From Prostheceraeus crozeri (lineage: Eukaryota > Platyhelminthes > Polycladida > Euryleptidae): DNA of 64,000 bases. Location of the stretch: NCBI GenBank assembly GCA_907163375.1, contig CAJQUW010008653.1, forward strand, positions 310,001 to 374,000, in the 5' to 3' direction. This document shows, piece by piece, positions 1 through 64,000 of this stretch (within the stretch, counting starts at the first letter, position 1; each line of letters starts with the position of its first letter). Made by a program: the position numbers and the translations under genes. Below the pieces are notes generated by a model, which saw nothing but the letters and a program-made list of their open reading frames with translations, had not been told where the DNA came from and made no database searches.

Positions 1-312
1 ACTTTTCCTTTTCATATTCCATGTATATTCTATAAAACATGATTAAATTATAGAAGCAAAATAATAGAAGCCAATAGATTAAAGGATTAACCGGCCTGAG
101 CTTGATAGCTAATTATAAAATATTGATAACGAAGAATCATTATAAGATGAAATATGATATGATTTCGAATTGGGCTCTTTTTGGGCGGTTTTTCTCGCAT
201 GATTGGGCGGTAAATTATTTTTTTTACTGGCAACACTGGTTATCCTCAGAGTTAGTTTACTTCATCGCAATTTGGCAGACCATCTCACTGTATTGTTCCG
301 TCATCGTAAAAT
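1..312. other. Upstream region of the SANT-like gene, no gene seen
   Basis: A+T-rich sequence with no convincing coding frame. It contains whatever promoter the gene at 313 uses, but no clear TATA box or other motif could be assigned. Confidence 0.4.
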
Positions 313-945
313 ATGCCTTCTTCAGCATTTTCGAATGAAACAGTGTTGATTTTTCTTCAAATGTTGAAAGAGAAAGCTGACGCTTTGTTCAGCCGAGTGA
401 ATAACAAATTGACTGTGAACAACAAGTCAACTATGTGGAAGCAGCTGTGTGATGACCTCAAAGTTACCACAGGTCAAGAAGACATTCAAGTTGACAAATT
501 GATAAAAAAATGGGATATCTTGAAATCTAAACTACGAAACTACACGATGAAAATACGCAGTAGTCGTTCTGCAACAGGGGGTGGTAGATCCATTCCGTTA
601 GATCCCATCATGGAATTATGTTGGGATATCATGGGCAGAGATAACCCAGCATTGACTATGATACCGGGTGCTTCACATTCAGCAGTGAATACTTCAAATG
701 AAGACCCTAATCGTGTCGAGATTGAGACTGAGGTTAGTGACATCGCCCTACAGCCTCAAGAGACCCTCGATCAATCAATTTCTTCACAGATTGAGACACA
801 AACGGTTGATGTAATAACAACCGATATATGCACTGCAGCAACTGTTGCAAAACTCGCTTGCAAAAAATTAGAAGAAGAGATAATACAAAATCGTCTGGAA
901 CGCAAGCTGAAGATGGAAGTGCTAACTGCCAAGAGGGAATGTTGA
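313..945 (+). CDS. Myb/SANT-like DNA-binding domain protein
   Basis: A 210-residue frame opens with an ATG. Residues about 10-85 look like a Myb/SANT-like (MADF/zeste-type) trihelical domain: a Trp in WKQL, a second helix, then KKWDILKSKLRNY followed by a basic stretch and TGGG. This helix-then-TGGG layout is usual for the Myb_DNA-bind_5 group. The middle (about 110-165) is acidic and low-complexity. The C-terminus (about 175-210, KKLEEEIIQNRLERKLKMEV) is a probable coiled coil for dimerisation. Such proteins occur as host nuclear factors and as the second protein of PIF/Harbinger transposons. No Harbinger nuclease is visible here, but the window starts only 312 bases upstream. The family call is fairly firm; host versus transposon origin is open. 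Confidence 0.72.
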   Translation: MPSSAFSNETVLIFLQMLKEKADALFSRVNNKLTVNNKSTMWKQLCDDLKVTTGQEDIQVDKLIKKWDILKSKLRNYTMKIRSSRSATGGGRSIPLDPIMELCWDIMGRDNPALTMIPGASHSAVNTSNEDPNRVEIETEVSDIALQPQETLDQSISSQIETQTVDVITTDICTAATVAKLACKKLEEEIIQNRLERKLKMEVLTAKREC

Positions 946-1315
946 AAAAACAGCAAAACTGATGAATACTCCCTGAATAAAGTGCTTGACGATTTCATTA
1001 CGTGTACCGCTTCATTTTGCTCAAGTAAGCGTCATATGTTATTTTTCGTTACTATCAATGAAATCATAAAAGCAGTAAGATTTGATAGTTGTTTTTGATT
1101 GTCGACTTGATGGAAATATAATACCGATATGTTCACTGTGACTATCTCGTAACTGTTCAGTTATCTTAACTATTCTAAATGTACATATTTACAGTAAATA
1201 TATATATACATATTTACAGTATAGTCAAATAAACAAAATGCATGTAAAATAATGTCTAAGATGTATGTTTATTGTCAGAAAATATCGATATCATCTTCCT
1301 TACGGATGATAGTAA
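946..1315. other. Non-coding A+T-rich stretch
   Basis: Presumed 3' flank of the SANT-like gene with short AT-rich runs (about 1,195-1,225). Nothing else is recognised. Confidence 0.35.
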
Positions 1316-1317
1316 TA

Positions 1318-1577
1318 TGTTAGGTAACTGGTAAGGTAGGGGAAGAGCTACCTTACTATTCACCTTAAGTTTTGCCACCTAACCTAAGATTGAAACAGGC
1401 TAAGATACTACCTTAAGGCGCTTTAAGATTTTTCGTCTTTGTCTTCATGCTGACTCACAACCTTAGGTACCTTAAAGGACCTTACGATATTCCAAGGTAC
1501 CTAACCTAAGCTTTGAAATGTACTAACGTCGTTTCCAAGAATCTTAAGGTTAGGTACCTTAAATTGAAATAGGCCCC
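1318..1577. repeat. CCTTAAGGTA-rich block, possible Harbinger-type terminus
   Basis: About 260 bases are built from variants of ACCTTAAG/CTTAAGGT and GGTACCT in both orientations, so the block can fold into many short hairpins. It closes with a segment reading TTGAAATAGGCCCC. Self-complementary ends of this type occur on PIF/Harbinger elements, which would fit the SANT-like gene just upstream. The matching 5' end would lie outside the window, so this is inference. Confidence 0.3.
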
Positions 1578-2163
1578 TTGTGTTTTATATGAAACATTTT
1601 CCGTGAGTAATGTACATTCAGTCATATCAAAAAGAATGGTTAAAATACCTTGATGTAGGTAATCGTGATTAGGTAATATTCATAGAAGCAAACATGATTT
1701 AAACTTTAAATATCATTACGACGATATTTGAGAAGAGATGCGCAGTCGGATTCGGCATTTTGCTGGAATCTTAGTCTTGAAAATGCCACTCTCGTAGTCG
1801 GTGTAGTATTCAAGACGCGGAGTCGGAAATTTCTCTCCACCTCCGCATCCGCGCCGGATTCGTTTGCTTGTAAGCACCATTCTAGCAAGGTGAACAATTC
1901 TCATTACGTGCAATTTATTCCAATATATATAATATATACATATATAAGTTCATGCGACATTTCGATACAGAAAATTGCAATATATTAATTGCATTTAATT
2001 AGACGATCCTTCATGAAGCAGCACAGAATATACATATTTCTATCAAAATTACAATTCAAATGTTCAGCGCATAATTGTAACAATATGCACTCGCAGAATT
2101 TTCTGTTGGGAATCTCAGCACTGGTGCCATGCCAAAAATGCACTCAGAGATAGGAAAGCTTAG
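1578..2163. other. No gene seen
   Basis: Short frames on both strands around 1,706-1,990 overlap one another and show no family features. No repeat or RNA gene was recognised. Confidence 0.35.
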
Positions 2164-2264
2164 TCAGAAAGCTGTTCTCAAATTGCTTCCATCAGTTTCA
2201 TTAAACAGTTTATAGGCCTCATCGGGATAAGCATCAAGAAATCGAAATGCGTCTTCCGTTGTGC
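2164..2264 (-). CDS. Candidate terminal coding exon
   Basis: On the minus strand a strong acceptor (pyrimidine-rich TTTGTTCCTTTCAG) ends at 2,265 and is followed by 101 bases. These read 32 codons in one frame (TTEDAFRFLDAYPDEAYKLF...) and a TGA. The frame is entered in phase 1, which is the phase left by the donor at 2,517 just upstream. The peptide looks coding (acidic, amphipathic) but belongs to no family I recognise. It could be the 3' end of a small host gene or of a transposon gene. Confidence 0.42.
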
Positions 2265-2516
2265 CTGAAAGGAACAAAATATTCATGTATACCCAGACTC
2301 ATACATGCATATATGCAATTTTCAAAATTTCAAGTTCTTTGAGTAATAGTTATTAGCATCACTTAAAGAATTTCTAATAAATAATAACTTTTAGCACCAT
2401 AAATAGGCCTACATGTATTTACTATTCATATTATCAAAATATAACATCTATGTAGGAAAAATCAAGATTTACAACTTAGCTCAATCAACCAGCATGAAAT
2501 TTCAGATGATACTCAC

Positions 2517-2648
2517 TCAAAGCATTCTTGGAATCTCTGTTGCGAATACTGCATTCGTGTTCTTGATACCAAAGTTTAAAAAGTCGACAACTTTGTCCAA
2601 CATAAAGGTCATTGCGCCATAAGCAACTAGATATCTGCTTATGCAGCT
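2517..2648 (-). CDS. Candidate internal exon ending in a GTGAGT donor
   Basis: The minus-strand exon ends at 2,517 immediately before GTGAGT. In the frame that joins the terminal exon (2,264-2,164) it is open back to a stop near 2,650 and reads RLFKLWYQEHECSIRNRDSK at its 3' part. A different frame on this strand is open much further (2,939-2,517, 140 residues, with CNCNVC), so the true upstream frame is uncertain. About 100 bases around the donor recur in inverted orientation at 3,167-3,283. Function unknown; the 250-base intron 2,265-2,516 is short but plausible. Confidence 0.38.
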   Translation of the reverse strand, partial: SCISRYLVAYGAMTFMLDKVVDFLNFGIKNTNAVFATEIPRML

Positions 2649-3166
2649 GTATCTAGGACCAATAGCGTTACATACATTGCAATTGCATTCCTTGGGTCTT
2701 CTTTTATTAATTGAAATAACTTTCCTCCCTGGTTTAGTTGAAAACGTTACTGGAGTGTCATATTTGACTCTAAACTTATTTAATTTTCTCAAATAACTGT
2801 CACTAACGAAATCGAGTGATAAGTGGATGTTGTCTGTTTTGGCAGACGGCATTTTGCTGTATTCATTTTTATTCATTTCGACATATTTATGACCAAACTT
2901 AAATCCGTTGCTGTTTATTCGATCACTCATATTGTTCACAGAGTCAGAGGATCAAGCCTGCATCAGAACTACGATCATTAATGTATTTTAAACAATTTTT
3001 GAGAAAATTATTTTTTACTTTATTTGGAAGTCAACTATCTCTATGTAGAGTTATGCCCAAATGGCATGTCATACTATATAAATCATTTGTATTTCAGACT
3101 GCCATCCACTGATATGCTTAGGTCTAGAAAATTGATACATTTATCCCTAGGGACGTCGACTTTTTA

Positions 3167-3283
3167 AGTTGTCGACTTTTTAAACTTTGCTATCAAGAAC
3201 ACGAATGCAGTATTCGCAACAGAGATTCCAAGAATGCTTTGAGTGAGTATCATCTGAAATTTCATGCTGGTAGAGAGATGGAA
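3167..3283 (+). repeat. Inverted duplicate of the exon-donor segment at 2,480-2,593
   Basis: Starting at AAGTTGTCGACTTTTTAAAC this plus-strand segment copies the minus-strand exon 3' end and its GTGAGT donor with few changes (one visible Trp-to-Cys codon change). The arms are about 110 bases and are separated by about 575 bases. This may be an inverted exon duplication or the two ends of a small foldback element. Confidence 0.65.
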
Positions 3284-5788
3284 ATAACTGACTATAGTTG
3301 TGAGATTCTTATTCAACAATTTAATGCGATTACAACTGGAATGACTGAAGCTCGCTTCATATCGATGAAAATGCCAAAACTTAATAAACGTCATGAGCAA
3401 ATTTAGTGAGTTGCCACAACTATATGCCAAATCAGTATTTAAGGACCCTTCCACATTTGTACGATAACCCCTGAGAGAGTCCTCGGACGAGACGCGTGGG
3501 GTACTTAAATCATTTTAATTTTGTGCAACTTTTTGGAATTACAAGTCGTAAACAGAAGGGAGTGACTTCTCTATTTTCAATTTATTTGAAAATAACTTAA
3601 GTTAAGAAGTTCATATTGTGAGTGCAAATAGGTGCTCATTTTATTATTTAATATCTCATTACTTTTCTTTAGTGATCTGACTATCGAAATTCGTCCACTC
3701 TGATCACTTTTCAATGTGGATTCGATATTGCTCATGTGCGATTCTATCTCTCTGAAACCAATAGGTGCTTATTCAGTTTTCAAACCAGTAGATTTTTATC
3801 GAAGTTGCAAGCCGACAGTACACTGCAAGCCGACAGCTACATTTTCTATGTGACGATTCCCGACATGTCATGTGCCAACCTTTCATGAAGTTTTGTTGGT
3901 AATTCATACCGTGTTTATATGACCAAGACCTTACTTTTCTTCTTAATACGATGTCAACACAGAGACATCTCTTGAACAAATAGAACGCCTAGTTTGTCCC
4001 ATCTAGAAGGATAGGACACTGATTTTGCTGCAGTGGGGAATATAGCTGTCTGTAGTTGCTTTGTTCAGCTTCCCACTTCAACCATCGGCAGAAAAATTAT
4101 CGGCGATGGTCTCCGTCCGCAACGCAATTCAGCGACTTTTTTTCACTAAACAACGCTTATGACGACTACAATTAGTAGTCGAGAAAAAGATGTAGTCTTT
4201 AGATCAGCAGGGCCTATTCAAGAAAGTTGGATTCATATACTCGCATTTTTTCTTCAATGTGAACATATGCTCGCATAAAAATGCTCATCTACTGGGATCA
4301 GCGGCGAAATTCAGTCCCTGTATATCAATCATCCCATCTCGTTTATGAGCCACACGTCGGTAAAGACATGTAGACCACATGTAGGCCATGGCCTACTTAG
4401 GTAATGTCAGAGCCAAATCAAAGCTTGAAAGTGCGATGATTTGCATTCTTTTGGTTTCTCGAGTCGTAAATTTTGGCAAAATTGGTGAATTAGCTGTTTC
4501 GTCAGGTGCTAAATGCACCCCAAACACCCACTAGCTTATAATTATCTGGAAATCCCATTTCTTGTCATGAATGAAAGCTGATATATAACATGATTCAAGT
4601 ATGTTAAAAGTCAGGAAAAGTCATGCAATGATGACTTTCTTGAATCGGTATTTTAGGCACAGCAATACGTCAAAATCCCTTGGGTGTGCATTTTACACCC
4701 CGTTCATCCATAAACCGCTGAAAAATTTGAAAATCATGAAGAAATGAGGATTAAAAACTCATCTTTGTCTAAAAGATTTTACATATTTATTGATTTTATA
4801 TTATTCGATTTAATCTAATTCGAATAGGCATAGAGATAGATTAATTTGGGATTGAGTTAGTCTAGAGTGGACATAATCCTATATCTACCATTGTATGAAA
4901 TGGTAGCAAGCGATAGAAACTAACATACAGATTCGCTTCTCTTTGGCTTATGTGATTGGCCAACCAGGCGCATTGCAGAAGTAGCTCGCATCAACGAGCG
5001 CACATAAACCTCAACGATCGAATTCCAGGCAGGCCTGTCAAGTGAAAAGTACTTATCCTTGACTCAATTTTCCTCCGCAATAAATTCGTCAAATGGAAAT
5101 ACTATTCACAGTGTCGACTCTTCACGATCTAAATTTCCTGATTGTGCACGTTTTATGTGCTGTCAATCATCTGGTTTGTCAGAATTCAGTCTTGAATTTG
5201 TATTACCTTCAATGGAGAATTGATCTTCTTAGCCCTCGAGACTAGTTTTGGCCATGACCATCAGTATTAGGGAAAGTCATCTCTGGACCGCAATACGCTC
5301 GTGCGCAAAGCAATTCATCTCTGTGCAAATAGAACTAGAGACCAATTAACTGAGCAAATAGACTGCAACGAACAGGAGGTAATATGTAGCTGTGCTTTTT
5401 TTTAGAAGTTTCAAGTATGCAATTTTCTCCCTTTCTATTGTTCTATTAATTTCAATGATTATAGAGTGTCGGATTTCTATGATTCTTCGTGCGACAAGTA
5501 ATAGTTTTCGCTCTCTAGGATTCGTGAAGACCGAAGGTCGAGACGAAGCCTAGAGTGCGATAACTACCTTACTGCTTGACAGCCCGGCGGAGACGAATTG
5601 CACGGTTTCAGCACGCTGTCTTACTTAACACTTTTAAGCAACCATTTAGAAAATTGACTACACAGAGCGGTTCAATCTATTCATCTTGTCAAGACTTATT
5701 CAATCTGAAGCAGAACTACCGATGGAACACTTTTAATGAGCGGCAACCTGAAATCATAAACGGCTTTTCATATTCAATTATATTTTAT
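3284..5788. other. 2.5 kb with no recognisable gene
   Basis: Only short, unsupported frames occur. Local features are a TAGGCCATGGCCTA palindrome near 4,385 and two segments around 4,500 and 4,690 that both carry a TGCATTTtACACCCC-like motif in differing form. No domain, RNA gene or transposon end could be assigned. Confidence 0.35.
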
Positions 5789-5971
5789 TTAACCCTTTAA
5801 GGACGACAATCAAACTAAATATTTTGTGTCAATGTTTCTTGTGTTTTTTATGCCTAAAGAAGCAAAACAACATGTTTCGACTCTAAAAACATCTATTTAC
5901 ATGAATTTTGCGCATTTTCTGTAGGTGGTCCATAAATGGACCACTAGACGTCAAAGGAGTCCTATGCTGTA

Positions 5972-6442
5972 CTACTCATGAAATCGATAGTAGCAATTTC
6001 GTTCTGAATTCAAGCAAAGATGAACATTGCACACACTGCATTTTATGTTAGAGCGAAAGTTCGTCTTCTTTGTCGAGCAATGATGACAACGGCCTCTTTG
6101 GCTTGAATGAATCAGCAAATGCTGACAGACAGGCCGAACGTCCAGACGACGTTTCTTGCTGCCAACCGTTTCCGATGACGATCTCTTGCGAGATGAAAAC
6201 GATGCCACGAGTGATCGAACAATAACTTGTCTGAATTCCTTCGAAGACAGTTTTGATTCTGAATGCGCACAATCTTTGAAAACAATGTATGAATTGCAGA
6301 TTGACATATCCAGCATGTCGAAAAACAAACGAAGGTAGTATTTGTACTTTGCACGAATATCAATTTCGAAAGCCTCTTTCAACTGATCGGCCAAGTCAAC
6401 CCCACCCAGGGGCGCCGGCAGGGTAAAAAAATCTGGACGCAC
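5972..6442 (-). pseudogene. piggyBac transposase, C-terminal fragment
   Basis: The fragment of 156 residues carries two piggyBac-family signatures. The first is GGVDLADQLK followed by KYKYYLRLFFDMLD, the end of the DDE catalytic domain. The second is a C-terminal cysteine-rich finger of the CxxC...CxxCxxxLC...RNCYxxFH type (RCHHCS, KCSVCNVHLC, RNCYYRFH). Full-length family members have about 500-600 residues, so the catalytic aspartates upstream are missing. The flanking TTAA-bounded ends at 5,793 and 7,901 agree with the identification. It is not expected to be active. Confidence 0.85.
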
Positions 6443-7112
6443 GATTCTATTTGCTTGCGCTACTACCAGTACATAAACTATTTTAGACGAAAGGTGAAAC
6501 TACAAATTGTAGTTTCTTGCAGCCGTGACTATAAAATTATGACATTATTTATTCATTAATAAAACCTAAGCTACATATACTTTCTTTTATTTATTATTTT
6601 TATTTTGTTATATACGTATATATATTTGCTTTTTAAAGACATTCAATTTTGAGTTAATTAGTTGTAAGTAAATTTAAGTTATTTTATATTATTAATGATA
6701 TTAATTAATTAATTAATTATTTAAGATCTGTTTCTATATTTATAATTTCTATGTAATATTCAAATTTCATTATTTGTATCTCCAGAAGATGAGACGTTGT
6801 TTTTGAAATATTTCGCAAGAAATGATTGCAGACTTTTAAATAATTATCAATCATATTTTTTAATGCAATGTTTTTAACTTATGGATGATAACAGCGATGA
6901 GCATGGTTTGTACCGGAATGGGCTGGACATACATGCGTCTGTGCGTCCGCCTGCCGGCGCCCCTGACCCCACCCATGTAGAAGTCTCTGGCTCCTCATCA
7001 GACGTATTCCCGAATAGCAGTCCGATAGCCGCCTCAGCTGCTCTTCTCCTCGGTCGAATGGGCGTGCGCGTTTAGACATCACCTGAAAATGGTAAAGCAT
7101 CGCATGTCTTCT

Positions 7113-7188
7113 CGTCAACTGACATAACTCAGGGGTAGAGTGGCGAGCCTAGCTCTAGCGAGCGAGAGTTCGAATCCCTCTTTTGACG
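7113..7188 (+). repeat. tRNA-like sequence (SINE head or degenerate tRNA)
   Basis: The segment has a pol III A-box-like block (TAACTCAGGGGTAGAGTGG) with a paired D-stem ACTC/GAGT. It also has an exact B-box GTTCGAATCC inside a T-arm-like hairpin (GAGAG/CCCTC). The flanks CGTCAA and TTGACG can pair. The anticodon arm and acceptor register do not form a clean cloverleaf, so a functional tRNA is unlikely. A tRNA-derived SINE head or an old tRNA copy inside the piggyBac relic is more likely. Confidence 0.45.
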
Positions 7189-7905
7189 GACGTCAAGCAG
7201 GCCTCTACTTCAGTCATGATTTTTCTTTACTGTCACATCATCTTTGTTTTGCAGCCTAGTGACCACTTATGTACGTAGCGCGCTTACTTCTATTTCATAC
7301 TGCAAACTAGGCGCAAAATATCATTTAGGCCTACAACTTGTATGCCTACTTCATTGTTATTGATGCGAGTCACTAATAATTTCAGCTCTACCATCTGATG
7401 TCAATTTTAGCTAAATGTTACTTCTTTACATATACATGAAGTCATGATATCCTGCTAGATTTGGTATCAAATTTAAAATACATCATAAAATAGCCTGTTT
7501 TAGACTCCTTTTACGCCTGGTAGTCCAAATATGAACCACCACTACAAAGTAATACTGAATATTGAAAAATTGTAAATTTTGCTATACCAACGGTTGGAGA
7601 GTGTTGGGGATGGTCGGAAATGATAATAGTTTGTGATAAACATACAAAAGCTTGTTTTGAAAGGAAGATATTCGTCACTTACCGAAACACTGACTTGAAA
7701 AAATATTTTCTTGTCGCCAGATGATTGCATTGACGATTGAATCAAAATGTTTCAACTTAAAACAAAATTGAAGAGTTCGGATTTAATTTATACATCGTCT
7801 TGAATAGATCCATGTGGTATAACTAGCTCTAGTGCAGTTAGATGAAAATATACAGATCATATAAGAGGTGGTCCATTTTTGGACCACCAGTCCTCAAAGG
7901 GTTAA

Positions 7906-8154
7906 CAGGTAAGTCAATACAAAAAGTTTTGATAATCTTGATATTCCATTATGAAACAAAACAAGTACCGTAATATTCATTGATGGCTTTGTAAGACATC
8001 CTCGCGATTAATTAGTCTAGGCTTCAATCTGCCCATACGTCTGGAAGACCTTCCCATCTTATTTGCAGTGATGGCACTCATATTTTGGGAGGCGAGTTGC
8101 AGTAAGGTCAAATTCCGCTGTTGTCCAGTGTAGTTGTGTAACTGCTCACGAATC
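7906..8154 (-). pseudogene. Frameshifted C-terminus of the Tc1/IS630-type transposase
   Basis: In a different frame from the main transposase frame, the minus strand reads EVAEIREQLHNYTGQQ... to about 7,977. This has the look of the C-terminal helix region that follows the catalytic Glu in this family. One frameshift near 8,160 separates it from the catalytic part. Confidence 0.6.
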
Positions 8155-9009
8155 TCAGCTACTTCTCTTGAAAACCGCTTTCCACATGGAAAACGCGTTC
8201 TCTGCGATATTGAGAAATGGAGAGTAGGGCGGTAAGTACCTAATAGAGTGTCCCTCTCGCAAACTGACTTCACGGGCTCTATTGTGGCACGGAGCATTAT
8301 CCATGACGAATACACGAGGTCCAGCCCCAGCCGCAACGGACGCTTCTTCCAGCCAGGAGTTAAATCTCTCACAGGAGGTTCCGCCTTCGTAGAATTCATG
8401 ATGGACGACACCTTCATTAGAGACCGCCAAGATGAGAGTAAAATTCCGCCCGCGCTGTCCATGAACAATCCTGACAGCTCGCTCTCCCCGTCTGGCACGA
8501 CCTCGTGTGCGACTGATCCATAAATTAAAGCCGGATTTATCCACAAAAATAAATGTTGGCGGATGGTTTGCGTTGATCGTGTGCAGATACCAGTTCGCAT
8601 ACTCGGCCCTTTCCACTTTGACGTCATGGCTATTGCGGTTGACTTGAACAGTCTCCATTTTAGATAAGATAAGACGATTTCTCAGACATGTGCTGATAGT
8701 TTGAATTGAGACAGATGGCTTGTCCGGCATCCGCGCTTGTACATCAGCTTTGATTTGGGCTAGCGTGAATTCCGGTTGGGATTCAACAATCTCTACCACA
8801 GTATTTGCCATATCTTCGTCCATCTTTTGGTGTCGTCTTCCTCCTCTGGGACGCTCAATGACTCCTTCAAGTATATAACGATGCACTATTGAATACGCAG
8901 TACCCCGTTTTACACCGAGAACTCGAGCGGCTTCAATATAATCATCTCCGGCTTCGTGAGCCATAATGATTCTGCGTTTAGCATCGGAAGGTATTCGCTG
9001 GCGCTCCAT
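8155..9009 (-). pseudogene. Tc1/mariner (IS630-like, DDE_3) transposase, frameshifted
   Basis: The 284-residue frame starts with an ATG at 9,009. Residues 1-60 form a helix-turn-helix (SDAKRRIIMAHEAG, then VLGVKRGTAYSIV), followed by the GGRRHQK linker typical of the group. Catalytic residues are visible: first Asp in FIFVDKSGFNLW, second Asp in VFVMDNAPCHNR, and Glu in PPYSPFLNIAENAFSMWK, which lies 33 residues after the second Asp. The frame breaks just after MWKAVFKR and resumes in another frame to about 7,977. Terminal inverted repeats were not found. A long opposite-strand frame here is a shadow. Confidence 0.85.
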
Positions 9010-10089
9010 ATTGATAAGTTAATTTAGCAGATGTGAAGACATCTACATAGGGCTTTGGATCAAACCGAATAGATATCATTTATTCTTCACGTGAAATACC
9101 GCTCACTAATCTGATAGAAACACAATTGAACTATTTTGCTGCAGTTTATTTATTGTTGTCGCTCTCAATTGTGAAATGACGTAATATTTTATCTTTTAAC
9201 GTTTTAGAAATTAAAGTGCCGCTCTTGATTCGGTAGTTGCCGTTGTCGTGTAGGAAAACCTGTAGTTGGCAAGTGCTCCAGAATAAATCTATGCTTAACC
9301 ACCAATATAAATATCAATTGCTCTATTTCTATGTCCTGAAATATACGCCGGCATACAACGAATACATTGCATGCAATAACAGTGTAATAAGACACTTTTG
9401 CAGCCATGTAGCGATAAATTCTCCGATAATATTCATTGCGCGATGACGGTCATTTATCGTCCATCGATCAAGAACCACTGTCATAACTGTTGATTCAGGG
9501 AAATCTTCATAATCAGGATATCTTGATGACATCCAGATCAGTATTTGATGGATGTAACGGTGATTTCAATAACGAATAGCAAATTGAACAAAAGTATTGC
9601 ATTAGTAATAACAATTGATTCGATGAACCCATTTACCACAGTCCAAAAGGTTGTTTCCAGCACATTTGAGAATTACAATCCAGGACTCTGGCCGATTTGG
9701 TAACAAAAAAAGGGATTCAATAATAGTTTAAAAATTGAATTGATTTTTTCTAGTTGTCAAAAATCAGTCTCTAAAATCAGAATATTTTCTTAATGCATAT
9801 ATCATATACATACCATACTATATATAGAGAGAGAGGTTTTCAAAAAGAAGGAATTTGGAATGAAAATTTGGTTAATGGCGAAAATTATTGAAATTATTAT
9901 ATATATATATAGATATTTGATTTGTTGTTGTTTATTTCATCCACTATCAGTTTATTTCTGAATTTCTCTGTTTCTCGGTTATCTTTTTATCTTGTAGTTC
10001 TTTTTTGTGTAGCTTTAATTTCGTATAACTTGGCAGTATGTCGTTCTTTTTACATGTTTCATTGAATATTATATCATGTTGAATCTTAA
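9010..10089. other. No gene seen
   Basis: A+T-rich sequence with an AT microsatellite at about 9,896-9,912. Short frames at 9,204-9,532 have no features. The 3' part probably contains the decayed upstream part of the Penelope-like element at 10,090. Confidence 0.35.
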
Positions 10090-10830
10090 TTGATTTGTGG
10101 TAAATCAACAGCTGCCAACACATGCTTAGACTTTAACTCTTTCACGACAGAAAGATATAAATTGTCCGTAATAAAGAGTTACATCCATCGAGCGCTTCAC
10201 ATTTGTTCGGATTGGATGTCATTTCACAATGAAATCGAAAGAATGAGACACACATTGATCAACAGTCATTATCCTATAAAAGTCATTGACGAGCAAGTGA
10301 AAGTATTATTACAAAGATTCATGAATAGTGCAGAAAGTGAAGATAAGAAGAACAGAATATTGTTTTATTTTAAAGGTCAAATAACTTCCAACTACATAAT
10401 TGAAGAAAAGAGACTGTTGAAGATTGTCAATGACAGTACGCAACCAACGGATGAAAAATCTGAAATAAATGTGAGAGTATATTATAAAAACTTCAAATTA
10501 GTGAATGCAATAGAAACAAAAATGTCACATAATGTTGTATACAGATACACTTGCATTGGGGGCACTTGTAACAATGCCCAATATATTGGCTATACAACGA
10601 ACTTATTATCGGTGAGAAGCAAACAGCATGAAAATAATGGCTCAATAAAAACACACTGGTTCGATGTTTACAAAGAAAAGTCCAAAAATATCATCAACAA
10701 TATGGAAATTATCGCAAACTTCAACGAAACCAACACATTGCAAATAGCAGAACTGATAATAATTAAAGAACAAGATCCCAAACTTAATCAGAGGGATAAA
10801 AGATTAACGCGTCATCTGAATGTCATCTAA
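10090..10830 (+). pseudogene. Penelope-like element, RT C-terminus plus GIY-YIG domain
   Basis: The fragment of 246 residues begins within the reverse-transcriptase thumb (KSYIHRALHICSDW, then EIERMRHTLINSHYP, a typical Penelope helix pair). It ends in a GIY-YIG endonuclease-like domain: VVYRYTCIGG, then NAQYIGYTT, the YIG with a conserved downstream Arg (SVRSKQHE) and a Glu in AELIIIKEQDPKLNQ. The catalytic RT palm is absent, so the copy is 5'-truncated. It is followed within 200 bases by a hammerhead-like core and by the start of another Penelope-type frame. Confidence 0.78.
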
Positions 10831-10975
10831 TGCTATGATCTCTATCTTTCATATCATTGAATTTACATTGACTTTAGATTTCTTGATGTGTACATATTTT
10901 TTACTCCTATTTCTAAGGTTGTTGTTTTCAAATATTTTGCACCTAGTCTTTAGACTTGAACAACTTTTTGTAATT

Positions 10976-11016
10976 TATAATTGCTTGAAAATGGACCAAG
11001 TAAGGTCTGAAACGTC
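10976..11016 (+). ncRNA. Degenerate hammerhead-ribozyme-like core of a Penelope pseudo-LTR
   Basis: The sequence GGACC-AAGTAA-GGTCT forms a 5-bp stem-loop and is followed directly by GAAACGTC, the conserved 3' half of a hammerhead core. The 5' half reads TTGAAAA where CUGANGA is expected, so self-cleavage is doubtful. Penelope-like elements are known to carry hammerhead motifs in their pseudo-LTRs, and this lies between two Penelope-type coding pieces. Confidence 0.4.
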
Positions 11017-11133
11017 GCTTAATAAATTAAACTTCTTTGAGATAAAATGGAATTCATTTATCGTCATTACAAAGTTATCAAAAGAAGAAAACGATCAATT
11101 CAGAAAAACAGAAAAAGTATACTACAAATCAAT
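10990..11133 (+). pseudogene. Start of a second Penelope-type frame
   Basis: The frame opens with MDQVRSETSLNKLNFFEIKW and continues with basic, helical sequence up to 11,133. There the inverted Penelope arm begins and the reading continues only by chance. Position after the hammerhead-like core fits the 5' end of a tandem Penelope copy, but the family call rests mainly on position. Confidence 0.3.
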
Positions 11134-11985
11134 TGGAATGATAGATTTGCTATTTCTCTTATTATCATTGGCAAGTAAAAGTAATGAACGATCCATTTTT
11201 AAGGCACTGGCAATTCCATCACTGATAAGTAACGCTGGGTTTTTCAGTTTTTTCAGAAGAACATTTTCAGTTCCTCTAGTCGATTTAAACGTGTGGAATA
11301 GTCGCTGCAGATAACACAAATTCGGCGAGCCAGATTGTAAGGTATTGCACGTTTAACATGACGGGGATGGCAAGATGAAAAGTTTAAATACTGTCTGTAG
11401 TCTTACAATAAATATCAGTTTCTATCTTTTCGCCATTTTTGATAACAAGAATATCTAAAAAAGGAATTTGGTCGTTGCTGACCTCCATCGTAAATGATAT
11501 GTTTTGTGCCAATGGCGGTACCCTTGATTTGTTTATAGTGGTTGTCATCAAATGTAAATGTATTGTTCATTAAAACCATCCTCAAACACTCTAATATAAA
11601 TTCGTGATTAAAACGGGAATCAATGCTATTTGGAAACTGTTCGAGCCAAAATTTCACTGCGGCCAATCCTAAGTTGTGTGGGATATTTGCATACAAACTT
11701 ACCACGTCGAAAGTGACTAGCTTTGTATCAAGAGATGTGTGATCAGGTAAATTGGCCAGAAAATCGAAATCGTCACGTATGTAGCTCTTCATGTGTAAGC
11801 AAAGAGGTTTGAGAATTATGTCCAATAAGTTGCTGAGGCGTTGTGTAGGGGCATTTGGGCTCCCTACGATAGGTCTAAAGGATAAATCCATAGGACTATG
11901 TACATAAACATAAATGGAATTCTGTTCAGAGATAACACTTTTGATAGTATTGGATTAATGGATTTTTGGCAACCCATAAAAAGTA

Positions 11986-14256
11986 ATAATAATAATAATA
12001 ATTATTATTATTATTATCTTTATTAGTCCACAGCAATGATTCAGTAGACATGTATGACAGTGAAAGAGACAATATACGTAAGCATACAAGAGCAAAATAC
12101 ATAAGCATGGAGGATTTACAAGTATCTGGATGAACAAAACTGTGTGAAGGAAGATTGGAGTCTGATGGTTTTGGCGAAGTGAGGAGCAATAGGAAGGCGG
12201 TTACGGGGGGTAGGATTCCGGAGGATGAAGCACTCTCGAAGGGGGTGAAGAGAGTCATGTGCTATCATCTTGATTAGGGAGCAACAACTTCTTTCAAGGA
12301 GGGTGTTGTACGTGGGAGTAATGTCAGTACCTATTATGCGGGAGGCTCGCTTTTCAACTGCGGTAATTTTGCGTAGAAGGTAGCTAGGGAGATTGACAAA
12401 AACAGGACCGCAGTACAGAAGTATGGAACGAATGAAGGTGAAATAGGCTTGGCGGAGAACAGAATCACTACAGGAGGCACCCTTAAGGTTCCACAGAATA
12501 AAAAGTCTTTGTGAGGCCTGGGCGACGATTTTCTTAACATGCGCGTTCCACTTCATGTCGGTGGACACGTGCACGCCTAGCATTTTCTGGGTTGACGCTG
12601 ACATTAAATGATCGCCATTGGGGAGAGATATGGGACTGATGGATAGATTGGACTTTGTCACAAAGTTCATGACGGTGCATTTTTTGTTGTTCAGAGGAAG
12701 ACCGTTGGCAGCAGACCAAGAGACGATGTTGTCATACTCGATCTGGAGATAGTCGTCGTCAGAGCATCTCAGAAAATGCAAGATGGTCAGATCATCGGCG
12801 TACATGATTGCAGATGAGTTGCTCTCGACGACGGAGAAACTGTCAATCGCCATGCAGAACGCCAACGGACCGATAACACTTCCTTGTGGGACGCCGGATG
12901 GAGCAGGGTAGGAGTTGGAAAGGCTGCCGGAGACTCGGACAAACTGTTTTCTGTTGCAGAGGAAGTTGCTTATCCAGTTGATGACTGAGTCAGGCAAGAC
13001 GAATTTCGAGCAGGCGTCTATGATGGCACGATGAGGCAACATATCGAACGCCTTCGAAAAGTCAACTGATAACACCCGCACAGCCCCAGATTGTTTGTCC
13101 AGGAATCGCAAGATTCGATCATAAAATAACGTCAAAGCGGATGTCGTGCCTCGCTCGGGGATGTAGGCAAATTGTCTTGGGCTCAACTTGACACGTATGG
13201 CTTGGAGAATCCACTTCTGCGAGATGATGGTTTCAAGGCACTTCGACAAGATGGGAAGATTAGAGATTGGGCGATAATGTTCGGGAGCCGTAGGATTGGG
13301 ATGCTTGGGAATGGGCACAACATTAGCGCATTTGAAGCAGGTAGGTACGATGCCGGACTGGATACTCCAGTTGAATATCAGAGACACTGCAGGGGATAAA
13401 GTGTCAGAGAATTCTCGGTAGACCCAAAACGGGATGCCATCCGGACCAGGACACTTCTTTTTGATTTTCAAAAGTGTAGAGGAAACCTCACTGATGGAAA
13501 TCGTTAGTTGTCGAGTCACTGCTTCGGATTTGGGATCAAGAGAGCTGCTGGAAATTGCTGAAGGGACGCTGTCGTTGGTAGTCTGTGGTGGGGAGAGCGG
13601 AGAATATACCGATGCAAAGTAATCAGCCAGTTGTTGCGCTGTGAAGGGACTTTGTTTAGCCCTGGTTGTTTTTGGGTCCTCACATCTACTGACAGATTTG
13701 ATGGCCTTCCAAATGGCTCTGGAGTCTTTTGAGGATACTGCATGCTTGACATAATTTGTCTTAAGAGCTTTGCAGTGCTGGATCACCTCCTCACGAAGAC
13801 GTTCGTACTTTAAAGTCTTTCCCTTCTTGAAAGCTCTGTCTCGGTCGTCAATGAGAACCTTCAGCGATGCTCTCATCCAGGGGGGATCTGTTTCGCGGAG
13901 GCGGATAATACGGGGAGGGAAGCACGAGTCGTAAAGAGCGAAGAGACAGGATTGAAACAGTTCAGTCGCAGAATCAAGTGAATGTTCGGAACGAACAAGC
14001 GCGCACCAGTCAAACTGTTGTATCAAATGGCTAAATCTGGCCTTGTTGTACTTTGACATCCTTCGGACAGTTTGTTTCACAACGGGAGGTCTGTTAGGAC
14101 TGTGAGACCACAAGATTGCAATATGGTCAGATCTACCTATAGGGCTGAGGCGTTGAGGAGCAACAGAAGTCGAGACGTTTGTGAAAATTTGATCGAGAGT
14201 GTTACCGGAGAGAGTAGGGAAGTCGACAATGGGTGTGGTTCCATTTTACTGCTGGT
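11986..14256 (-). mobile_element. CR1-type LINE, 5'-truncated, inserted in the Penelope arm
   Basis: The insertion starts, in element orientation, inside the endonuclease domain (the last residues ...SDHIAILWSH lie just downstream of the junction at 14,256). It contains a complete RT and ends in a TTA/AAT microsatellite at about 11,986-12,018. Penelope sequence continues on both sides of the insertion. The shared bases at the junctions are only two to four, so the target duplication is short or absent. The microsatellite 3' tail fits the CR1 group. Confidence 0.85.
12116..14113 (-). CDS. LINE reverse transcriptase (CR1 group)
   Basis: An open frame of 665 residues covers the end of the endonuclease, the RT and the C-terminal region. 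RT blocks in order: KIKKKCPGPDGIPFWVYRE, VVPIPKHPNPTAPEHYRPIS, VLSVDFSKAFDMLPH, SGVPQGSVIGPLAF and IMYADDLTIL, the catalytic YADD. The C-terminus is degenerate only in the last few residues, where it runs into the microsatellite. Despite 5' truncation the RT frame has no stop, so this insertion is young relative to its host Penelope copy. Confidence 0.88.
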   Translation of the reverse strand: MWSHSPNRPPVVKQTVRRMSKYNKARFSHLIQQFDWCALVRSEHSLDSATELFQSCLFALYDSCFPPRIIRLRETDPPWMRASLKVLIDDRDRAFKKGKTLKYERLREEVIQHCKALKTNYVKHAVSSKDSRAIWKAIKSVSRCEDPKTTRAKQSPFTAQQLADYFASVYSPLSPPQTTNDSVPSAISSSSLDPKSEAVTRQLTISISEVSSTLLKIKKKCPGPDGIPFWVYREFSDTLSPAVSLIFNWSIQSGIVPTCFKCANVVPIPKHPNPTAPEHYRPISNLPILSKCLETIISQKWILQAIRVKLSPRQFAYIPERGTTSALTLFYDRILRFLDKQSGAVRVLSVDFSKAFDMLPHRAIIDACSKFVLPDSVINWISNFLCNRKQFVRVSGSLSNSYPAPSGVPQGSVIGPLAFCMAIDSFSVVESNSSAIMYADDLTILHFLRCSDDDYLQIEYDNIVSWSAANGLPLNNKKCTVMNFVTKSNLSISPISLPNGDHLMSASTQKMLGVHVSTDMKWNAHVKKIVAQASQRLFILWNLKGASCSDSVLRQAYFTFIRSILLYCGPVFVNLPSYLLRKITAVEKRASRIIGTDITPTYNTLLERSCCSLIKMIAHDSLHPLRECFILRNPTPRNRLPIAPHFAKTIRLQSSFTQFCSSRYL

Positions 14257-14783
14257 AAATTCAAATTTAGTCAAGTAATCTTTTTCTTTTTTGGTCAAAT
14301 CAGATGTGAAAGTTTGGATAGTCCTTTTTATTCTGCTCATGATTTTGCTGTCTTCGTTCACTTTCAGCTTTTCATAAAATTCTCCATTACTTAACATTTC
14401 CAGAATTTTGCTTTCATAATACAATTTGTCCATTAGAATGATAGCGCCTCCTTTGTCTGCTTATTTAAGAATTAGATTTGAATCATTCCTCAACGATTCT
14501 GAGGCAACTTGCTCGTTATTAGTAAGATTCCTTCTCGTATTAACTGCACTTTCTTTTGATAAATCTATTGCTTCTAGCATTTCACAGACATTATCCAACA
14601 CTATTTCTTCCCTTTGGAGTTAAACGATGACTTGTTTTGAGGCTCGGTTTCATTTTTTTGTTCAATGGTATGAAAGTATTCAGTCAGTCTTAATTTTCTT
14701 GCATAATGCTTCAAGTCAACACTGAGTTCCTGATTGTTTTTATTAGGTGTAGGGGGGAATTTCAAGTCCTTATTCAGGAAAAT

Positions 14784-16305
14784 CATGAGCAGAATAAAAA
14801 GGACTATCCAAACTTTCACATCTGATTTGACCAAAAAAGAAAAAGATTACTTAACTAAATTTGAATTTACCAGCAGTACTTTTTATGGGTTGCCAAAAAT
14901 CCATTAATCCAATACTATCAAAAGTGTTATCTCTGAACAGAATTCCATTTATGTTTATGTACATAGTCCTATAGATTTATCCTTTAGACCTATCGTAGGG
15001 AGCCCAAATGCCCCTACACAACGCCTCAGCAACTTATTGGACATAATTCTCAAACCTCTTTGCTTACACATGAAGAGCTACATACGTGACGATTTCGATT
15101 TTCTGGCCAATTTACCTGATCACACATCTCTTGATACAAAGCTAGTCACTTTCGACGTGGTAAGTTTGTATGCAAATATCCCACACAACTTAGGATTGGC
15201 CGCAGTGAAATTTTGGCTCGAACAGTTTCCAAATAGCATTGATTCCCGTTTTAATCACGAATTTATATTAGAGTGTTTGAGGATGGTTTTAATGAACAAT
15301 ACATTTACATTTGATGACAACCACTATAAACAAATCAAGGGTACCGCCATTGGCACAAAACATATCATTTACGATGGAGGTCAGCAACGACCAAATTCCT
15401 TTTTTAGATATTCTTGTTATCAAAAATGGCGAAAAGATAGAAACTGATATTTATTGTAAGACTACAGACAGTATTTAAACTTTTCATCTTGCCATCCCCG
15501 TCATGTTAAACGTGCAATACCTTACAATCTGGCTCGCCGAATTTGTGTTATCTGCAGCGACTATTCCACACGTTTAAATCGACTAGAGGAACTGAAAATG
15601 TTCTTCTGAAAAAACTGAAAAACCCAGCGTTACTTATCAGTGATGGAATTACCAGTGCCTTAAAAATGGATCGTTCATTACTTTTACTTGCCAATGATAA
15701 TAAGAGAAATAGCAAATCTATCATTCCATTTGTTCATACACATAACCCTCGAATATTTTGCCTATTATTTCACATACCAACTCAATCCTACAAAATGACG
15801 AACAGACCAAGGAGATTTTCAAGGATACTACTTTTATCAACAGCCGTAGACAATCTAAAAAGCTCAAGAGACTCTTGTGTCCTTCAAAATTTGTTAAACA
15901 GCAGGAGACTCATATGGTGAAAAGATGTAAAAATTCCCGTTGTGGAACATGTGATGTTATACTTGAAAGTTCGCAGTACAACTTTAATAAACTATATTTC
16001 GAATAAAAGACCAAATGTCATGCTCAACCCAAAATGTCATCTATGTACTTACCTGTGTGGGATGCAACCAATATTACATCAGAGAGACGGGAAACATGGT
16101 TAGAGAACGAACGAGGATACACAAGGAACAAATAATTCATCCTGAACATCGAAAAATTAAAGTTAGTGAACATATTGACACTTGTGGAGGACAGAAATTC
16201 ACTATTTTTCCATTTTACAAAGTAAATAATGGTGATAGAGTTATTCGACGCTGCAAAGAACGTTTTTTCATTAACAAATTTAATCCCAAATTGAATAGTT
16301 TGTGA
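14784..16305 (+). mobile_element. Penelope-like element, right copy of the head-to-head pair
   Basis: From about 14,780 to 15,728 this plus-strand copy is nearly identical to the reverse complement of 14,346-11,134 (LINE excluded), including the same RT deletion after KGTAIGTK. One visible residue difference is GITSALKM against GIASALKM. Beyond 15,728 it continues alone through NSKSIIPFVHTHNP, a Cys-rich linker (CKNSRCGTCDVI) and the GIY-YIG domain. It is 5'-truncated at the junction at 14,780. Several frameshifts break the frame. Confidence 0.85.
16015..16305 (+). pseudogene. GIY-YIG endonuclease domain of the right Penelope copy
   Basis: The 96-residue domain reads NVIYVLTCVGCNQYYIRETG. 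The GIY-like strand and the Cys pair are kept, but the YIG signature is YIR here. It continues with RERTRIHKEQI and ends KERFFINKFNPKLNSL, the usual Penelope C-terminus. The Gly-to-Arg change at the YIG position probably inactivates the nuclease. Confidence 0.8.
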
Positions 16306-16898
16306 AGAATTTTAATAGTTTTCTTACATAGAAATATCTCCTATTTCCTTCCCTTATGAATATCCATTGCGAGAAATATCATCCATCTTAACTGCCATGA
16401 TATCCATGTAAATTTTTGAATTCCATGCAATCTATAATGAACTTGATCAATCCACTTACTTTTTGACTTCATAAAATCGTTGTTATTTGCACCTGAAGAT
16501 TAGAAAGCGCTTGTGCAATTTTCTGAGTTTTCTTGCCTTCAAACTGAATTGAATTAATACTATAATTTTACCAATTGTTGTGATCTACATTTTCATTAAT
16601 ATATATATATCTTATTTATATATATATATATAGTGGATGTTATAATTTACTTCTGCGTCATGTAATTTCCAGATGTGCTTAGATAGTGATGTTTCATTCT
16701 TATATCCCTGAGATTTCTTGTGGTTACGATACGTGGTCTTAACATCGCCTTCGCACATTCCGATGTAGATTTTTGCATTTTCATTTTGTTTGAGGACTTG
16801 ACTGTAGCCTTATAAACAACACACTTTTGAAGACTTTGGCCATTAAGCGGACAGTCCAGTTAAATATGCATAGTAAAGAGAGATAAACTCAAAATGGG
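16306..16898. other. Penelope 3' flank with AT microsatellite
   Basis: A segment at about 16,491-16,515 reads CCTGAAGATTAGAAAGCGC flanked by GCAC/GTGC. It resembles the CUGANGA/GAAA halves of a hammerhead core with no proper stem II. An AT microsatellite lies at about 16,598-16,635. No other gene is seen. Confidence 0.35.
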
Positions 16899-16899
16899 A

Positions 16900-18340
16900 A
16901 ATGAATATATACCAAAAGTTGTATCCAAAGAAAACTCAACAACTTTTTCCCAACCGGCTCAGCTCTATGAGCCTTCTCAAGTGAAATTCAATGGAAATAA
17001 GACATAGATTTATGAGCAAGTACATCATGCAAAATTAAAAGTCTGCTGAGTTCATAGAAATGAAGTTTGTCTCCTTTCTACGCCAATTTAAGGGCTGAAA
17101 TGTAGATTCATTAAATGAATGTCTACAGTTGTTATAATAATTTCTGAAAGACTACCTACTTGTATAATGATTTTTTGTTTTCTACAACATTTTCTCATGT
17201 TGGTGAAGCTATTTAACTTCACCGCGTGTGTGCCGACAAATAAAAGCGTCACTTGTATCAATGATTCGAGAATTATATTGAGTTCGCAGCATTTACATAT
17301 CTATACATCTATACATTACAGATTTATTTAATGAATAAAAACAACCACATTTAATCGCAGCACGGTGACTGCTGTGTTGCGACACTCCAGCCGCCAAAAA
17401 TCCTATATACAAAATATTACACACACATATATACGTAAGTATAGTTCTGCACTTTCAGGTGTCTGCATCGATCGACTTGTGAGAACTTGAGTAGAAGAAA
17501 ATCATGTAGTATGTGGAAGTTACTCAGAAAACTTCACACATCGTAGACGCATCAATCAAATGTCAATAAAATCACTGAAGCATATAATTCATTGAGTGAA
17601 TAAAAAATATCAGTGCACCGGAACGCAGCTGATTCACATCATGAAAGGTAAATTGTTGTCACCTAATGAAATATGCAATGTGCTCCCTAAAAAAAATACA
17701 ATCAGTAATATTATTGATTACAGGATTGTTTCATTAAGAAGTGACACCGTTATTAGTCACTTAAGTCATTATCGCAATCATTGTCAATAAACTCACTGCT
17801 CATATTCTTTTGATACATATTCAGCAGCTTTTCGTTTGCTACACTTTTTGCTTATCTTCCTCGTACTCGCGGATTACTTTCTTCATGTTCTTTTGCGTTT
17901 AGTTCGTGTTTCATAGTTAGCCAGTTCTGCATGTTCCATTGTTTCGAGCGGGAATAGTAAATTGATTATTGATTATTTAATTATAAACTGAAAGTTATAG
18001 TAATGATGTAATTAGCCAACGAAATAACTTCACCAGCATGAGAAAATGTTGTAGAAAACAAGAAAATCATTATACAAGTAGGTAGTCTTGCAAAAATTAT
18101 TATAACAACTGTAGACATTCATTTAATGAATCTACATTTCAGCCCTCAAATTGGCGTAGAAAGGAAACAAACTTCATTTCTATGAACCCAGCAGACTTTT
18201 AATTTTGCATGATGTACTTGCTCATAAATCTATGTCTTATTTCCATTGAATTTCACTTGAGAAGGCTCATAGATCTGAAGCCGGTTGGGAAAAAGTTGTT
18301 GAGTTTTCTTTGCTTATAATTTTTGGTGTGTATATGTATT
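16900..18340. repeat. Long inverted repeat, arms about 315 bases
   Basis: 16,900-17,214 and 18,023-18,340 are imperfect reverse complements. They share, for example, AGAAAACTCAACAACTTTTTCCC against its complement, and CATGNTGGTGAAG against its complement. The interior of about 810 bases has only a short unsupported frame (17,596-17,790). The layout suits a foldback or MITE-type DNA transposon, but no target duplication could be fixed. Confidence 0.75.
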
Positions 18341-19879
18341 TGGTGTAGAACCAATTCTCAGGCACGAGGATGTTGCTCAGTACCTGTATCAGATCGCATT
18401 TACAAATACCAAGTGTAGTTCAGAGTGTTTTCCTTGCAATTACTAGTACATTTACAGTAATTGGCAATTGTATTCAATTATTTACATTTACATAAGTAAG
18501 TCTGAGCAACTCACACAAATCTAATATAGGCCTACTTGTAATCTTGAGATCTCGGCATTCTGAAAATATTGAACTCGAGATCTTGAGATTTACAAACGAG
18601 ATCGAGAATGAATTCAGTTATTTGACAATTAATTCCTATGTTAAATCCAATGATATCAATACACAAATTACAGCTCAGGGTTCTCATATTACATCTCTTA
18701 AAACTGATAATGAGCTTGACAACTCATTCAATAGGTTGGACATCTTAAAAACGTAATAAAATGATGGCCTTTGGAAGAACAAAAAAATCATGTATTTTAC
18801 TTTAAGACATTTTTAAAGCCTTAAGAACAATGGCACGACTTCAAATTTCATTATTTAGCTATTTTCACTACTTTCGTGTATTCTTTGGTCCGTGACTTTT
18901 TCGTGTATTTGATTTTGGGGTGTCATGTATCCAAAATTGGACATTATATTTATCCCATCTAAATCATCTAACTATAAATCTGAAATGCTGATAAACGAAA
19001 TGTACGATGGTACCATATTTCTTCAAGTTTCCTACTGACCTTGGTGATCAGTATTTTTGCATATGCTCGGTAATGTACAGCCGTAAATGGATAGATTTAA
19101 AAAAACCGCGCAGAGCTAGCACGGAAAATGTATTACCTTCCAACGTCCGAGGAGTGTCGACTTTCTTAGCATCAAAGATTTCTTTCTTCGATTCACTCAG
19201 CTTTGTTTCAGATTCATTGCCAATTTTATCTAAAATTGCGATTAGCAGTGGATGTAGAGAAACTGCAAAACTATGCTGCAGACCTATCATAAAATTTACG
19301 CAATTGTATGCGGTAGATTGCACCATTGCGTTACATTTTACATGGAAAGTACAATTTTCTTTGTTATGGCAGGATGCTAATCAATGCAAAGTCACTAATC
19401 TTAATGACAAATGAAGCAAGTGCTTAAAATTGAAGAAATCTTGTGGAAATTTGCATTCCTGAATGAGTGATGCTTTCCCCACAATCACATGAATGGTGTA
19501 AATGTTTAGTGCACTACAAAGAAAGTAGAAATTATATTCTTCTCCTATTACAGAATTTGTTTTTTGAGCATTGTAACATGATGACCACCTGCGAGCGAGA
19601 AGTCTTTGTGCGCACGTGCTCTACCTTTCGACGATTCAGGCTTCATCGAGATGTGAACCTTGTCATTTGAGGAAACAGGTGTGCAGATTATGTCAAGATA
19701 CCATCATCAGATGCATTGATGACTGATATCCCATCCCTCTCATTTCACGCGCAATTTAAGACCATTCAGTACCGGCTTCTATTCAAAATCGATGAAAACA
19801 TGTCATCACAATCATCATAATTTTGTATGCATGCACCATCTCTCCACCTGCAAACAAGTGAACTCGTCTATCACTTTGT
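18341..19879. other. No gene recognised
   Basis: Overlapping frames on both strands at 19,007-19,414 show no family features. No repeats or RNA genes are visible. Confidence 0.35.
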
Positions 19880-20640
19880 GACAATTATTTCGTAATTCTA
19901 GATTTGAGTAAAGGTGTGAAATCTTCCATAATTCATAAGCGATTGAATATTTCGCATTCTCTTGCCTCTGTTATCAAGAAAAACAAGGATGCTGTTTTGA
20001 AACGGTTCGAAGCTGGTGAGTAACATACACAACAGTCAAGTAAGAAGTGCAGCTACGAAGAACTCGATCGAACAGGTCTCAACGGCGAACCTACAAGGAT
20101 GAACTGGCTTTATTTTCTACGGCAACAAGCGATCAAACTTGCTAAGAAAGCAAATTTAGGAGATTTGATGAAGCAAAAGTTGATTTCAATTGGATCAATC
20201 GCTTCAAGAAAAGACATTCCATAGTGTCAATATTCAGCATGGAGAAGCGTCATCTGTGGATCCCAACGACGTTGCTAACTGACAAGAAAAGAGCTTATAG
20301 CTTATCAGAAATTCGACGTGGATTTCCCAATATGCATATTACGAATGCGGACGTATGTGGAAGGTGCTACCGAATAGAACACTGGCATTCAAGGAAGAAA
20401 AGTGAAGTGGAGGTAAGCATGCCAAGAACAGTATATCTGTTTTTGTCGGAGCCAGTACCGACAAGGTGCCATTATTTCATTACAAGATCATCAATGACAT
20501 GGTTTTTTGAAAATTTGGGTTTACTAACAATTTGGATAAAGAAACATATTTTATCAGCACGATGGTATATTACCAAATCCGAACACTGCTGTATTTGTTT
20601 AAATTCAATTTCTTCAAAACAAGCTACATAATTTTCATTT
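19880..20640 (+). pseudogene. pogo/Tigger-type transposase relic
   Basis: Several plus-strand frames joined by stops and frameshifts follow the order of a CENP-B/pogo-type protein. First comes a helix-turn-helix remnant (ISHSLASVIKKNKDAVLKRFEAG). Then comes the second HTH end (FNWINRFKKRHS) followed in another frame by GEASSVD. After that comes the start of the DDE domain, NADVCGRCYR, where a catalytic Asp would sit in NADE. It is heavily decayed, so the assignment is tentative. Confidence 0.45.
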
Positions 20641-22401
20641 AGAATGGCTACAAAGGTAATCTAACATTCACACACAGTCCTACTTTATCTAGTAAGCTAT
20701 ATCTGGTAATTTATACTGAAATCGGCAGCTTTATATAACATCTCCCACCAAGGGCCGCGATCAACAAATTAGCCGCCTAAGCAAAGGTAGGCTTACCGAA
20801 CCTGAAGTGCAATAGTATCTTGTCTCTACCTGCTTCCGTATTGATGATGCAACGCGATAACGCTCCGTGGGATTTGTCAACTATTCATCATACATGCATA
20901 GTTTTATCTATTTATTTATCATTATCTATTTGTATATCTGTAGAACACATTCTTTTTTATGGATATGTTTTCATCGATGTCAAAACAATTGTCTTTTATA
21001 TATTTTCTCGGTCTCTTTAGTGTCAACTGCACATACCAGGGTGACTCTCATACACTAGGTGATGACTAACTTTAAGTGCGCTTACACGTACAACTTTACT
21101 GCTGACACTTTTTGATTCATGATAAGCCAGAAGAGAATGAACAAACAATTTGAATAAACGAATTTCAACAACTTTATCATCATTTATTAAAGTGGTATTG
21201 GCTGGACTCCGACTGGTGACGGACAAAGCACAATTATTGAAGGTTTGTATTTGTTTAAATTGGTCAAATGATGCAACATTTCACCGTTTTGCCTTGAAAG
21301 ATAAAAATTTGCTCACAATTGACTTCATCAGAGATTCTGTACTTAACTTTCAATCGAAGAGATTTTATAACGAAGAGAATGCCTTTCATTCAAGGATACA
21401 GAGACAACACATGGTGAAAATACATTGAAGCGCACCATATTAATTTCAAGCCCATCGAAAAATATACATCTACATAACACACTTTAGCTAAAACTTATCG
21501 AACGTAAACTAAACAAATATCTCAGAAACGGTTCCTAATGAACCTCGCGGGTCCCAAGAAATCATTGCGAGGTGGTCATTGCCCGCGGTTCGCATGATGT
21601 GGTACTCGCAGGCTTCCTTGCTTCAGATGGTACTAAGAACAGTTCTGCATCTTACGTTTTACACTCCATAGGAACCTTTGTCAATACAATTTCTAAGCGG
21701 GACCCATTTTGACTTGACATCTATAAAAGCAACAACATCAAATGAGCTATTTTTCGTTTAGCTTACCAGCATTCATTTCAAGATTGTTTCCCTCCAATTC
21801 GTAAGCAGGATTTATTGCTAAAATTCAAAAGTTTTACGCGGTTTATTATTTACAAAATTGTCGAAATCAGGGATATCATGCTAAGTTGCTTCGTCAGCTC
21901 TATAGAAATCAAACAATGTCAATGCAACGATGTGGGTACCTTTATCTCGTGAAAACAGTTGCTCAAAATTAAAAGAACCCCTGAAATAATGTTTCAGCTA
22001 TCATAGAAGGCATCTGCTTATAAGGTTTTTGAAATGGACATCATCAAGGTTTTGCAGACATTGTTTGTGGATCATCGCTCAGACTACAGCTGCATGTTTG
22101 GGTGTCTGATATGGTTTCGAACGGCTCCAAAACATTAGCATATTTAGAGGATAGGAAACATCAAATGGAAAAATTGGGAATTTGCTCAGCCTAAACTTAA
22201 ACACTTGATCTCCGTTCTCTTAAGGACCATGATCTGAAAACGATATTAGTTACTTGATTATGAGAAAAACAAGTAACTTCACAAGATAAGATGCTATTCT
22301 ATTATCTTTTTCTATCTTTGTCTTGCTTTTTCGAACTTATTTTCTTATTTAGTGTTCCTAAATTAATTTCTAAATTAATTAGTTAAATAAATTGAGCTTA
22401 T
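20641..22401. other. No gene recognised
   Basis: Short frames at 20,820-21,060 are hydrophobic but lack context. 21,150-21,428 has no features. This includes the 3' flank of the membrane-protein gene that ends at 22,402. Confidence 0.35.
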
Positions 22402-22780
22402 TTACCGTCTATTAACATATTTCACTGAATTAGCTTGAATGAACTTTTTTGACGTACTTCCGTGCATAAATGATGGATTTGGGTAATCATTTGATCGTGG
22501 TCTGGCCAAGCATGGCAGTCGATAAGCATTAGGATGCAAGAACAAGCCCGTTTGATCAACAGATGTTTGTTTCGTTGCCATTTTTTCTGATTTTACTGGA
22601 GGTAAAACAGGATCGTATTTCCCGGTTTGAGAAAGTACATATGGATCCTTAAATTCATCTTGGTTTCCATTTGAATTATATTTGAATGGAACTTGACTTT
22701 GGGGCTTGACTACTGCGACTTTGGGTGCATTTAGGCTTCGAATATCTGAAGGCAACAGTTGCTTCTTGAGAATATTTCGC
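22402..22780 (-). CDS. Membrane protein gene, terminal exon (cytoplasmic tail)
   Basis: This exon follows a clear acceptor (TTATATTTCAG) at 22,781-22,782 and continues the frame of the exon at 25,874-25,753 (phase 2, GG plus G). It encodes about 125 residues of polar, Pro/Ser/Lys-rich sequence (NILKKQLLPSDIRSLN, VLSQTGKYDPVLPPVK, LPCLARPRSNDYPNPSF) and ends VKYVNRR before TAA. With the upstream exon the protein has 166 residues. Several Tyr and Ser/Thr-Pro sites would suit a cytoplasmic signalling or adaptor tail, but no domain is recognised. Confidence 0.65.
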
Positions 22781-25752
22781 CTGAAATATAACAATACCCG
22801 TTATCATTTTCAGACGATTGATTGCATATAATACTACTGAAATTCATTTACGATGAAGTTGATGAAAATTTTACAGTTTTGCGACAATCATTAAGCTGAG
22901 AATTCATGACAGGATTTAACGATGCGCTAAGTTGACAGCGTCGTATTGGAGGTGAATCTTCATGATTTGACAATAAAGGATCAAAATATAAGCTCTCCCT
23001 TCTTTTTTTAGGTCAACGTTTTCAATTAAAATTCAAATTTATAAAAATGAAGTATTCGAATATAATATCCCAACGATTCAACTACCACGGATTTTGTCAT
23101 GGGCAACAAAGTATAGCCTTTAGACAATGTATTTTATACAGTTTTATATGTGTTTAATGTATTTATTCATGTTTTCGATTCACTGTCTGTAGTATTCCTA
23201 AAACTCAACTCTCAACTTAATGAAGGTATATATAAATGAAGGTATTTATTTATATCCATGGACGACTATTTATGGAAGCATGGTACTCCAATAATAACTC
23301 TATCAATCGCCATTTTGATCTTGATGATGTCTATGTTCACCTTCTTCAACAGTTAGTGTAATTAGGATGGCTACATTTTTATATTCTTTTATCAGCACAT
23401 AAGGTACACAGGACTAAATTAGCATAGTTTCTTCATTTTCATATAAATTTCAAAATAATGTTTTGTAATCTTTCTATTACCTTATTACCTGATGACGTAT
23501 TGCAGTTGCAATCACGAAAATTTGTGAAAATACATTTATTTATCTTGATTGAGCCATTATCACAAATATATATATATATATATAACTATAATATATACTT
23601 ATATATAATATATATATAAGTGTACCAATGCGACCAACATGCAATTTCTCTCATTCACATTTCATTGTGGCTCGCCAACCGATAAATTATAACGGAAACG
23701 CTCTAATATTATGCAATAATAATAATAACTAATAATAGATTATAACTGGACAGGAATTTTATACAATAATAATTAGTAATAGATTATAACTGGACAGGAA
23801 TTTTCCGCGCTCAGGTTTTCGAATTTCCGTGAAGAATTCCGCGCTTCAAAGTTTGAATCTGAGCTAGAAATCTCGTTTTCGCGGGCCCTATTTGATTGAT
23901 TCAAATTATTGCTTTGATCATCTTTAAGTATTTCAAGCAATTTCTTGAATTAAAGTTACGATAATTCATTGATACTGAAGTCGCTTTACAACGCAGCAAT
24001 TCAGTATAAGAGTTAGTGACCCCTGGTGAAGGGAAAAGCTGTGCTATGATATGATACTAAAGCATGCAACTGTAATAAATATATTGTAAATAATAAAATA
24101 AACATGATCAAACTAGCATAGCACATTACATTACTCTTGTTCACTAAAATAAAGCTTCATCATGCCAAATAGGTTGGCCGGTCTTGTATTTTAGCGTAGT
24201 GGAGAAAAAATAAGTTTGTAATTCCTGAAAGACCACTCAACATCAACTGAGTTGATCGGCAAATGCAAAAGAAGAGTCTCCTTTGGGCACTACTGTCGTT
24301 CATTCGCCGTTCATGAATGAACTCATGCAGTCCGTAGCATGACACAATAATAGTAAATTAGAAACTCGAATTATTCATTGGCCTAGATAATCCGTTGCAA
24401 TAATTTATAGTTCCGATATACCTGATAAATTCCGGAAATAAGATTATTATTCTTTCATTCGTTCCGTTATCTTAATTTTCCATTTTCGGTATTTCTCAGA
24501 GAACACGAAGATTTACGCTTTGTTTCTGCGTTTTTTCGTGCTCCGCGGAAAACTCCTGTCCTTGGTTACTACCTATGATTACTTGTCAAGAAATGCCAAA
24601 TTGATAGAACACGCTTGATAGACTGATTAAAAGTGAGCGTATTTATTTTTCTGAAAAAAACAGGCTAGCTTGTTGCTTAATATAATATGTTAAATGATAA
24701 TCAAAATACGAGTCCTTCAAGGCACTTGAAGATTTATGTTTTAATTATAATCTAATATATCTCATTGAGCAGTGGCTTTGTAAGTCTTTCTTTACAAATT
24801 GCGGTGGAAAAAAGAAAGAAACGTTTAATTTGTGTACGAATGATAAAATATCAATATTTTGATGAAATTTAAATATTATGATTTAATAAAGCGCTAAATA
24901 TAACTATTAACAAATAATTTTCTTGATAGATCTCAAAAGATAAAATCCAACATCGCTTGTAGAATATTTGAAATGCATGCGAGGATATCTTGCAGGTCAG
25001 GATAATCAGCAATGAACATTCCTCTGAAATTTCTGACTCTATGTCATTACCAACAGTCATCTTCTTTTAGCAGTTCTTTGGAGCCAGATCCACTGTTACA
25101 GTTTAAAAGAGTGCCCTCCTAGTTATCTGATGTATTTCTTGTCTTAGATGTGATTGATTTCTCAATCCATGAGGCCAGTAAAAATGATGTGCATCGCATA
25201 ATACCGGTGGCGGGGTATAATGAATTATGTACTCTCTTCATCCATGAAAAATAAACACGTTTATTAGTAAAATAAGCGATGGATTGTTCTCCAGTATCTA
25301 AATCATGAGCTCCTACATATACGGTACATCTACGTACATATCTAAATATATGCGGTATGTCTAGATGTACATGGATCAAGTTAAGATTTCACCCCAAAAA
25401 AAGACAGAAAAATCTAACCAATCTAGCCATTTTTATAGAGCATTTGCCAAAATTATTTGAAAGATAAGCCATGGGTAATTCCAGTCCTAAAATCTCACAC
25501 GGGAAAGAAGGTCGTAGAAATCACCGTCTCTGTGACAGACTCGGATTTCTACTGTCTCTGTCCACAAATCACAAAAGAAATTTTATGTCTTCATTTTTGT
25601 TGTTGAAATGTCGTATTACTACTAAACTAATCTCAGTCAGATAATCCTATGATTTTATTTTAGAGTTTGAGAATTTATATCAATGCTTAATTTTTGTGCA
25701 ATAATTAAAAACATATTACGCAATAAAATATCACTTGATTCAGCTAACTTAC
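22781..25752 (-). other. Intron of the membrane-protein gene, about 3.0 kb
   Basis: It is bounded by GTAAGT at 25,752-25,747 and ...TTTCAG at 22,781. It contains an AT microsatellite (about 23,567-23,620) and a short tandem duplication near 23,728-23,806 (unit sharing AGATTATAACTGGACAGGAA). No gene is seen inside. Confidence 0.6.
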
Positions 25753-25892
25753 CCTTTGCAATACCTCATCAGAACAATGATAAGCGCCGTTATTGCTATG
25801 ATCAACACGATTCCTTCAGCTGTGGATCCTGCAATTACAGCTATCAATTCCCCTTGAGTCAAACCGGAACTCATTTTTCAAAAGTGGAGCAT
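25753..25892 (-). CDS. Membrane protein gene, exon with start codon and transmembrane helix
   Basis: The exon begins after an acceptor (GTTTACAG, AG at 25,894-25,893). An upstream 4-codon ATG frame (25,892-25,878) stops just before the ATG at 25,874 (AAAAATGAG). The 40 codons encode a short outside segment (MSSGLTQGELIAVIAGSTAEG), one transmembrane helix (IVLIIAITALIIVLM), then RYCK. The exon ends ...AAAGG before the perfect donor GTAAGT at 25,752. There is no cleavable signal, so a type III single-pass topology with the tail inside is likely. The acceptor in front of the start codon implies a further 5' UTR exon upstream. Confidence 0.68.
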
Positions 25893-26219
25893 CTGTAAAC
25901 AATATTAAGTAATTGAACCTTTCCATAAACAATATCAAATAAGCGACAGCTAAAGCACATATAAAAGTAATATGCCCATTCTTTATTTATAAATTAAAAT
26001 GTTTTACAGAGCTTCTCCTTTGCACATTTAACACAATTGAAATGTAGACATGGCACGGACAAAATGTTTATATCAAAACATACATATCGTCAACATAGCC
26101 ACTGGTATTAGAAAGTTTGTCTATTTCTGTGGGAATATCTTTTTTCAGAGTGTCTCAACTATAAGTTTCTTCTCTACATGAATAAGTGATGTTTTTCATG
26201 TAAATGCAATAAAACTTAC

Positions 26220-26365
26220 TTTTAAGTCTACGTCGACATTATCGTCTATAAACCATACCATCACTTCATGAATGTAACGCTGAACTTCATCACCATGCAA
26301 TAAATACTGATCTGGATTAGAATATCCTGAATCACTGTGTGATGAAATCTTGCGAGCTAACTATT
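26220..26365 (-). CDS. Possible upstream exon with GTAAGT donor
   Basis: On the minus strand the frame SDSGYSNPDQYLLHGDEVQR... continues to DVDLK and stops at a perfect GTAAGT donor at 26,219. The 5' limit is unclear (an in-frame TAG lies near 26,363). Joined to the 25,892 acceptor in this frame it would end after four codons. It could therefore be the 3' coding end of another isoform, a 5' UTR exon or a chance match. Confidence 0.3.
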
Positions 26366-28049
26366 ATGCAAGTCGTAATACAGCTGCTGACAAAACACTT
26401 TTGCAGCTTCAAACAATTTTGAAGCAATTAGCATCTTTTGTCGCAGGAATACCGCATGCATTTATACATGTAAAACAACAGCAAATCAAATTCAAATATG
26501 GAAAGCAGAAAAAGTATATTGATGTGCAAAGAATTAGTCGGATATTTTGATGACACAAATTTAGGCAAAAGCCTCGTTAATCTAACACCTTAGCTCCTTT
26601 TAAAGCTCTTAAACAAAAAACAATCATATCTTCGCATTGAGGATTTCAACCGCGGTCATGGTCGTCATCCAAAAGTTGTATGTCACTCACGGACGCCGGC
26701 ACGTGCTTAGAGCAGGTGTTGCACCGGCCTCAAGGAGGCACGCTAGGATACCTCATCCTCTCAAACCCCAACTCAATATTTCATTTGCATTACAAACCTA
26801 TTGAGGTTTTGAACTTGTTAAATTTTAATTGATAACTACATCTATAGTTTTATTTCAACTATAGTTCCATTCTCATCAGACAACAAATATTCCTGGTTTG
26901 AATGACTACGAAAATCGAATGAGTAAAAATCACTTTGTTGTGAATTTTGGTCTAAGTCTAACACATTCCCAACAAGGTAAATTCTGTAATATACGAGGTC
27001 TACACGATGCATTGAATGAGCCTGGAGTGTAGAGTCATCACTGATCTGAAATTCGTGAAACTGCAGCTCATTAAGGAGTGTTTCCGCAATTTATGAACAG
27101 GGCACACATGCAACGCTTGCAATACCTGGTTTTAGGGCAGGTGTTGAGATGCAACACCTGCAACACCCTTGCCGTCGTCCCTGATGTCACTTTTTTCGAC
27201 TTGCCTAATTTTATTTCGAGTTGTAGCTTTCTCACTCAAGTATATAATGCTTTTATGAAAAATAGTAGATAAACTTATCATTCAGCAATTGTATAATATT
27301 TAGAAAAGAATACAGCAACCAGGGATCCACTGCGGACAATGTGAACGCTAAAATTGCTCGCATTATCACATTTTATGTTCTTAGATTATATTCAATTCTT
27401 ATCAAATCACGCATTTCAATTAGTCATCTATTCTTTCTCTTAGGTACTTCCAATATCCAGAATTAAGGCGTTTATTACAGAATCAACTGTCCTTTTCGGG
27501 GCAGCTTCCTCGGGAACCCATTTACAGATGTGATCTACCAATTTGTTTTAAATGTCTATAATTATACAGCATTTGTATAATAATATAATATTGTGCATTC
27601 TTAACATATTCTCATTAAAACCCAATAATGTTGCTGTAATAGTAAGCATGTGTGTGTATTTTTAGAATTTAAAATGCGTGTAATGTGTATGTGATTGATC
27701 AAATATTGCTATCTCAAGAAATGTGCGCCTAAAATTAATTGACACTTGAATTTAAGTAATAAAGGTTATAATCAGCACATTTCGTATTATTTTTCAAAGA
27801 AAACATCGATATGCATAAACATCCTGAAAAAAGTGCAAAACCATGTTTTACATTTAGGAGAACCGTTTTATCAGAGTAGGTATATAACAAGTAGAGTGTC
27901 GACTCAAGAAATTATCTGTGTGTGGCAAACATATTTCATATTAAAAGATCCAATTTTTTTGAGGAAAGTACGTTCCTGCGGTCTAAAAAAATATTTGATC
28001 ACTTTTTCAGAAGCCAAATTTTTTCCGAATTATTCCTGTGTCTATATAC
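26366..28049. other. No gene recognised
   Basis: The short frames (26,350-26,550; 27,078-27,272; 27,746-28,099) have no supporting features. Two segments near 26,715 and 27,139 share a GCAGGTGTTG motif. Part of 27.75-28.05 kb may belong to the dispersed repeat that follows. Confidence 0.3.
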
Positions 28050-28640
28050 TATTGGCGTTGGATATCAAATGGAATAAACATTTACTAACAAGCTCTTAAT
28101 TAAGCGGAAATTGAGCTGATCATCAAGGTAATTTCATGAACCGCATTATAATGCAGGTTTTCATGAAAAAGTGAAGATCTTGTTGTGCTTCTTGGCTGAA
28201 ATTTCAAGCTTTTGATTCAATTTTCATCGGCATGATTTTATGATTCACTTAATTTATGCTTCATTTCTTGAATCTGAATAGTGACCCATTTGTATATTTT
28301 AAAGTTAATTATGATCATTGTCTTTCATTATGATACTTTGCTCTTTCAGTGGCATGTTTTGTGATATGATCACGCTAAAGAGAATACTCTTATTGATGAG
28401 GCTGAGCATTATCAACCCATCAAATTGTTAATTTAACAAACTACTGTATATTATCTCTCCAAGGTTGACATGACACGGAGGATTTATAAAATAAACATTC
28501 CTTCTGTAGTGCTATCATGATCAGTCAATTCGGTGACAATTTCTTCAAAATTGCAAAAATGCGCATTTCTCACATTTGGCATCAATACCCAATTGTGTTC
28601 AACTCGAGTTCATGTAAGAAAATCGAAACTGTATACAAAT
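28050..28640 (+). repeat. Dispersed repeat, copy A
   Basis: About 590 bases recur in inverted orientation at 38,200-38,790. Shared landmarks are TTAATTAAGCGGAAATT, ATGAACCGCATTATAATGC, TTTTCATCGGCATGATTT and ATGATCAGTCAATTC. The family is not recognised. Copy B sits inside the foldback element at 37,558-39,514. Confidence 0.7.
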
Positions 28641-29179
28641 ATATAAAAATATGTATAAAATTATATACAAATATATACAAAAAATATTATATATATAATA
28701 TTATAATATATAATATTGTAATATATACATACATATAATACATAATATATACTGATGTATAAAAATTTAAGGTTATACTTAGTTGCTACTCTGACTAATA
28801 TAGTACTTACTCTATGGTTGACTCTTCAGTACCTTCTATACTTACTCTATACGTTTTATCTAGCCTATTCAGTTCATGCCTAATCAGAAATGAGTTACAT
28901 CATGCAGTCTGCCTTGCAAGTACATGTAATTACTTCTTTCTTGAGTGAATGCTCGACTCACACGATTCTCTTACATCGATCACAAGTTTTTGTGGCTTTT
29001 CTGTCTTTTGCACATTTATGGCATCTCTTCCTGGACGATTTCTGGAGGTTGTTAGTGCTTCATCATTGCTGCGTTTGCCTTCATTGACACAGATCGGCTG
29101 AGATCGCCAATGCACTTTGAATCCCATTTTCCATGTATCATGTAGGCCAGCAGAATTTTCAGTTTGGGTTAGAAAATAG
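28641..29179. other. AT-rich tract and unassigned DNA
   Basis: 28,630-28,755 is a run of ATATA-type simple sequence. Short frames around 28,890-29,127 show no features. It ends at the TA duplication of the Tc1-type element. Confidence 0.4.
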
Positions 29180-29181
29180 TA

Positions 29182-30582
29182 CAGTGCGCGACAAAATGTA
29201 GGAATATTGCAAATTTTGAGTGAAAAAAATAACTTAAAATTTTATTTTCAAAAATTATTATAATTATTATCCCATGAGATCGAATTTATACATCAAAACA
29301 ACAACATATTTCCATATACTGTAAACATGTATTTGCATGCAAAGCTTCACTATTTTGTGTGATGACCCTTTGCGTCTAACAAAGCAGTGACTCTACGGGG
29401 CATAGAAAAGACAAGTTTTTGACACATTTTCTGAACTTCTCTGTCACAATGCCAGATATGAATGAAGGATGATATGAATGCCTGTTTCGTGAAAGCATCT
29501 CTTGCGCGAATTTTTGCTTGATGATGGTCCATAAATTCTCAATTGGGTTCATATCTGGGGAAGCTGGGGGCCATGGAAGCACCCGAATTTCGGAATTTTC
29601 AAGGAAATCCATTGTTCATCAACTGACATGGCAAGGTGCGTTATCTTGTTGGACAATTGCTTCATTTGACGCATTCTTCGATTTGTGGAATAACACGCCG
29701 AGCTAATATTTCAGTGATATATTTCTCACTGTTGAGCGTTTCCTCGATAACAAATGCTCGAGCACCCCCGTGAATTGAAAAGCAGACCCATATCATGACA
29801 CTTACCGGATGTTTGACAGTGTTCTTAATACTGCTTTGTTAGTGGATGACCGTCCACTACTGGTACAAACTTTGGGCAATTGTCGCGTACTTCTATTTTG
29901 GTTTCGAAAATGACCTTGCACCATTCCTCTACAGTCCATTCACAGTGTTGTCTGGCCCAAGATAGCCTCTTTGTAACATGAACAGGGGTCAGAAGAGGGC
30001 GTTAGTGAGGCTTAATGCAAGAAGCACCTGCTGAATTAAGACCTCGTTGTACAGTCAACAGAGACACAGTAGCTCCCATTTGTTCTTTGGTGGCATTAGC
30101 GGTAGCTGTTGGTTGTTTGACCATCAGTTGTCGCATACGTCGAAGATCTCGCTTGTCGAATGCCTCTGGCCTACCACATTTGCTGTAGTCGGGATGATGG
30201 TGTCCATGATCTTTGAACTGCTTTATCACCTGAAAAAAATAAAAAGAATGAAAAATCTAATACCGCTAATGCGCATTAAATCCTTTTATCTTACCTTGCT
30301 AACCAATGATCAACATTGAGATAAGATGCAATCTGAACCTGTGTCTTCGAAGTGTTCTGGAAACTGGTAGAGGGTTACAATTTTCAATCTCATTTCGTCA
30401 GAACCCATGATTATCAACATACGCAATTAATGATGAAAAATAGCCATGCATTCACTTTTAAAGCTCTATCAATGGACGTATTATCTCACGAAAACGACAA
30501 GAGTTGAATTTGAATTTGAAAACAATTACTATGTCAGATAATTGAATTCAGCATAGATATTCCAACATATTGTCGCGCACTG
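29182..30582 (-). mobile_element. Tc1-type transposon, full-length but inactive
   Basis: Inverted ends CAGTGCGCGACAAAATGT and ACATATTGTCGCGCACTG match with few changes and are flanked by TA at 29,180-29,181 and 30,583-30,584. The minus strand carries a decayed transposase. Its DNA-binding part is at about 30,229-30,002 (GRPEAFDKRDLRRMRQL). The central part shows KRLSWARQHCEWT and VMIWVCFSIHGG. The end is WPPASPDMNPIENLW with the catalytic Glu, in 29,612-29,376. Stops and frameshifts separate these pieces. The length of 1.4 kb is normal for Tc1. Confidence 0.88.
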
Positions 30583-30584
30583 TA

Positions 30585-31022
30585 TACTGATGCAATAACA
30601 TCTATTCCAGCTCCTGAAATATGTGTCCAGGGTAAATTTTTATTTACTCGAATCAGATTCTACCAATCACGAACGAGTTTAGAAATCAAGAGTAAAAAGA
30701 ACACTGAATATTGCGATGAAATTCTGGTATCGAAGTCCTGAAACCATGCCCCGGCAGTTCTCCAAGTTTGAGCCCAATCGAGAACTGCTTGGCTGTGGTG
30801 AAGAAGCGAGCTGCTCAACGGAAACCCACTTTTCTCAATCATCGCACGAAGACGGTAATGAAACATGGACCCCCGAAAATAGCGAAGAGCATTACAGGAA
30901 GCTGACTGAATCCATGCCGCGACGCATGGACGCTGTCCTGAAGGACAGAGGAAGACCAGCCAAATATCAATATTTTGACTGTAGGTTTCAGAAGTTGGAA
31001 TAGATGTTATCGCATCAATATA
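30585..31022 (+). mobile_element. Internally deleted Tc1-type relic
   Basis: The ends GATGCAATAACATCTATTCC and GGAATAGATGTTATCGCATC are near-perfect inverted copies. Inside, the plus strand reads CPGSSPSLSPIENCLAVVKK in one frame and EEHYRKLTESMPRRMDAVLK in another, which is the typical C-terminal region of a Tc1 transposase. Only about 430 bases remain. The Tc1 element at 29,182-30,582 has inserted at its left terminus. Confidence 0.75.
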
Positions 31023-32200
31023 CTACTTTATAACTCTGATTGAAGATTATGCAAATCAAATGGTCAGCATTGTATGGACCAACATTGCTCATTCCAAGTT
31101 CAAAAATAATTTTTTTTCTTCTGTTTAAGTTTGAAGCGTATCCAGAGTGGATTAAAACTGATGAAAATAATGAAGGCGTTCATGCCTATCAGGTTGAGCA
31201 AGTTGAGAAAATATGCCAGTGGTCAACGTCTTTTCTTTCGCAGCACATTGCATGAATGACATAGCTGATCGACAGAATCTGCTGTGCCTTTGGTTTGATT
31301 GTAAAGCAGATTGATATCGGGTTTACCGTATTCTCATCCACTTTTTCCACTTTGATGCATTGTTGACATCAGAATAATGCTCTTATTTCCTTTTGGAACG
31401 CAAGACACAACTGTTTTGTTTTTTTTTGATCGAATCCAAAGCAAGAATGAAGGAATGCAATTATTGTAACAGGTTGATTTAGTCATACGATAATTTATCA
31501 TCGTAGACGATTCTAAACAGAACGAGAAATGAAGTTTAATTTGATGGATATAAGCAAGATAAACTTTAGATTGACCTGTTACGCATTTATTGATGACGAA
31601 TGAAGGAACACATGAAACTTCAGACTTTCATATCTATACAAAAAAGCATATTCAGACAATTAAAGAGCAGTTGGGTCCTCGGGGACCCATTTCATGCATA
31701 TGGGAAATTTTTTATGAAAAAACAAAGAGACAGCGTTGGAAGCTAAAATTCGTTTGAAAAGATAAGCGAGAAAATTCGGGATAAATGCTTTCAGTATTGA
31801 TGCAGAAGAGGGCAATAAAGCCTAAATCATTTGACGAAATGAAAAGAAACAAGAAAAATGCTTGATTACAGATCGTTCTGTTCTCAGTAGCCAATATATT
31901 ATCAATAAAGACCATAAATGACTAGCCTTATGCGAACTTCAAGTACTTCACATAAACTTAAATTAAACTCTTTTTTACATCTTGGGTATTACTATTAACT
32001 AATAAATGGATGAATAGAAATCCGAGTTTTTGCTTTCCTGAGATTAGAATGGGCAATAGCGATTTGTCGATGTTGACTCATTTAGGCTCATTAAGGCACC
32101 GATCCAATGTCGCTAGATCTTAAGAAGAATCAAAATACTAAAACCTGTCATAATTGATAATGCGGCAGCAAGGCGATTTATTGTAAGTTATTTAATCAAA
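31023..32200. other. No gene recognised
   Basis: Frames at 31,040-31,255 and 31,712-31,915 lack features. No repeat or RNA gene was identified. Confidence 0.35.
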
Positions 32201-32289
32201 ATGCTTTTATATATAATGAGGAATGATAACAACCATGACTATTTACGAAGTTCACTTACACTGATAAGTGTTTGGATACTATTCATTGA

Positions 32290-33115
32290 CTGTTTGCAAA
32301 CTGTCAACCAACTTGTCGAAAAGTGCAGAGAGTTCAGCATCCAACTCTGTATGGTATTCATCGAATACGATGAAGCTGTCGAGTTCGCCTCTCTCTTTAA
32401 TGCACTTTAAAATCAAGGGGTGAAGAAGCCATACATTGACATCCTCATCGAAATGTACAAGAATGCAACATCAGCAATTCGATTGCATGAAGACAGCAGC
32501 ATGACATTTTCAGTGACACCGGAAAAAGTGCAGCACCACAGATACCTCGGCCAAATAATGAATGCAAGCTGAAAAAATAATTCCGAAATTAACAACAGAA
32601 TAAAGTCTGGCTGGGAGGCGTTCGCAAAGTTCGGCAACCTATTGAGAAATCGGTCAATTCCAGAAAGATTGAATATTAAAGCCTTCAACCAGTGCACACT
32701 GCATTCTACCAGAGATGCTGTACGGGGCAGAGACATGGACAACAACAGCAACAGCCATGTCTAAGTTAGCAGCGTCCCAACGACGCATGGAGCGCATTAT
32801 GCTAGGCATAACAATCCGCGATCGCAAAATGAACAAGTGGATCAGAAATCAGACAAAGTTGAAACACATCACGTTATCACCATGAAAAGCAAATGGTAAT
32901 GGGCTGGTCACATAACTCGCAGGACAAAAAAAGATGGGCCAAGAGAATATATGAGTGGTGCCCGAGAACTGTTTCCAGGCAACGTGGAAGACCTCCAAGA
33001 CGGTGGGACCATGAGATAGTCCAATGCTGCGACCAGCACTGGCGACAAAATGCGATCGACCGACATAGGTGGACGACTCTTAGGGAGGAGTTCTCCCATG
33101 GAGTGGGATAAATCG
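32290..33115 (+). pseudogene. RTE/jockey-like LINE reverse transcriptase, decayed 3' part
   Basis: Plus-strand frames broken by stops follow the order of a non-LTR retrotransposon C-terminal half. They are QLVEKCREFSIQLCMVFIEY (RT block with the first Asp position changed), then VKKPYIDILIEMYKNATSAI, then VQHHRYLGQIMNAS. The tail follows: LLRNRSIPERLNIKAFNQC and WAGHITRRTKKDG with GRPPRRWDHEI, typical of this LINE group. The RT core between is deleted. It ends about 20 bases before a Penelope-like element begins. Confidence 0.65.
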
Positions 33116-33132
33116 TCAAGGTAATCAAGGCA

Positions 33133-34225
33133 TTGATGTGTAAAGGTATTCAAGGTAGAAAGATATATGAATCAAGTCTCAATCATCTTTTAGTGGAGAA
33201 ATTTGGGAGTACCTGTATTTCGAACACAATTTTCAATATCAGTGACGTTGACTTAAGCGAGACTCAGTCTTCAGTTCTTTCTTTAGGGTTACAGCAATTT
33301 ATCCCTCCAAAAATGGTTGATAGCTGTCAAATATTTACAGACATGTAATGTCTGGCCTTCACTCTTTGAAAAAAGGCGTCATTGTCTACGGAGGAATATT
33401 CCGCTTTGGAGGCGTCTCTAAAGAAGCATGCTCATGACCTCTCGTCAATTAAACTTTCGCAGGACAAAGATACAAAGAAGAAAGGCGAAGTAATGACGGA
33501 TTTGAAGAAGCGAGTGGTCATGATGAAGCCAGATAAAGGAAATGGAACAGTCGTCATGACACGTGACCAATATAATGAGCGAATGGGTAATATTTTACGT
33601 GATCTCACGAAATTTCCGAAATTGGAATGTGAGGTGGACTGGAATGATATGCTCATACAAGAATCGGGAGTGTTATTGACAAACTGGTAACAGAGGCCCA
33701 ATTACCTCCAACCACTAAACATCTACTGCAGCATGGTATTATCCCACGACTTTATGGCCTAGCGAAGGCTCATAAAGATGGTATTCCCCTGTGGCCAGTT
33801 TTTTCCGATGGTCGGTTCGGCATACCATTTGATTTCTCGGTATATTGACGATCGTCTCCTGAGACCAATCTTATCAAGCTTCGATACTTATCATGTGAAA
33901 GATTCTAAACCTTCCGAGATGAGATTGTTAAATTGAAAATCAATGATATGGGCCAATGTACATCTTTTGACATTAAAAGCTTATCTGCCAATGTACCTCT
34001 GGAAGAAAACATCAATGCAATATGCGATGAACTATATGGGAATGGACGACCACCTCCAAAATTGCATGAAATGGTGTTATCTGAAGAAAACTGTCGTCTA
34101 TTGTTATCTATGTTGACTCAAGATGTGCAATTCGTCTTCGATAAAACCGTATACAAGCAAATGGATGGACTTGCGATAGGATCTCCGTTGAGTGTGGTAT
34201 TCAGTCAGATATTTATGGAATATAT
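33133..34225 (+). mobile_element. Penelope-like element, 5' part
   Basis: The plus strand reads, across a few frameshifts, SETQSSVLSLGLQQFIPPK (N-terminal block), then KPDKGNGTVVMTRDQYNERM, then IPRLYGLAKAHKDG. It continues with TSFDIKSLSANVPLEENI (the Asp of RT motif A lies in FDIK) and YKQMDGLAIGSPLSVVFSQI. It is cut at FMEYME by the GA microsatellite of a LINE inserted on the opposite strand. The element resumes at about 36,545. The RT segment holding the YxDD motif is not present on either side. Confidence 0.82.
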
Positions 34226-34376
34226 GGAGAGAGAGAGAGAGACTTTATTTATCCTCGAAAACACATTAGGCGAACCTTTTTACAATGTGGTCGAGCCAAC
34301 AGCAAAATACATGTAAAAGTAACAACACCAAGAAGCACGGTACTACATACAAAGATAATTCCTACTAGTATGCAAG

Positions 34377-34712
34377 TTAGTTCAAATTAACGAAAGAAGT
34401 AAAGTAATGATCGAAACACAGACGCTTGAAAGTGCTCAGGGAATCGGCTGACCTAATCTTCATCGGTAAAGCGTTGAAAAATTCAGGACCCTTGCAGTGG
34501 AACGAATTACTGCTAAGAGCCAAACGAGAGCACGGAATGCGAAGCCTCGGCTCAACTGTTGAGCGAAGCTGCCGAGGAGGAGCAACGTAGGATAAGAGTT
34601 CCGTGATGTACGACGGAATAATCTTCAAGCTTCTGTACATTGATCGTCTGGAGGGGGCATATCTGGTGTCCGAACTATGACCTAGGGCGATTCGCATCGT
34701 CTTGCAGGTCAC
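34377..34712 (-). pseudogene. LINE reverse transcriptase, C-terminal end
   Basis: The minus-strand frame of 111 residues ends LSSNSFHCKGPEFFNALPMK... then FKRLCFDHYF, the usual CR1-group C-terminus. Upstream it continues HIDYCSTVWGH toward the hAT insertion at 34,793. Frame differs from the RT core because of the insertion and decay. Confidence 0.78.
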
Positions 34713-34792
34713 TCTATCCAGCCTGACCGCATCTGTAGAATTGCAGTGTCCCCAGACAGTGGAGCAGTAGTCAATGTGTGAAAGAATGAAAC

Positions 34793-35313
34793 CACAGAAT
34801 TAGATTGTTTAATCGTATCACTTTGCTAGAAGTGCAAACTGATTCAAACAGATGGCACATGCAGGAACTTAATAAGTAGGCAAAAAGAAATTTTTAATAC
34901 CTTGCAGAGATAGGAAAAATAGTTGTGCGTCGCTTGCGGATTGCTCTGAATTCCTTCAAAATGCTCCGATCGCCACGATTCCTTCAGATTCGAAGAATTC
35001 AGATCATTGCGCAAAAGTTTTCTCGATAATGTTGGGTCCTCCGATCATTTTAAAAAAAGTTAGAAGGCGCATGAAAAACGTTCACAAACTTCTCTATAGA
35101 ACTTGACATCGTCTGTGTCTCTTTGCTGTGTGATCCGGTTGATAACAGTCACTGAAACTTTGCACAATTTGGCGTGTTTAATGTTGAACTGGCTGCTTAT
35201 TGTTCGATTGCTATGGTATTTAGTCAGGAGATTGTGCCATTTCATTTACGTTACATGTTCCAATGTTTCCCTTCTAGTCAAACGGAAGAAGAGACGACCT
35301 GTCTAATTCTGTG
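34793..35313. mobile_element. hAT-type miniature element with 8-bp target duplication
   Basis: A 521-base insertion with perfect 12-base inverted ends, CACAGAATTAGA and TCTAATTCTGTG. It is flanked on both sides by the direct 8-mer AATGAAAC (34,785-34,792 and 35,314-35,321). It lies within a LINE RT frame, whose sequence resumes on both sides. The 8-bp duplication and C/G-ended short inverted repeats identify the hAT superfamily. No transposase is encoded. Confidence 0.85.
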
Positions 35314-35344
35314 AATGAAACACTTTAAGAACTTGAGTCGCGCT

Positions 35345-36820
35345 TCATAAGGTAGAAACGATCGGATTCTGTAGAAGAGAAAGCTTGGGCCGAATCTTCT
35401 TGCACAAATTGCTGACATGAAGTCTCCATGAAAAATCCCGACTAATGGTCACACCCAGAGCTTTTTGCATGTTGACTGAATTGATAGACTCATTGTCAAT
35501 GACAACATTTAACTCATCAGGAACAAATCGCCGTCGTTGGTGAGGCATCATTGTCATACAGTTAGTTTTCTGCTTGTTCAGAACAAGCTCGTTTACAGAA
35601 CACCAACTTTGAATGGAAGCAAGATCTGTGTTCAACTTTTGGTTCAAATCGGTCATTGCCGTTGAGGAAGCGTAGAGAGTAGTGTCGTCAGCGTAAATAT
35701 CCACTTTCGAAAAGGTGGAATGAAGATGCAGATCATTGATGAAAAGGATGAACAATAATGCTCCAAGAATGGATCCTTGTGGAATACCTCGGTCTACGCT
35801 AATAGTATCAGACGAAACACCGTTGTAACACACCAATTGTTTTTTTTTGGAAATGTAATTATTAAATAGAAGCAATGAAGTGTCACGAATCCCATAGATA
35901 GTCATCTTTTCAAGAAGCTTGGCATGGGACACCGATTCAAAGGCTTTATGAAAGTCTAGGAATACGGTTCCGGTGATCTCTTTCTGGGATGCAGTTTGGG
36001 TCCATAAAGTCCAAGCTTTCAACAGGGCAGTTTCGCATGAGTGCGCTTTGCGAAAACCAGATTGGGAACTGCAAATGAGATTGTTCGATTCCATGTAATC
36101 CAAGAGTGAGGTATGGATGTGACGTTCCAGGATCTTGGATATTGATGGCAATATACTAATTGGACGGTAGTTACTTCCAGCCTTGTGAATTGGAATTACT
36201 TTGACCGTTTTCCATTGCGATGGGAATTCGCCGTTTTGAATACACTTGTTAAGAATCTAGGTCAATGAAGGTGCTAACACATCTGAACCTATTATCAGGA
36301 AAGTGTTGCTGATGCCATCCGTACCAAAGGATTTATTGGGACTGAGATCATGAAGCTGCTTTCGAACAAATTCAACAGAAACCTTCTGCAATTGAAAGCG
36401 ACAATTTTTCAAGTTTCCGTCAACAAAAGCTTGCAGCAAACTGCTGTGATTTAATTCATTTGACATTGAAAGATGACTGCGGAAGAAATTTGCACGATTT
36501 GCAAGAGATTTGGAGAGAAAGCTATTTGAGAATTTTGATCGTGAAGGATTAAAAAGTTCTCCGAATTTTTTGACAAAAGAATTGGACCAGTTGAAGTGGA
36601 CTCTTGTTCGAAATGGATATCCTGAATGGCTTATCAAGAAGAATATCCATCCGCCAACCCCTAAGGTTCCGACAGCAGAAAAGAAGCCAGTCTTTTTCAA
36701 TATTCGATATCTTGGACCCGCTTGTGAAACGATTTCCAAGAAAATATGCCAGAACATCCAGAGCACCTTCCCCATTTTCAATCCGATCCCAGTGTTTCGG
36801 ACTAACACATTGTCATACAC
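35345..36820 (-). pseudogene. LINE reverse transcriptase core, one in-frame stop
   Basis: Two frames in the same register, 36,820-36,257 and 36,151-35,345, are separated by a single stop after SDVLAPSLT. RT blocks in order: PNKSFGTDGISNTFLI, NYRPISILPSISKILERHI, GTVFLDFHKAFESVSH, RGIPQGSILGALLFILFIND and DIYADDTTLY with the YADD catalytic pair. The most 5' part of the open frame (about 36,545-36,820) lies over Penelope sequence and is probably not LINE-derived. Confidence 0.82.
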
Positions 36821-37174
36821 AGCGGTTAAAGATCATGTTCCACAATGCCGAAAGCCAGGGATAGTATACGAGTTCAACTTCCCTTGCACTTCGGCAGAAG
36901 TGAAAGATGTTTGGAAATCCGCCGGAAAGAGCACATCCGACAATGGCTTTTCCGTTCAAATGTGAGACCAAAGTCCACCAAACCATCTCAATCTTCAGCG
37001 ACCCACCATTTGATCTTCTGCTTAGAAAAAAGCAATGTTTTATCGGATGCAGATCATTGCTTTAAAGTTTTCAAGGACTTGAAGAGGAATTTTCAGCTTG
37101 CAGTGGCGGAGAGTGTGGCTATTATACAACATAGTACAGATTTGTGCGCCCAAAAAGACAGACTTTCTTCTTAA
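36545..37174 (+). pseudogene. Penelope-like element, 3' part with degenerate GIY-YIG
   Basis: The plus strand resumes with KELDQLKWTLVRNGYPEWLI (Penelope thumb helix), YLGPACETISKKICQNI, and a degenerate GIY-YIG start (CRKPGIVYEFNFPCTSAEVK). A frameshift follows, then ATHHLIFCLEKSNVLSDADH. The YIG motif itself is not recognisable. Confidence 0.75.
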
Positions 37175-37553
37175 GATTGGCGTAATTCACTTTCTAAAGC
37201 ATTTCTGAGTGGTAACATCTATGTACCGTACTGTGCAGTAACTTTATAAGTAGCATCTTTGACTCTATCTTTTGCTCTCTTACAGCTTGTTATTTGACTT
37301 ATTGACCTTATTGATCTATTGTCTTTACCTATGGCAGGATTTTGACGTAGTTGTAAGTTTTAATCATTTGTGTAGAATCTTTCCACCACTAGTTGTATGC
37401 TCACGCAGAGAACAATAGAAGTATTTTAACTTGCGCAATTAAATTGCTTGTTGGTATTCATGTTTCTGTAATAGGCTAATCTGTTCATTTGAAAGAACTT
37501 TCACTTTTATAACGTCTGTATAGCTATTTGATTTGCAGACGAAAACACAGTAT
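37175..37553. other. No gene recognised
   Basis: Possibly the Penelope 3' flank. A+T-rich, no frame of note. Confidence 0.35.
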
Positions 37554-37557
37554 TTAA

Positions 37558-39514
37558 AATGTCGTAAAAATTAGTTATAATCGCAAGATGAGTCCCTGAA
37601 GCATTTGATAAAATAATGGGGCCTACAGAATCGGTGTTAATAAGCTTTATGAGAACTGGCAGTATAGATTGAATAAATTGAAAAATATAAGCAAATTACT
37701 AACTGTCGAATAAACATCAATATTGTTTCCATAAGAATATTCCCGAATGTCCTGCACAGGAGTTAACTGTACCAATTTAGACAATTAAAGTTATTCCGAT
37801 TGCCTATTTCTAAGTTTTGACACACATTTCAGTGAAATTTAATGCTGCAGAGATTATCTATAGATATATAACGTATTCAGTTTTTTTTGTTAATCACTTG
37901 CATGTTGTAGAATAGGCTGAATAGGCAAGTGCGGGCTGTTGGGAAGGTTATGATAGGATTGTTATAATAGGAGGGAAGGCTAGGACTGTTATTATTTTGA
38001 GTCGTTGTCGCCATCCCGAAGCCTTTTCGAAGACGACAAAGGAAGCGCAGTCACAATAGCTGGTTCAAAGAACTGGGAAATTATATAGTTTTCATTGATG
38101 CCAACATTTAAGACATTGCCAGATCAAGTTGCTTTATGTTTTTAACAAGTTTCTGCTAATATATTAGATAGAGTAGCAACTCAACATCAGTGAAATCCCT
38201 AACGTGCATACAGTTTCGATTTTATTAATTGAAATCGAGTTGAGTATTAACACCAGATGTGAGATATGGAGCTCTTTTGCAGTTTTGAAGAAATTACCAC
38301 TGAATTGACTGATCATGACAGTAATGCAGAAGGAATAATAGTAATTTACAGATTCCCGTGTCATGGCAGCCTTTGAGAGGTAATGTTTCTTAAATTAGCA
38401 AATCGACAGGTTGTTATTGCTTTCATGGTCAACCTCAGGAGCATTTTCTTAAGCCTGATTATCACAAGCAACCTGCCACTGGTAGGGCCAAAATGCCATA
38501 ATCAAAGACAATGATTTTAATCAACCTCAAAAGATGTGCATGGCATGGTAGCACATCACTATTCAGATTCATGAAATGAAGCATAAATTTAGTGAATCAT
38601 GAAATCATGCCGATGAAAATTGAATTAAAAACCTGAAATTTCAGCCAAGAAAGCACAGAAAGATCTAAACATTTTCATGAAGACTTGCATTATAATGCGG
38701 TTCATGAAATTACCTTGATAATTAGTTTAATTTCCGCTTAATTAAGATGTTTGTTGGCAGATATACATTCCTTTTGATATCCAACATGTTTTATACTACG
38801 TATATACAGAGGTGGGCAGTTGCGCCGCAACTATTTTCAGGGGGACTTGCGAAAGTGGTTTGCCGCAACAAATTTTGCCTTTCCAACACAATGCCGCTAC
38901 CCGCAACATTTTTCCAGTTGACAGAATTAAAGTTTAGAATGTCCATAGTTCAATTATGAGTTATGACATAATTATTTCAGTGAGAGAGCTACTGTCTGTT
39001 GTGTGTGTTTGTAATTGTGAGAGGGTGTGTGCGTATGCTCGATCATTCATCGCTAGCTCGCGACAACGACTCAAAATAATAACAGTCCTAGCCTTCCCTC
39101 CTATTATAACAATCCTATCATAACCTTCCCAACAGCCCGCACTTGCCTATTCAGCCTATTCTACAACATGCAAGTGATTAACAAAAAAAAACTGAATACG
39201 TTATATATCTATAGATAATCTCTGCAGCATTAAATTTCACTGAAATGTGTGTCAAAATTTAGAAATAGGCAATCGGAATAACTTTAATTGTCTAAATTGG
39301 TACAGTTAACTCCTGTGCAGGACATTCGGGAATATTCTTATGGAAACAATATTGATGTTTATTCGACAGTTAGTAATTTGCTTATATTTTTCAATTTATT
39401 CAATCTATACTTCCAGTTCTCATAAAGCTTATTAACACCGATTCTGTAGGCCCCATTATTTTATCAAATGCTTCAGGGACTCATCTTGCGATTATAACTA
39501 ATTTTTACGACATT
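37558..39514. mobile_element. Foldback element with about 453-base inverted arms and TTAA flanks
   Basis: 37,558-38,010 and 39,061-39,514 are nearly perfect reverse complements (outer ends AATGTCGTAAAAATTAG and its complement, inner ends GAGTCGTTGTCG and its complement). TTAA occurs directly outside both ends (37,554-37,557; 39,515-39,518), which fits a TTAA target duplication. The interior of about 1,050 bases holds copy B of the dispersed repeat and no transposase. Arms this long with no gene indicate a non-autonomous foldback or piggyBac-mobilised element. Confidence 0.72.
38200..38790 (-). repeat. Dispersed repeat, copy B
   Basis: This is the inverted copy of 28,050-28,640, lying within the spacer of the foldback element. 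Divergence from copy A is moderate, with many substitutions and small gaps. Confidence 0.68.
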
Positions 39515-39972
39515 TTAACTATCATCAACATGCCAACTGCGATCCCTATGTTGATCAATGGGCGAGAAAACACATTCATGGACTTAATCTGAAATATTTG
39601 CAAGACTATGGCTTTTCTTGTGAGAGTGCTCTTCTTATTGACTTTAAACGATGGTTAGCTGCTTTCAATGTTATACGCATCTTTTGTAATAATCCTGGTA
39701 AGGAGAGGAAAGTATTTCCCAATCTAATCATTGATGACATTTTGCTCCCACCTTGGGATAGTAGAGTGAATCAACACTACCATGAAGTCACGAAACGTTT
39801 TAAGGATTTGTGTGTTCCTATTTTGTCTGTTCGTTGTAGTAGCTACGTTCATAACCAATGCTTCTTTCCTCCTTACCTCAACACTGCCAAAGTCCTGTAT
39901 GGTCATCATTGCTCGCTGTATGATAGTTACCAGCTGTATCTATTTTATCTGTTTCAAACCATTGATTTATAA
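39502..39972 (+). CDS. Unknown protein at the left edge of element 1, probably partial
   Basis: The frame is open from 39,502 with the first ATG at 39,598, but the residues before that ATG (ANCDPYVDQWARKHIHGL) look coding. So the true start is probably upstream and was separated by the foldback insertion ending at 39,514. Readable features are SALLIDFKRWLAAFNVIRIF, FPNLIIDDILLPPWDSRV and two Cys-containing segments near the C-terminus. The sequence after 39,972 continues in other frames (CCYEKSCF-like and a short AVQDYVINFHKDETDIEAVV piece at 40,110-40,200), so the gene is broken. No family is recognised. Confidence 0.4.
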   Translation, partial: FLRHFNYHQHANCDPYVDQWARKHIHGLNLKYLQDYGFSCESALLIDFKRWLAAFNVIRIFCNNPGKERKVFPNLIIDDILLPPWDSRVNQHYHEVTKRFKDLCVPILSVRCSSYVHNQCFFPPYLNTAKVLYGHHCSLYDSYQLYLFYLFQTIDL

Positions 39973-40203
39973 TGCATGCTTGTTACCGTTATTCAATAAA
40001 TGTTACTATGAGAAGAGTTGTTTTCATGCAATGGATGGGTTAGATAAAGGGCGATCATGTCTTTCTCAAACGACTGCGGAACATTACATTTTCATAGGCA
40101 AAGTTTAAAAGGAGCTGTTCAAGATTATGTGATAAATTTTCATAAAGATGAGACCGACATCGAAGCAGTGGTCGATGATGCTAGCACTCTATTTCTATAG
40201 TTA

Positions 40204-40467
40204 ATGAAAACATTCTCTGATAGCATTGTCATGGCGCGATTAGTTGCGAAAATTAAGTTTAGTCATTTTGGAAAGGAAGAGGTGGAAAGCCGCTCTTTCC
40301 ATTTTGCTTCTTATTCAATGGAAGTGGTAGATCACCCCGAAGAATTTTTTAAAAGACATATGATAAAAATTGCTGAACGTCTTAACGCATTTAACCATCA
40401 TGGCAGCAGTCTAGTGATTGAAGCGATTTCAGATATTCACATTCAACTTTCTATAAAGAAAAATTGA
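40204..40467 (+). CDS. Small protein with a polymerase-N-terminus-like motif
   Basis: A protein of 87 residues. The C-terminal half, RLNAFNHHGSSLVIEAISDI followed by HIQLSI, resembles a motif in the N-terminal region of this element's own DNA polymerase (VHKFNQRDSALIFDGVDSAI followed by FKISLL near 50.3 kb). The pattern is a helix, F-N, a G/D-S pair, a short hydrophobic run, then an I-x-I-x-I/L strand. This suggests a paralogous or split-off domain. The next gene overlaps its stop by four bases (ATGA-type overlap at 40,464). Function unknown. Confidence 0.55.
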   Translation: MKTFSDSIVMARLVAKIKFSHFGKEEVESRSFHFASYSMEVVDHPEEFFKRHMIKIAERLNAFNHHGSSLVIEAISDIHIQLSIKKN

Positions 40468-40793
40468 AAATGCAGTGGTACTTGATTGTAGCACAACTGG
40501 TTTTTGAGCTATGTCTGCTCACTCTCGAAGTATATTCCTTCTGTACATGCGTCTATCATTTAGAAAAGGCTAGCAAATTCATCTCTTCAAAAAGACTTGC
40601 TATAGACATCAGTAACGGTGAAACTATGTGTTGCGATGTATGTAAGCGAAAGGATGGAAATGAAAAGCGCATCTTCAAGAGATGTAAGCATGCTTTTTGT
40701 CAACGCTGTTTCATACGTAATTGCATTCAACTTTGCAAATGTAACCACTGTGATATTGCTCATTTCGAGTGTCACTTATGCCGCAATAGTTAG
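40464..40793 (+). CDS. Membrane-anchored RING-type zinc finger protein
   Basis: A protein of 109 residues. Residues about 4-33 are hydrophobic (a signal-anchor or transmembrane helix: WYLIVAQLVFELCLLTLEVY). Residues 56-107 form a Cys/His cluster of RING type: MCCDVC, then RCKHAFCQRCF, then CKCNHC and CHLC. Spacing fits a cross-brace finger with C-x-H-x2-C-x2-C in the middle. Similar small RING proteins act as ubiquitin ligases on membranes; here a role against host defence or in membrane remodelling is conceivable but unproven. It overlaps the preceding gene by 4 bases, consistent with one transcription block running to 44.9 kb. Confidence 0.65.
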   Translation: MKMQWYLIVAQLVFELCLLTLEVYSFCTCVYHLEKASKFISSKRLAIDISNGETMCCDVCKRKDGNEKRIFKRCKHAFCQRCFIRNCIQLCKCNHCDIAHFECHLCRNS

Positions 40794-40844
40794 TACCTAT
40801 GCAAATGTGGTAGAGACAGGTTTTAGCAAAGATTAACACGGAAA

Positions 40845-41369
40845 ATGGCGAAACGTAAAATGACGAAACGTAAAAGTCAAAAGTCTTCAAAGTTTTCTTC
40901 AGCCATTCAAGCTCTCCGACGAATGAAAGCAAATCAGCGATACAATGCTATACGACATGCTAACGATAAATTCATTCGTGAAATTATTTCTCATGTGAGA
41001 AAGTTGAGGACGAAGAAATTAGCACCAAAACAACGAAAGTTACTTAAGCGATATGCTGCGAAATTGCGTTTCATCTCCAATCCTAAAGTCACCCTTCAAA
41101 GAAAGAGGGAAACTCTAACACAAAAGGGTGGTCTCCTTCCAGCGTTACTACCGATGCTAGCTCCTATCGTGGGCAACGTATTGGGTAATATCTTTCAGAC
41201 GATGAAAATGCCAACAAATTGGTTTAAGACGTCACCTGCTACATCCCCTCCCACACTCACTAAGCAAACAAGAGGAAGAACTCGTCGTAGATCTACACCA
41301 CCACTAAAACTAGTAAAAGGAAAACGTAAAACAGCTCCTCCCAAGAAATACATGTTCTCAGACTATTAA
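40845..41369 (+). CDS. Basic virion-associated protein with hydrophobic segment (pX/pVI-like)
   Basis: 174 residues, very basic. Residues 1-100 are Lys/Arg-rich helices (KLAPKQRKLLKRYAAKLRFI). A Gly-Gly-hydrophobic block follows at about 108-130 (LTQKGGLLPALLPMLAPIVG), then a Pro/Thr/Arg/Lys-rich tail ending KKYMFSDY. The arrangement of basic region, KGGxLPxLLP and amphipathic hydrophobic helix is common to small proteins next to the capsid genes of Polinton/adintovirus-type elements. It resembles adenovirus pX or pVI in character. Likely role: DNA condensation and membrane interaction in the particle. Confidence 0.6.
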   Translation: MAKRKMTKRKSQKSSKFSSAIQALRRMKANQRYNAIRHANDKFIREIISHVRKLRTKKLAPKQRKLLKRYAAKLRFISNPKVTLQRKRETLTQKGGLLPALLPMLAPIVGNVLGNIFQTMKMPTNWFKTSPATSPPTLTKQTRGRTRRRSTPPLKLVKGKRKTAPPKKYMFSDY

Positions 41370-41370
41370 T

Positions 41371-41586
41371 ATGAAGCAGATGTGTTGCTTGCCATGTAAT
41401 GAGCCGCCAGAGGTGAGTGTCGTTGTCACTTGCACTTGCTGCGCCAGCTCTCACAATGAAACCCCTAAGCAATGTGAACACGATCGCAAAACCGCTAAAG
41501 CTAAATGCTGCAGTTGTTGTAAATGTAGAAAGGCAAGAAAACAAAAAGATGAGAAGGAGGAAAAAGAGTCAGTCGTCATCGACTGA
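41371..41586 (+). CDS. Small cysteine-rich protein
   Basis: The frame of 71 residues starts 2 bases after the previous stop and has 12 or more Cys in clusters (MCCLPC, CTCCAS, CCSCCKC), then a charged tail (ARKQKDEKEEKES). It overlaps the possible 5' end of the integrase gene in another frame. Short length and overlap leave some doubt, but cysteine spacing this regular is unlikely by chance. No family recognised. Confidence 0.4.
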   Translation: MKQMCCLPCNEPPEVSVVVTCTCCASSHNETPKQCEHDRKTAKAKCCSCCKCRKARKQKDEKEEKESVVID

Positions 41587-42637
41587 ACGTTTGAAGTCAA
41601 TCTATTATGATGTAAAACATCCGGCAGGATTTGCATCGATCAAGAAATTATCAAAAGCGAGTGGTCTTCCACAATCACAAGTGAAACGATGGTTAAAGGG
41701 TCAGGCTACCTATACACTCCACAAACAAGCGAAAAAGAAGTACCGCACCCGCCATTATATTGTTCATGACATCGATGAACAGTGGCAAGCAGATTTGTGT
41801 GATGTTGCCTCCATTTCAAAACATAACTCGGGCAATAATTTTATTTTAACCGTCATTGATATTTTCTCGCGTTATGCGTGGGCTTAACCTTTAAAAACTA
41901 AAGAAGGGAAAGGAGTAGCAAAAGCATTCCAAACAATTTTTCGAGAAGGTCGCATTCCAAAAACAATTCAGAGTGATCAAGGAAAAGAGTTTGAAAATCA
42001 GCATGTGAGAAGATTATTTGAGAGGCATGACATTGAGTTGTTTAGTGTAAAGAGTGCCTATAAAGCTGCACTCGTTGAACGTTTTAATCGCACATTAAAA
42101 AATCGCTTGTGGCGACATTTTACTGCCAACTTGACACAAAATTGGACAAAGGTTCTACAAGATACACTCCATGCCTACAATCACTCTATCCATCGTTCTA
42201 TTGGACTCAGACCAGTAGATGTAAATGCTGACAATGTAGATAAAGTGCGCGAATCATTCCAACGTAAACGCACTCATGTGAAAAGTGATGTGAAAATTGG
42301 TGATAAAGTTCGTATCTCAAAAGTGAAGAGTGTTTTTGCTAAAGGGTACCTTCCGAATTGGACAGAGGAGGTATTTACAGTATCAAGGATTGATCAAAAA
42401 GACTCTCCCACCACCTACAAGTTGAAAGATTACGATAATGAAGAAATTGAGGGTAGGTTTTACCGCGATGAGATTGAGGTAGTCACTGAAAGTGAAACAT
42501 ATTTGGTAGAGAAAATCATTCGATGTAAAAAACGGCAAGGTGAAGAATGGTGTCTTGTTAAATGGACTGGTTATCCTTCAAGTATGAACTCTTGGATGCG
42601 TCGTGCCGACATCTTTCATCTAAGTGATCGACAGTGA
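41549..42637 (+). pseudogene. Integrase with C-terminal chromodomain (element 1), one in-frame stop
   Basis: The best start is the ATG at 41,549 (earlier in-frame ATG at 41,456). The N-terminal part has a small helical zinc-free domain (ASIKKLSKASGLPQSQVKRW). The rve core follows, with first Asp in EQWQADLCDV, FILTVIDIFSRYAW, second Asp in SDQGKEF and Glu in ALVERFNRTLKN, so D,D,E are all encoded. A TAA at 41,885-41,887 interrupts right after YAWA, and the same frame continues to 42,637. An SH3-like tail (KIGDKVRIS) and a chromodomain (YLVEKIIRCKK...WCLVKWTGYPSSMNSWM) end the protein. Polinton integrases insert the element into host DNA; chromodomains can direct them to heterochromatin. Confidence 0.88.
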
Positions 42638-42678
42638 TTCATGCAAAGTTGTAACTAACAATGTTTAGGGTTTGACCT

Positions 42679-43134
42679 ATGAATCCAACTGCCTCATTTT
42701 ATTCACGACCCTCCTATGTAAGTAGTGGAGGACAAATTTACAGCGGCGCTCGCCGCCAACGTGGAGGTAGCATACTTGGTGCACTGAAATCTGTTGTAGC
42801 ACCTCTCATATCCAATGTCGGTAGATCTTTAAAACGAAATGTTTTAAGTAATGCCGTTGGCTTTGCTGGTGATGTTGCTAGTGATCTTTCCAGAGGTAGA
42901 AGTTTTAAGAGCAGTTTGTTGAATCGTGGGAAGGAACGCGGTTTAAAAACATTGAAGCAGACCTTTGCTTGTGTTACTCAAGGAAAGAAATCGCCTAAAC
43001 GAATGAATAAAGGAAGAAGGAAACATCGCGGAGCTGGTAAGGTGCGATCTTCAGTCAAAAGGCATTCACGCAAACGTCGCAGAGGCTCTAATCATTCATC
43101 AGGCGCTAAACGACGACGCTGCCATAACTTCTAA
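42679..43134 (+). CDS. Minor virion protein candidate (amphipathic and basic)
   Basis: 151 residues. The N-terminus has RRQRGGSILGALKSVVAPLI, a Gly-Gly-led amphipathic helix, then KRNVLSNAVGFAGDVASDLS and SLLNRGKERGLKTLKQ. The C-terminal 45 residues are Arg/Lys-rich with a likely nuclear signal (KRHSRKRRRG, AKRRRC). Proteins with a GG-amphipathic helix, AGD block and basic tail sit beside the capsid genes of Polinton-like elements and resemble adenovirus pVI in layout. The stop is only 2 bases from the start of the capsid gene, supporting co-expression. Confidence 0.6.
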   Translation: MNPTASFYSRPSYVSSGGQIYSGARRQRGGSILGALKSVVAPLISNVGRSLKRNVLSNAVGFAGDVASDLSRGRSFKSSLLNRGKERGLKTLKQTFACVTQGKKSPKRMNKGRRKHRGAGKVRSSVKRHSRKRRRGSNHSSGAKRRRCHNF

Positions 43135-43136
43135 TC

Positions 43137-44402
43137 ATGGAGTGTAAAACTTCCGGGTTTTGTTTGTTTGATCAACAAGCCATACAGACAGATATTCTTA
43201 GTTCAAGTATTGTAGATTATCATCCTCGAACAGCTGAGAATGCTGGCCCCATTCAATTTGTTATTCCTGGTGGTAGTGATGATTACATAGATTTGAGTTA
43301 TGCGATGGTTGATTTGTGGTTTAGAATTCAGCAAGCAGATGGACCTGCTATTGACGATGCACATAAAGTTGGACTGAACAATTTACCATTGACTACATTA
43401 CTTCGCGATGTTTCTCTAACGATTGGAGAGCAGCAGGTGGAAGGTGGTCAAAGTGATTATCCCTATAAATCATATTTCAATCATGTATCACAGTTTCATC
43501 CAGCAGCACAAAAAAGTCATATGGAAGCCATGGGATGGTACAGAGATGAAGCAGGAGAATTTGATGCTGAAACAAACAGTGGCTTTGTAAAGCGATCTGC
43601 TATGATTAAAGATAGTAAAGTATTTCAGCTATATGGTCCGCTGAATTTAGACTTCTTTAGACAGTCAAAGTTTTTACTCTGTAATACCAGCATGCGACTC
43701 AAGCTGACATTGAATAAGCCTGAATTTGCGCTGAATGCATTTGCTAAAGTTGACAATTTTAGAATTCATGTGGAAGATATTGCACTTTACATTCGTCGAG
43801 TAGTACCGAATCCAAGTGTTATTAGAGGGCATGCTGAAGGTCTTAACCGCCAAAATGCCATTTACCCCGTTCAGCATACAAAGCTTCTCACCTTTACAAT
43901 TCCGGAAGATCAAAAGAGTTTCATGAAAGATGGCCTCTTTCCATCGGAAGCACCGAAGCTCCTCATGGTGGCAATGGTTGAAAATGATGCATTTAATGGT
44001 AATATAAAGAAGAATCCTTTCAATTTTAAACACAATCAGTTAAGTGAAATTGCTTTACGTGTAAATGGTGTGAGTCATCCTGGTCCACCCTACAAACCAG
44101 ATTTTGCTTCGGATCAATTTATGCGCAGTTATGTTGATTTTATGGATGTCTTTGGCTTTTACAATACGGATGACACCAACGGACTGACTATGAAAGAGTT
44201 TAAGAGTGGATATACTATTTATGCATTTGATTTGACTGCTGACAGCGATATTAGTGCACCCTATCGTCAAGCGAACGTGCCTCATAATATTCGTTTGGAT
44301 TTGACGTTCAAAAGAACACTACCTGAGACGATCAATGTATTAATTTATGCAGTCTTCGATTCAAATATTGAAATTACAAAGTATCGTGACGTGATTCTTT
44401 AG
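43137..44402 (+). CDS. F54H12.2-family protein, probable major capsid protein of element 1
   Basis: An intact frame of 421 residues. The start region (SSSIVDYHPR, then PIQFVIPGGSDDYIDLSYAM, then LWFRIQQADG) and LTTLLRDVSLTIGEQQVEGG followed by YPYKSYFNHVSQF match in form the F54H12.2-like proteins. Those are annotated in many invertebrate genomes beside virus-like DNA polymerase genes. Alternating beta-strand-rich sequence across two halves is compatible with a double jelly-roll. The length is below the 600 or so residues of the classical Polinton capsid. It lies between a minor virion candidate and the maturation protease. The role as major capsid protein is inference from family, size and position. 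Confidence 0.68.
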   Translation: MECKTSGFCLFDQQAIQTDILSSSIVDYHPRTAENAGPIQFVIPGGSDDYIDLSYAMVDLWFRIQQADGPAIDDAHKVGLNNLPLTTLLRDVSLTIGEQQVEGGQSDYPYKSYFNHVSQFHPAAQKSHMEAMGWYRDEAGEFDAETNSGFVKRSAMIKDSKVFQLYGPLNLDFFRQSKFLLCNTSMRLKLTLNKPEFALNAFAKVDNFRIHVEDIALYIRRVVPNPSVIRGHAEGLNRQNAIYPVQHTKLLTFTIPEDQKSFMKDGLFPSEAPKLLMVAMVENDAFNGNIKKNPFNFKHNQLSEIALRVNGVSHPGPPYKPDFASDQFMRSYVDFMDVFGFYNTDDTNGLTMKEFKSGYTIYAFDLTADSDISAPYRQANVPHNIRLDLTFKRTLPETINVLIYAVFDSNIEITKYRDVIL

Positions 44403-44413
44403 TATAATCGTTA

Positions 44414-44875
44414 ATGAGTTGGTTGACTGCTGACGATATTAAAACTAAAGTGCAGCGTAATGCAGACGAAGCGACGTTGAAAGCTTTCGATAATGTCTAT
44501 TCGCTCGATACCTTACCATCTGCAGTAAATCACTATCCCAGCTTTATTGTGCTAAACACTCATTCGCAGAATTTAGGCGGTGAGCATTGGAAAGCGATCT
44601 TTATTGGAGAAGACCGACGTGGTGAACTATTTGACTCTCTTGCTCAACCTCCAAATATACCAACACAGCAGTGGTTGAGAAAACATACGCGTCAATATCA
44701 GCGAAATGAACGCATACTACAACATCCACTTTCATCAACGTGTGGTGCTTTTGTACTGTACTTCATCTTAAAACGTTTACATGTACCTCGATTTGCATCT
44801 GTTATTCAAAACTTTTCATGTAATCCATCCTCTAATGAAAAAATGATTTGTAAGTTCTATCATGATTTGAAATAA
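44414..44875 (+). CDS. Adenain-like cysteine protease (element 1)
   Basis: 153 residues, intact. The order of the adenovirus-protease/Ulp1 fold is clear. FIVLNTHSQNLGGEHWKAIF holds the catalytic His, ELFDSLAQPP the acidic residue (Asp), and LQHPLSSTCGAFVLYF the oxyanion Gln and catalytic Cys. In Polintons and adenoviruses this enzyme trims capsid precursors. The stop codon TAA lies within an AATAAA signal at 44,872-44,877. Confidence 0.88.
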   Translation: MSWLTADDIKTKVQRNADEATLKAFDNVYSLDTLPSAVNHYPSFIVLNTHSQNLGGEHWKAIFIGEDRRGELFDSLAQPPNIPTQQWLRKHTRQYQRNERILQHPLSSTCGAFVLYFILKRLHVPRFASVIQNFSCNPSSNEKMICKFYHDLK

Positions 44876-44905
44876 AAACATCATGTTGGAAAAATTGTTT
44901 TTTAT
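44872..44905. terminator. Convergent polyadenylation signals overlapping two stop codons
   Basis: AATAAA on the plus strand includes the protease stop at about 44,873. On the minus strand AATAAA follows the TBP-like stop at 44,902 within a few bases. The two 3' ends overlap within about 35 bases, as in compact viral genomes. Confidence 0.6.
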
Positions 44906-45447
44906 TTTACAATCCGCTGGGTACGTACATACTCGATGAGATAGTCTAGGATCACATTTGCTTGTACATGAGATTTTAGTCCAGTAATGATCACTTTACT
45001 ATTATGAAAGGTTGCAACATGCACAGGTAACCAACAACTAATGAGAGCTGCAGGAAAAAGTTCGGGTTCATAACACAAATTGTAACTGCTGGTACGAATC
45101 TTCAAAAATGATACACTTTCACTCAATTGAGTAGAGATCACCATATTGTCCACAGTCAGATTCGACATCACACACCTCTCCCTCTTCCATATCCGACGTA
45201 GTAGTCTCTGTAGCTCTAAGCGCATTGACTGCGCCGATGAATGGGAAAGGGCGCCGAGAATCTGTACAGTCCTATTTGGGAAGAGTTGAAGATTCCGTGA
45301 ATTGTTCATCTTCACCACTAACATTTGAGGACGGCCCGGGTAATACTTGCTGTTTGGAAGGTGTTGGTGTAATGTTGTGAGATCGATTTTGGTGTAGAGT
45401 CTGAAGCGACGGAGAATGTTGACGATGGTGTAGCGATGGCGCTTCAT
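44902..45447 (-). CDS. TATA-binding-protein-like (two-repeat) protein
   Basis: 181 residues from the ATG at 45,447 (MKRHRYTIVN); the frame is open further upstream but overlaps another gene. Two TBP-type half-saddles are visible. Repeat 1 has SKYYPGRPQMLVVKM, then LQLFPNRTVQILGALS. Repeat 2 has DNMVISTQLSESVSFLKI, then CYEPELFPAALIS and VATFHNSKVIITGLKSHVQA. The YEPELFP motif and the strand pair F-x-S-x-K-V-I-I-T-G are hallmarks of the TBP core. Each repeat ends with a helix (LELQRLLRRI; VILDYLIEYV). A DNA-binding transcription factor that redirects host RNA polymerase to element promoters is the likely role. It is intact. Confidence 0.82.
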   Translation of the reverse strand: MKRHRYTIVNILRRFRLYTKIDLTTLHQHLPNSKYYPGRPQMLVVKMNNSRNLQLFPNRTVQILGALSHSSAQSMRLELQRLLRRIWKRERCVMSNLTVDNMVISTQLSESVSFLKIRTSSYNLCYEPELFPAALISCWLPVHVATFHNSKVIITGLKSHVQANVILDYLIEYVRTQRIVK

Positions 45448-45739
45448 GATGAAAAAATGAGTAAATTGAGCGATGTACCTTCCTTTTATACTTTTCCCAA
45501 CTACCTTGATGAAATTTGAAGTTAGTATGGAGTTGGGAATGATAGAGTTGAATTCGCTGTTTGTTGACGCGCAACCAGATGCGATTTCCAATACGTGAAT
45601 GTCTTTTCATATAGAAGTATTTCAAGTCCTTCATGATATGATGTAGAGATTGAAAATGACGATAAGATAAAGCAAACTCTCTTCTCACATTTCCAGTTGA
45701 ATCTTTGAAATAGACGTTCCATACATGAATGGGAACCAT
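45272..45739 (-). CDS. Unknown protein overlapping the TBP-like gene
   Basis: 155 residues. The first 95 or so (HVWNVYFKDSTGNVRREFAL, SYRHFQSLHHIMKDLKYFYM, RIGNRIWLRVNKQRIQLY) lie upstream of the TBP-like start and look like a folded basic domain. The rest overlaps the TBP-like gene in another frame and is Ser/Pro/His-rich. Its ATG is 2 bases from the ATG of the divergent gene at 45,742, which leaves no promoter space, so at least one of the two starts is probably wrong. No family recognised. Confidence 0.45.
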   Translation of the reverse strand: MVPIHVWNVYFKDSTGNVRREFALSYRHFQSLHHIMKDLKYFYMKRHSRIGNRIWLRVNKQRIQLYHSQLHTNFKFHQGSWEKYKRKVHRSIYSFFHHEAPSLHHRQHSPSLQTLHQNRSHNITPTPSKQQVLPGPSSNVSGEDEQFTESSTLPK

Positions 45740-45741
45740 TC

Positions 45742-47022
45742 ATGGGATGCATTCCATACAATTTAACGTCAGATGGAAAGTGGAACTATGAATGGATTCA
45801 GATAAAATCAGATTATTATGAACCATTCGGGAATGAGAAAATTATTAAGGCATTCAACAGTGGTAATACTTCCATCATGAAGAATAAGGATCAGAAAGTT
45901 TATGAGTTTACTATCTATCATTAGAGTGGGAGGCAGTTCCTTCGCTTTCATTCTTTTACTAAAGGTCTTACACTGAGGTTGGATAATGAATTCTATCCAC
46001 ATCTCGGTTTTTGGCATGGTCTACATCTAACGTCAATTGCTACTGCAAATGTTAAAAAAGTTTATTCAAATCGAATCAACAAATTTCATTATAAATTTAA
46101 AATATTTGATGAAGATGTTGTAGAATGCGAAGAACGCATCATTTTGAAAAAGCGTGGTGTTCAACCTTTATCACTTATTGAGTTAGTAAAACGATGGAAT
46201 GAGACTGTGGGTAAGAAGTATGGAGAGAAAATTATGGCGGACAAAAATAAGTTGGTCATTCAGAAATATAATGACAAACTTACAGTTTATTTCTCTCCAA
46301 CCTTGCGTCATTTTGTAAGACATTATACACCTATTATTGGAAGCAGTCTGGTGTATGCTTCTCATGAATATCACACTAAAGCTGATTCAGTTAATGATGA
46401 ATGGTGGGTGGACATCTATGGTGATCGCATCAAGAAAATTTACCAGTCTTATCAAGAATCTAAAGTTGCTATCAATATAATGCCGCGTCTATATCATACA
46501 GTTGAAAGCTTCATTCATGTAGTAAATCCTTATATACAACAGAAGTTGAAGCATGTGATGAAAAGTAAATATGATGTGAAGACACACCACATTTCGTTTT
46601 CAATTGAAAATCAACGCGTTGTTCTGAAACTGGGTGATGACATTCAATGTCAATTGAGTAAAAATTTGAAAAAACTCTTTGGCTTTTCAATGCTACAAAC
46701 TGTGTTTACTGCTGCGCATACGATTGGTATAGAAACACCAATGACACTTGATAAACATGAACAGCACCTTTACATTCAAAGTGATTTGATTCTTCCTATT
46801 TCTGTTGGTGAGAAAAAAGAATACATTTTACGTGATTTCATTCATGATAAAGACGCTTCATATGGAATAGTCGAGAAGATGTTTGAATCTATTTTCTATC
46901 ATCCCGTCGTCAAACAAACTATACCCTCTATTGCTATCAAAATTACCAATGGTTTACAAGAGTGCATCCATGTGAAAGATACTAAATCCCTCGTAACGTT
47001 AGTGTTTCGGAAAACAAAGTGA
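45742..47022 (+). pseudogene. Unknown large protein of element 1, one in-frame TAG
   Basis: Frames 45,742-45,924 and 45,979-47,022 are in one register, separated by a TAG at 45,922-45,924. The readable sequence between continues the style of the protein. Together they would give about 425 codons. The longer part has beta-rich segments (GLTLRLDNEFYPHLGFWHGL, NKLVIQKYNDKLTVYFSPTL, VINIMPRLYHTVESFIHVV-like runs). No catalytic motif is seen. Size and position among structural genes suggest a second capsid (penton or vertex) protein, as a guess. An AATAAA signal is present at about 47,047. Confidence 0.5.
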
Positions 47023-47201
47023 AGTCATTGTGATATGTTTATTGAAATAAAAATATGTGTATGAAAAAGTCTTTTCACAGATAAAGGGGGAATGGGCTGA
47101 CTGTAGGCATATATTCACAAGGAAGAAACGATCTCATGCGACACATAAAACAACCATGTATATCTACAAAAAGCAACATCAAAATACTGAGTTAAAGTTG
47201 A
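47023..47201. other. Convergent 3' ends of the unknown gene and the polymerase gene
   Basis: Contains AATAAA at about 47,047 for the plus-strand gene. Nothing else is seen. Confidence 0.5.
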
Positions 47202-50200
47202 TTATGTCAATGCATCTCCTGAATGTGGTAGCGTGAGTTTTATTCTTTTGGGTGGAGGTATGTTTGTGTCAGGATGTCCATGTGGAAGAGATGTGTTATG
47301 TCCTATCCAACACCTCTTATCCTCCCATGCTGAAAGCGCTCGTTTCTTGAACGTGTGCGTTTTCACAGTATGAACTTGAGATTTTAAGATTGACAAACAA
47401 TATAGTTTTATTTTTATAGGCCTTCTTATAGGACCGATGTTTCATTTTGTGAACAATGGATTTTGATATACCTTTAGCACGCTTAATACTATCTGCACAT
47501 TCTTTTAATTTCATGGAATACATTTTAGGACGGAGGAGAATCATTTCATCTATTTCCTTTCCTGCTGTTTCATCCTTACAACAACCAAGTTTGGCTTTAT
47601 TCTGTATGGAATAGAGTGGATGAGTGGGATTGTAGTTAAATGTATCGAAATATTTTTCTAATGACTTACCTACTTCATTAAAATTTAAATCTTTTTGAGT
47701 GGTAATTCCTAAAAAGAAACTATCTGTATCACCACCCAGCAAGCGAACCTCTTTTACGAGAGGGCATGGTTTTAATATTTTGTAGAAGAGTTGATACATT
47801 TCAAGCTTGGAATAATCTAAAACGGCTTGTCCAATATAGATGGGTTTGCACAACTCAACTTCTGATTTTATCATTTTAACACCTACAAAATCCTCATCGA
47901 TGACGTCTCTATCAATGAAAAGAGGTGATGAGGTCAATTTGTGATATTTTTGTTCATCAACGACTAGTTTGTAGTTCATACGTTTTCTAACATCCTCCAT
48001 GGTCTTTCCGAAAAGACTGTTATTCTTATATTTATAAAAATCCTTTTCAAAATTATTTTGGGCGAGTGCACGTTTTTGACTGTTACTATCTATGTAGGGT
48101 TTGAGGAAGGCTTTCTGTCTAAATTTGATAATGCGGTGAACTGACTTTAGAAGCATGCCCATTTCTAAATAGAATTTTAGTATGCAGAAGTCCACGAGAT
48201 AATTTTTCTTATCATATTGGGTGAGCAAAAATTTGCGGCATGGTTTGTACCTTGGCTGTCCACACTCTGTTAAGTTATTATGAAATTGTGACATGAATGG
48301 TGAAAACATATCTTCAGTCACTTCACCAGATTCAGGTGCGAGTGGGAAATCAGAAGTTTTATTTTTAATACTATTTGGATAAATCAAATCCACTTCAAAA
48401 TAATATCCCCAATCACCTTTATCTGGAATCTTCAGTATGTTTGAAGGGTTGGAGTAATACGCAAGCTCATCTTGATTTAACCAACTAAACTCGGAGTGAG
48501 GTACTGGTTTAGACAGTGAACTGCCATATAAATTATTTTGGTCATAGTACTTTAGGTGGATATGATCATTACCTACTGTTTTAGATTTTATGTGATGTTT
48601 ATTCACAAATGTGAGACCACCGCGTATTCTGCGCTCAAATATGTTATACATCTCGGGTCTTGTAAGAGATGGATGGTCTCACCAGTCATTTTAAAGGCTG
48701 ATTTAAAGGACATGGCTGGTAGACTGACAAAGTGGACAGGATCTAATTTGTCTTCTTCTAATCCCACTCGTCGAAATTCCTGAAAGACATCAGCCAGCAA
48801 AATGACATCTAATTCTAAGTAAGCGATCATATAATCGCCAAACGTTTTACAATCAAATTTTAACCATGCCTCTTGAGCATGTTCATAGTCCTCTACTGGA
48901 CAATCTTGACCCGTCAAATCGTTTTGGAATTTGTCAATGGAAGGAAGGGTTGTTTCATTTAGTTTAGACATTGAGCTAAAATACGCATAGGGAAAGACTC
49001 CTTTGCGAGTGATTATTTCATCCGTTAAGTTTGGATAGTGTTTCTTCAAAGTTTGACTATGGGGAAGAAACTTGAGATTACGAACGAGAGAAGCTAGTGA
49101 CGCTGACATGAATTGGAATGAATCTAAAAATTTTATTTCGAAGAAGACTGTCTTGTTTTCTTTAGTTTTATCTACTGGTACTTTTGCTGTCATTGCCATG
49201 AATTTTTCTCTCGTTTGCGCTATTACATTAAACTGCCACGATTTCATCTGGCTCAACCCTCCTTTTATGAGCATATGACTGTCATAGCCCTTAAAGTTAT
49301 GAAAAATTACGGGTAGTACACGACGTCTCAACCTAAGTGAAAAGTTACATTTGGAGCAGAGTGCGTTTCTAAATTTACCAGTGATGTGATCATGATCACG
49401 CACTTTCTTAATTTTATCGTCATCAAACGTTTTATGACATTTAGGGCACGATGTGCAACTTTCAAATTTCTGTTTGTCTTCATCTGACATATGTAGTGAC
49501 TTACGCTGCAATTGGGAATCATATGATTGTTGAAATTTAGCAGCTTTATCGAGAAATTCTAGAAATTTTGAAATACAATCTTCACCTTGCCAAGTATGCA
49601 TTTTGTTTTGCCTATTTCTAAAGTGGTCATGCCATACTTCATAGCAGGATATGGCTGCTGGCTTGTGGATGATATCATCAATGTAGCATTCTATGTCTGC
49701 GTAAATGACACGCAGGGGACTTAATTCGTCACCATTATCCCTATGTGAAAATATTTTATCTTTGGGCATGCGTTCCATTTGTAATTTACCTCGCTTGCAC
49801 CATTCATAGTGAGTTTCAAATTTATCTTTACTCCAAAAGGAGCGGATGCAGCGGTCGCATACAAAATGTTCACCTCTTTTAGAGTGCCCCAAGTGAGTGT
49901 ACAAGCGAGAGATTTTGGGAATACCACAGTAGTGCCATTCCTCGCTATCATCTTGTTTTACTAATAAGAGGTTGACTACACGTTCATAACAAGTTGAACG
50001 TGAATTATAGCGGGCACCCTTCAACCCCTTCTCCCACACGTGAACGACAATTTTAATCTTATTATGTTTTTCGAACGTTTCTACATCTTTGATTTTCATG
50101 TTGTTACTATCACAACCTTCAAAGTCTAGTTCATCCTCCCACTGTCTATAGCTATAGGTGCGATCTCGATGCGCGTTGATATCATTATAGTGAAGGATGG

Positions 50201-51011
50201 ATAGGACTGCGTATTTGAAACACTGCGATTTACAATCGACATTGATGACAGCTTTCTTATTATACAACGTTTTTGGTAGTTTAAATGTGCCTCGAGCTGC
50301 ATGACTTTCTAATAGGGAAATTTTGAATATGGCTGAGTCCACACCATCAAAAATGAGAGCGCTGTCGCGTTGATTGAATTTATGTACATTTGATCTTAAA
50401 CATTGAATGTGAAAATTTAGCCAAGACTCGCAGTCTACAACTTCGGTTGCGGAAGAGGAAGGAACATGAAACTGTATTCTCTCCGTCACTTGACCCGTTT
50501 GAAAATCTATTTTAATATATTTTAGTTTAAGGTAGATGAGCGCCTTCATTCTAAAATTGTCTAAATTGTTGAAGAGCGCTTCGATAATGTTAGAATTTTG
50601 AAGAAGCCACTCAGGAAAATCTACTATTTGAGTATTGGACTCCATGCAGTAGTCGCGTACTAAAATATTATGTGAAACATTAATGAGGGAGATGGTAGAG
50701 GTACCGTTGGTGTAGTGATCATTTGCATGCGTGTGTTGAAGTCTGTGCGAAGATCGCTGAAGGTGAATATCAAAAGAAAGAGGGCACAAATCGCAAGGAA
50801 AGGAGATGTCATCGTCAGAATCAACTTCACCTCCGGAGATTGACGCCGCTTTGCGTTGACACACACGTTGTTTGATGTGTCGAAGGAGACTGTGCTTCCT
50901 TGTAAACATATGTCCGCAGTCGACACATTCCCACTCGTTGCCTTGTCGCGAGAGTCCTGAGCTGGAACTCACATCACCTGAAAGAGAAATCATTCTATCA
51001 TCTCTGTTCAA
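47202..51011 (-). pseudogene. Protein-primed-type DNA polymerase B (element 1), two frameshifts
   Basis: About 1,270 codons in three frames: 51,011-48,6xx, 48,651-47,39x and a C-terminal piece to 47,202 (KTHTFKKRALSAWEDKRC). Breaks are near 48,660 and 47,390. The N-terminus has C2H2-type fingers (WECVDCGHMFTRKHSLLRHI; FPCDLCPLSF; HFVCDRCIRSFWSKDKFETH). Then come exonuclease motif I (VIYADIECYID) and an EndoVII/HNH-like Cys-His cluster (CPKCHKTF, VRDHDHITGKFRNALCSKCN). NFKGYDSH is the second exonuclease region. Polymerase motifs follow: YFEVDLIYPNSIKN (A region), YKNNSLFGKTMEDVR (B) and LLGGDTDSFFLGI (C, DTDS intact). The family copies Polinton DNA by protein priming. Confidence 0.9.
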
Positions 51012-51445
51012 GTCTCAGTGTATTGTTACAACCTACTTTGACTCAACAACTCTAAACTTTCCTCGAGAAGGGAGGGCGTTGGTGATGAAGTTGATGCCTG
51101 AAATTGAGGAAGATGCTATTAGCCACACGTTTGAGGGAGATGAGTGAAGAAATTTTCAACTTACCATTTCAACGAAATCAAGTTTAAGGTTGATACTTCA
51201 ACAAGATAGAGACTTCACTCAAATTTGGAATTCACGAGAGAGCAGTTCACTTGTACGCCTCAAATAATAACAGAATTCGCTAGAGAACACTTCACTTATA
51301 TGTCACAAAGACAGAGTGAAATGACACGAATGTCACTTTACATATATACTTTCATATTCATCATTCATTGGCTGTTCATTCTTATTGGTTGCTTGTTTAT
51401 ACTTAAGAATTAGGAAACATTTCAAAGTTATTATTCACAGTCAAC
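51012..51445. promoter_or_regulatory. Divergent intergenic region between polymerase and the 51.4-kb gene
   Basis: About 430 bases separate the ATG of the polymerase (minus) from the ATG at 51,446 (plus). It has two GAATTC/ACTTCACT-type repeats near 51,225-51,300 (both sharing the form GAGAGCAGTTCACTT / GAGAACACTTCACTT). A bidirectional promoter is likely from position; no core motif can be fixed. Confidence 0.4.
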
Positions 51446-51892
51446 ATGACAAGCCCTCCGACAACGCCAAACACAAAATTCTCTTCTCCATGCTCAACAC
51501 CAAAGGCGCTCGTTGCACCAAACTCTCCAACGAAGGGGTAGGTAGAGAAGGTGTACCGACTGGACAATATCAGAAAGTTGTCATTACCAGCGGACGACGA
51601 AGAGAGTGTATGTGAGGAGGAGTGTCCCGACTTAACAGGCGTGAGGTGGAAGTTTCTGCAGTACGATACTGATGATGTGATGGAGATCACCAGCACCAAA
51701 TTCCTCCACCAATTATGGGAATGGTACACCCCTGACTCCCAGCCACGAACTATAGCGGAGTGGGAGTACATCGACAAAGTGAGGCTCGCGGTAGAAGAAC
51801 GATTGAAGCAAGTGAACTGTTTTTGCGATCTATGTGAAGTCAGACTCTGGGACGATATTGACGATGAAGACCTTTTGAAATACATGCCATAA
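51446..51892 (+). pseudogene. Unknown acidic protein, one in-frame TAG
   Basis: The frame opens with MTSPPTTPNTKFSSPCSTPK, a Ser/Thr/Pro-rich start. It meets a TAG near 51,539 and goes on in the same frame as VYRLDNIRKLSLPADDEESV, CEEECPDLTG and LHQLWEWYTPDSQP, with a Cys pair CFCDLCEVRLWDD at the end. About 148 codons in total. The stop codon TAA overlaps AATAAA (about 51,890). No family recognised. The acidic C-terminus and Cys pair could form a small zinc site. Confidence 0.5.
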
Positions 51893-51942
51893 TAAATTTT
51901 TATTTCGTATTATCTTTGCTTTCATACTGACTTACTTGAATG

Positions 51943-52354
51943 GGGCTTAAGTGGATGATTTAACCATGTATACTTTTTCATTTGGAAATAGTAGCACGCT
52001 TAGTCTAACTTGTAAATCTTATAACATTTCATATGGGCGATGATGGTAGATGAAATAGTGTTAAATAAAATTAAGATGGCTTACACTTCTGATACAGGGA
52101 TAGCAATCGACTGCGATCCATGTGTAAAGAGCTTGTTAGACTACGGATGGGCTTAAGTGGATGATTTAACCATGTATACTTTTTCATTTGGAAATAGTAG
52201 CACGCTTAGTCTAACTTGTAAATCTTATAACATTTCATATGGGCGATGATGGTAAATGAAATAGTGTCAAATAAAATTAAGATAGCTTACACTTCTGATA
52301 CAGGGATAGCAATCGACTGCGATCCATGTGTAAAGAGCTTGTTAGACTACGGAA
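51943..52354. repeat. Tandem duplication, 206-base unit, two copies
   Basis: GGGCTTAAGTGGATGATTTA recurs at 51,943 and 52,149, and the copies run on to GACTACGGA with only a few differences (for example GGTAGATG against GGTAAATG). Each unit contains an ATG-led frame ending ...VKSLLDYG, and only the second copy continues. Confidence 0.85.
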
Positions 52355-52443
52355 GAGAGAAGTGTGTTATGTTGCGTGTGGCGCGTGAGTGTCCTCCCAT
52401 TTCATTCCATTCATCAATTCGTCTCATTGATAGAGACAGGTAG
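52249..52443 (+). CDS. Possible small protein in the duplicated region
   Basis: A frame of 64-65 residues (MVNEIVSNKIKIAYTSDTGI ... CDPCVKSLLDYG ... ECPPISFHSSIRLIDRDR). The first 45 codons are repeated in the upstream duplicate at about 52,044, where substitutions are few. Three or four Cys are present. There is no family match, and it may not be translated. Confidence 0.3.
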   Translation: MVNEIVSNKIKIAYTSDTGIAIDCDPCVKSLLDYGREKCVMLRVARECPPISFHSSIRLIDRDR

Positions 52444-52932
52444 AACTCATGGTTCTCATAACGTATGCAATGGAAAGTTTTAGGCAACCTTCGACAGTTC
52501 GCTAAATGTCGCCCTGGCGCGAATGCATACTACGTTGAGACAGAGGCAATCACTTGCAAACATGACGCAGAGAGGTTTAACAAGATTGACCATTGCCGAA
52601 TGTCCCTTGCGGTATACATAGCTACGGGTTTCAGCACCGCCCTTTACAGGAACGCCCGTCGAAAGGAAGTATTACACCGAACTTCATTTGCAACGTTCAA
52701 GTTGACTGATAGCAGATTCAACTTAATGATAGTATTCGCCAGTCCGAAGACTGCCCAGGGCAAACCGCGTGGAGGTTCTATCATGTCTTGCCCCTAGGTA
52801 GCCCTTAAGAGAGCCGATGGTTCGTTCTCGGGAGTAACGTGATGGGGTGGTTAAGGCGGGTAAAAGATCTGCAATGAAAATGATATGTATTAGAATAGGA
52901 TATACTATCTTATTTGCTTTTCACTTACCAAG
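52444..52932. other. Unassigned, higher-GC stretch
   Basis: An open frame 52,465-52,797 exists but its composition does not look like the flanking genes and no features support it. It is followed by the 3' end of the coiled-coil gene. Confidence 0.35.
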
Positions 52933-54075
52933 TTAGCCATCCTTAGGCAGTCTCGCGCGCTTCCTAACAGAAAATTTGTGTAAATGTCCTTGCATTCTCA
53001 GTGTGGCATGCAGACATTTCTTGGTCGGATGGCCATTGTAGCAAATGATTGACTCGTCGAGACTACGGTTGACGAGGACTTCACCGTCCAAATGATTATC
53101 CCGAATAGGGATGTGAAACTCAAACAACCTATCCTCATTCACACGATTCCACTCATCCCTCATGCCCTCCAACTTCTCAAACGCCTGTCTCTCATCACCC
53201 CGCCGAGCCGCATTCCTCTCCAACTCAACATTCCTCGCTCTCAACACACTCATCTCCTTCATCATCTCCTCAAACTTCGCTTCTGCATCTCTCATTCTTC
53301 TCTCCGCAGCACTCGCACTCTTCTCACAGTCATCATTCTTCTCTTCCAACTCTCGCGTCTTATTCTTCAAATCAGTCACACTACGCCTCATTCGAATATT
53401 CTCATCCGCTACCTCCTTCGACTTCAGTTCCTTCTTTTTCAACTCATCCAACTCCTTCACGACTTCATCCTTCACCTTCTTCAAACTCTCATACTTATTC
53501 ACCAACAAATCATGCGCCATCTGCTGCGATACATGCTTCTTCTCTTCACCCTTCAACCACCTCGCCGACTGCACACGAATCGCACCACTCTTCACTTTTG
53601 GGGAAGATGAGCTCTGCGGGGGGTCGGTGATGACAATGTTTGACACCTCCGAGGAAGAAGAGCTCAACTTCCTCACACGCTTCCTCACATGCTCCCTATC
53701 TAAATCCACATCATCCTCATCATCACTCTCAAGCACTCTCTTTCGCTCAATCTCAGCCTCCAACGAAGCAACTGCTCTCGCCAACTCATCATTCTCAACA
53801 TAATTCTCAACAACATTCTCCACCTTGCCGTCTCGCTCTATCGCCAACATTCGCTCCCTCTCTTCAACGATCAACTGCGTGAATCGCAAGTCATTCACCA
53901 AACCTCCACTACAGTCAGCATGCACTCTGTAAAAACGCGCCTCATCCTCATCACCCTCCAACACTTTACACTTTACACACGCAACCCTATTCCAGATAAT
54001 CATGTGGTCGGTGCCCACCTTCTTCACATGCGCCTTAGCGTCCGCACTGCGATTTATTCGCCCACATGTACACAT
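52933..54075 (-). CDS. Coiled-coil protein with N-terminal Cys motifs
   Basis: 380 residues, intact. Residues 1-52 have MCTCGR, then VACVKCKV and HADC, a possible zinc site. Residues 68-130 and 180-320 are long Lys/Glu-rich coiled coils (for example VKDEVVKELDELKKKELKSK). Between them lies a Ser/acidic, nuclear-signal-bearing part (DREHVRKRVRKLSSSSSE). The C-terminus (LFEFHIPIRDNHLDGEVLVN; RKRARLPKDG) is a small conserved-looking basic tail. Whether it belongs to element 1 or flanks it is undecided; strand, compactness and small intergenic distance favour element 1. The long plus-strand frames over it are shadows of the coiled coil. Confidence 0.6.
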   Translation of the reverse strand: MCTCGRINRSADAKAHVKKVGTDHMIIWNRVACVKCKVLEGDEDEARFYRVHADCSGGLVNDLRFTQLIVEERERMLAIERDGKVENVVENYVENDELARAVASLEAEIERKRVLESDDEDDVDLDREHVRKRVRKLSSSSSEVSNIVITDPPQSSSSPKVKSGAIRVQSARWLKGEEKKHVSQQMAHDLLVNKYESLKKVKDEVVKELDELKKKELKSKEVADENIRMRRSVTDLKNKTRELEEKNDDCEKSASAAERRMRDAEAKFEEMMKEMSVLRARNVELERNAARRGDERQAFEKLEGMRDEWNRVNEDRLFEFHIPIRDNHLDGEVLVNRSLDESIICYNGHPTKKCLHATLRMQGHLHKFSVRKRARLPKDG

Positions 54076-54978
54076 TTTGACATGTTATTTACGGTTCTTG
54101 TCATTTGCCATGCCTGAGATTTCTTGTTAACTGTAAGATAATGAAATTTGTATAAGTTTGGAATCATGTAGTACAGTCATATTCCTAAAGCATTACACTT
54201 AGTGAGGAATGATAGATTTGAGTGTAGTGAGTGGCACTCGATCCCGTCGGCAGCCCGAAGGCCTTGTACTGATCACTAGGGAAGTGAGAGATCTTCCCCG
54301 ATACCCGCTCTTTACAGCTGAAGACATCATTGTCACTGCCCCGAAGTGGTAACAGCAACGCCGAGTCAAAGGTAGTGATCAGTAGCTGGGATCTAACCCC
54401 TCAAAGCTGCCTTAGACTTAGTCAAATTTCAAATCTGATAGCAGATTTGAACTCAGCATACTTGAAAACCTTAGTCTACATGTTAAAACTTTGAAAAAAC
54501 TGAAAATTAAGAATTTTTAAAAAATTCCGCATTTTACTACTCCTACTACTTTTAAAAAATTTTATCAGTAGTAAAGACACTATCAAACTCTATCACACAA
54601 ACTTTGAAGTAAGAAGATAGCTTGCCTACTTCAAAAGATAGAGTCCTTTGAAACACCCAATATCGGGAGCTCAGAGCGACGACCGTCGCTTACCTCGTCT
54701 TTCGATGAAGTGATGAGACTTACGTTGTCGGGGGTTTATATATGCTCGGAAGAAAACTTAAAATGGCTCTATCTTCGAAAGTATTCATTGTAGCGACATG
54801 CGGTTTGCTGAAAACGGTTCGTCTCATCATTCTCTATCATATGACATCTGAACCATTCTCGTATGACCACGGGAAGTTGGTGCGTCAGCACATGTCCATG
54901 TAACATGCCACAAGTGAAAAAATTCCTAAGTGTGAGAGCTCCAGTGTGGTGAAAATTTGAAAAATTTAAAACTTCCGA
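54076..54978. other. No gene seen; short self-complementary motifs
   Basis: 54,290 and 54,385 areas contain ACTGATCACTA and TAGTGATCAGTA, an inverted pair about 100 bases apart within a GC-richer block (54,225-54,410). The rest is A+T-rich. I looked for a 5S or tRNA gene here and saw none. Confidence 0.35.
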
Positions 54979-55094
54979 ATTTCGACCTGGGACCTTTACC
55001 AAAACATTTTTCATCAAATTTCACTGACCCCCCTCCCCCCCTCGTTTGGAGAAATTTGATGAAAAATGTTTTGGTAAAGGTCCCAGGTCGAAAT
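54979..55094. repeat. Perfect 44-base hairpin
   Basis: Arms 54,979-55,022 and 55,051-55,094 are exact reverse complements (outer ends ATTTCGACCTGGGACC). The 28-base spacer contains the C-rich run CCCCCCTCCCCCCC. The flanks continue with partial complementarity (AAAATTT-type runs). Confidence 0.9.
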
Positions 55095-55255
55095 GCCACA
55101 CTTTGGAAAATTTTCAAAATTTTACCCATACAAAGTCACTCTGACACTTAGGATTTTTTAAGGTGAGCTACGACATTCCACCCTCCCAACCTGGCCGGCA
55201 CACCACGCCAACCTGGAGAGCGGAGCACACACCACCTCGCGCTACGTCGGCCGGC

Positions 55256-55400
55256 CAGAGGGGGGGACGTCAGACTCGAAGCAACACGACGGCACACCAC
55301 GACCGACTCGACGGACAGGAGGGGGGGACGTCAGACTCGAAGCAACACGGCGGCTCACCACGACCGACTCGACTGACAGGAGGGGGGGACGTCAGCGACG
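55256..55400. repeat. GC-rich tandem repeat, about 61-base unit, 2.3 copies
   Basis: GGGGGGGACGTCAG recurs at about 55,261, 55,322 and 55,383, with the intervening CTCGAAGCAACACGRCGGC...CACGACCGACTCGAC nearly identical. The block is strongly GC-rich against an A+T-rich background. Confidence 0.88.
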
Positions 55401-56999
55401 GCAGCCATCTTGCGCGTTCCAGTGGTGGAGTTTTACTTACTACTGTAGCTGTCCACAACTTTTCCCTTTGACACATCGACGACGTTTTTGTCATCACATC
55501 GACGCCTCCAAATTTGGATTGGCTACATCAATTCAGACGACACTTTACTTGTAGAATGCTTAACTGGTCTTAATTGATTCTCAAAAGTCGCTTAACTAAT
55601 GTTCATTGAAATTGTATCATTTTCGCAACATTTTCTCTAAAATGGTGACCACAATTCGCTATCACATCGACGGCTACTTATTGTGATCTCCTAACCAGAA
55701 GAAATGCTCATTGGATCTAATATTTTCATGATAAATAGTCTGCCCTAAGACTTTCATAATGGCATAATTGGATTTTTCATTTGATCTTTTAACTGTAGTC
55801 TATGCTTCAAAAATACCACAAAGTGTCATCATATCAACGCCGTTGATATTATGATTCTCAGCGTCGATGTAATGATCGAAATTTAAGTCACGATTTAATC
55901 TACACTGCTCGACATGATATCCGTGGAAGATACTTGGTGTACCAGCAACGCAAATGTCTTAGAAGTGTAGCGATTGGAAAAGTAAGGCACCGATTGCCCC
56001 GTTTCTACATCTACACCTTGCAAACAGTTCCTGTGCAATATTCAAGCTTTACCTCTTTTTATCTTTGAATTAACGAGTGGCTTCTTTCAAAGGAGAAAGT
56101 GACAAAAGAAGGAATCGGATTATTGATCACAAACTCCGGTACCGATTCTGAAGATTTTTTACAGATGATCTAAATGACGTATCAGAGTCTGAGAATGGTA
56201 TCACGAGATGAGTATAACCGAAAGCACAGGAGAGATCAGAAACTGTCATGGCAATTGAGTACTAAACTATGCGAGTATCTTATATTGTGGCATTCGACTT
56301 TTAAGGTAGGCTACCTAATTTATTTAATACAATACATTCAACTATTTATATAAAAGTCGATATTCTTTAAAACGTCTCACATAGCCTGTATCAAGTCTAG
56401 ACCATAGAAATCTCTTCAAGCATGCAAGTAGGCCTAGACCTAGATACAGCTACTTTTATCAAATCTCCATTGAAATTTAATAAAGAACGCAACAAAAGTT
56501 ATAATAATTAAAATACCCTGTGAATATCTTTTTCATGCTGCACTTAATTGATATAGATCTTGTCAATCACTTCAGCTGCATTTTGTAATTTTTCGGTCAT
56601 TTACTAGGCCTACAATGTAGACTATTCTTGGTATGATTTGTATTTATTAGCTCATGCATCTCTTGTAGCGGATTTTTTCTTATGTTTTGATTGAGAATTG
56701 AAATATATCTATTGCATTCTGTTTTGATACATTGGATTAGATGCAATTGCTATGGTGCCTATTAGGCGCGCCTATATGATGATCATGATGATGTGATCGC
56801 AAAGTAGTACAGTAGGTTAGTAGGTCTATCTTGAATGGCAATATGAAGCATGAAAATGAGCTCAAGCTTGCGCATAGTACATTATGTGATATTTTTCTGA
56901 TGAATAGTATTTGTAATTATTTATTTCTTTTGTGTGTCTGTTAAGCCTACATGTACATACTTTCCGCATCTGTTTTTGGAGAGGCCTCGACCTTTCAAG
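55401..56999. other. No gene recognised
   Basis: Several ATCACATCGACG-like words occur at 55,472-55,505 and 55,660-55,675 and may mark old short repeats. No frame over 60 codons has support. Confidence 0.35.
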
Positions 57000-57560
57000 G
57001 AATAATAATAATATCTTAATTAGTCTCACAAAGGAGCAGTCGGTGAGAGCTTTACAATAGAAAACTAGCGCGGTGCTCGCGTAGGGTCACAAAAAGTAAT
57101 CGGGAGAAGGCAGGACATAAACACGTCACGCTGCGTTGCAAGGACGCAAGCGATGTAGAGATAATGTGCAGGCGATAACGGTGACAGAATTCTAAGAAGG
57201 AATAAATGTACAATGGGAAGTCGGAGGCGAGACGATGACTAAGCATTGACGGCTGAGGAAGGTTGCAAAATGAAAGGAACAGCCTTGTAAATATAACCGT
57301 ATATAGCGTTGTAAAAATATATCATAAGCACTGTAGTCCGAGAAGCGAATGTCGAAATCACTTAAGTAAGTAAGTCGAAGCAGGTGACGATGTAATCCGA
57401 ATATATACAGCAGCAGATATCATTATCACGAAGAAAGCAGCATACTTAAGAAAGCTGAGGCAACAAAGCAGATAAGCAAGCCGCAGACAGGAGCTGTACG
57501 TCAGCACGGCAGCCTGTCTAAGTGGCGAATGCAGATGTCTCATCAGGCACACTTAAAATC
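57000..57560 (-). mobile_element. Possible 3' end of a CR1-type LINE
   Basis: An AATAATAATAAT tract at 57,002-57,013 is followed by ATCTTAATTAGTCTCACAAAGG. This is the same design as the microsatellite-plus-TTTATTAGTC 3' end of the LINE at 12,000 (minus strand). Downstream sequence has no readable RT, so only a 3' UTR would remain. Inference from the terminus only. Confidence 0.35.
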
Positions 57561-58200
57561 AAGTCTTTATTGATTCTATAATTTTTCACGTTACTAAAAA
57601 AATGTTAACTATACTAAAAAAATGTTAACTATTTTGTCGGCAGAGCTTTGATGAGTTTTATATGCTGCGTAAGCATATTACAACTCCGCCTTATAAAACA
57701 ACCGCTCAAAAAAATATCCACGAGATAAGCTACTGAGATAAATTCTGAACAAAACCTTAAGTCCAACCATAAAGCAACCAAAAATGTCTTCTAAGTAATG
57801 GGCAAAAGACCGTTCCAGGACACCATAAAATTCAAAAAAATAGTATCTTTAAAAACGACATAAATTCATGAATTTGAACCCTTTTTCAGGTTTTTAAGAC
57901 CTAAATACATGAATTTAGTCCATTCAAAAAGTACCATTTTTTCAAAAAAATTGCATTTTTAAAAACGACTAAATTCATGAATTTTGGTCATTTTTCAGGT
58001 TATGAAGACCTAAATTCGTAAATTTGGGCGTTTTTAAAAATACCCAATTTTTCAAATTTTTCAAAATCTCAAATTTGAGAATTACAATTTTCACCCTGAA
58101 AATCATGATCGTTCCAGGACACCGAAAAAATCAGAAAAGTTAAGAATCTCAAATTTGTGATTATGATCATTTTCTTGCTCAAATCATGACCGCTCCTGGC
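57561..58200. repeat. Low-complexity tandem-like repeat with AAATTCATGAATTT cores
   Basis: A unit of roughly 105-110 bases (TTTAAAAACGAC, AAATTCATGAATTT, CAGGTT, AAGACCTAAAT) appears at about 57,850 and 57,955 with degenerate extension. GTTCCAGGACACC recurs at 57,811 and 58,110 as flanking words. Confidence 0.65.
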
Positions 58201-58441
58201 GTTCTTACAATTTATCTACTGCTTTGCACTTAGATGAACACTCAATTGTAGAGAACATCTGCTTCTCGCATTTATGAATAAAAGGCATTTCAGTGTAAAG
58301 AGCTGTGTCCTCCACTCAAACATTTGAAAGGAAACAATGTATGAAAGAACAAACAGCTGCTACTACTCTGTGAAACAATGAGATTTTAATTGTACGTTAG
58401 GCAAGTTGTTTTAATTCTTGTTAGTGCGTCAGCACACCCGT
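58201..58441. other. Upstream region of the 58.4-kb genes
   Basis: Non-coding A+T-rich sequence; possible promoter, no motif assigned. Confidence 0.35.
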
Positions 58442-58621
58442 ATGACGTTAAGATATCTGCCAGCTGTACTGTTTTCATTTATCTCTCTCGTCTGTCATTG
58501 TATCGTGTGCTCAGATTGTTGTGATATTATTTCAATCAACACTTATCATCTGCTTGCTCTCATCGTTCCGCTATCTTTAATTACGTTATTCTTATATTTT
58601 GAACATAGTGATTTGTACTAA
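58442..58621 (+). CDS. Small hydrophobic membrane protein
   Basis: 59 residues from the ATG at 58,442, with two predicted membrane segments (AVLFSFISLVCHCIVC and LLALIVPLSLITLFLYF) separated by CDIISINTYH. The stop is 14 bases before the next ATG, so the two genes could share a transcript. No family recognised; composition and hydrophobicity support a real protein only moderately. Confidence 0.4.
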   Translation: MTLRYLPAVLFSFISLVCHCIVCSDCCDIISINTYHLLALIVPLSLITLFLYFEHSDLY

Positions 58622-58635
58622 TTTATCCGTCAATC

Positions 58636-59304
58636 ATGAGTCAAGCAGTCGTTGAACAACAAGCCAACATAGCAACGGTACTTCCAGAGTTCTTCAAAAA
58701 TATTGCGGATTTGTTCATTCCATCGGAGAAACATTCTGAATACTTTTCGTATATAGACCAGCAAGTGAAGAAAGCGCCTCTACTCTTCAATCCTGACGCT
58801 ATACGTTCTGCTCGAAAAGCATACAAAGAGCAACATAAAATCGCAGCCAGAGCAAAGAAGGAAGCAGCACTTCCCTTCAGAATCGAAACATTTACAAAAC
58901 AGTTGAAGGAAAGTGTTGTTGAACGTCATACATTCATCGAATCAGTGGAATATTTTACAGAACCGGCGGGGGACATTTCAACGACAGTGAATTCTTTGAA
59001 ACAACACTTGAAATACGAAAAACAAAGCCATCTTTTGAGTGTCACATGTAAAATTTTTATTGGAAAACACGCCAATCATATATTATCCTTGTGTGAGAAT
59101 AATAAATCAGATTTCACATATCTCTTAAAACATCACAATATTAACTATTCACGAACTGAATTGAGCTTCGCAATGAAGTTGGCAAAACTGGCAGATAAAT
59201 TTCAGACTCTTTGTAGAGTCTCGCTTCCTATACGACTGTTAAAAACTAATCTTTCAATCTTGGAGCAGTGTCTTTCACAAGATGAGTGTTTTTGGAATAA
59301 TTGA
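58636..59304 (+). CDS. Unknown helical protein near element 2
   Basis: 222 residues, intact and mostly alpha-helical. The N-terminal half is basic (AARAKKEAALPF, KYEKQSHLLSV). The C-terminal half (FTYLLKHHNINYSRTELSFA, LAKLADKFQTLCRVSLPIRL, LEQCLSQDECFW) resembles in style small proteins seen repeatedly in virus-like and transposon-rich invertebrate loci, but I cannot name a family. It may be an accessory gene of element 2, since it runs toward the protease on the same strand. Confidence 0.5.
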   Translation: MSQAVVEQQANIATVLPEFFKNIADLFIPSEKHSEYFSYIDQQVKKAPLLFNPDAIRSARKAYKEQHKIAARAKKEAALPFRIETFTKQLKESVVERHTFIESVEYFTEPAGDISTTVNSLKQHLKYEKQSHLLSVTCKIFIGKHANHILSLCENNKSDFTYLLKHHNINYSRTELSFAMKLAKLADKFQTLCRVSLPIRLLKTNLSILEQCLSQDECFWNN

Positions 59305-59527
59305 TTATTCAACCCTTCTGTTTTCAATCATTTTCATTATGTTGTTGTATGACGTCATCTTTCTCTCATCCAATTAAAACGTGTCCACGCGTGGACAAAT
59401 TTACATGTATTTCAATGTATCCAAATTGAATGTATGCAAAGTGGATGTAACCAAATTGAAATATCCATGTGTTGTTTTTAATTTCTCATTTACGGGAATA
59501 TAATAGAAACATTTTATCTTCTATAAA
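59305..59527. other. Intergenic, short inverted word pair
   Basis: ACGTGTCCACGCGTGGACAA at about 59,380 is a near-palindrome. Nothing else is seen. Confidence 0.4.
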
Positions 59528-59698
59528 AATGAGAAACATTAGAGACTTCCAAAAAATATACGGCAAACAAAACCACGTCAAATTTCGATTTAAATGAGAT
59601 TGCTAAGCAATTGGGAATAAAGAATTTTCACATATTGATGAGTAATGAATTACTATTGATAAAAGATGTACGAAACACTAACTCTACTAATAAAATGT
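59528..59698 (+). pseudogene. Partial duplicate of the protease N-terminus
   Basis: Starts MRNIRDFQKIYGKQNH, then shifts frame into SNFDLNEIAKQLGIKNFHIL. This closely matches the start of the protease gene at 59,848 (SNIKKFF, then NFDLMKIANQLGIKNFHVL). It ends after about 55 codons with no catalytic residues. Probably a tandem partial duplication. Confidence 0.7.
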
Positions 59699-59847
59699 AA
59701 CAATGTAACGTTTTAATTTAATCTAAATTAAATCATTTCAAAATCGAATAAGTAGTAAGGAAAGACATCATTAGAGAACAGTTTTAAATCAATACCCCCT
59801 CCCTTCTATCTTCTAGGGGTCCCTACAAGAAATTTTTTTAATTATAA

Positions 59848-60283
59848 AATGAGCAACATAAAGAAGTTTTTTAAATGATATGGAACGCAAACCACGACAA
59901 ATTTCGACCTAATGAAAATCGCAAATCAATTAGGAATAAAGAATTTTCATGTTCTAATGAGAGTCGAATTACAATTTCTAAAAAATAAGCCAACTGTAAA
60001 TTTCATAACAAATCTTCATACGTCAGATGAAAAAGGTGTACATTGGTCAGCAGGACAAAGAAATATAAACTGTTCTAATTATTATTTTGACTCATACGGA
60101 CTTCCACCTACGAATGAAGTAAGAGAAATACTTGGAAATGGTATTTATAATGCATTTCAAATTCAAAAACAAGGAACTACTTACTGTGGGCAATTGTGTC
60201 TTTATGTTTTATTGAAATTACAGGAAGGAGTACCATTTCTAGATATTATGTTAGAATTGAATAATAATGATAATGATAATTAA
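59848..60283 (+). pseudogene. Adenain-like cysteine protease (element 2), N-terminal stop
   Basis: From the ATG at 59,848 the frame meets a TGA after 9 codons and is then open to 60,283. Catalytic pattern: KGVHWSAGQ (His), YYFDSYGLPP (Asp) and KQGTTYCGQLCLYVLLKL (Cys in TYCGQ, with the Gln upstream). This is the order of the adenovirus maturation protease group. An intact catalytic core with an early stop suggests recent loss, or use of a later start. It converges tail-to-tail with the integrase gene, overlapping its stop by 4 bases. Confidence 0.8.
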
Positions 60284-61467
60284 AAATCAGTTCGTTGTAA
60301 TTCATTTTGATAAAATCGGCCTCTGATATTTTCATCATCTAAATCTTTGATTTCGTAAGTAATCGGATAAGTTTGATTTATTTTACAAACTTCAAATATC
60401 TCTTTCGTCCAGTATCCGACGAAGCCTTTTTCAAATTTATTCTTATATTTAAATATTCTAACTCTATCTCCAATTTTAAATTTCGGCTTAAGTTTCTGCA
60501 AATTCGGATTACTCTCATTCGAATAATTATTCTCGAATATTTTTTTTCTTATCAAATCAGGGTCGTCAGAAGCATTCTTTGGAGTTTCTTCAATACCAGA
60601 ATGAACTTTATTATTGTACTCTTCTACAATTCCTGGTAATATCTTCAACCATTTCTGATTTCTTTGCTCAGTAAATTTCTTGAATAATTTATTTTTTAAC
60701 GTCCGATTGAATCTTTCTATCACTACGGCCTTCCCTGCATTTTCAGTTGAATAAACAGTTTCAAATAGTGGCTGAACGTTTCGGTTATAAAATTCCGACC
60801 CATTATCAACAAACAATTTTTTTGGCTTTCTATTACTTTCTTTAAAGATTTCTTCAAACGCATATTTAACTGATAGACCACTTTTATTTTTTAAAGGCTT
60901 TACCCAAGCGTATCGTGTATATAAATCTATAACGGTCAATGCGTATTTGTAGTCCCTTTCATTCGGCATATGAATAAGATCAGCACTCCAAATATCATCT
61001 TTATTAAATACTTTTACTTTCAATAAATATTTAGGCCTTCTGTATTCCCTATGAATTTCGGACGCATAGGTTCGAGCGTTGCTCTCAGACAGCTTTGCTG
61101 TCGTTTCATTTAAACCCTGACTGAATAATATTTTAGCTTGTAAAGCTTTCTTAACAAACATTCTTTCAATTTTTTCTCTAAATGTAGGATTTTGAATACT
61201 ATCTAATTCTTGAATCATCTTCTTATCAGCTGCATGTCGAGAACTTAGATCATGATTTCGATAAGCTAAATCATGTCTATAAGCGGCGGCATCTACTCTA
61301 TTTATTGGTTCTTCACCTGGTTTCGGATTATTATTCTCATCTAGTCTTATATCTAATCGAGTTCCTGGCCCAGTATATGAATGACCAGGAAGATGTTTTT
61401 CTTTTGTATATTTACCCCAAATAAATCCAGAAAAGTTTTCTAATGTTTTTTTGTATGTCACCTCCAA
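60280..61467 (-). CDS. Phospholipase A2-like domain fused to integrase (element 2)
   Basis: 395 residues, intact. Residues about 25-95 form a parvovirus-VP1-type PLA2 domain. It has the Ca-binding loop HSYTGPGTRLD and the catalytic His-Asp helix DAAAYRHDLAYRNHD, with a supporting Asp/Lys helix after (AADKKMIQELD). Residues about 150-330 form an rve integrase core: D in DIWSADLIHM, ALTVIDLYTRYAWVKPL, D in LFVDNGSEFYN, E in VVIERFNRTLKN. An SH3-like tail follows (FKIGDRVRIFKYKN; RGRFYQNEL). No chromodomain is present. PLA2 normally breaches endosomal membranes during entry, while integrase acts in the nucleus, so the fused product may be cleaved by the protease. Confidence 0.86.
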   Translation of the reverse strand: MEVTYKKTLENFSGFIWGKYTKEKHLPGHSYTGPGTRLDIRLDENNNPKPGEEPINRVDAAAYRHDLAYRNHDLSSRHAADKKMIQELDSIQNPTFREKIERMFVKKALQAKILFSQGLNETTAKLSESNARTYASEIHREYRRPKYLLKVKVFNKDDIWSADLIHMPNERDYKYALTVIDLYTRYAWVKPLKNKSGLSVKYAFEEIFKESNRKPKKLFVDNGSEFYNRNVQPLFETVYSTENAGKAVVIERFNRTLKNKLFKKFTEQRNQKWLKILPGIVEEYNNKVHSGIEETPKNASDDPDLIRKKIFENNYSNESNPNLQKLKPKFKIGDRVRIFKYKNKFEKGFVGYWTKEIFEVCKINQTYPITYEIKDLDDENIRGRFYQNELQRTDF

Positions 61468-61681
61468 TATGCTGACAGTTTCAGTTTTTATTTTTGTTTA
61501 ATAGATAATTCAATAAATCTAAATTAGCAATTTTTAATTTAATTAAATTTTTGGAATTTGTAGAATTCATTTTAAAAGATAAAATAAATGTTTTACCGAA
61601 TCGGACCGAAGGTCCTGAGGCTTTAGCCGATAGAGCTTTGTTCAGAGGCTTTAGCCGATCGGACCGAAGGTCCTGAGGTTA
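61468..61681. repeat. Intergenic with repeated GGACCGAAGGTCC hairpins
   Basis: The palindromic word GGACCGAAGGTCCTGAGG occurs twice (about 61,602 and 61,658), with GGCTTTAGCCGAT also repeated. Related words recur near 62,385 (GGCTTCAGCCGATC) and 63,898 (AACCGAAGGTT). They may be element-specific hairpins, terminators or packaging/termination signals. Confidence 0.6.
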
Positions 61682-62164
61682 TTACCGAATCATACTAGGA
61701 CTTAGATATATTCCAGAACCATCTTTTGTTTCTTTAATTTCAATTAAATCATCAACATTGTGGAGAATATTTTTAAGAACTCGTTTTCCTTCATCAACTA
61801 ATTTTAATTTACTAATATAATTATCTACTATTCCGTCACCCCTAGCAACTTTCTCTAACTCTCTATTATGACGTTTTTGTTCTTCTAATGCTGCCTTCTC
61901 TGATTTATTTTTATTTACTGCTTGGACAATACCAGCTGTCCCACCTGCAACACTTCCTGCTGCTGCTATGCCACCTATTATTAGAGGAATTAATGGGAGA
62001 ATCCCGCCATTCTTTTCTTCTCGTAATTGAATATTCTCTATCATTGGTTTACTTATGTAATACTTTTTTTTGTTAATCGTAATAGTTTTAGGGGTATTTT
62101 TGTCAACAATATTACGTAATTTTAATTCAACAGTTTTATTATTATTACTTTTCGCTTGCGACAT
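61682..62164 (-). CDS. pVI-like membrane-active minor capsid candidate (element 2)
   Basis: 160 residues, intact. The N-terminus is polar. At about 53-85 lies a Gly-rich hydrophobic segment (GGILPLIPLIIGGIAAAGSV and AGGTAGIVQAV), then a charged helix (KSEKAALEEQKRHNRELEKV). The C-terminus GSGIYLSP is near the end. Gly-Gly-led hydrophobic segments in proteins beside the capsid gene are typical of Polinton-like minor virion proteins. Function by position and composition only. Confidence 0.58.
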   Translation of the reverse strand: MSQAKSNNNKTVELKLRNIVDKNTPKTITINKKKYYISKPMIENIQLREEKNGGILPLIPLIIGGIAAAGSVAGGTAGIVQAVNKNKSEKAALEEQKRHNRELEKVARGDGIVDNYISKLKLVDEGKRVLKNILHNVDDLIEIKETKDGSGIYLSPSMIR

Positions 62165-62189
62165 TTTTAATAAAAAAATTTTATGTTAA

Positions 62190-62350
62190 CAAAAATTTTT
62201 AATCTATTGTAGTCATGAAAAATTTTTTAAGTTAAGAATTATTAATCTATTCAAGTTATGAAAAATTTTAAGTTATCAAAAATTTTAATCTATTCTAGTT
62301 ATGAAAAACTTTTAAGTTACCAAAAAATTTTAATCTATTCTAGTTATGAA
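62190..62350. repeat. A+T-rich tandem repeat upstream of the minor capsid gene
   Basis: Four imperfect copies of a 33-45-base unit built on TTATGAAAAAnTTTTAAGTTA and AATCTATTCTAG. It lies between two element genes, in the space expected to hold their promoter. Confidence 0.75.
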
Positions 62351-62382
62351 AAAAAATTAATTAATCGACAAAGTCTTGGGCT

Positions 62383-63717
62383 TCAGCCGATCCTAGCCAT
62401 CTTTCCATTAAGAATTTCAATAGAATATTTTACATCTTCTAGCAATAAACCATAAGCCATCAATGAAGTTGTGGAATCTTTCTTTTCAATATTAATTGTT
62501 ACATCACAACCAGTCTTGATAATATCTTCAGATTGTGCACTTAAATCGAAACAGAAAACAGGATATAAATGTCTCCAATCTCCAGGAGTTAATTGTGGTT
62601 CAACTCCAAATTCTATACAAAGATTTCGATAAGAATCATATCCTTCCATAAATTGATTTTTGGTATCATCGAATCTTAATGGATCAATTGGATATCGGGT
62701 TTGATTTAATGAAACTTGTAAACTTCGAATTGTATTAATATGAAAAAGATTGTTGTTCTTATCAAAACTTGGAGAATTATTTCTTTGAAATGTTAGTAAT
62801 AAATATCTTGGAGTATTCGCAGTTCTAGTAAAATGCCAGTTAAATCTTTGTTCGGAAAAAGTTACTGAACTAGCAGTACGCTTTAGAAAATTTACTGGAA
62901 TTGGTTTATTAGTATTTAATCTTTTTGCAATAGCCGTTTCAATCTCTAAACTAGGAGTAATATGCTTAATCCACCATTCAAGTCTATCAATTTTTAGATA
63001 TGCTTTTTTTCCAGTCTTACCAAAAAAGATTAATTCATTATTTGCTGTGCGGTGAATTATTAACTTAAATTTTAATTGATATGATATTTTATCATAATCT
63101 AAATATCCGAATAATGAAGACAATGACCAATTAACTGTCTGTTTACTTTTCTTGTTAAATTAACGTCTTTCTTTATATGCACTATTGTTTGTTTTATTTA
63201 AATGTTTTGCAATATTTTCTACATCTTTCGCAATTCCTGCTGCATCTGTTCCAGCGTGAGTTAAATCATCAACAATTATACCATCATTAGTATCAGGAAA
63301 CCAACCTTCGATTTCATACTTTTTATTATTTTCACCAATTGTTACAAATCTAAGCATTGTATCAATTACACCTGGAGAATCACTTATTGTTTCTATATTT
63401 TGAGTTGCAACATCTAAACGCATTTGTGTAAATAATCTTGGAAAAAAATTATTCTCTAGTGCAATATTATCGGTTTCTGGTAATGGTGTTGTAAAATTGG
63501 CATCACTATACAAAGAATATTCACAGTGTAAAAATGAATCAGGTAGATATATATAACTCTGCTGATTATCAACTTCAAAAATTAAATCACCTCCAGTATT
63601 TACTCTACTGGAAGATCATGGATTCATAGCAATTCTTATATAGTCATTCTTTTTTTGATTGCAACTGACGAACGGAGGATCGTCTAATCTAAATTTATTT
63701 TCGATAAGCGAAGACAT
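62383..63717 (-). pseudogene. Major capsid protein of element 2, two in-frame stops
   Basis: One register from the ATG at 63,717 to the stop at 62,383, about 445 codons, with a TGA at 63,618-63,616 and a TAA near 63,162-63,160. Readable parts: DNQQSYIYLPDSFLHCEYSL, ALENNFFPRLFTQMRLDVAT, PGVIDTMLRFVTIG, KIDRLEWWIKHITPSLEIET, YPIDPLRFDD, FCFDLSAQSEDI and the C-terminal VTINIEKKD. Beta-rich halves with N-N-FxxxLF and the later LSAQ pattern match the double-jelly-roll capsid proteins common in invertebrate virus-like elements. It is clearly a different lineage from the 43,137 protein. Two isolated stops in an otherwise readable gene imply a recent fossil. Confidence 0.68.
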
Positions 63718-64000
63718 TTTTATAAAAAATAATATGACTTTTTGTTTTTCTCACACACAGAAAAAATTCTGCTAAAGCAATTTTACTAAAATAATTTTAC
63801 TAAAAAAATTTTGCTAAGAAAATTTTGCTAAAAAAAATTTTACTAAAAACATAATTTTAGAATTTTGCTAGACCAGCTCCGCTACAGCTTTGCTGGTTAA
63901 ACCGAAGGTTGCTGCTCACGCCATTGCCTCTTATTTCCTCAATTGAACGAACCGTAGGTTCAATTGAACGTTGCATGGCTACGCCAGATTTCTTCTTATG
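63718..64000. repeat. Element 2 upstream region with short A+T tandem repeats
   Basis: 63,765-63,865 contains about six copies of a 15-18-base unit (TTTTACTAAAAA / TTTTGCTAAGAAAA). After that come the palindromic words AACCGAAGGTT and GTTCAATTGAAC. The rest of element 2, presumably including a polymerase, would lie beyond the window end. Confidence 0.65.

Follow-up and report, generated by a model that had tools for sequence, protein, structure and literature searches.

In KSHV, the TBP-like domain of ORF24 replaces the host TATA-binding protein (TBP) at late promoters carrying an altered box, TATTWAA, and the accessible part of PMC13345323 describes ORF24 as a large multi-domain protein, belonging to a set of six viral factors, that itself binds RNA polymerase II (Pol II). 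The TBPs described in the accessible portions of PMC10675990 and PMC10132985 are those of mirusviruses or their putative relatives. Among vertebrate Maverick/Polinton elements, the commonest ends are of the (AGT)2...(ACT)2 type, according to the sections of PMC8097293 at hand, and the words "TATA" and "transcription" occur zero times in the main text of that paper. The open-access papers searched contained no description of a Polinton-encoded TBP.

A gene of this kind is present in the 64,000-nt stretch of Prostheceraeus crozeri DNA analysed here (the window). A sequence-only reading of it had placed an intact ORF at exactly 44902..45447 and had proposed a two-repeat TBP-fold protein encoded inside a Polinton-type element. 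Indeed, an ORF of 181 codons runs on the minus strand from ATG to stop (45447-44902) with zero internal stops, and every peptide quoted in that reading is found in the 181-aa translation. The ORF list and the Pfam, PDB and profile matches designate this intact product as an element-encoded TBP. The Pfam TBP model (PF00352) aligns in two stretches, corresponding to both repeats, and scores 61.4 bits where the cut-off is 22.9 (E 7e-17), far above chance. The NCBIfam TBP models cover residues ~4 to ~175 at 7e-17 but stay far under their curated cut-offs. Among the 35 PDB matches obtained with phmmer (E up to 10), 34 bear TBP/TFIID or TBP-fusion names, the top one being archaeal (2z8u, 2.6e-11), and the remaining one, 4wzs, named "ECU04_1440 protein", matches the ORF as the E. 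cuniculi TBP does.

The profile built from 51 homologues, all of which match PF00352 (51/51), aligns end to end with the M. jannaschii TBP (positions 3-176 of 178 against 12-186, E 3e-24), and hhalign gives a probability of 99.4% between this profile and a small cellular TBP profile. The two halves of the ORF match each other weakly (hhalign probability 44%, E 2.4e-4), and identity to the host TBP is only 23-25%. The Pfam, NCBIfam, 51-homologue profile and hhalign results thus uphold the proposed two-repeat homology, and the 181-aa ORF is, by sequence, a two-repeat TBP homologue. This identity and the location within the element are solid; the function discussed below is a prediction.

The element remnant occupies 39519..55444. 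Similarity to other copies begins abruptly at 39519, the left terminus being lost, while the right terminal inverted repeat region (55051..55444) contains ~61-bp units and ends in ...TTACTTACTACT, with similarity to the copies L009 and L017 stopping at 55444. The right end, ...GGAGTTTTACTTACTACT with a terminal ACTACT, is the exact similarity limit in the window, L009 and L017, and L009, L011 and L017 each begin on the left with an inverted copy of the right-end region. On the plus strand, ORF174 (40845..41369) is a fusion resulting from a ~1.2-kb deletion at 41194/41195, which took out the ATPase ORF. It is followed by an N-terminal integrase fragment (41456..41887, plus strand), truncated in the window, whose orthologue in the C3890 copy encodes an rve integrase (PF00665, 37.4 bits against a cut-off of 32.6). 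ORF151 (42679..43134, plus strand), an open ORF for a basic protein conserved in family C, precedes the gene of a putative major capsid protein of 421 aa (43137..44402, plus strand), also open. This product has no Pfam or PDB match, and we take it to be a capsid protein from its position and a resemblance to Polinton "F54H12.2-like" proteins. The adjacent open ORF (44414..44875, plus strand) encodes a putative adenain-like cysteine protease of 153 aa matching the C48 and C5 models, both under cut-off (0.0016 for C48).

Beyond the TBP gene, ORF262 (46234..47022, plus strand) is the 3' remainder of a 519-aa ORF known from the C3890 copy. Two minus-strand ORFs presumably encode PolB, judged from motifs recognised by eye: a C-terminal part (47317..48651) and an N-terminal part with an Endonuclease VII-like segment (48603..50993), the frame being broken between both. 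Endonuclease_7 is the sole Pfam model over cut-off in these ORFs, which have zero PDB matches. The names PolB, ATPase and capsid go by position and visible motifs, without a library model above cut-off; the ATPase-like ORF matches phrog_6891 at 0.0023. No TFIIB or RNA polymerase model matched any of the 18 ORFs scanned with Pfam, which are part of the element's set, and Rfam gave zero matches in the 64-kb window.

Compared with six other copies, the window copy is missing ~1.2 kb at 41194/41195 (the ATPase region) and ~2 kb at 45728/45754, both absent only here. It is thus a damaged copy, with its left end lost, ATPase deleted, integrase truncated and PolB split. The C3890 copy displays ORFs for an ATPase-like protein, rve integrase, capsid, protease, TBP, three products between TBP and PolB, and PolB, and exceeds 19.5 kb since its left end lies at L009:447 and it continues past L010. 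The location inside a Polinton is established by the ACTACT terminus, the rve integrase of another copy and the capsid-protease synteny in diverged families. The earlier statement that the neighbours of the TBP gene carry stops is right for the truncated integrase and the split PolB and wrong for the capsid ORF, the protease and ORF151, which are open.

Other features were observed in and around the element. An inverted repeat with arms of ~460 nt, 99-100% complementary (37551-38011 / 39060-39521), stands right at the left break and is probably another inserted transposon. A 205-bp unit is tandemly repeated inside the element at 51943-52353, with two copies in the window and more in L018. Outside the described element, a plus-strand ORF (59912-60283) has, by eye, a cysteine-protease-like end of the CGQLCLYVLLKL type and is possibly part of a second virus-like remnant, and ORFs at 33948-36094 resemble, also by eye, retroelement reverse-transcriptase fragments.

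The TBP gene of the window belongs to a family (family A) with many near-identical copies. In the 2.05-Gb genome, the best 150 of 11,812 loose first-look candidate places were scored, a sample biased because these are the best-scoring ones; all 150 are 98-100% identical and 149 are stop-free. The capsid-protease stretch is 99-100% identical in all 40 places scored out of 1,375 candidates, and at least 12 of the 40 have a TBP place within 1 kb among the matches listed. This near-identity across the genome therefore points to a recent amplification of family A.

A genome search with PF00352, from which 30 loci were cut out, recovered the host TBP, a TRF2-like gene and four families of element TBPs. 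The host TBP is a separate, intron-bearing gene with two exons ~15 kb apart on C9306, and over the core that was compared its product shares 87% identity with human TBP. The COX1 of this genome reads with the invertebrate mitochondrial code. Three further diverged families (B, C and D) also carry a TBP, to which that of family A is 39-46% identical (39-43% for C and D), a level similar to that of the protease and below that of the ATPase or integrase. The order capsid(+)-protease(+)-TBP(-) is found in families C (L024, L025, L027) and D (L030). Family C shares with family A the order of ORF174-like ORFs, ATPase, O230, integrase and ORF151, at 40-63% identity, as well as an O231-like ORF that comes next after TBP on the map. 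In family D, the O519-like ORF that comes after TBP lies on the strand opposite to that in family A, so that gene order differs past TBP, and the one copy examined has a stop within TBP. Of the six family-B loci inspected, five have PolB close to the TBP gene (L026, L028, L034, L042 and L048; not L038), with a PolB identity of 55-61% over the longest matches. Conserved homologues beside related elements, which the sequence-only reading had expected, were thus found within this genome, next to capsid and protease in families C and D and next to PolB in family B.

Polymorphism within the families was also considered. In family A, it gives no sign of purifying selection on TBP (p 0.77; 21 copies given, 20 kept, ranked by TBP similarity). 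In family B, a sign of purifying selection is seen (p 0.009) among 9 shared and 77 single changes, with 7 synonymous versus 2 non-synonymous or stop changes for the shared ones and 24 versus 53 for the single ones, these numbers being small and the sample picked by TBP score.

Homologues of the TBP ORF extend to metagenomes. Fifty were retrieved by sequence search, and a profile search retained 207 from 3289 candidates, with PF00352 in all 120 listed; the metagenomic ones are predicted proteins, mostly unnamed, on contigs of up to 24.7 kb. Scans of the IMG/VR viral contigs found no locus with a relative of the TBP ORF (sequence P0001; A1 profile) or of the capsid ORF (A4). With a cellular TBP profile, the contigs yielded two TBPs, L055 and L056, on contigs of 80 and 36 kb; these are 51-52% identical to the host TBP and group with cellular TBPs, not with the element family. 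The capsid homologue search gave 261 proteins, with no Pfam domain in any of the 120 listed. Two contig sizes above 5 kb (7106 and 10272) are common to the TBP-homologue and capsid-homologue lists, which hints at contigs shared by both genes.

In a tree of 48 rows, a 100/100 branch separates the 42 element-type sequences from the host, human, E. cuniculi and M. jannaschii TBPs and the two IMG/VR ones. This branch is very long (3.7), and the two IMG/VR sequences are the only viral TBPs in the tree. A recent capture of the TBP gene from the host is very unlikely, and the best explanation appears to be that one group of animal Polintons has carried TBP for a long time.

Conservation of the contact residues was counted over 123 aligned element-type sequences, or over those with letters where stated, using yeast TBP numbering and presumed residue roles. 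Of the four intercalating phenylalanines, which we take to be F99, F116, F190 and F207, three are retained: F116 is F in 123/123, F190 is F in 122 and C in one, and F207 is F in 122 with one gap. The F99 position is lost, being P in 118 (118/119 with letters), Q in one and a gap in four, with F in none. The TFIIB-contact glutamates of the C-terminal stirrup, presumably E186 and E188, are kept, as E in 121, D in one and N in one at the former and E in 123/123 at the latter. N69 is kept in 104/104 sequences with letters, and N159, V161 and T215 in 122/122. At the V122 position, all 123 sequences have Q; the T124 position is L in 107, M in seven, F in six and I in three, never T, and V71 is mostly replaced by M or H. 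The N-lobe replacements are thus uniform (Pro for Phe, Gln for Val and mostly Leu for Thr), with the C-lobe DNA contacts and TFIIB glutamates retained.

According to these counts, the C-terminal lobe resembles a normal TBP lobe, whereas the DNA face of the N-terminal lobe was replaced and then kept. This combination predicts a protein that would bend DNA and recruit TFIIB with an altered preference for one half of the box. With one intercalating Phe and several N-lobe contacts gone, the protein could also bind TATA weakly or not at all. The binding faces for host TBP regulators look, by eye and uncounted, poorly conserved.

Upstream of the TBP gene, TATAAAAGG (45482..45490, minus strand) has its first T 43 nt before the ATG. 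It is present in all 23 distinct family-A places printed, in one of which the ATG reads AAG, and TATAAAA begins at exactly -43 in families A, B (L048) and C (L025). At this box, the family-B copy L038 has TATAAATGG, and in family D (L030) no TATA box precedes the TBP gene. The background rate of the box is 0.022 per 60 nt. The box is spanned by ORF155 (45272..45739, minus strand), which is the truncated version of a conserved ORF lying across the TBP start in a different frame. This ORF has 165, 209 and 199 aa in families A, B and C (L048:933-1562 and L025:939-1538 for B and C) and shares 176, 341 and 311 nt, respectively, with the 5' part of the TBP gene. From its similarity between B and C (34% over 203 aa, E 5e-26), the two overlapping genes are probably a genuine pair. 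The TATA stretch encodes Tyr-Lys-Arg in the overlapping ORF, and because the box sits in this conserved ORF its conservation possibly results from a coding constraint. Of the 12 homologues whose N-terminal extensions are longest, seven have (S/D/V)-I-K before an H-F/H-Y-like stretch and five do not; three more picked by eye (P0003, P0017 and P0033) have it, and others with shorter extensions do not. That (S/D/V)-I-K reflects the same box is only a hint.

The sequence-only reading had suggested looking for TATA-like motifs shared by the element's genes. The TBP gene does have a box at promoter spacing, but in family A 13 of 14 genes lack one between -80 and -20, the TBP gene being the exception, and no other 7-mer is shared among the 14 genes beyond shuffled sets. 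Elsewhere, TATAAA is found closer to the ATG of O107 and O231 in family A (-18 and -7), a TATA-like box is also present at ORF132 (-51) and the protease (-52) in family C, and a 199-aa ORF of family B has TATAAAAC just beyond the scanned range. One candidate shared motif, ATGCAAA, was rejected: it lies 29-38 nt before three of the 14 family-A genes, and some 7-mer occurs in at least three sequences in 698 of 1000 shuffled sets. Its sites are at 40799-40805 and 42641-42647 in the window, ~4260 in L009 and ~383 in L010.

The best explanation of these features, and one we hold to be reasonably probable, is an element-encoded initiation factor that would bring host TFIIB and Pol II to promoters whose specificity is altered. 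In an active element, host TFIID would transcribe the TBP gene early, using that gene's own TATA promoter. The TBP made would then bind promoters with an altered half-site specificity, its conserved C-terminal stirrup recruiting host TFIIB and Pol II, and it may escape host TBP regulators, working as a stripped-down analogue of herpesvirus vTBP. It is plausible, as had been proposed from the sequence, that the element is in this way freed from host TBP. The promoter results being mostly negative, an early/late switch is compatible with the data rather than demonstrated by them.

The main rivals of this initiation-factor reading are a TFIIB trap and a redundant TBP. The protein might serve host shut-off as a competitor whose TFIIB-binding stirrup, combined with a weakened DNA saddle, titrates TFIIB off host promoters without starting element transcription. 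This would suit the very high conservation of the TFIIB-contact positions next to a DNA face of which one half has been replaced, and the fact that no promoter motif common to the element genes was found. However, near-invariant C-lobe DNA contacts and three of four Phe positions would be superfluous for a pure trap, and the N-lobe Gln in 123/123 sequences fits a new specificity and not decay, which makes this role unlikely. Ranking just below it, and likewise improbable, is a redundant TBP that binds ordinary TATA boxes as host TBP does and raises TBP dose while the element is active. Clear TBP homology and the canonical TATAAAA at the TBP gene itself would be expected there, but not an identity to host TBP of 23-25%, uniform N-lobe changes and a TATA box at few other element genes.

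Two other alternatives are weaker still. TBP folds bend DNA, and with a gene placed between the capsid/protease and PolB modules, an architectural role at the element ends, in replication, integration or packaging, can be imagined; conserved TFIIB-contact positions would be useless for it, and we regard it as very improbable. That the gene is a captured host TBP pseudogene carried along by chance is scarcely credible. The element around the window copy is indeed damaged, and polymorphism in family A looks neutral, but the 100/100 branch separates four element families and metagenome homologues from host TBP, the gene order is common to diverged families, and key positions are invariant in more than 120 sequences, so that conservation across families already contradicts it.

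The initiation-factor reading can be carried further, more tentatively and with somewhat less than even confidence, to a large and old clade of animal Polintons having their own initiation factor. In this clade, the TFIIB face would have been conserved and the N-lobe DNA face re-specified once, early; the element promoters would be unread by host TBP, and the host-readable TATA box of the TBP gene would act as the switch. If true, an element of ~20 kb would hold a self-contained early/late programme while borrowing all other transcription machinery, and its TBP would be a core transcription factor that altered one DNA half-site and kept its TFIIB contacts. The conserved element TBP offers a concrete handle, as its predicted DNA specificity, different from that of host TBP, is measurable.

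Compared with archaeal and eukaryotic cellular TBPs (PF00352), the element protein displays the same two repeats, a full-length profile alignment, the TFIIB-contact motif YExE(L/I)FP, the C-lobe DNA contacts and three of the four Phe. It departs from them by an N lobe in which the first Phe is Pro, Val is Gln and Thr mostly Leu, by a one-residue gap ahead of the second Phe strand in each lobe, and by being element-borne. The TRF2-like TBP paralogue of the host (G000 C3829:151570-151938; L022, L029) is, likewise, divergent with altered DNA-contact positions, whereas it has Trp, His and Tyr (part seen) at three Phe positions retained by the element TBP. Vertebrate Maverick/Polintons, as described in the accessible part of PMC8097293, have the same (AGT)2...(ACT)2 end motif, integrase and accessory regions, and ATPase, protease, capsid and PolB genes with putative counterparts here, but their eight core genes and one added ORF do not include a TBP there.

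Among viruses, mirusviruses and large viral contigs resemble this system in that large DNA viruses of eukaryotes carry a TBP gene there (accessible part of PMC10132985; L055, L056), whereas the L055 and L056 TBPs, 51-52% identical to host TBP, fall on the cellular side of the tree. The vTBP of herpesviruses (KSHV ORF24), likened here by its description in the accessible part of the source, is also a virus-encoded TBP-like domain. As the TBP match fills residues ~4 to ~175 of the 181 aa, the element protein has no N-terminal Pol II-binding domain and, unlike herpesvirus vTBP, is just one TBP core, in which the TFIIB-contact positions are conserved.
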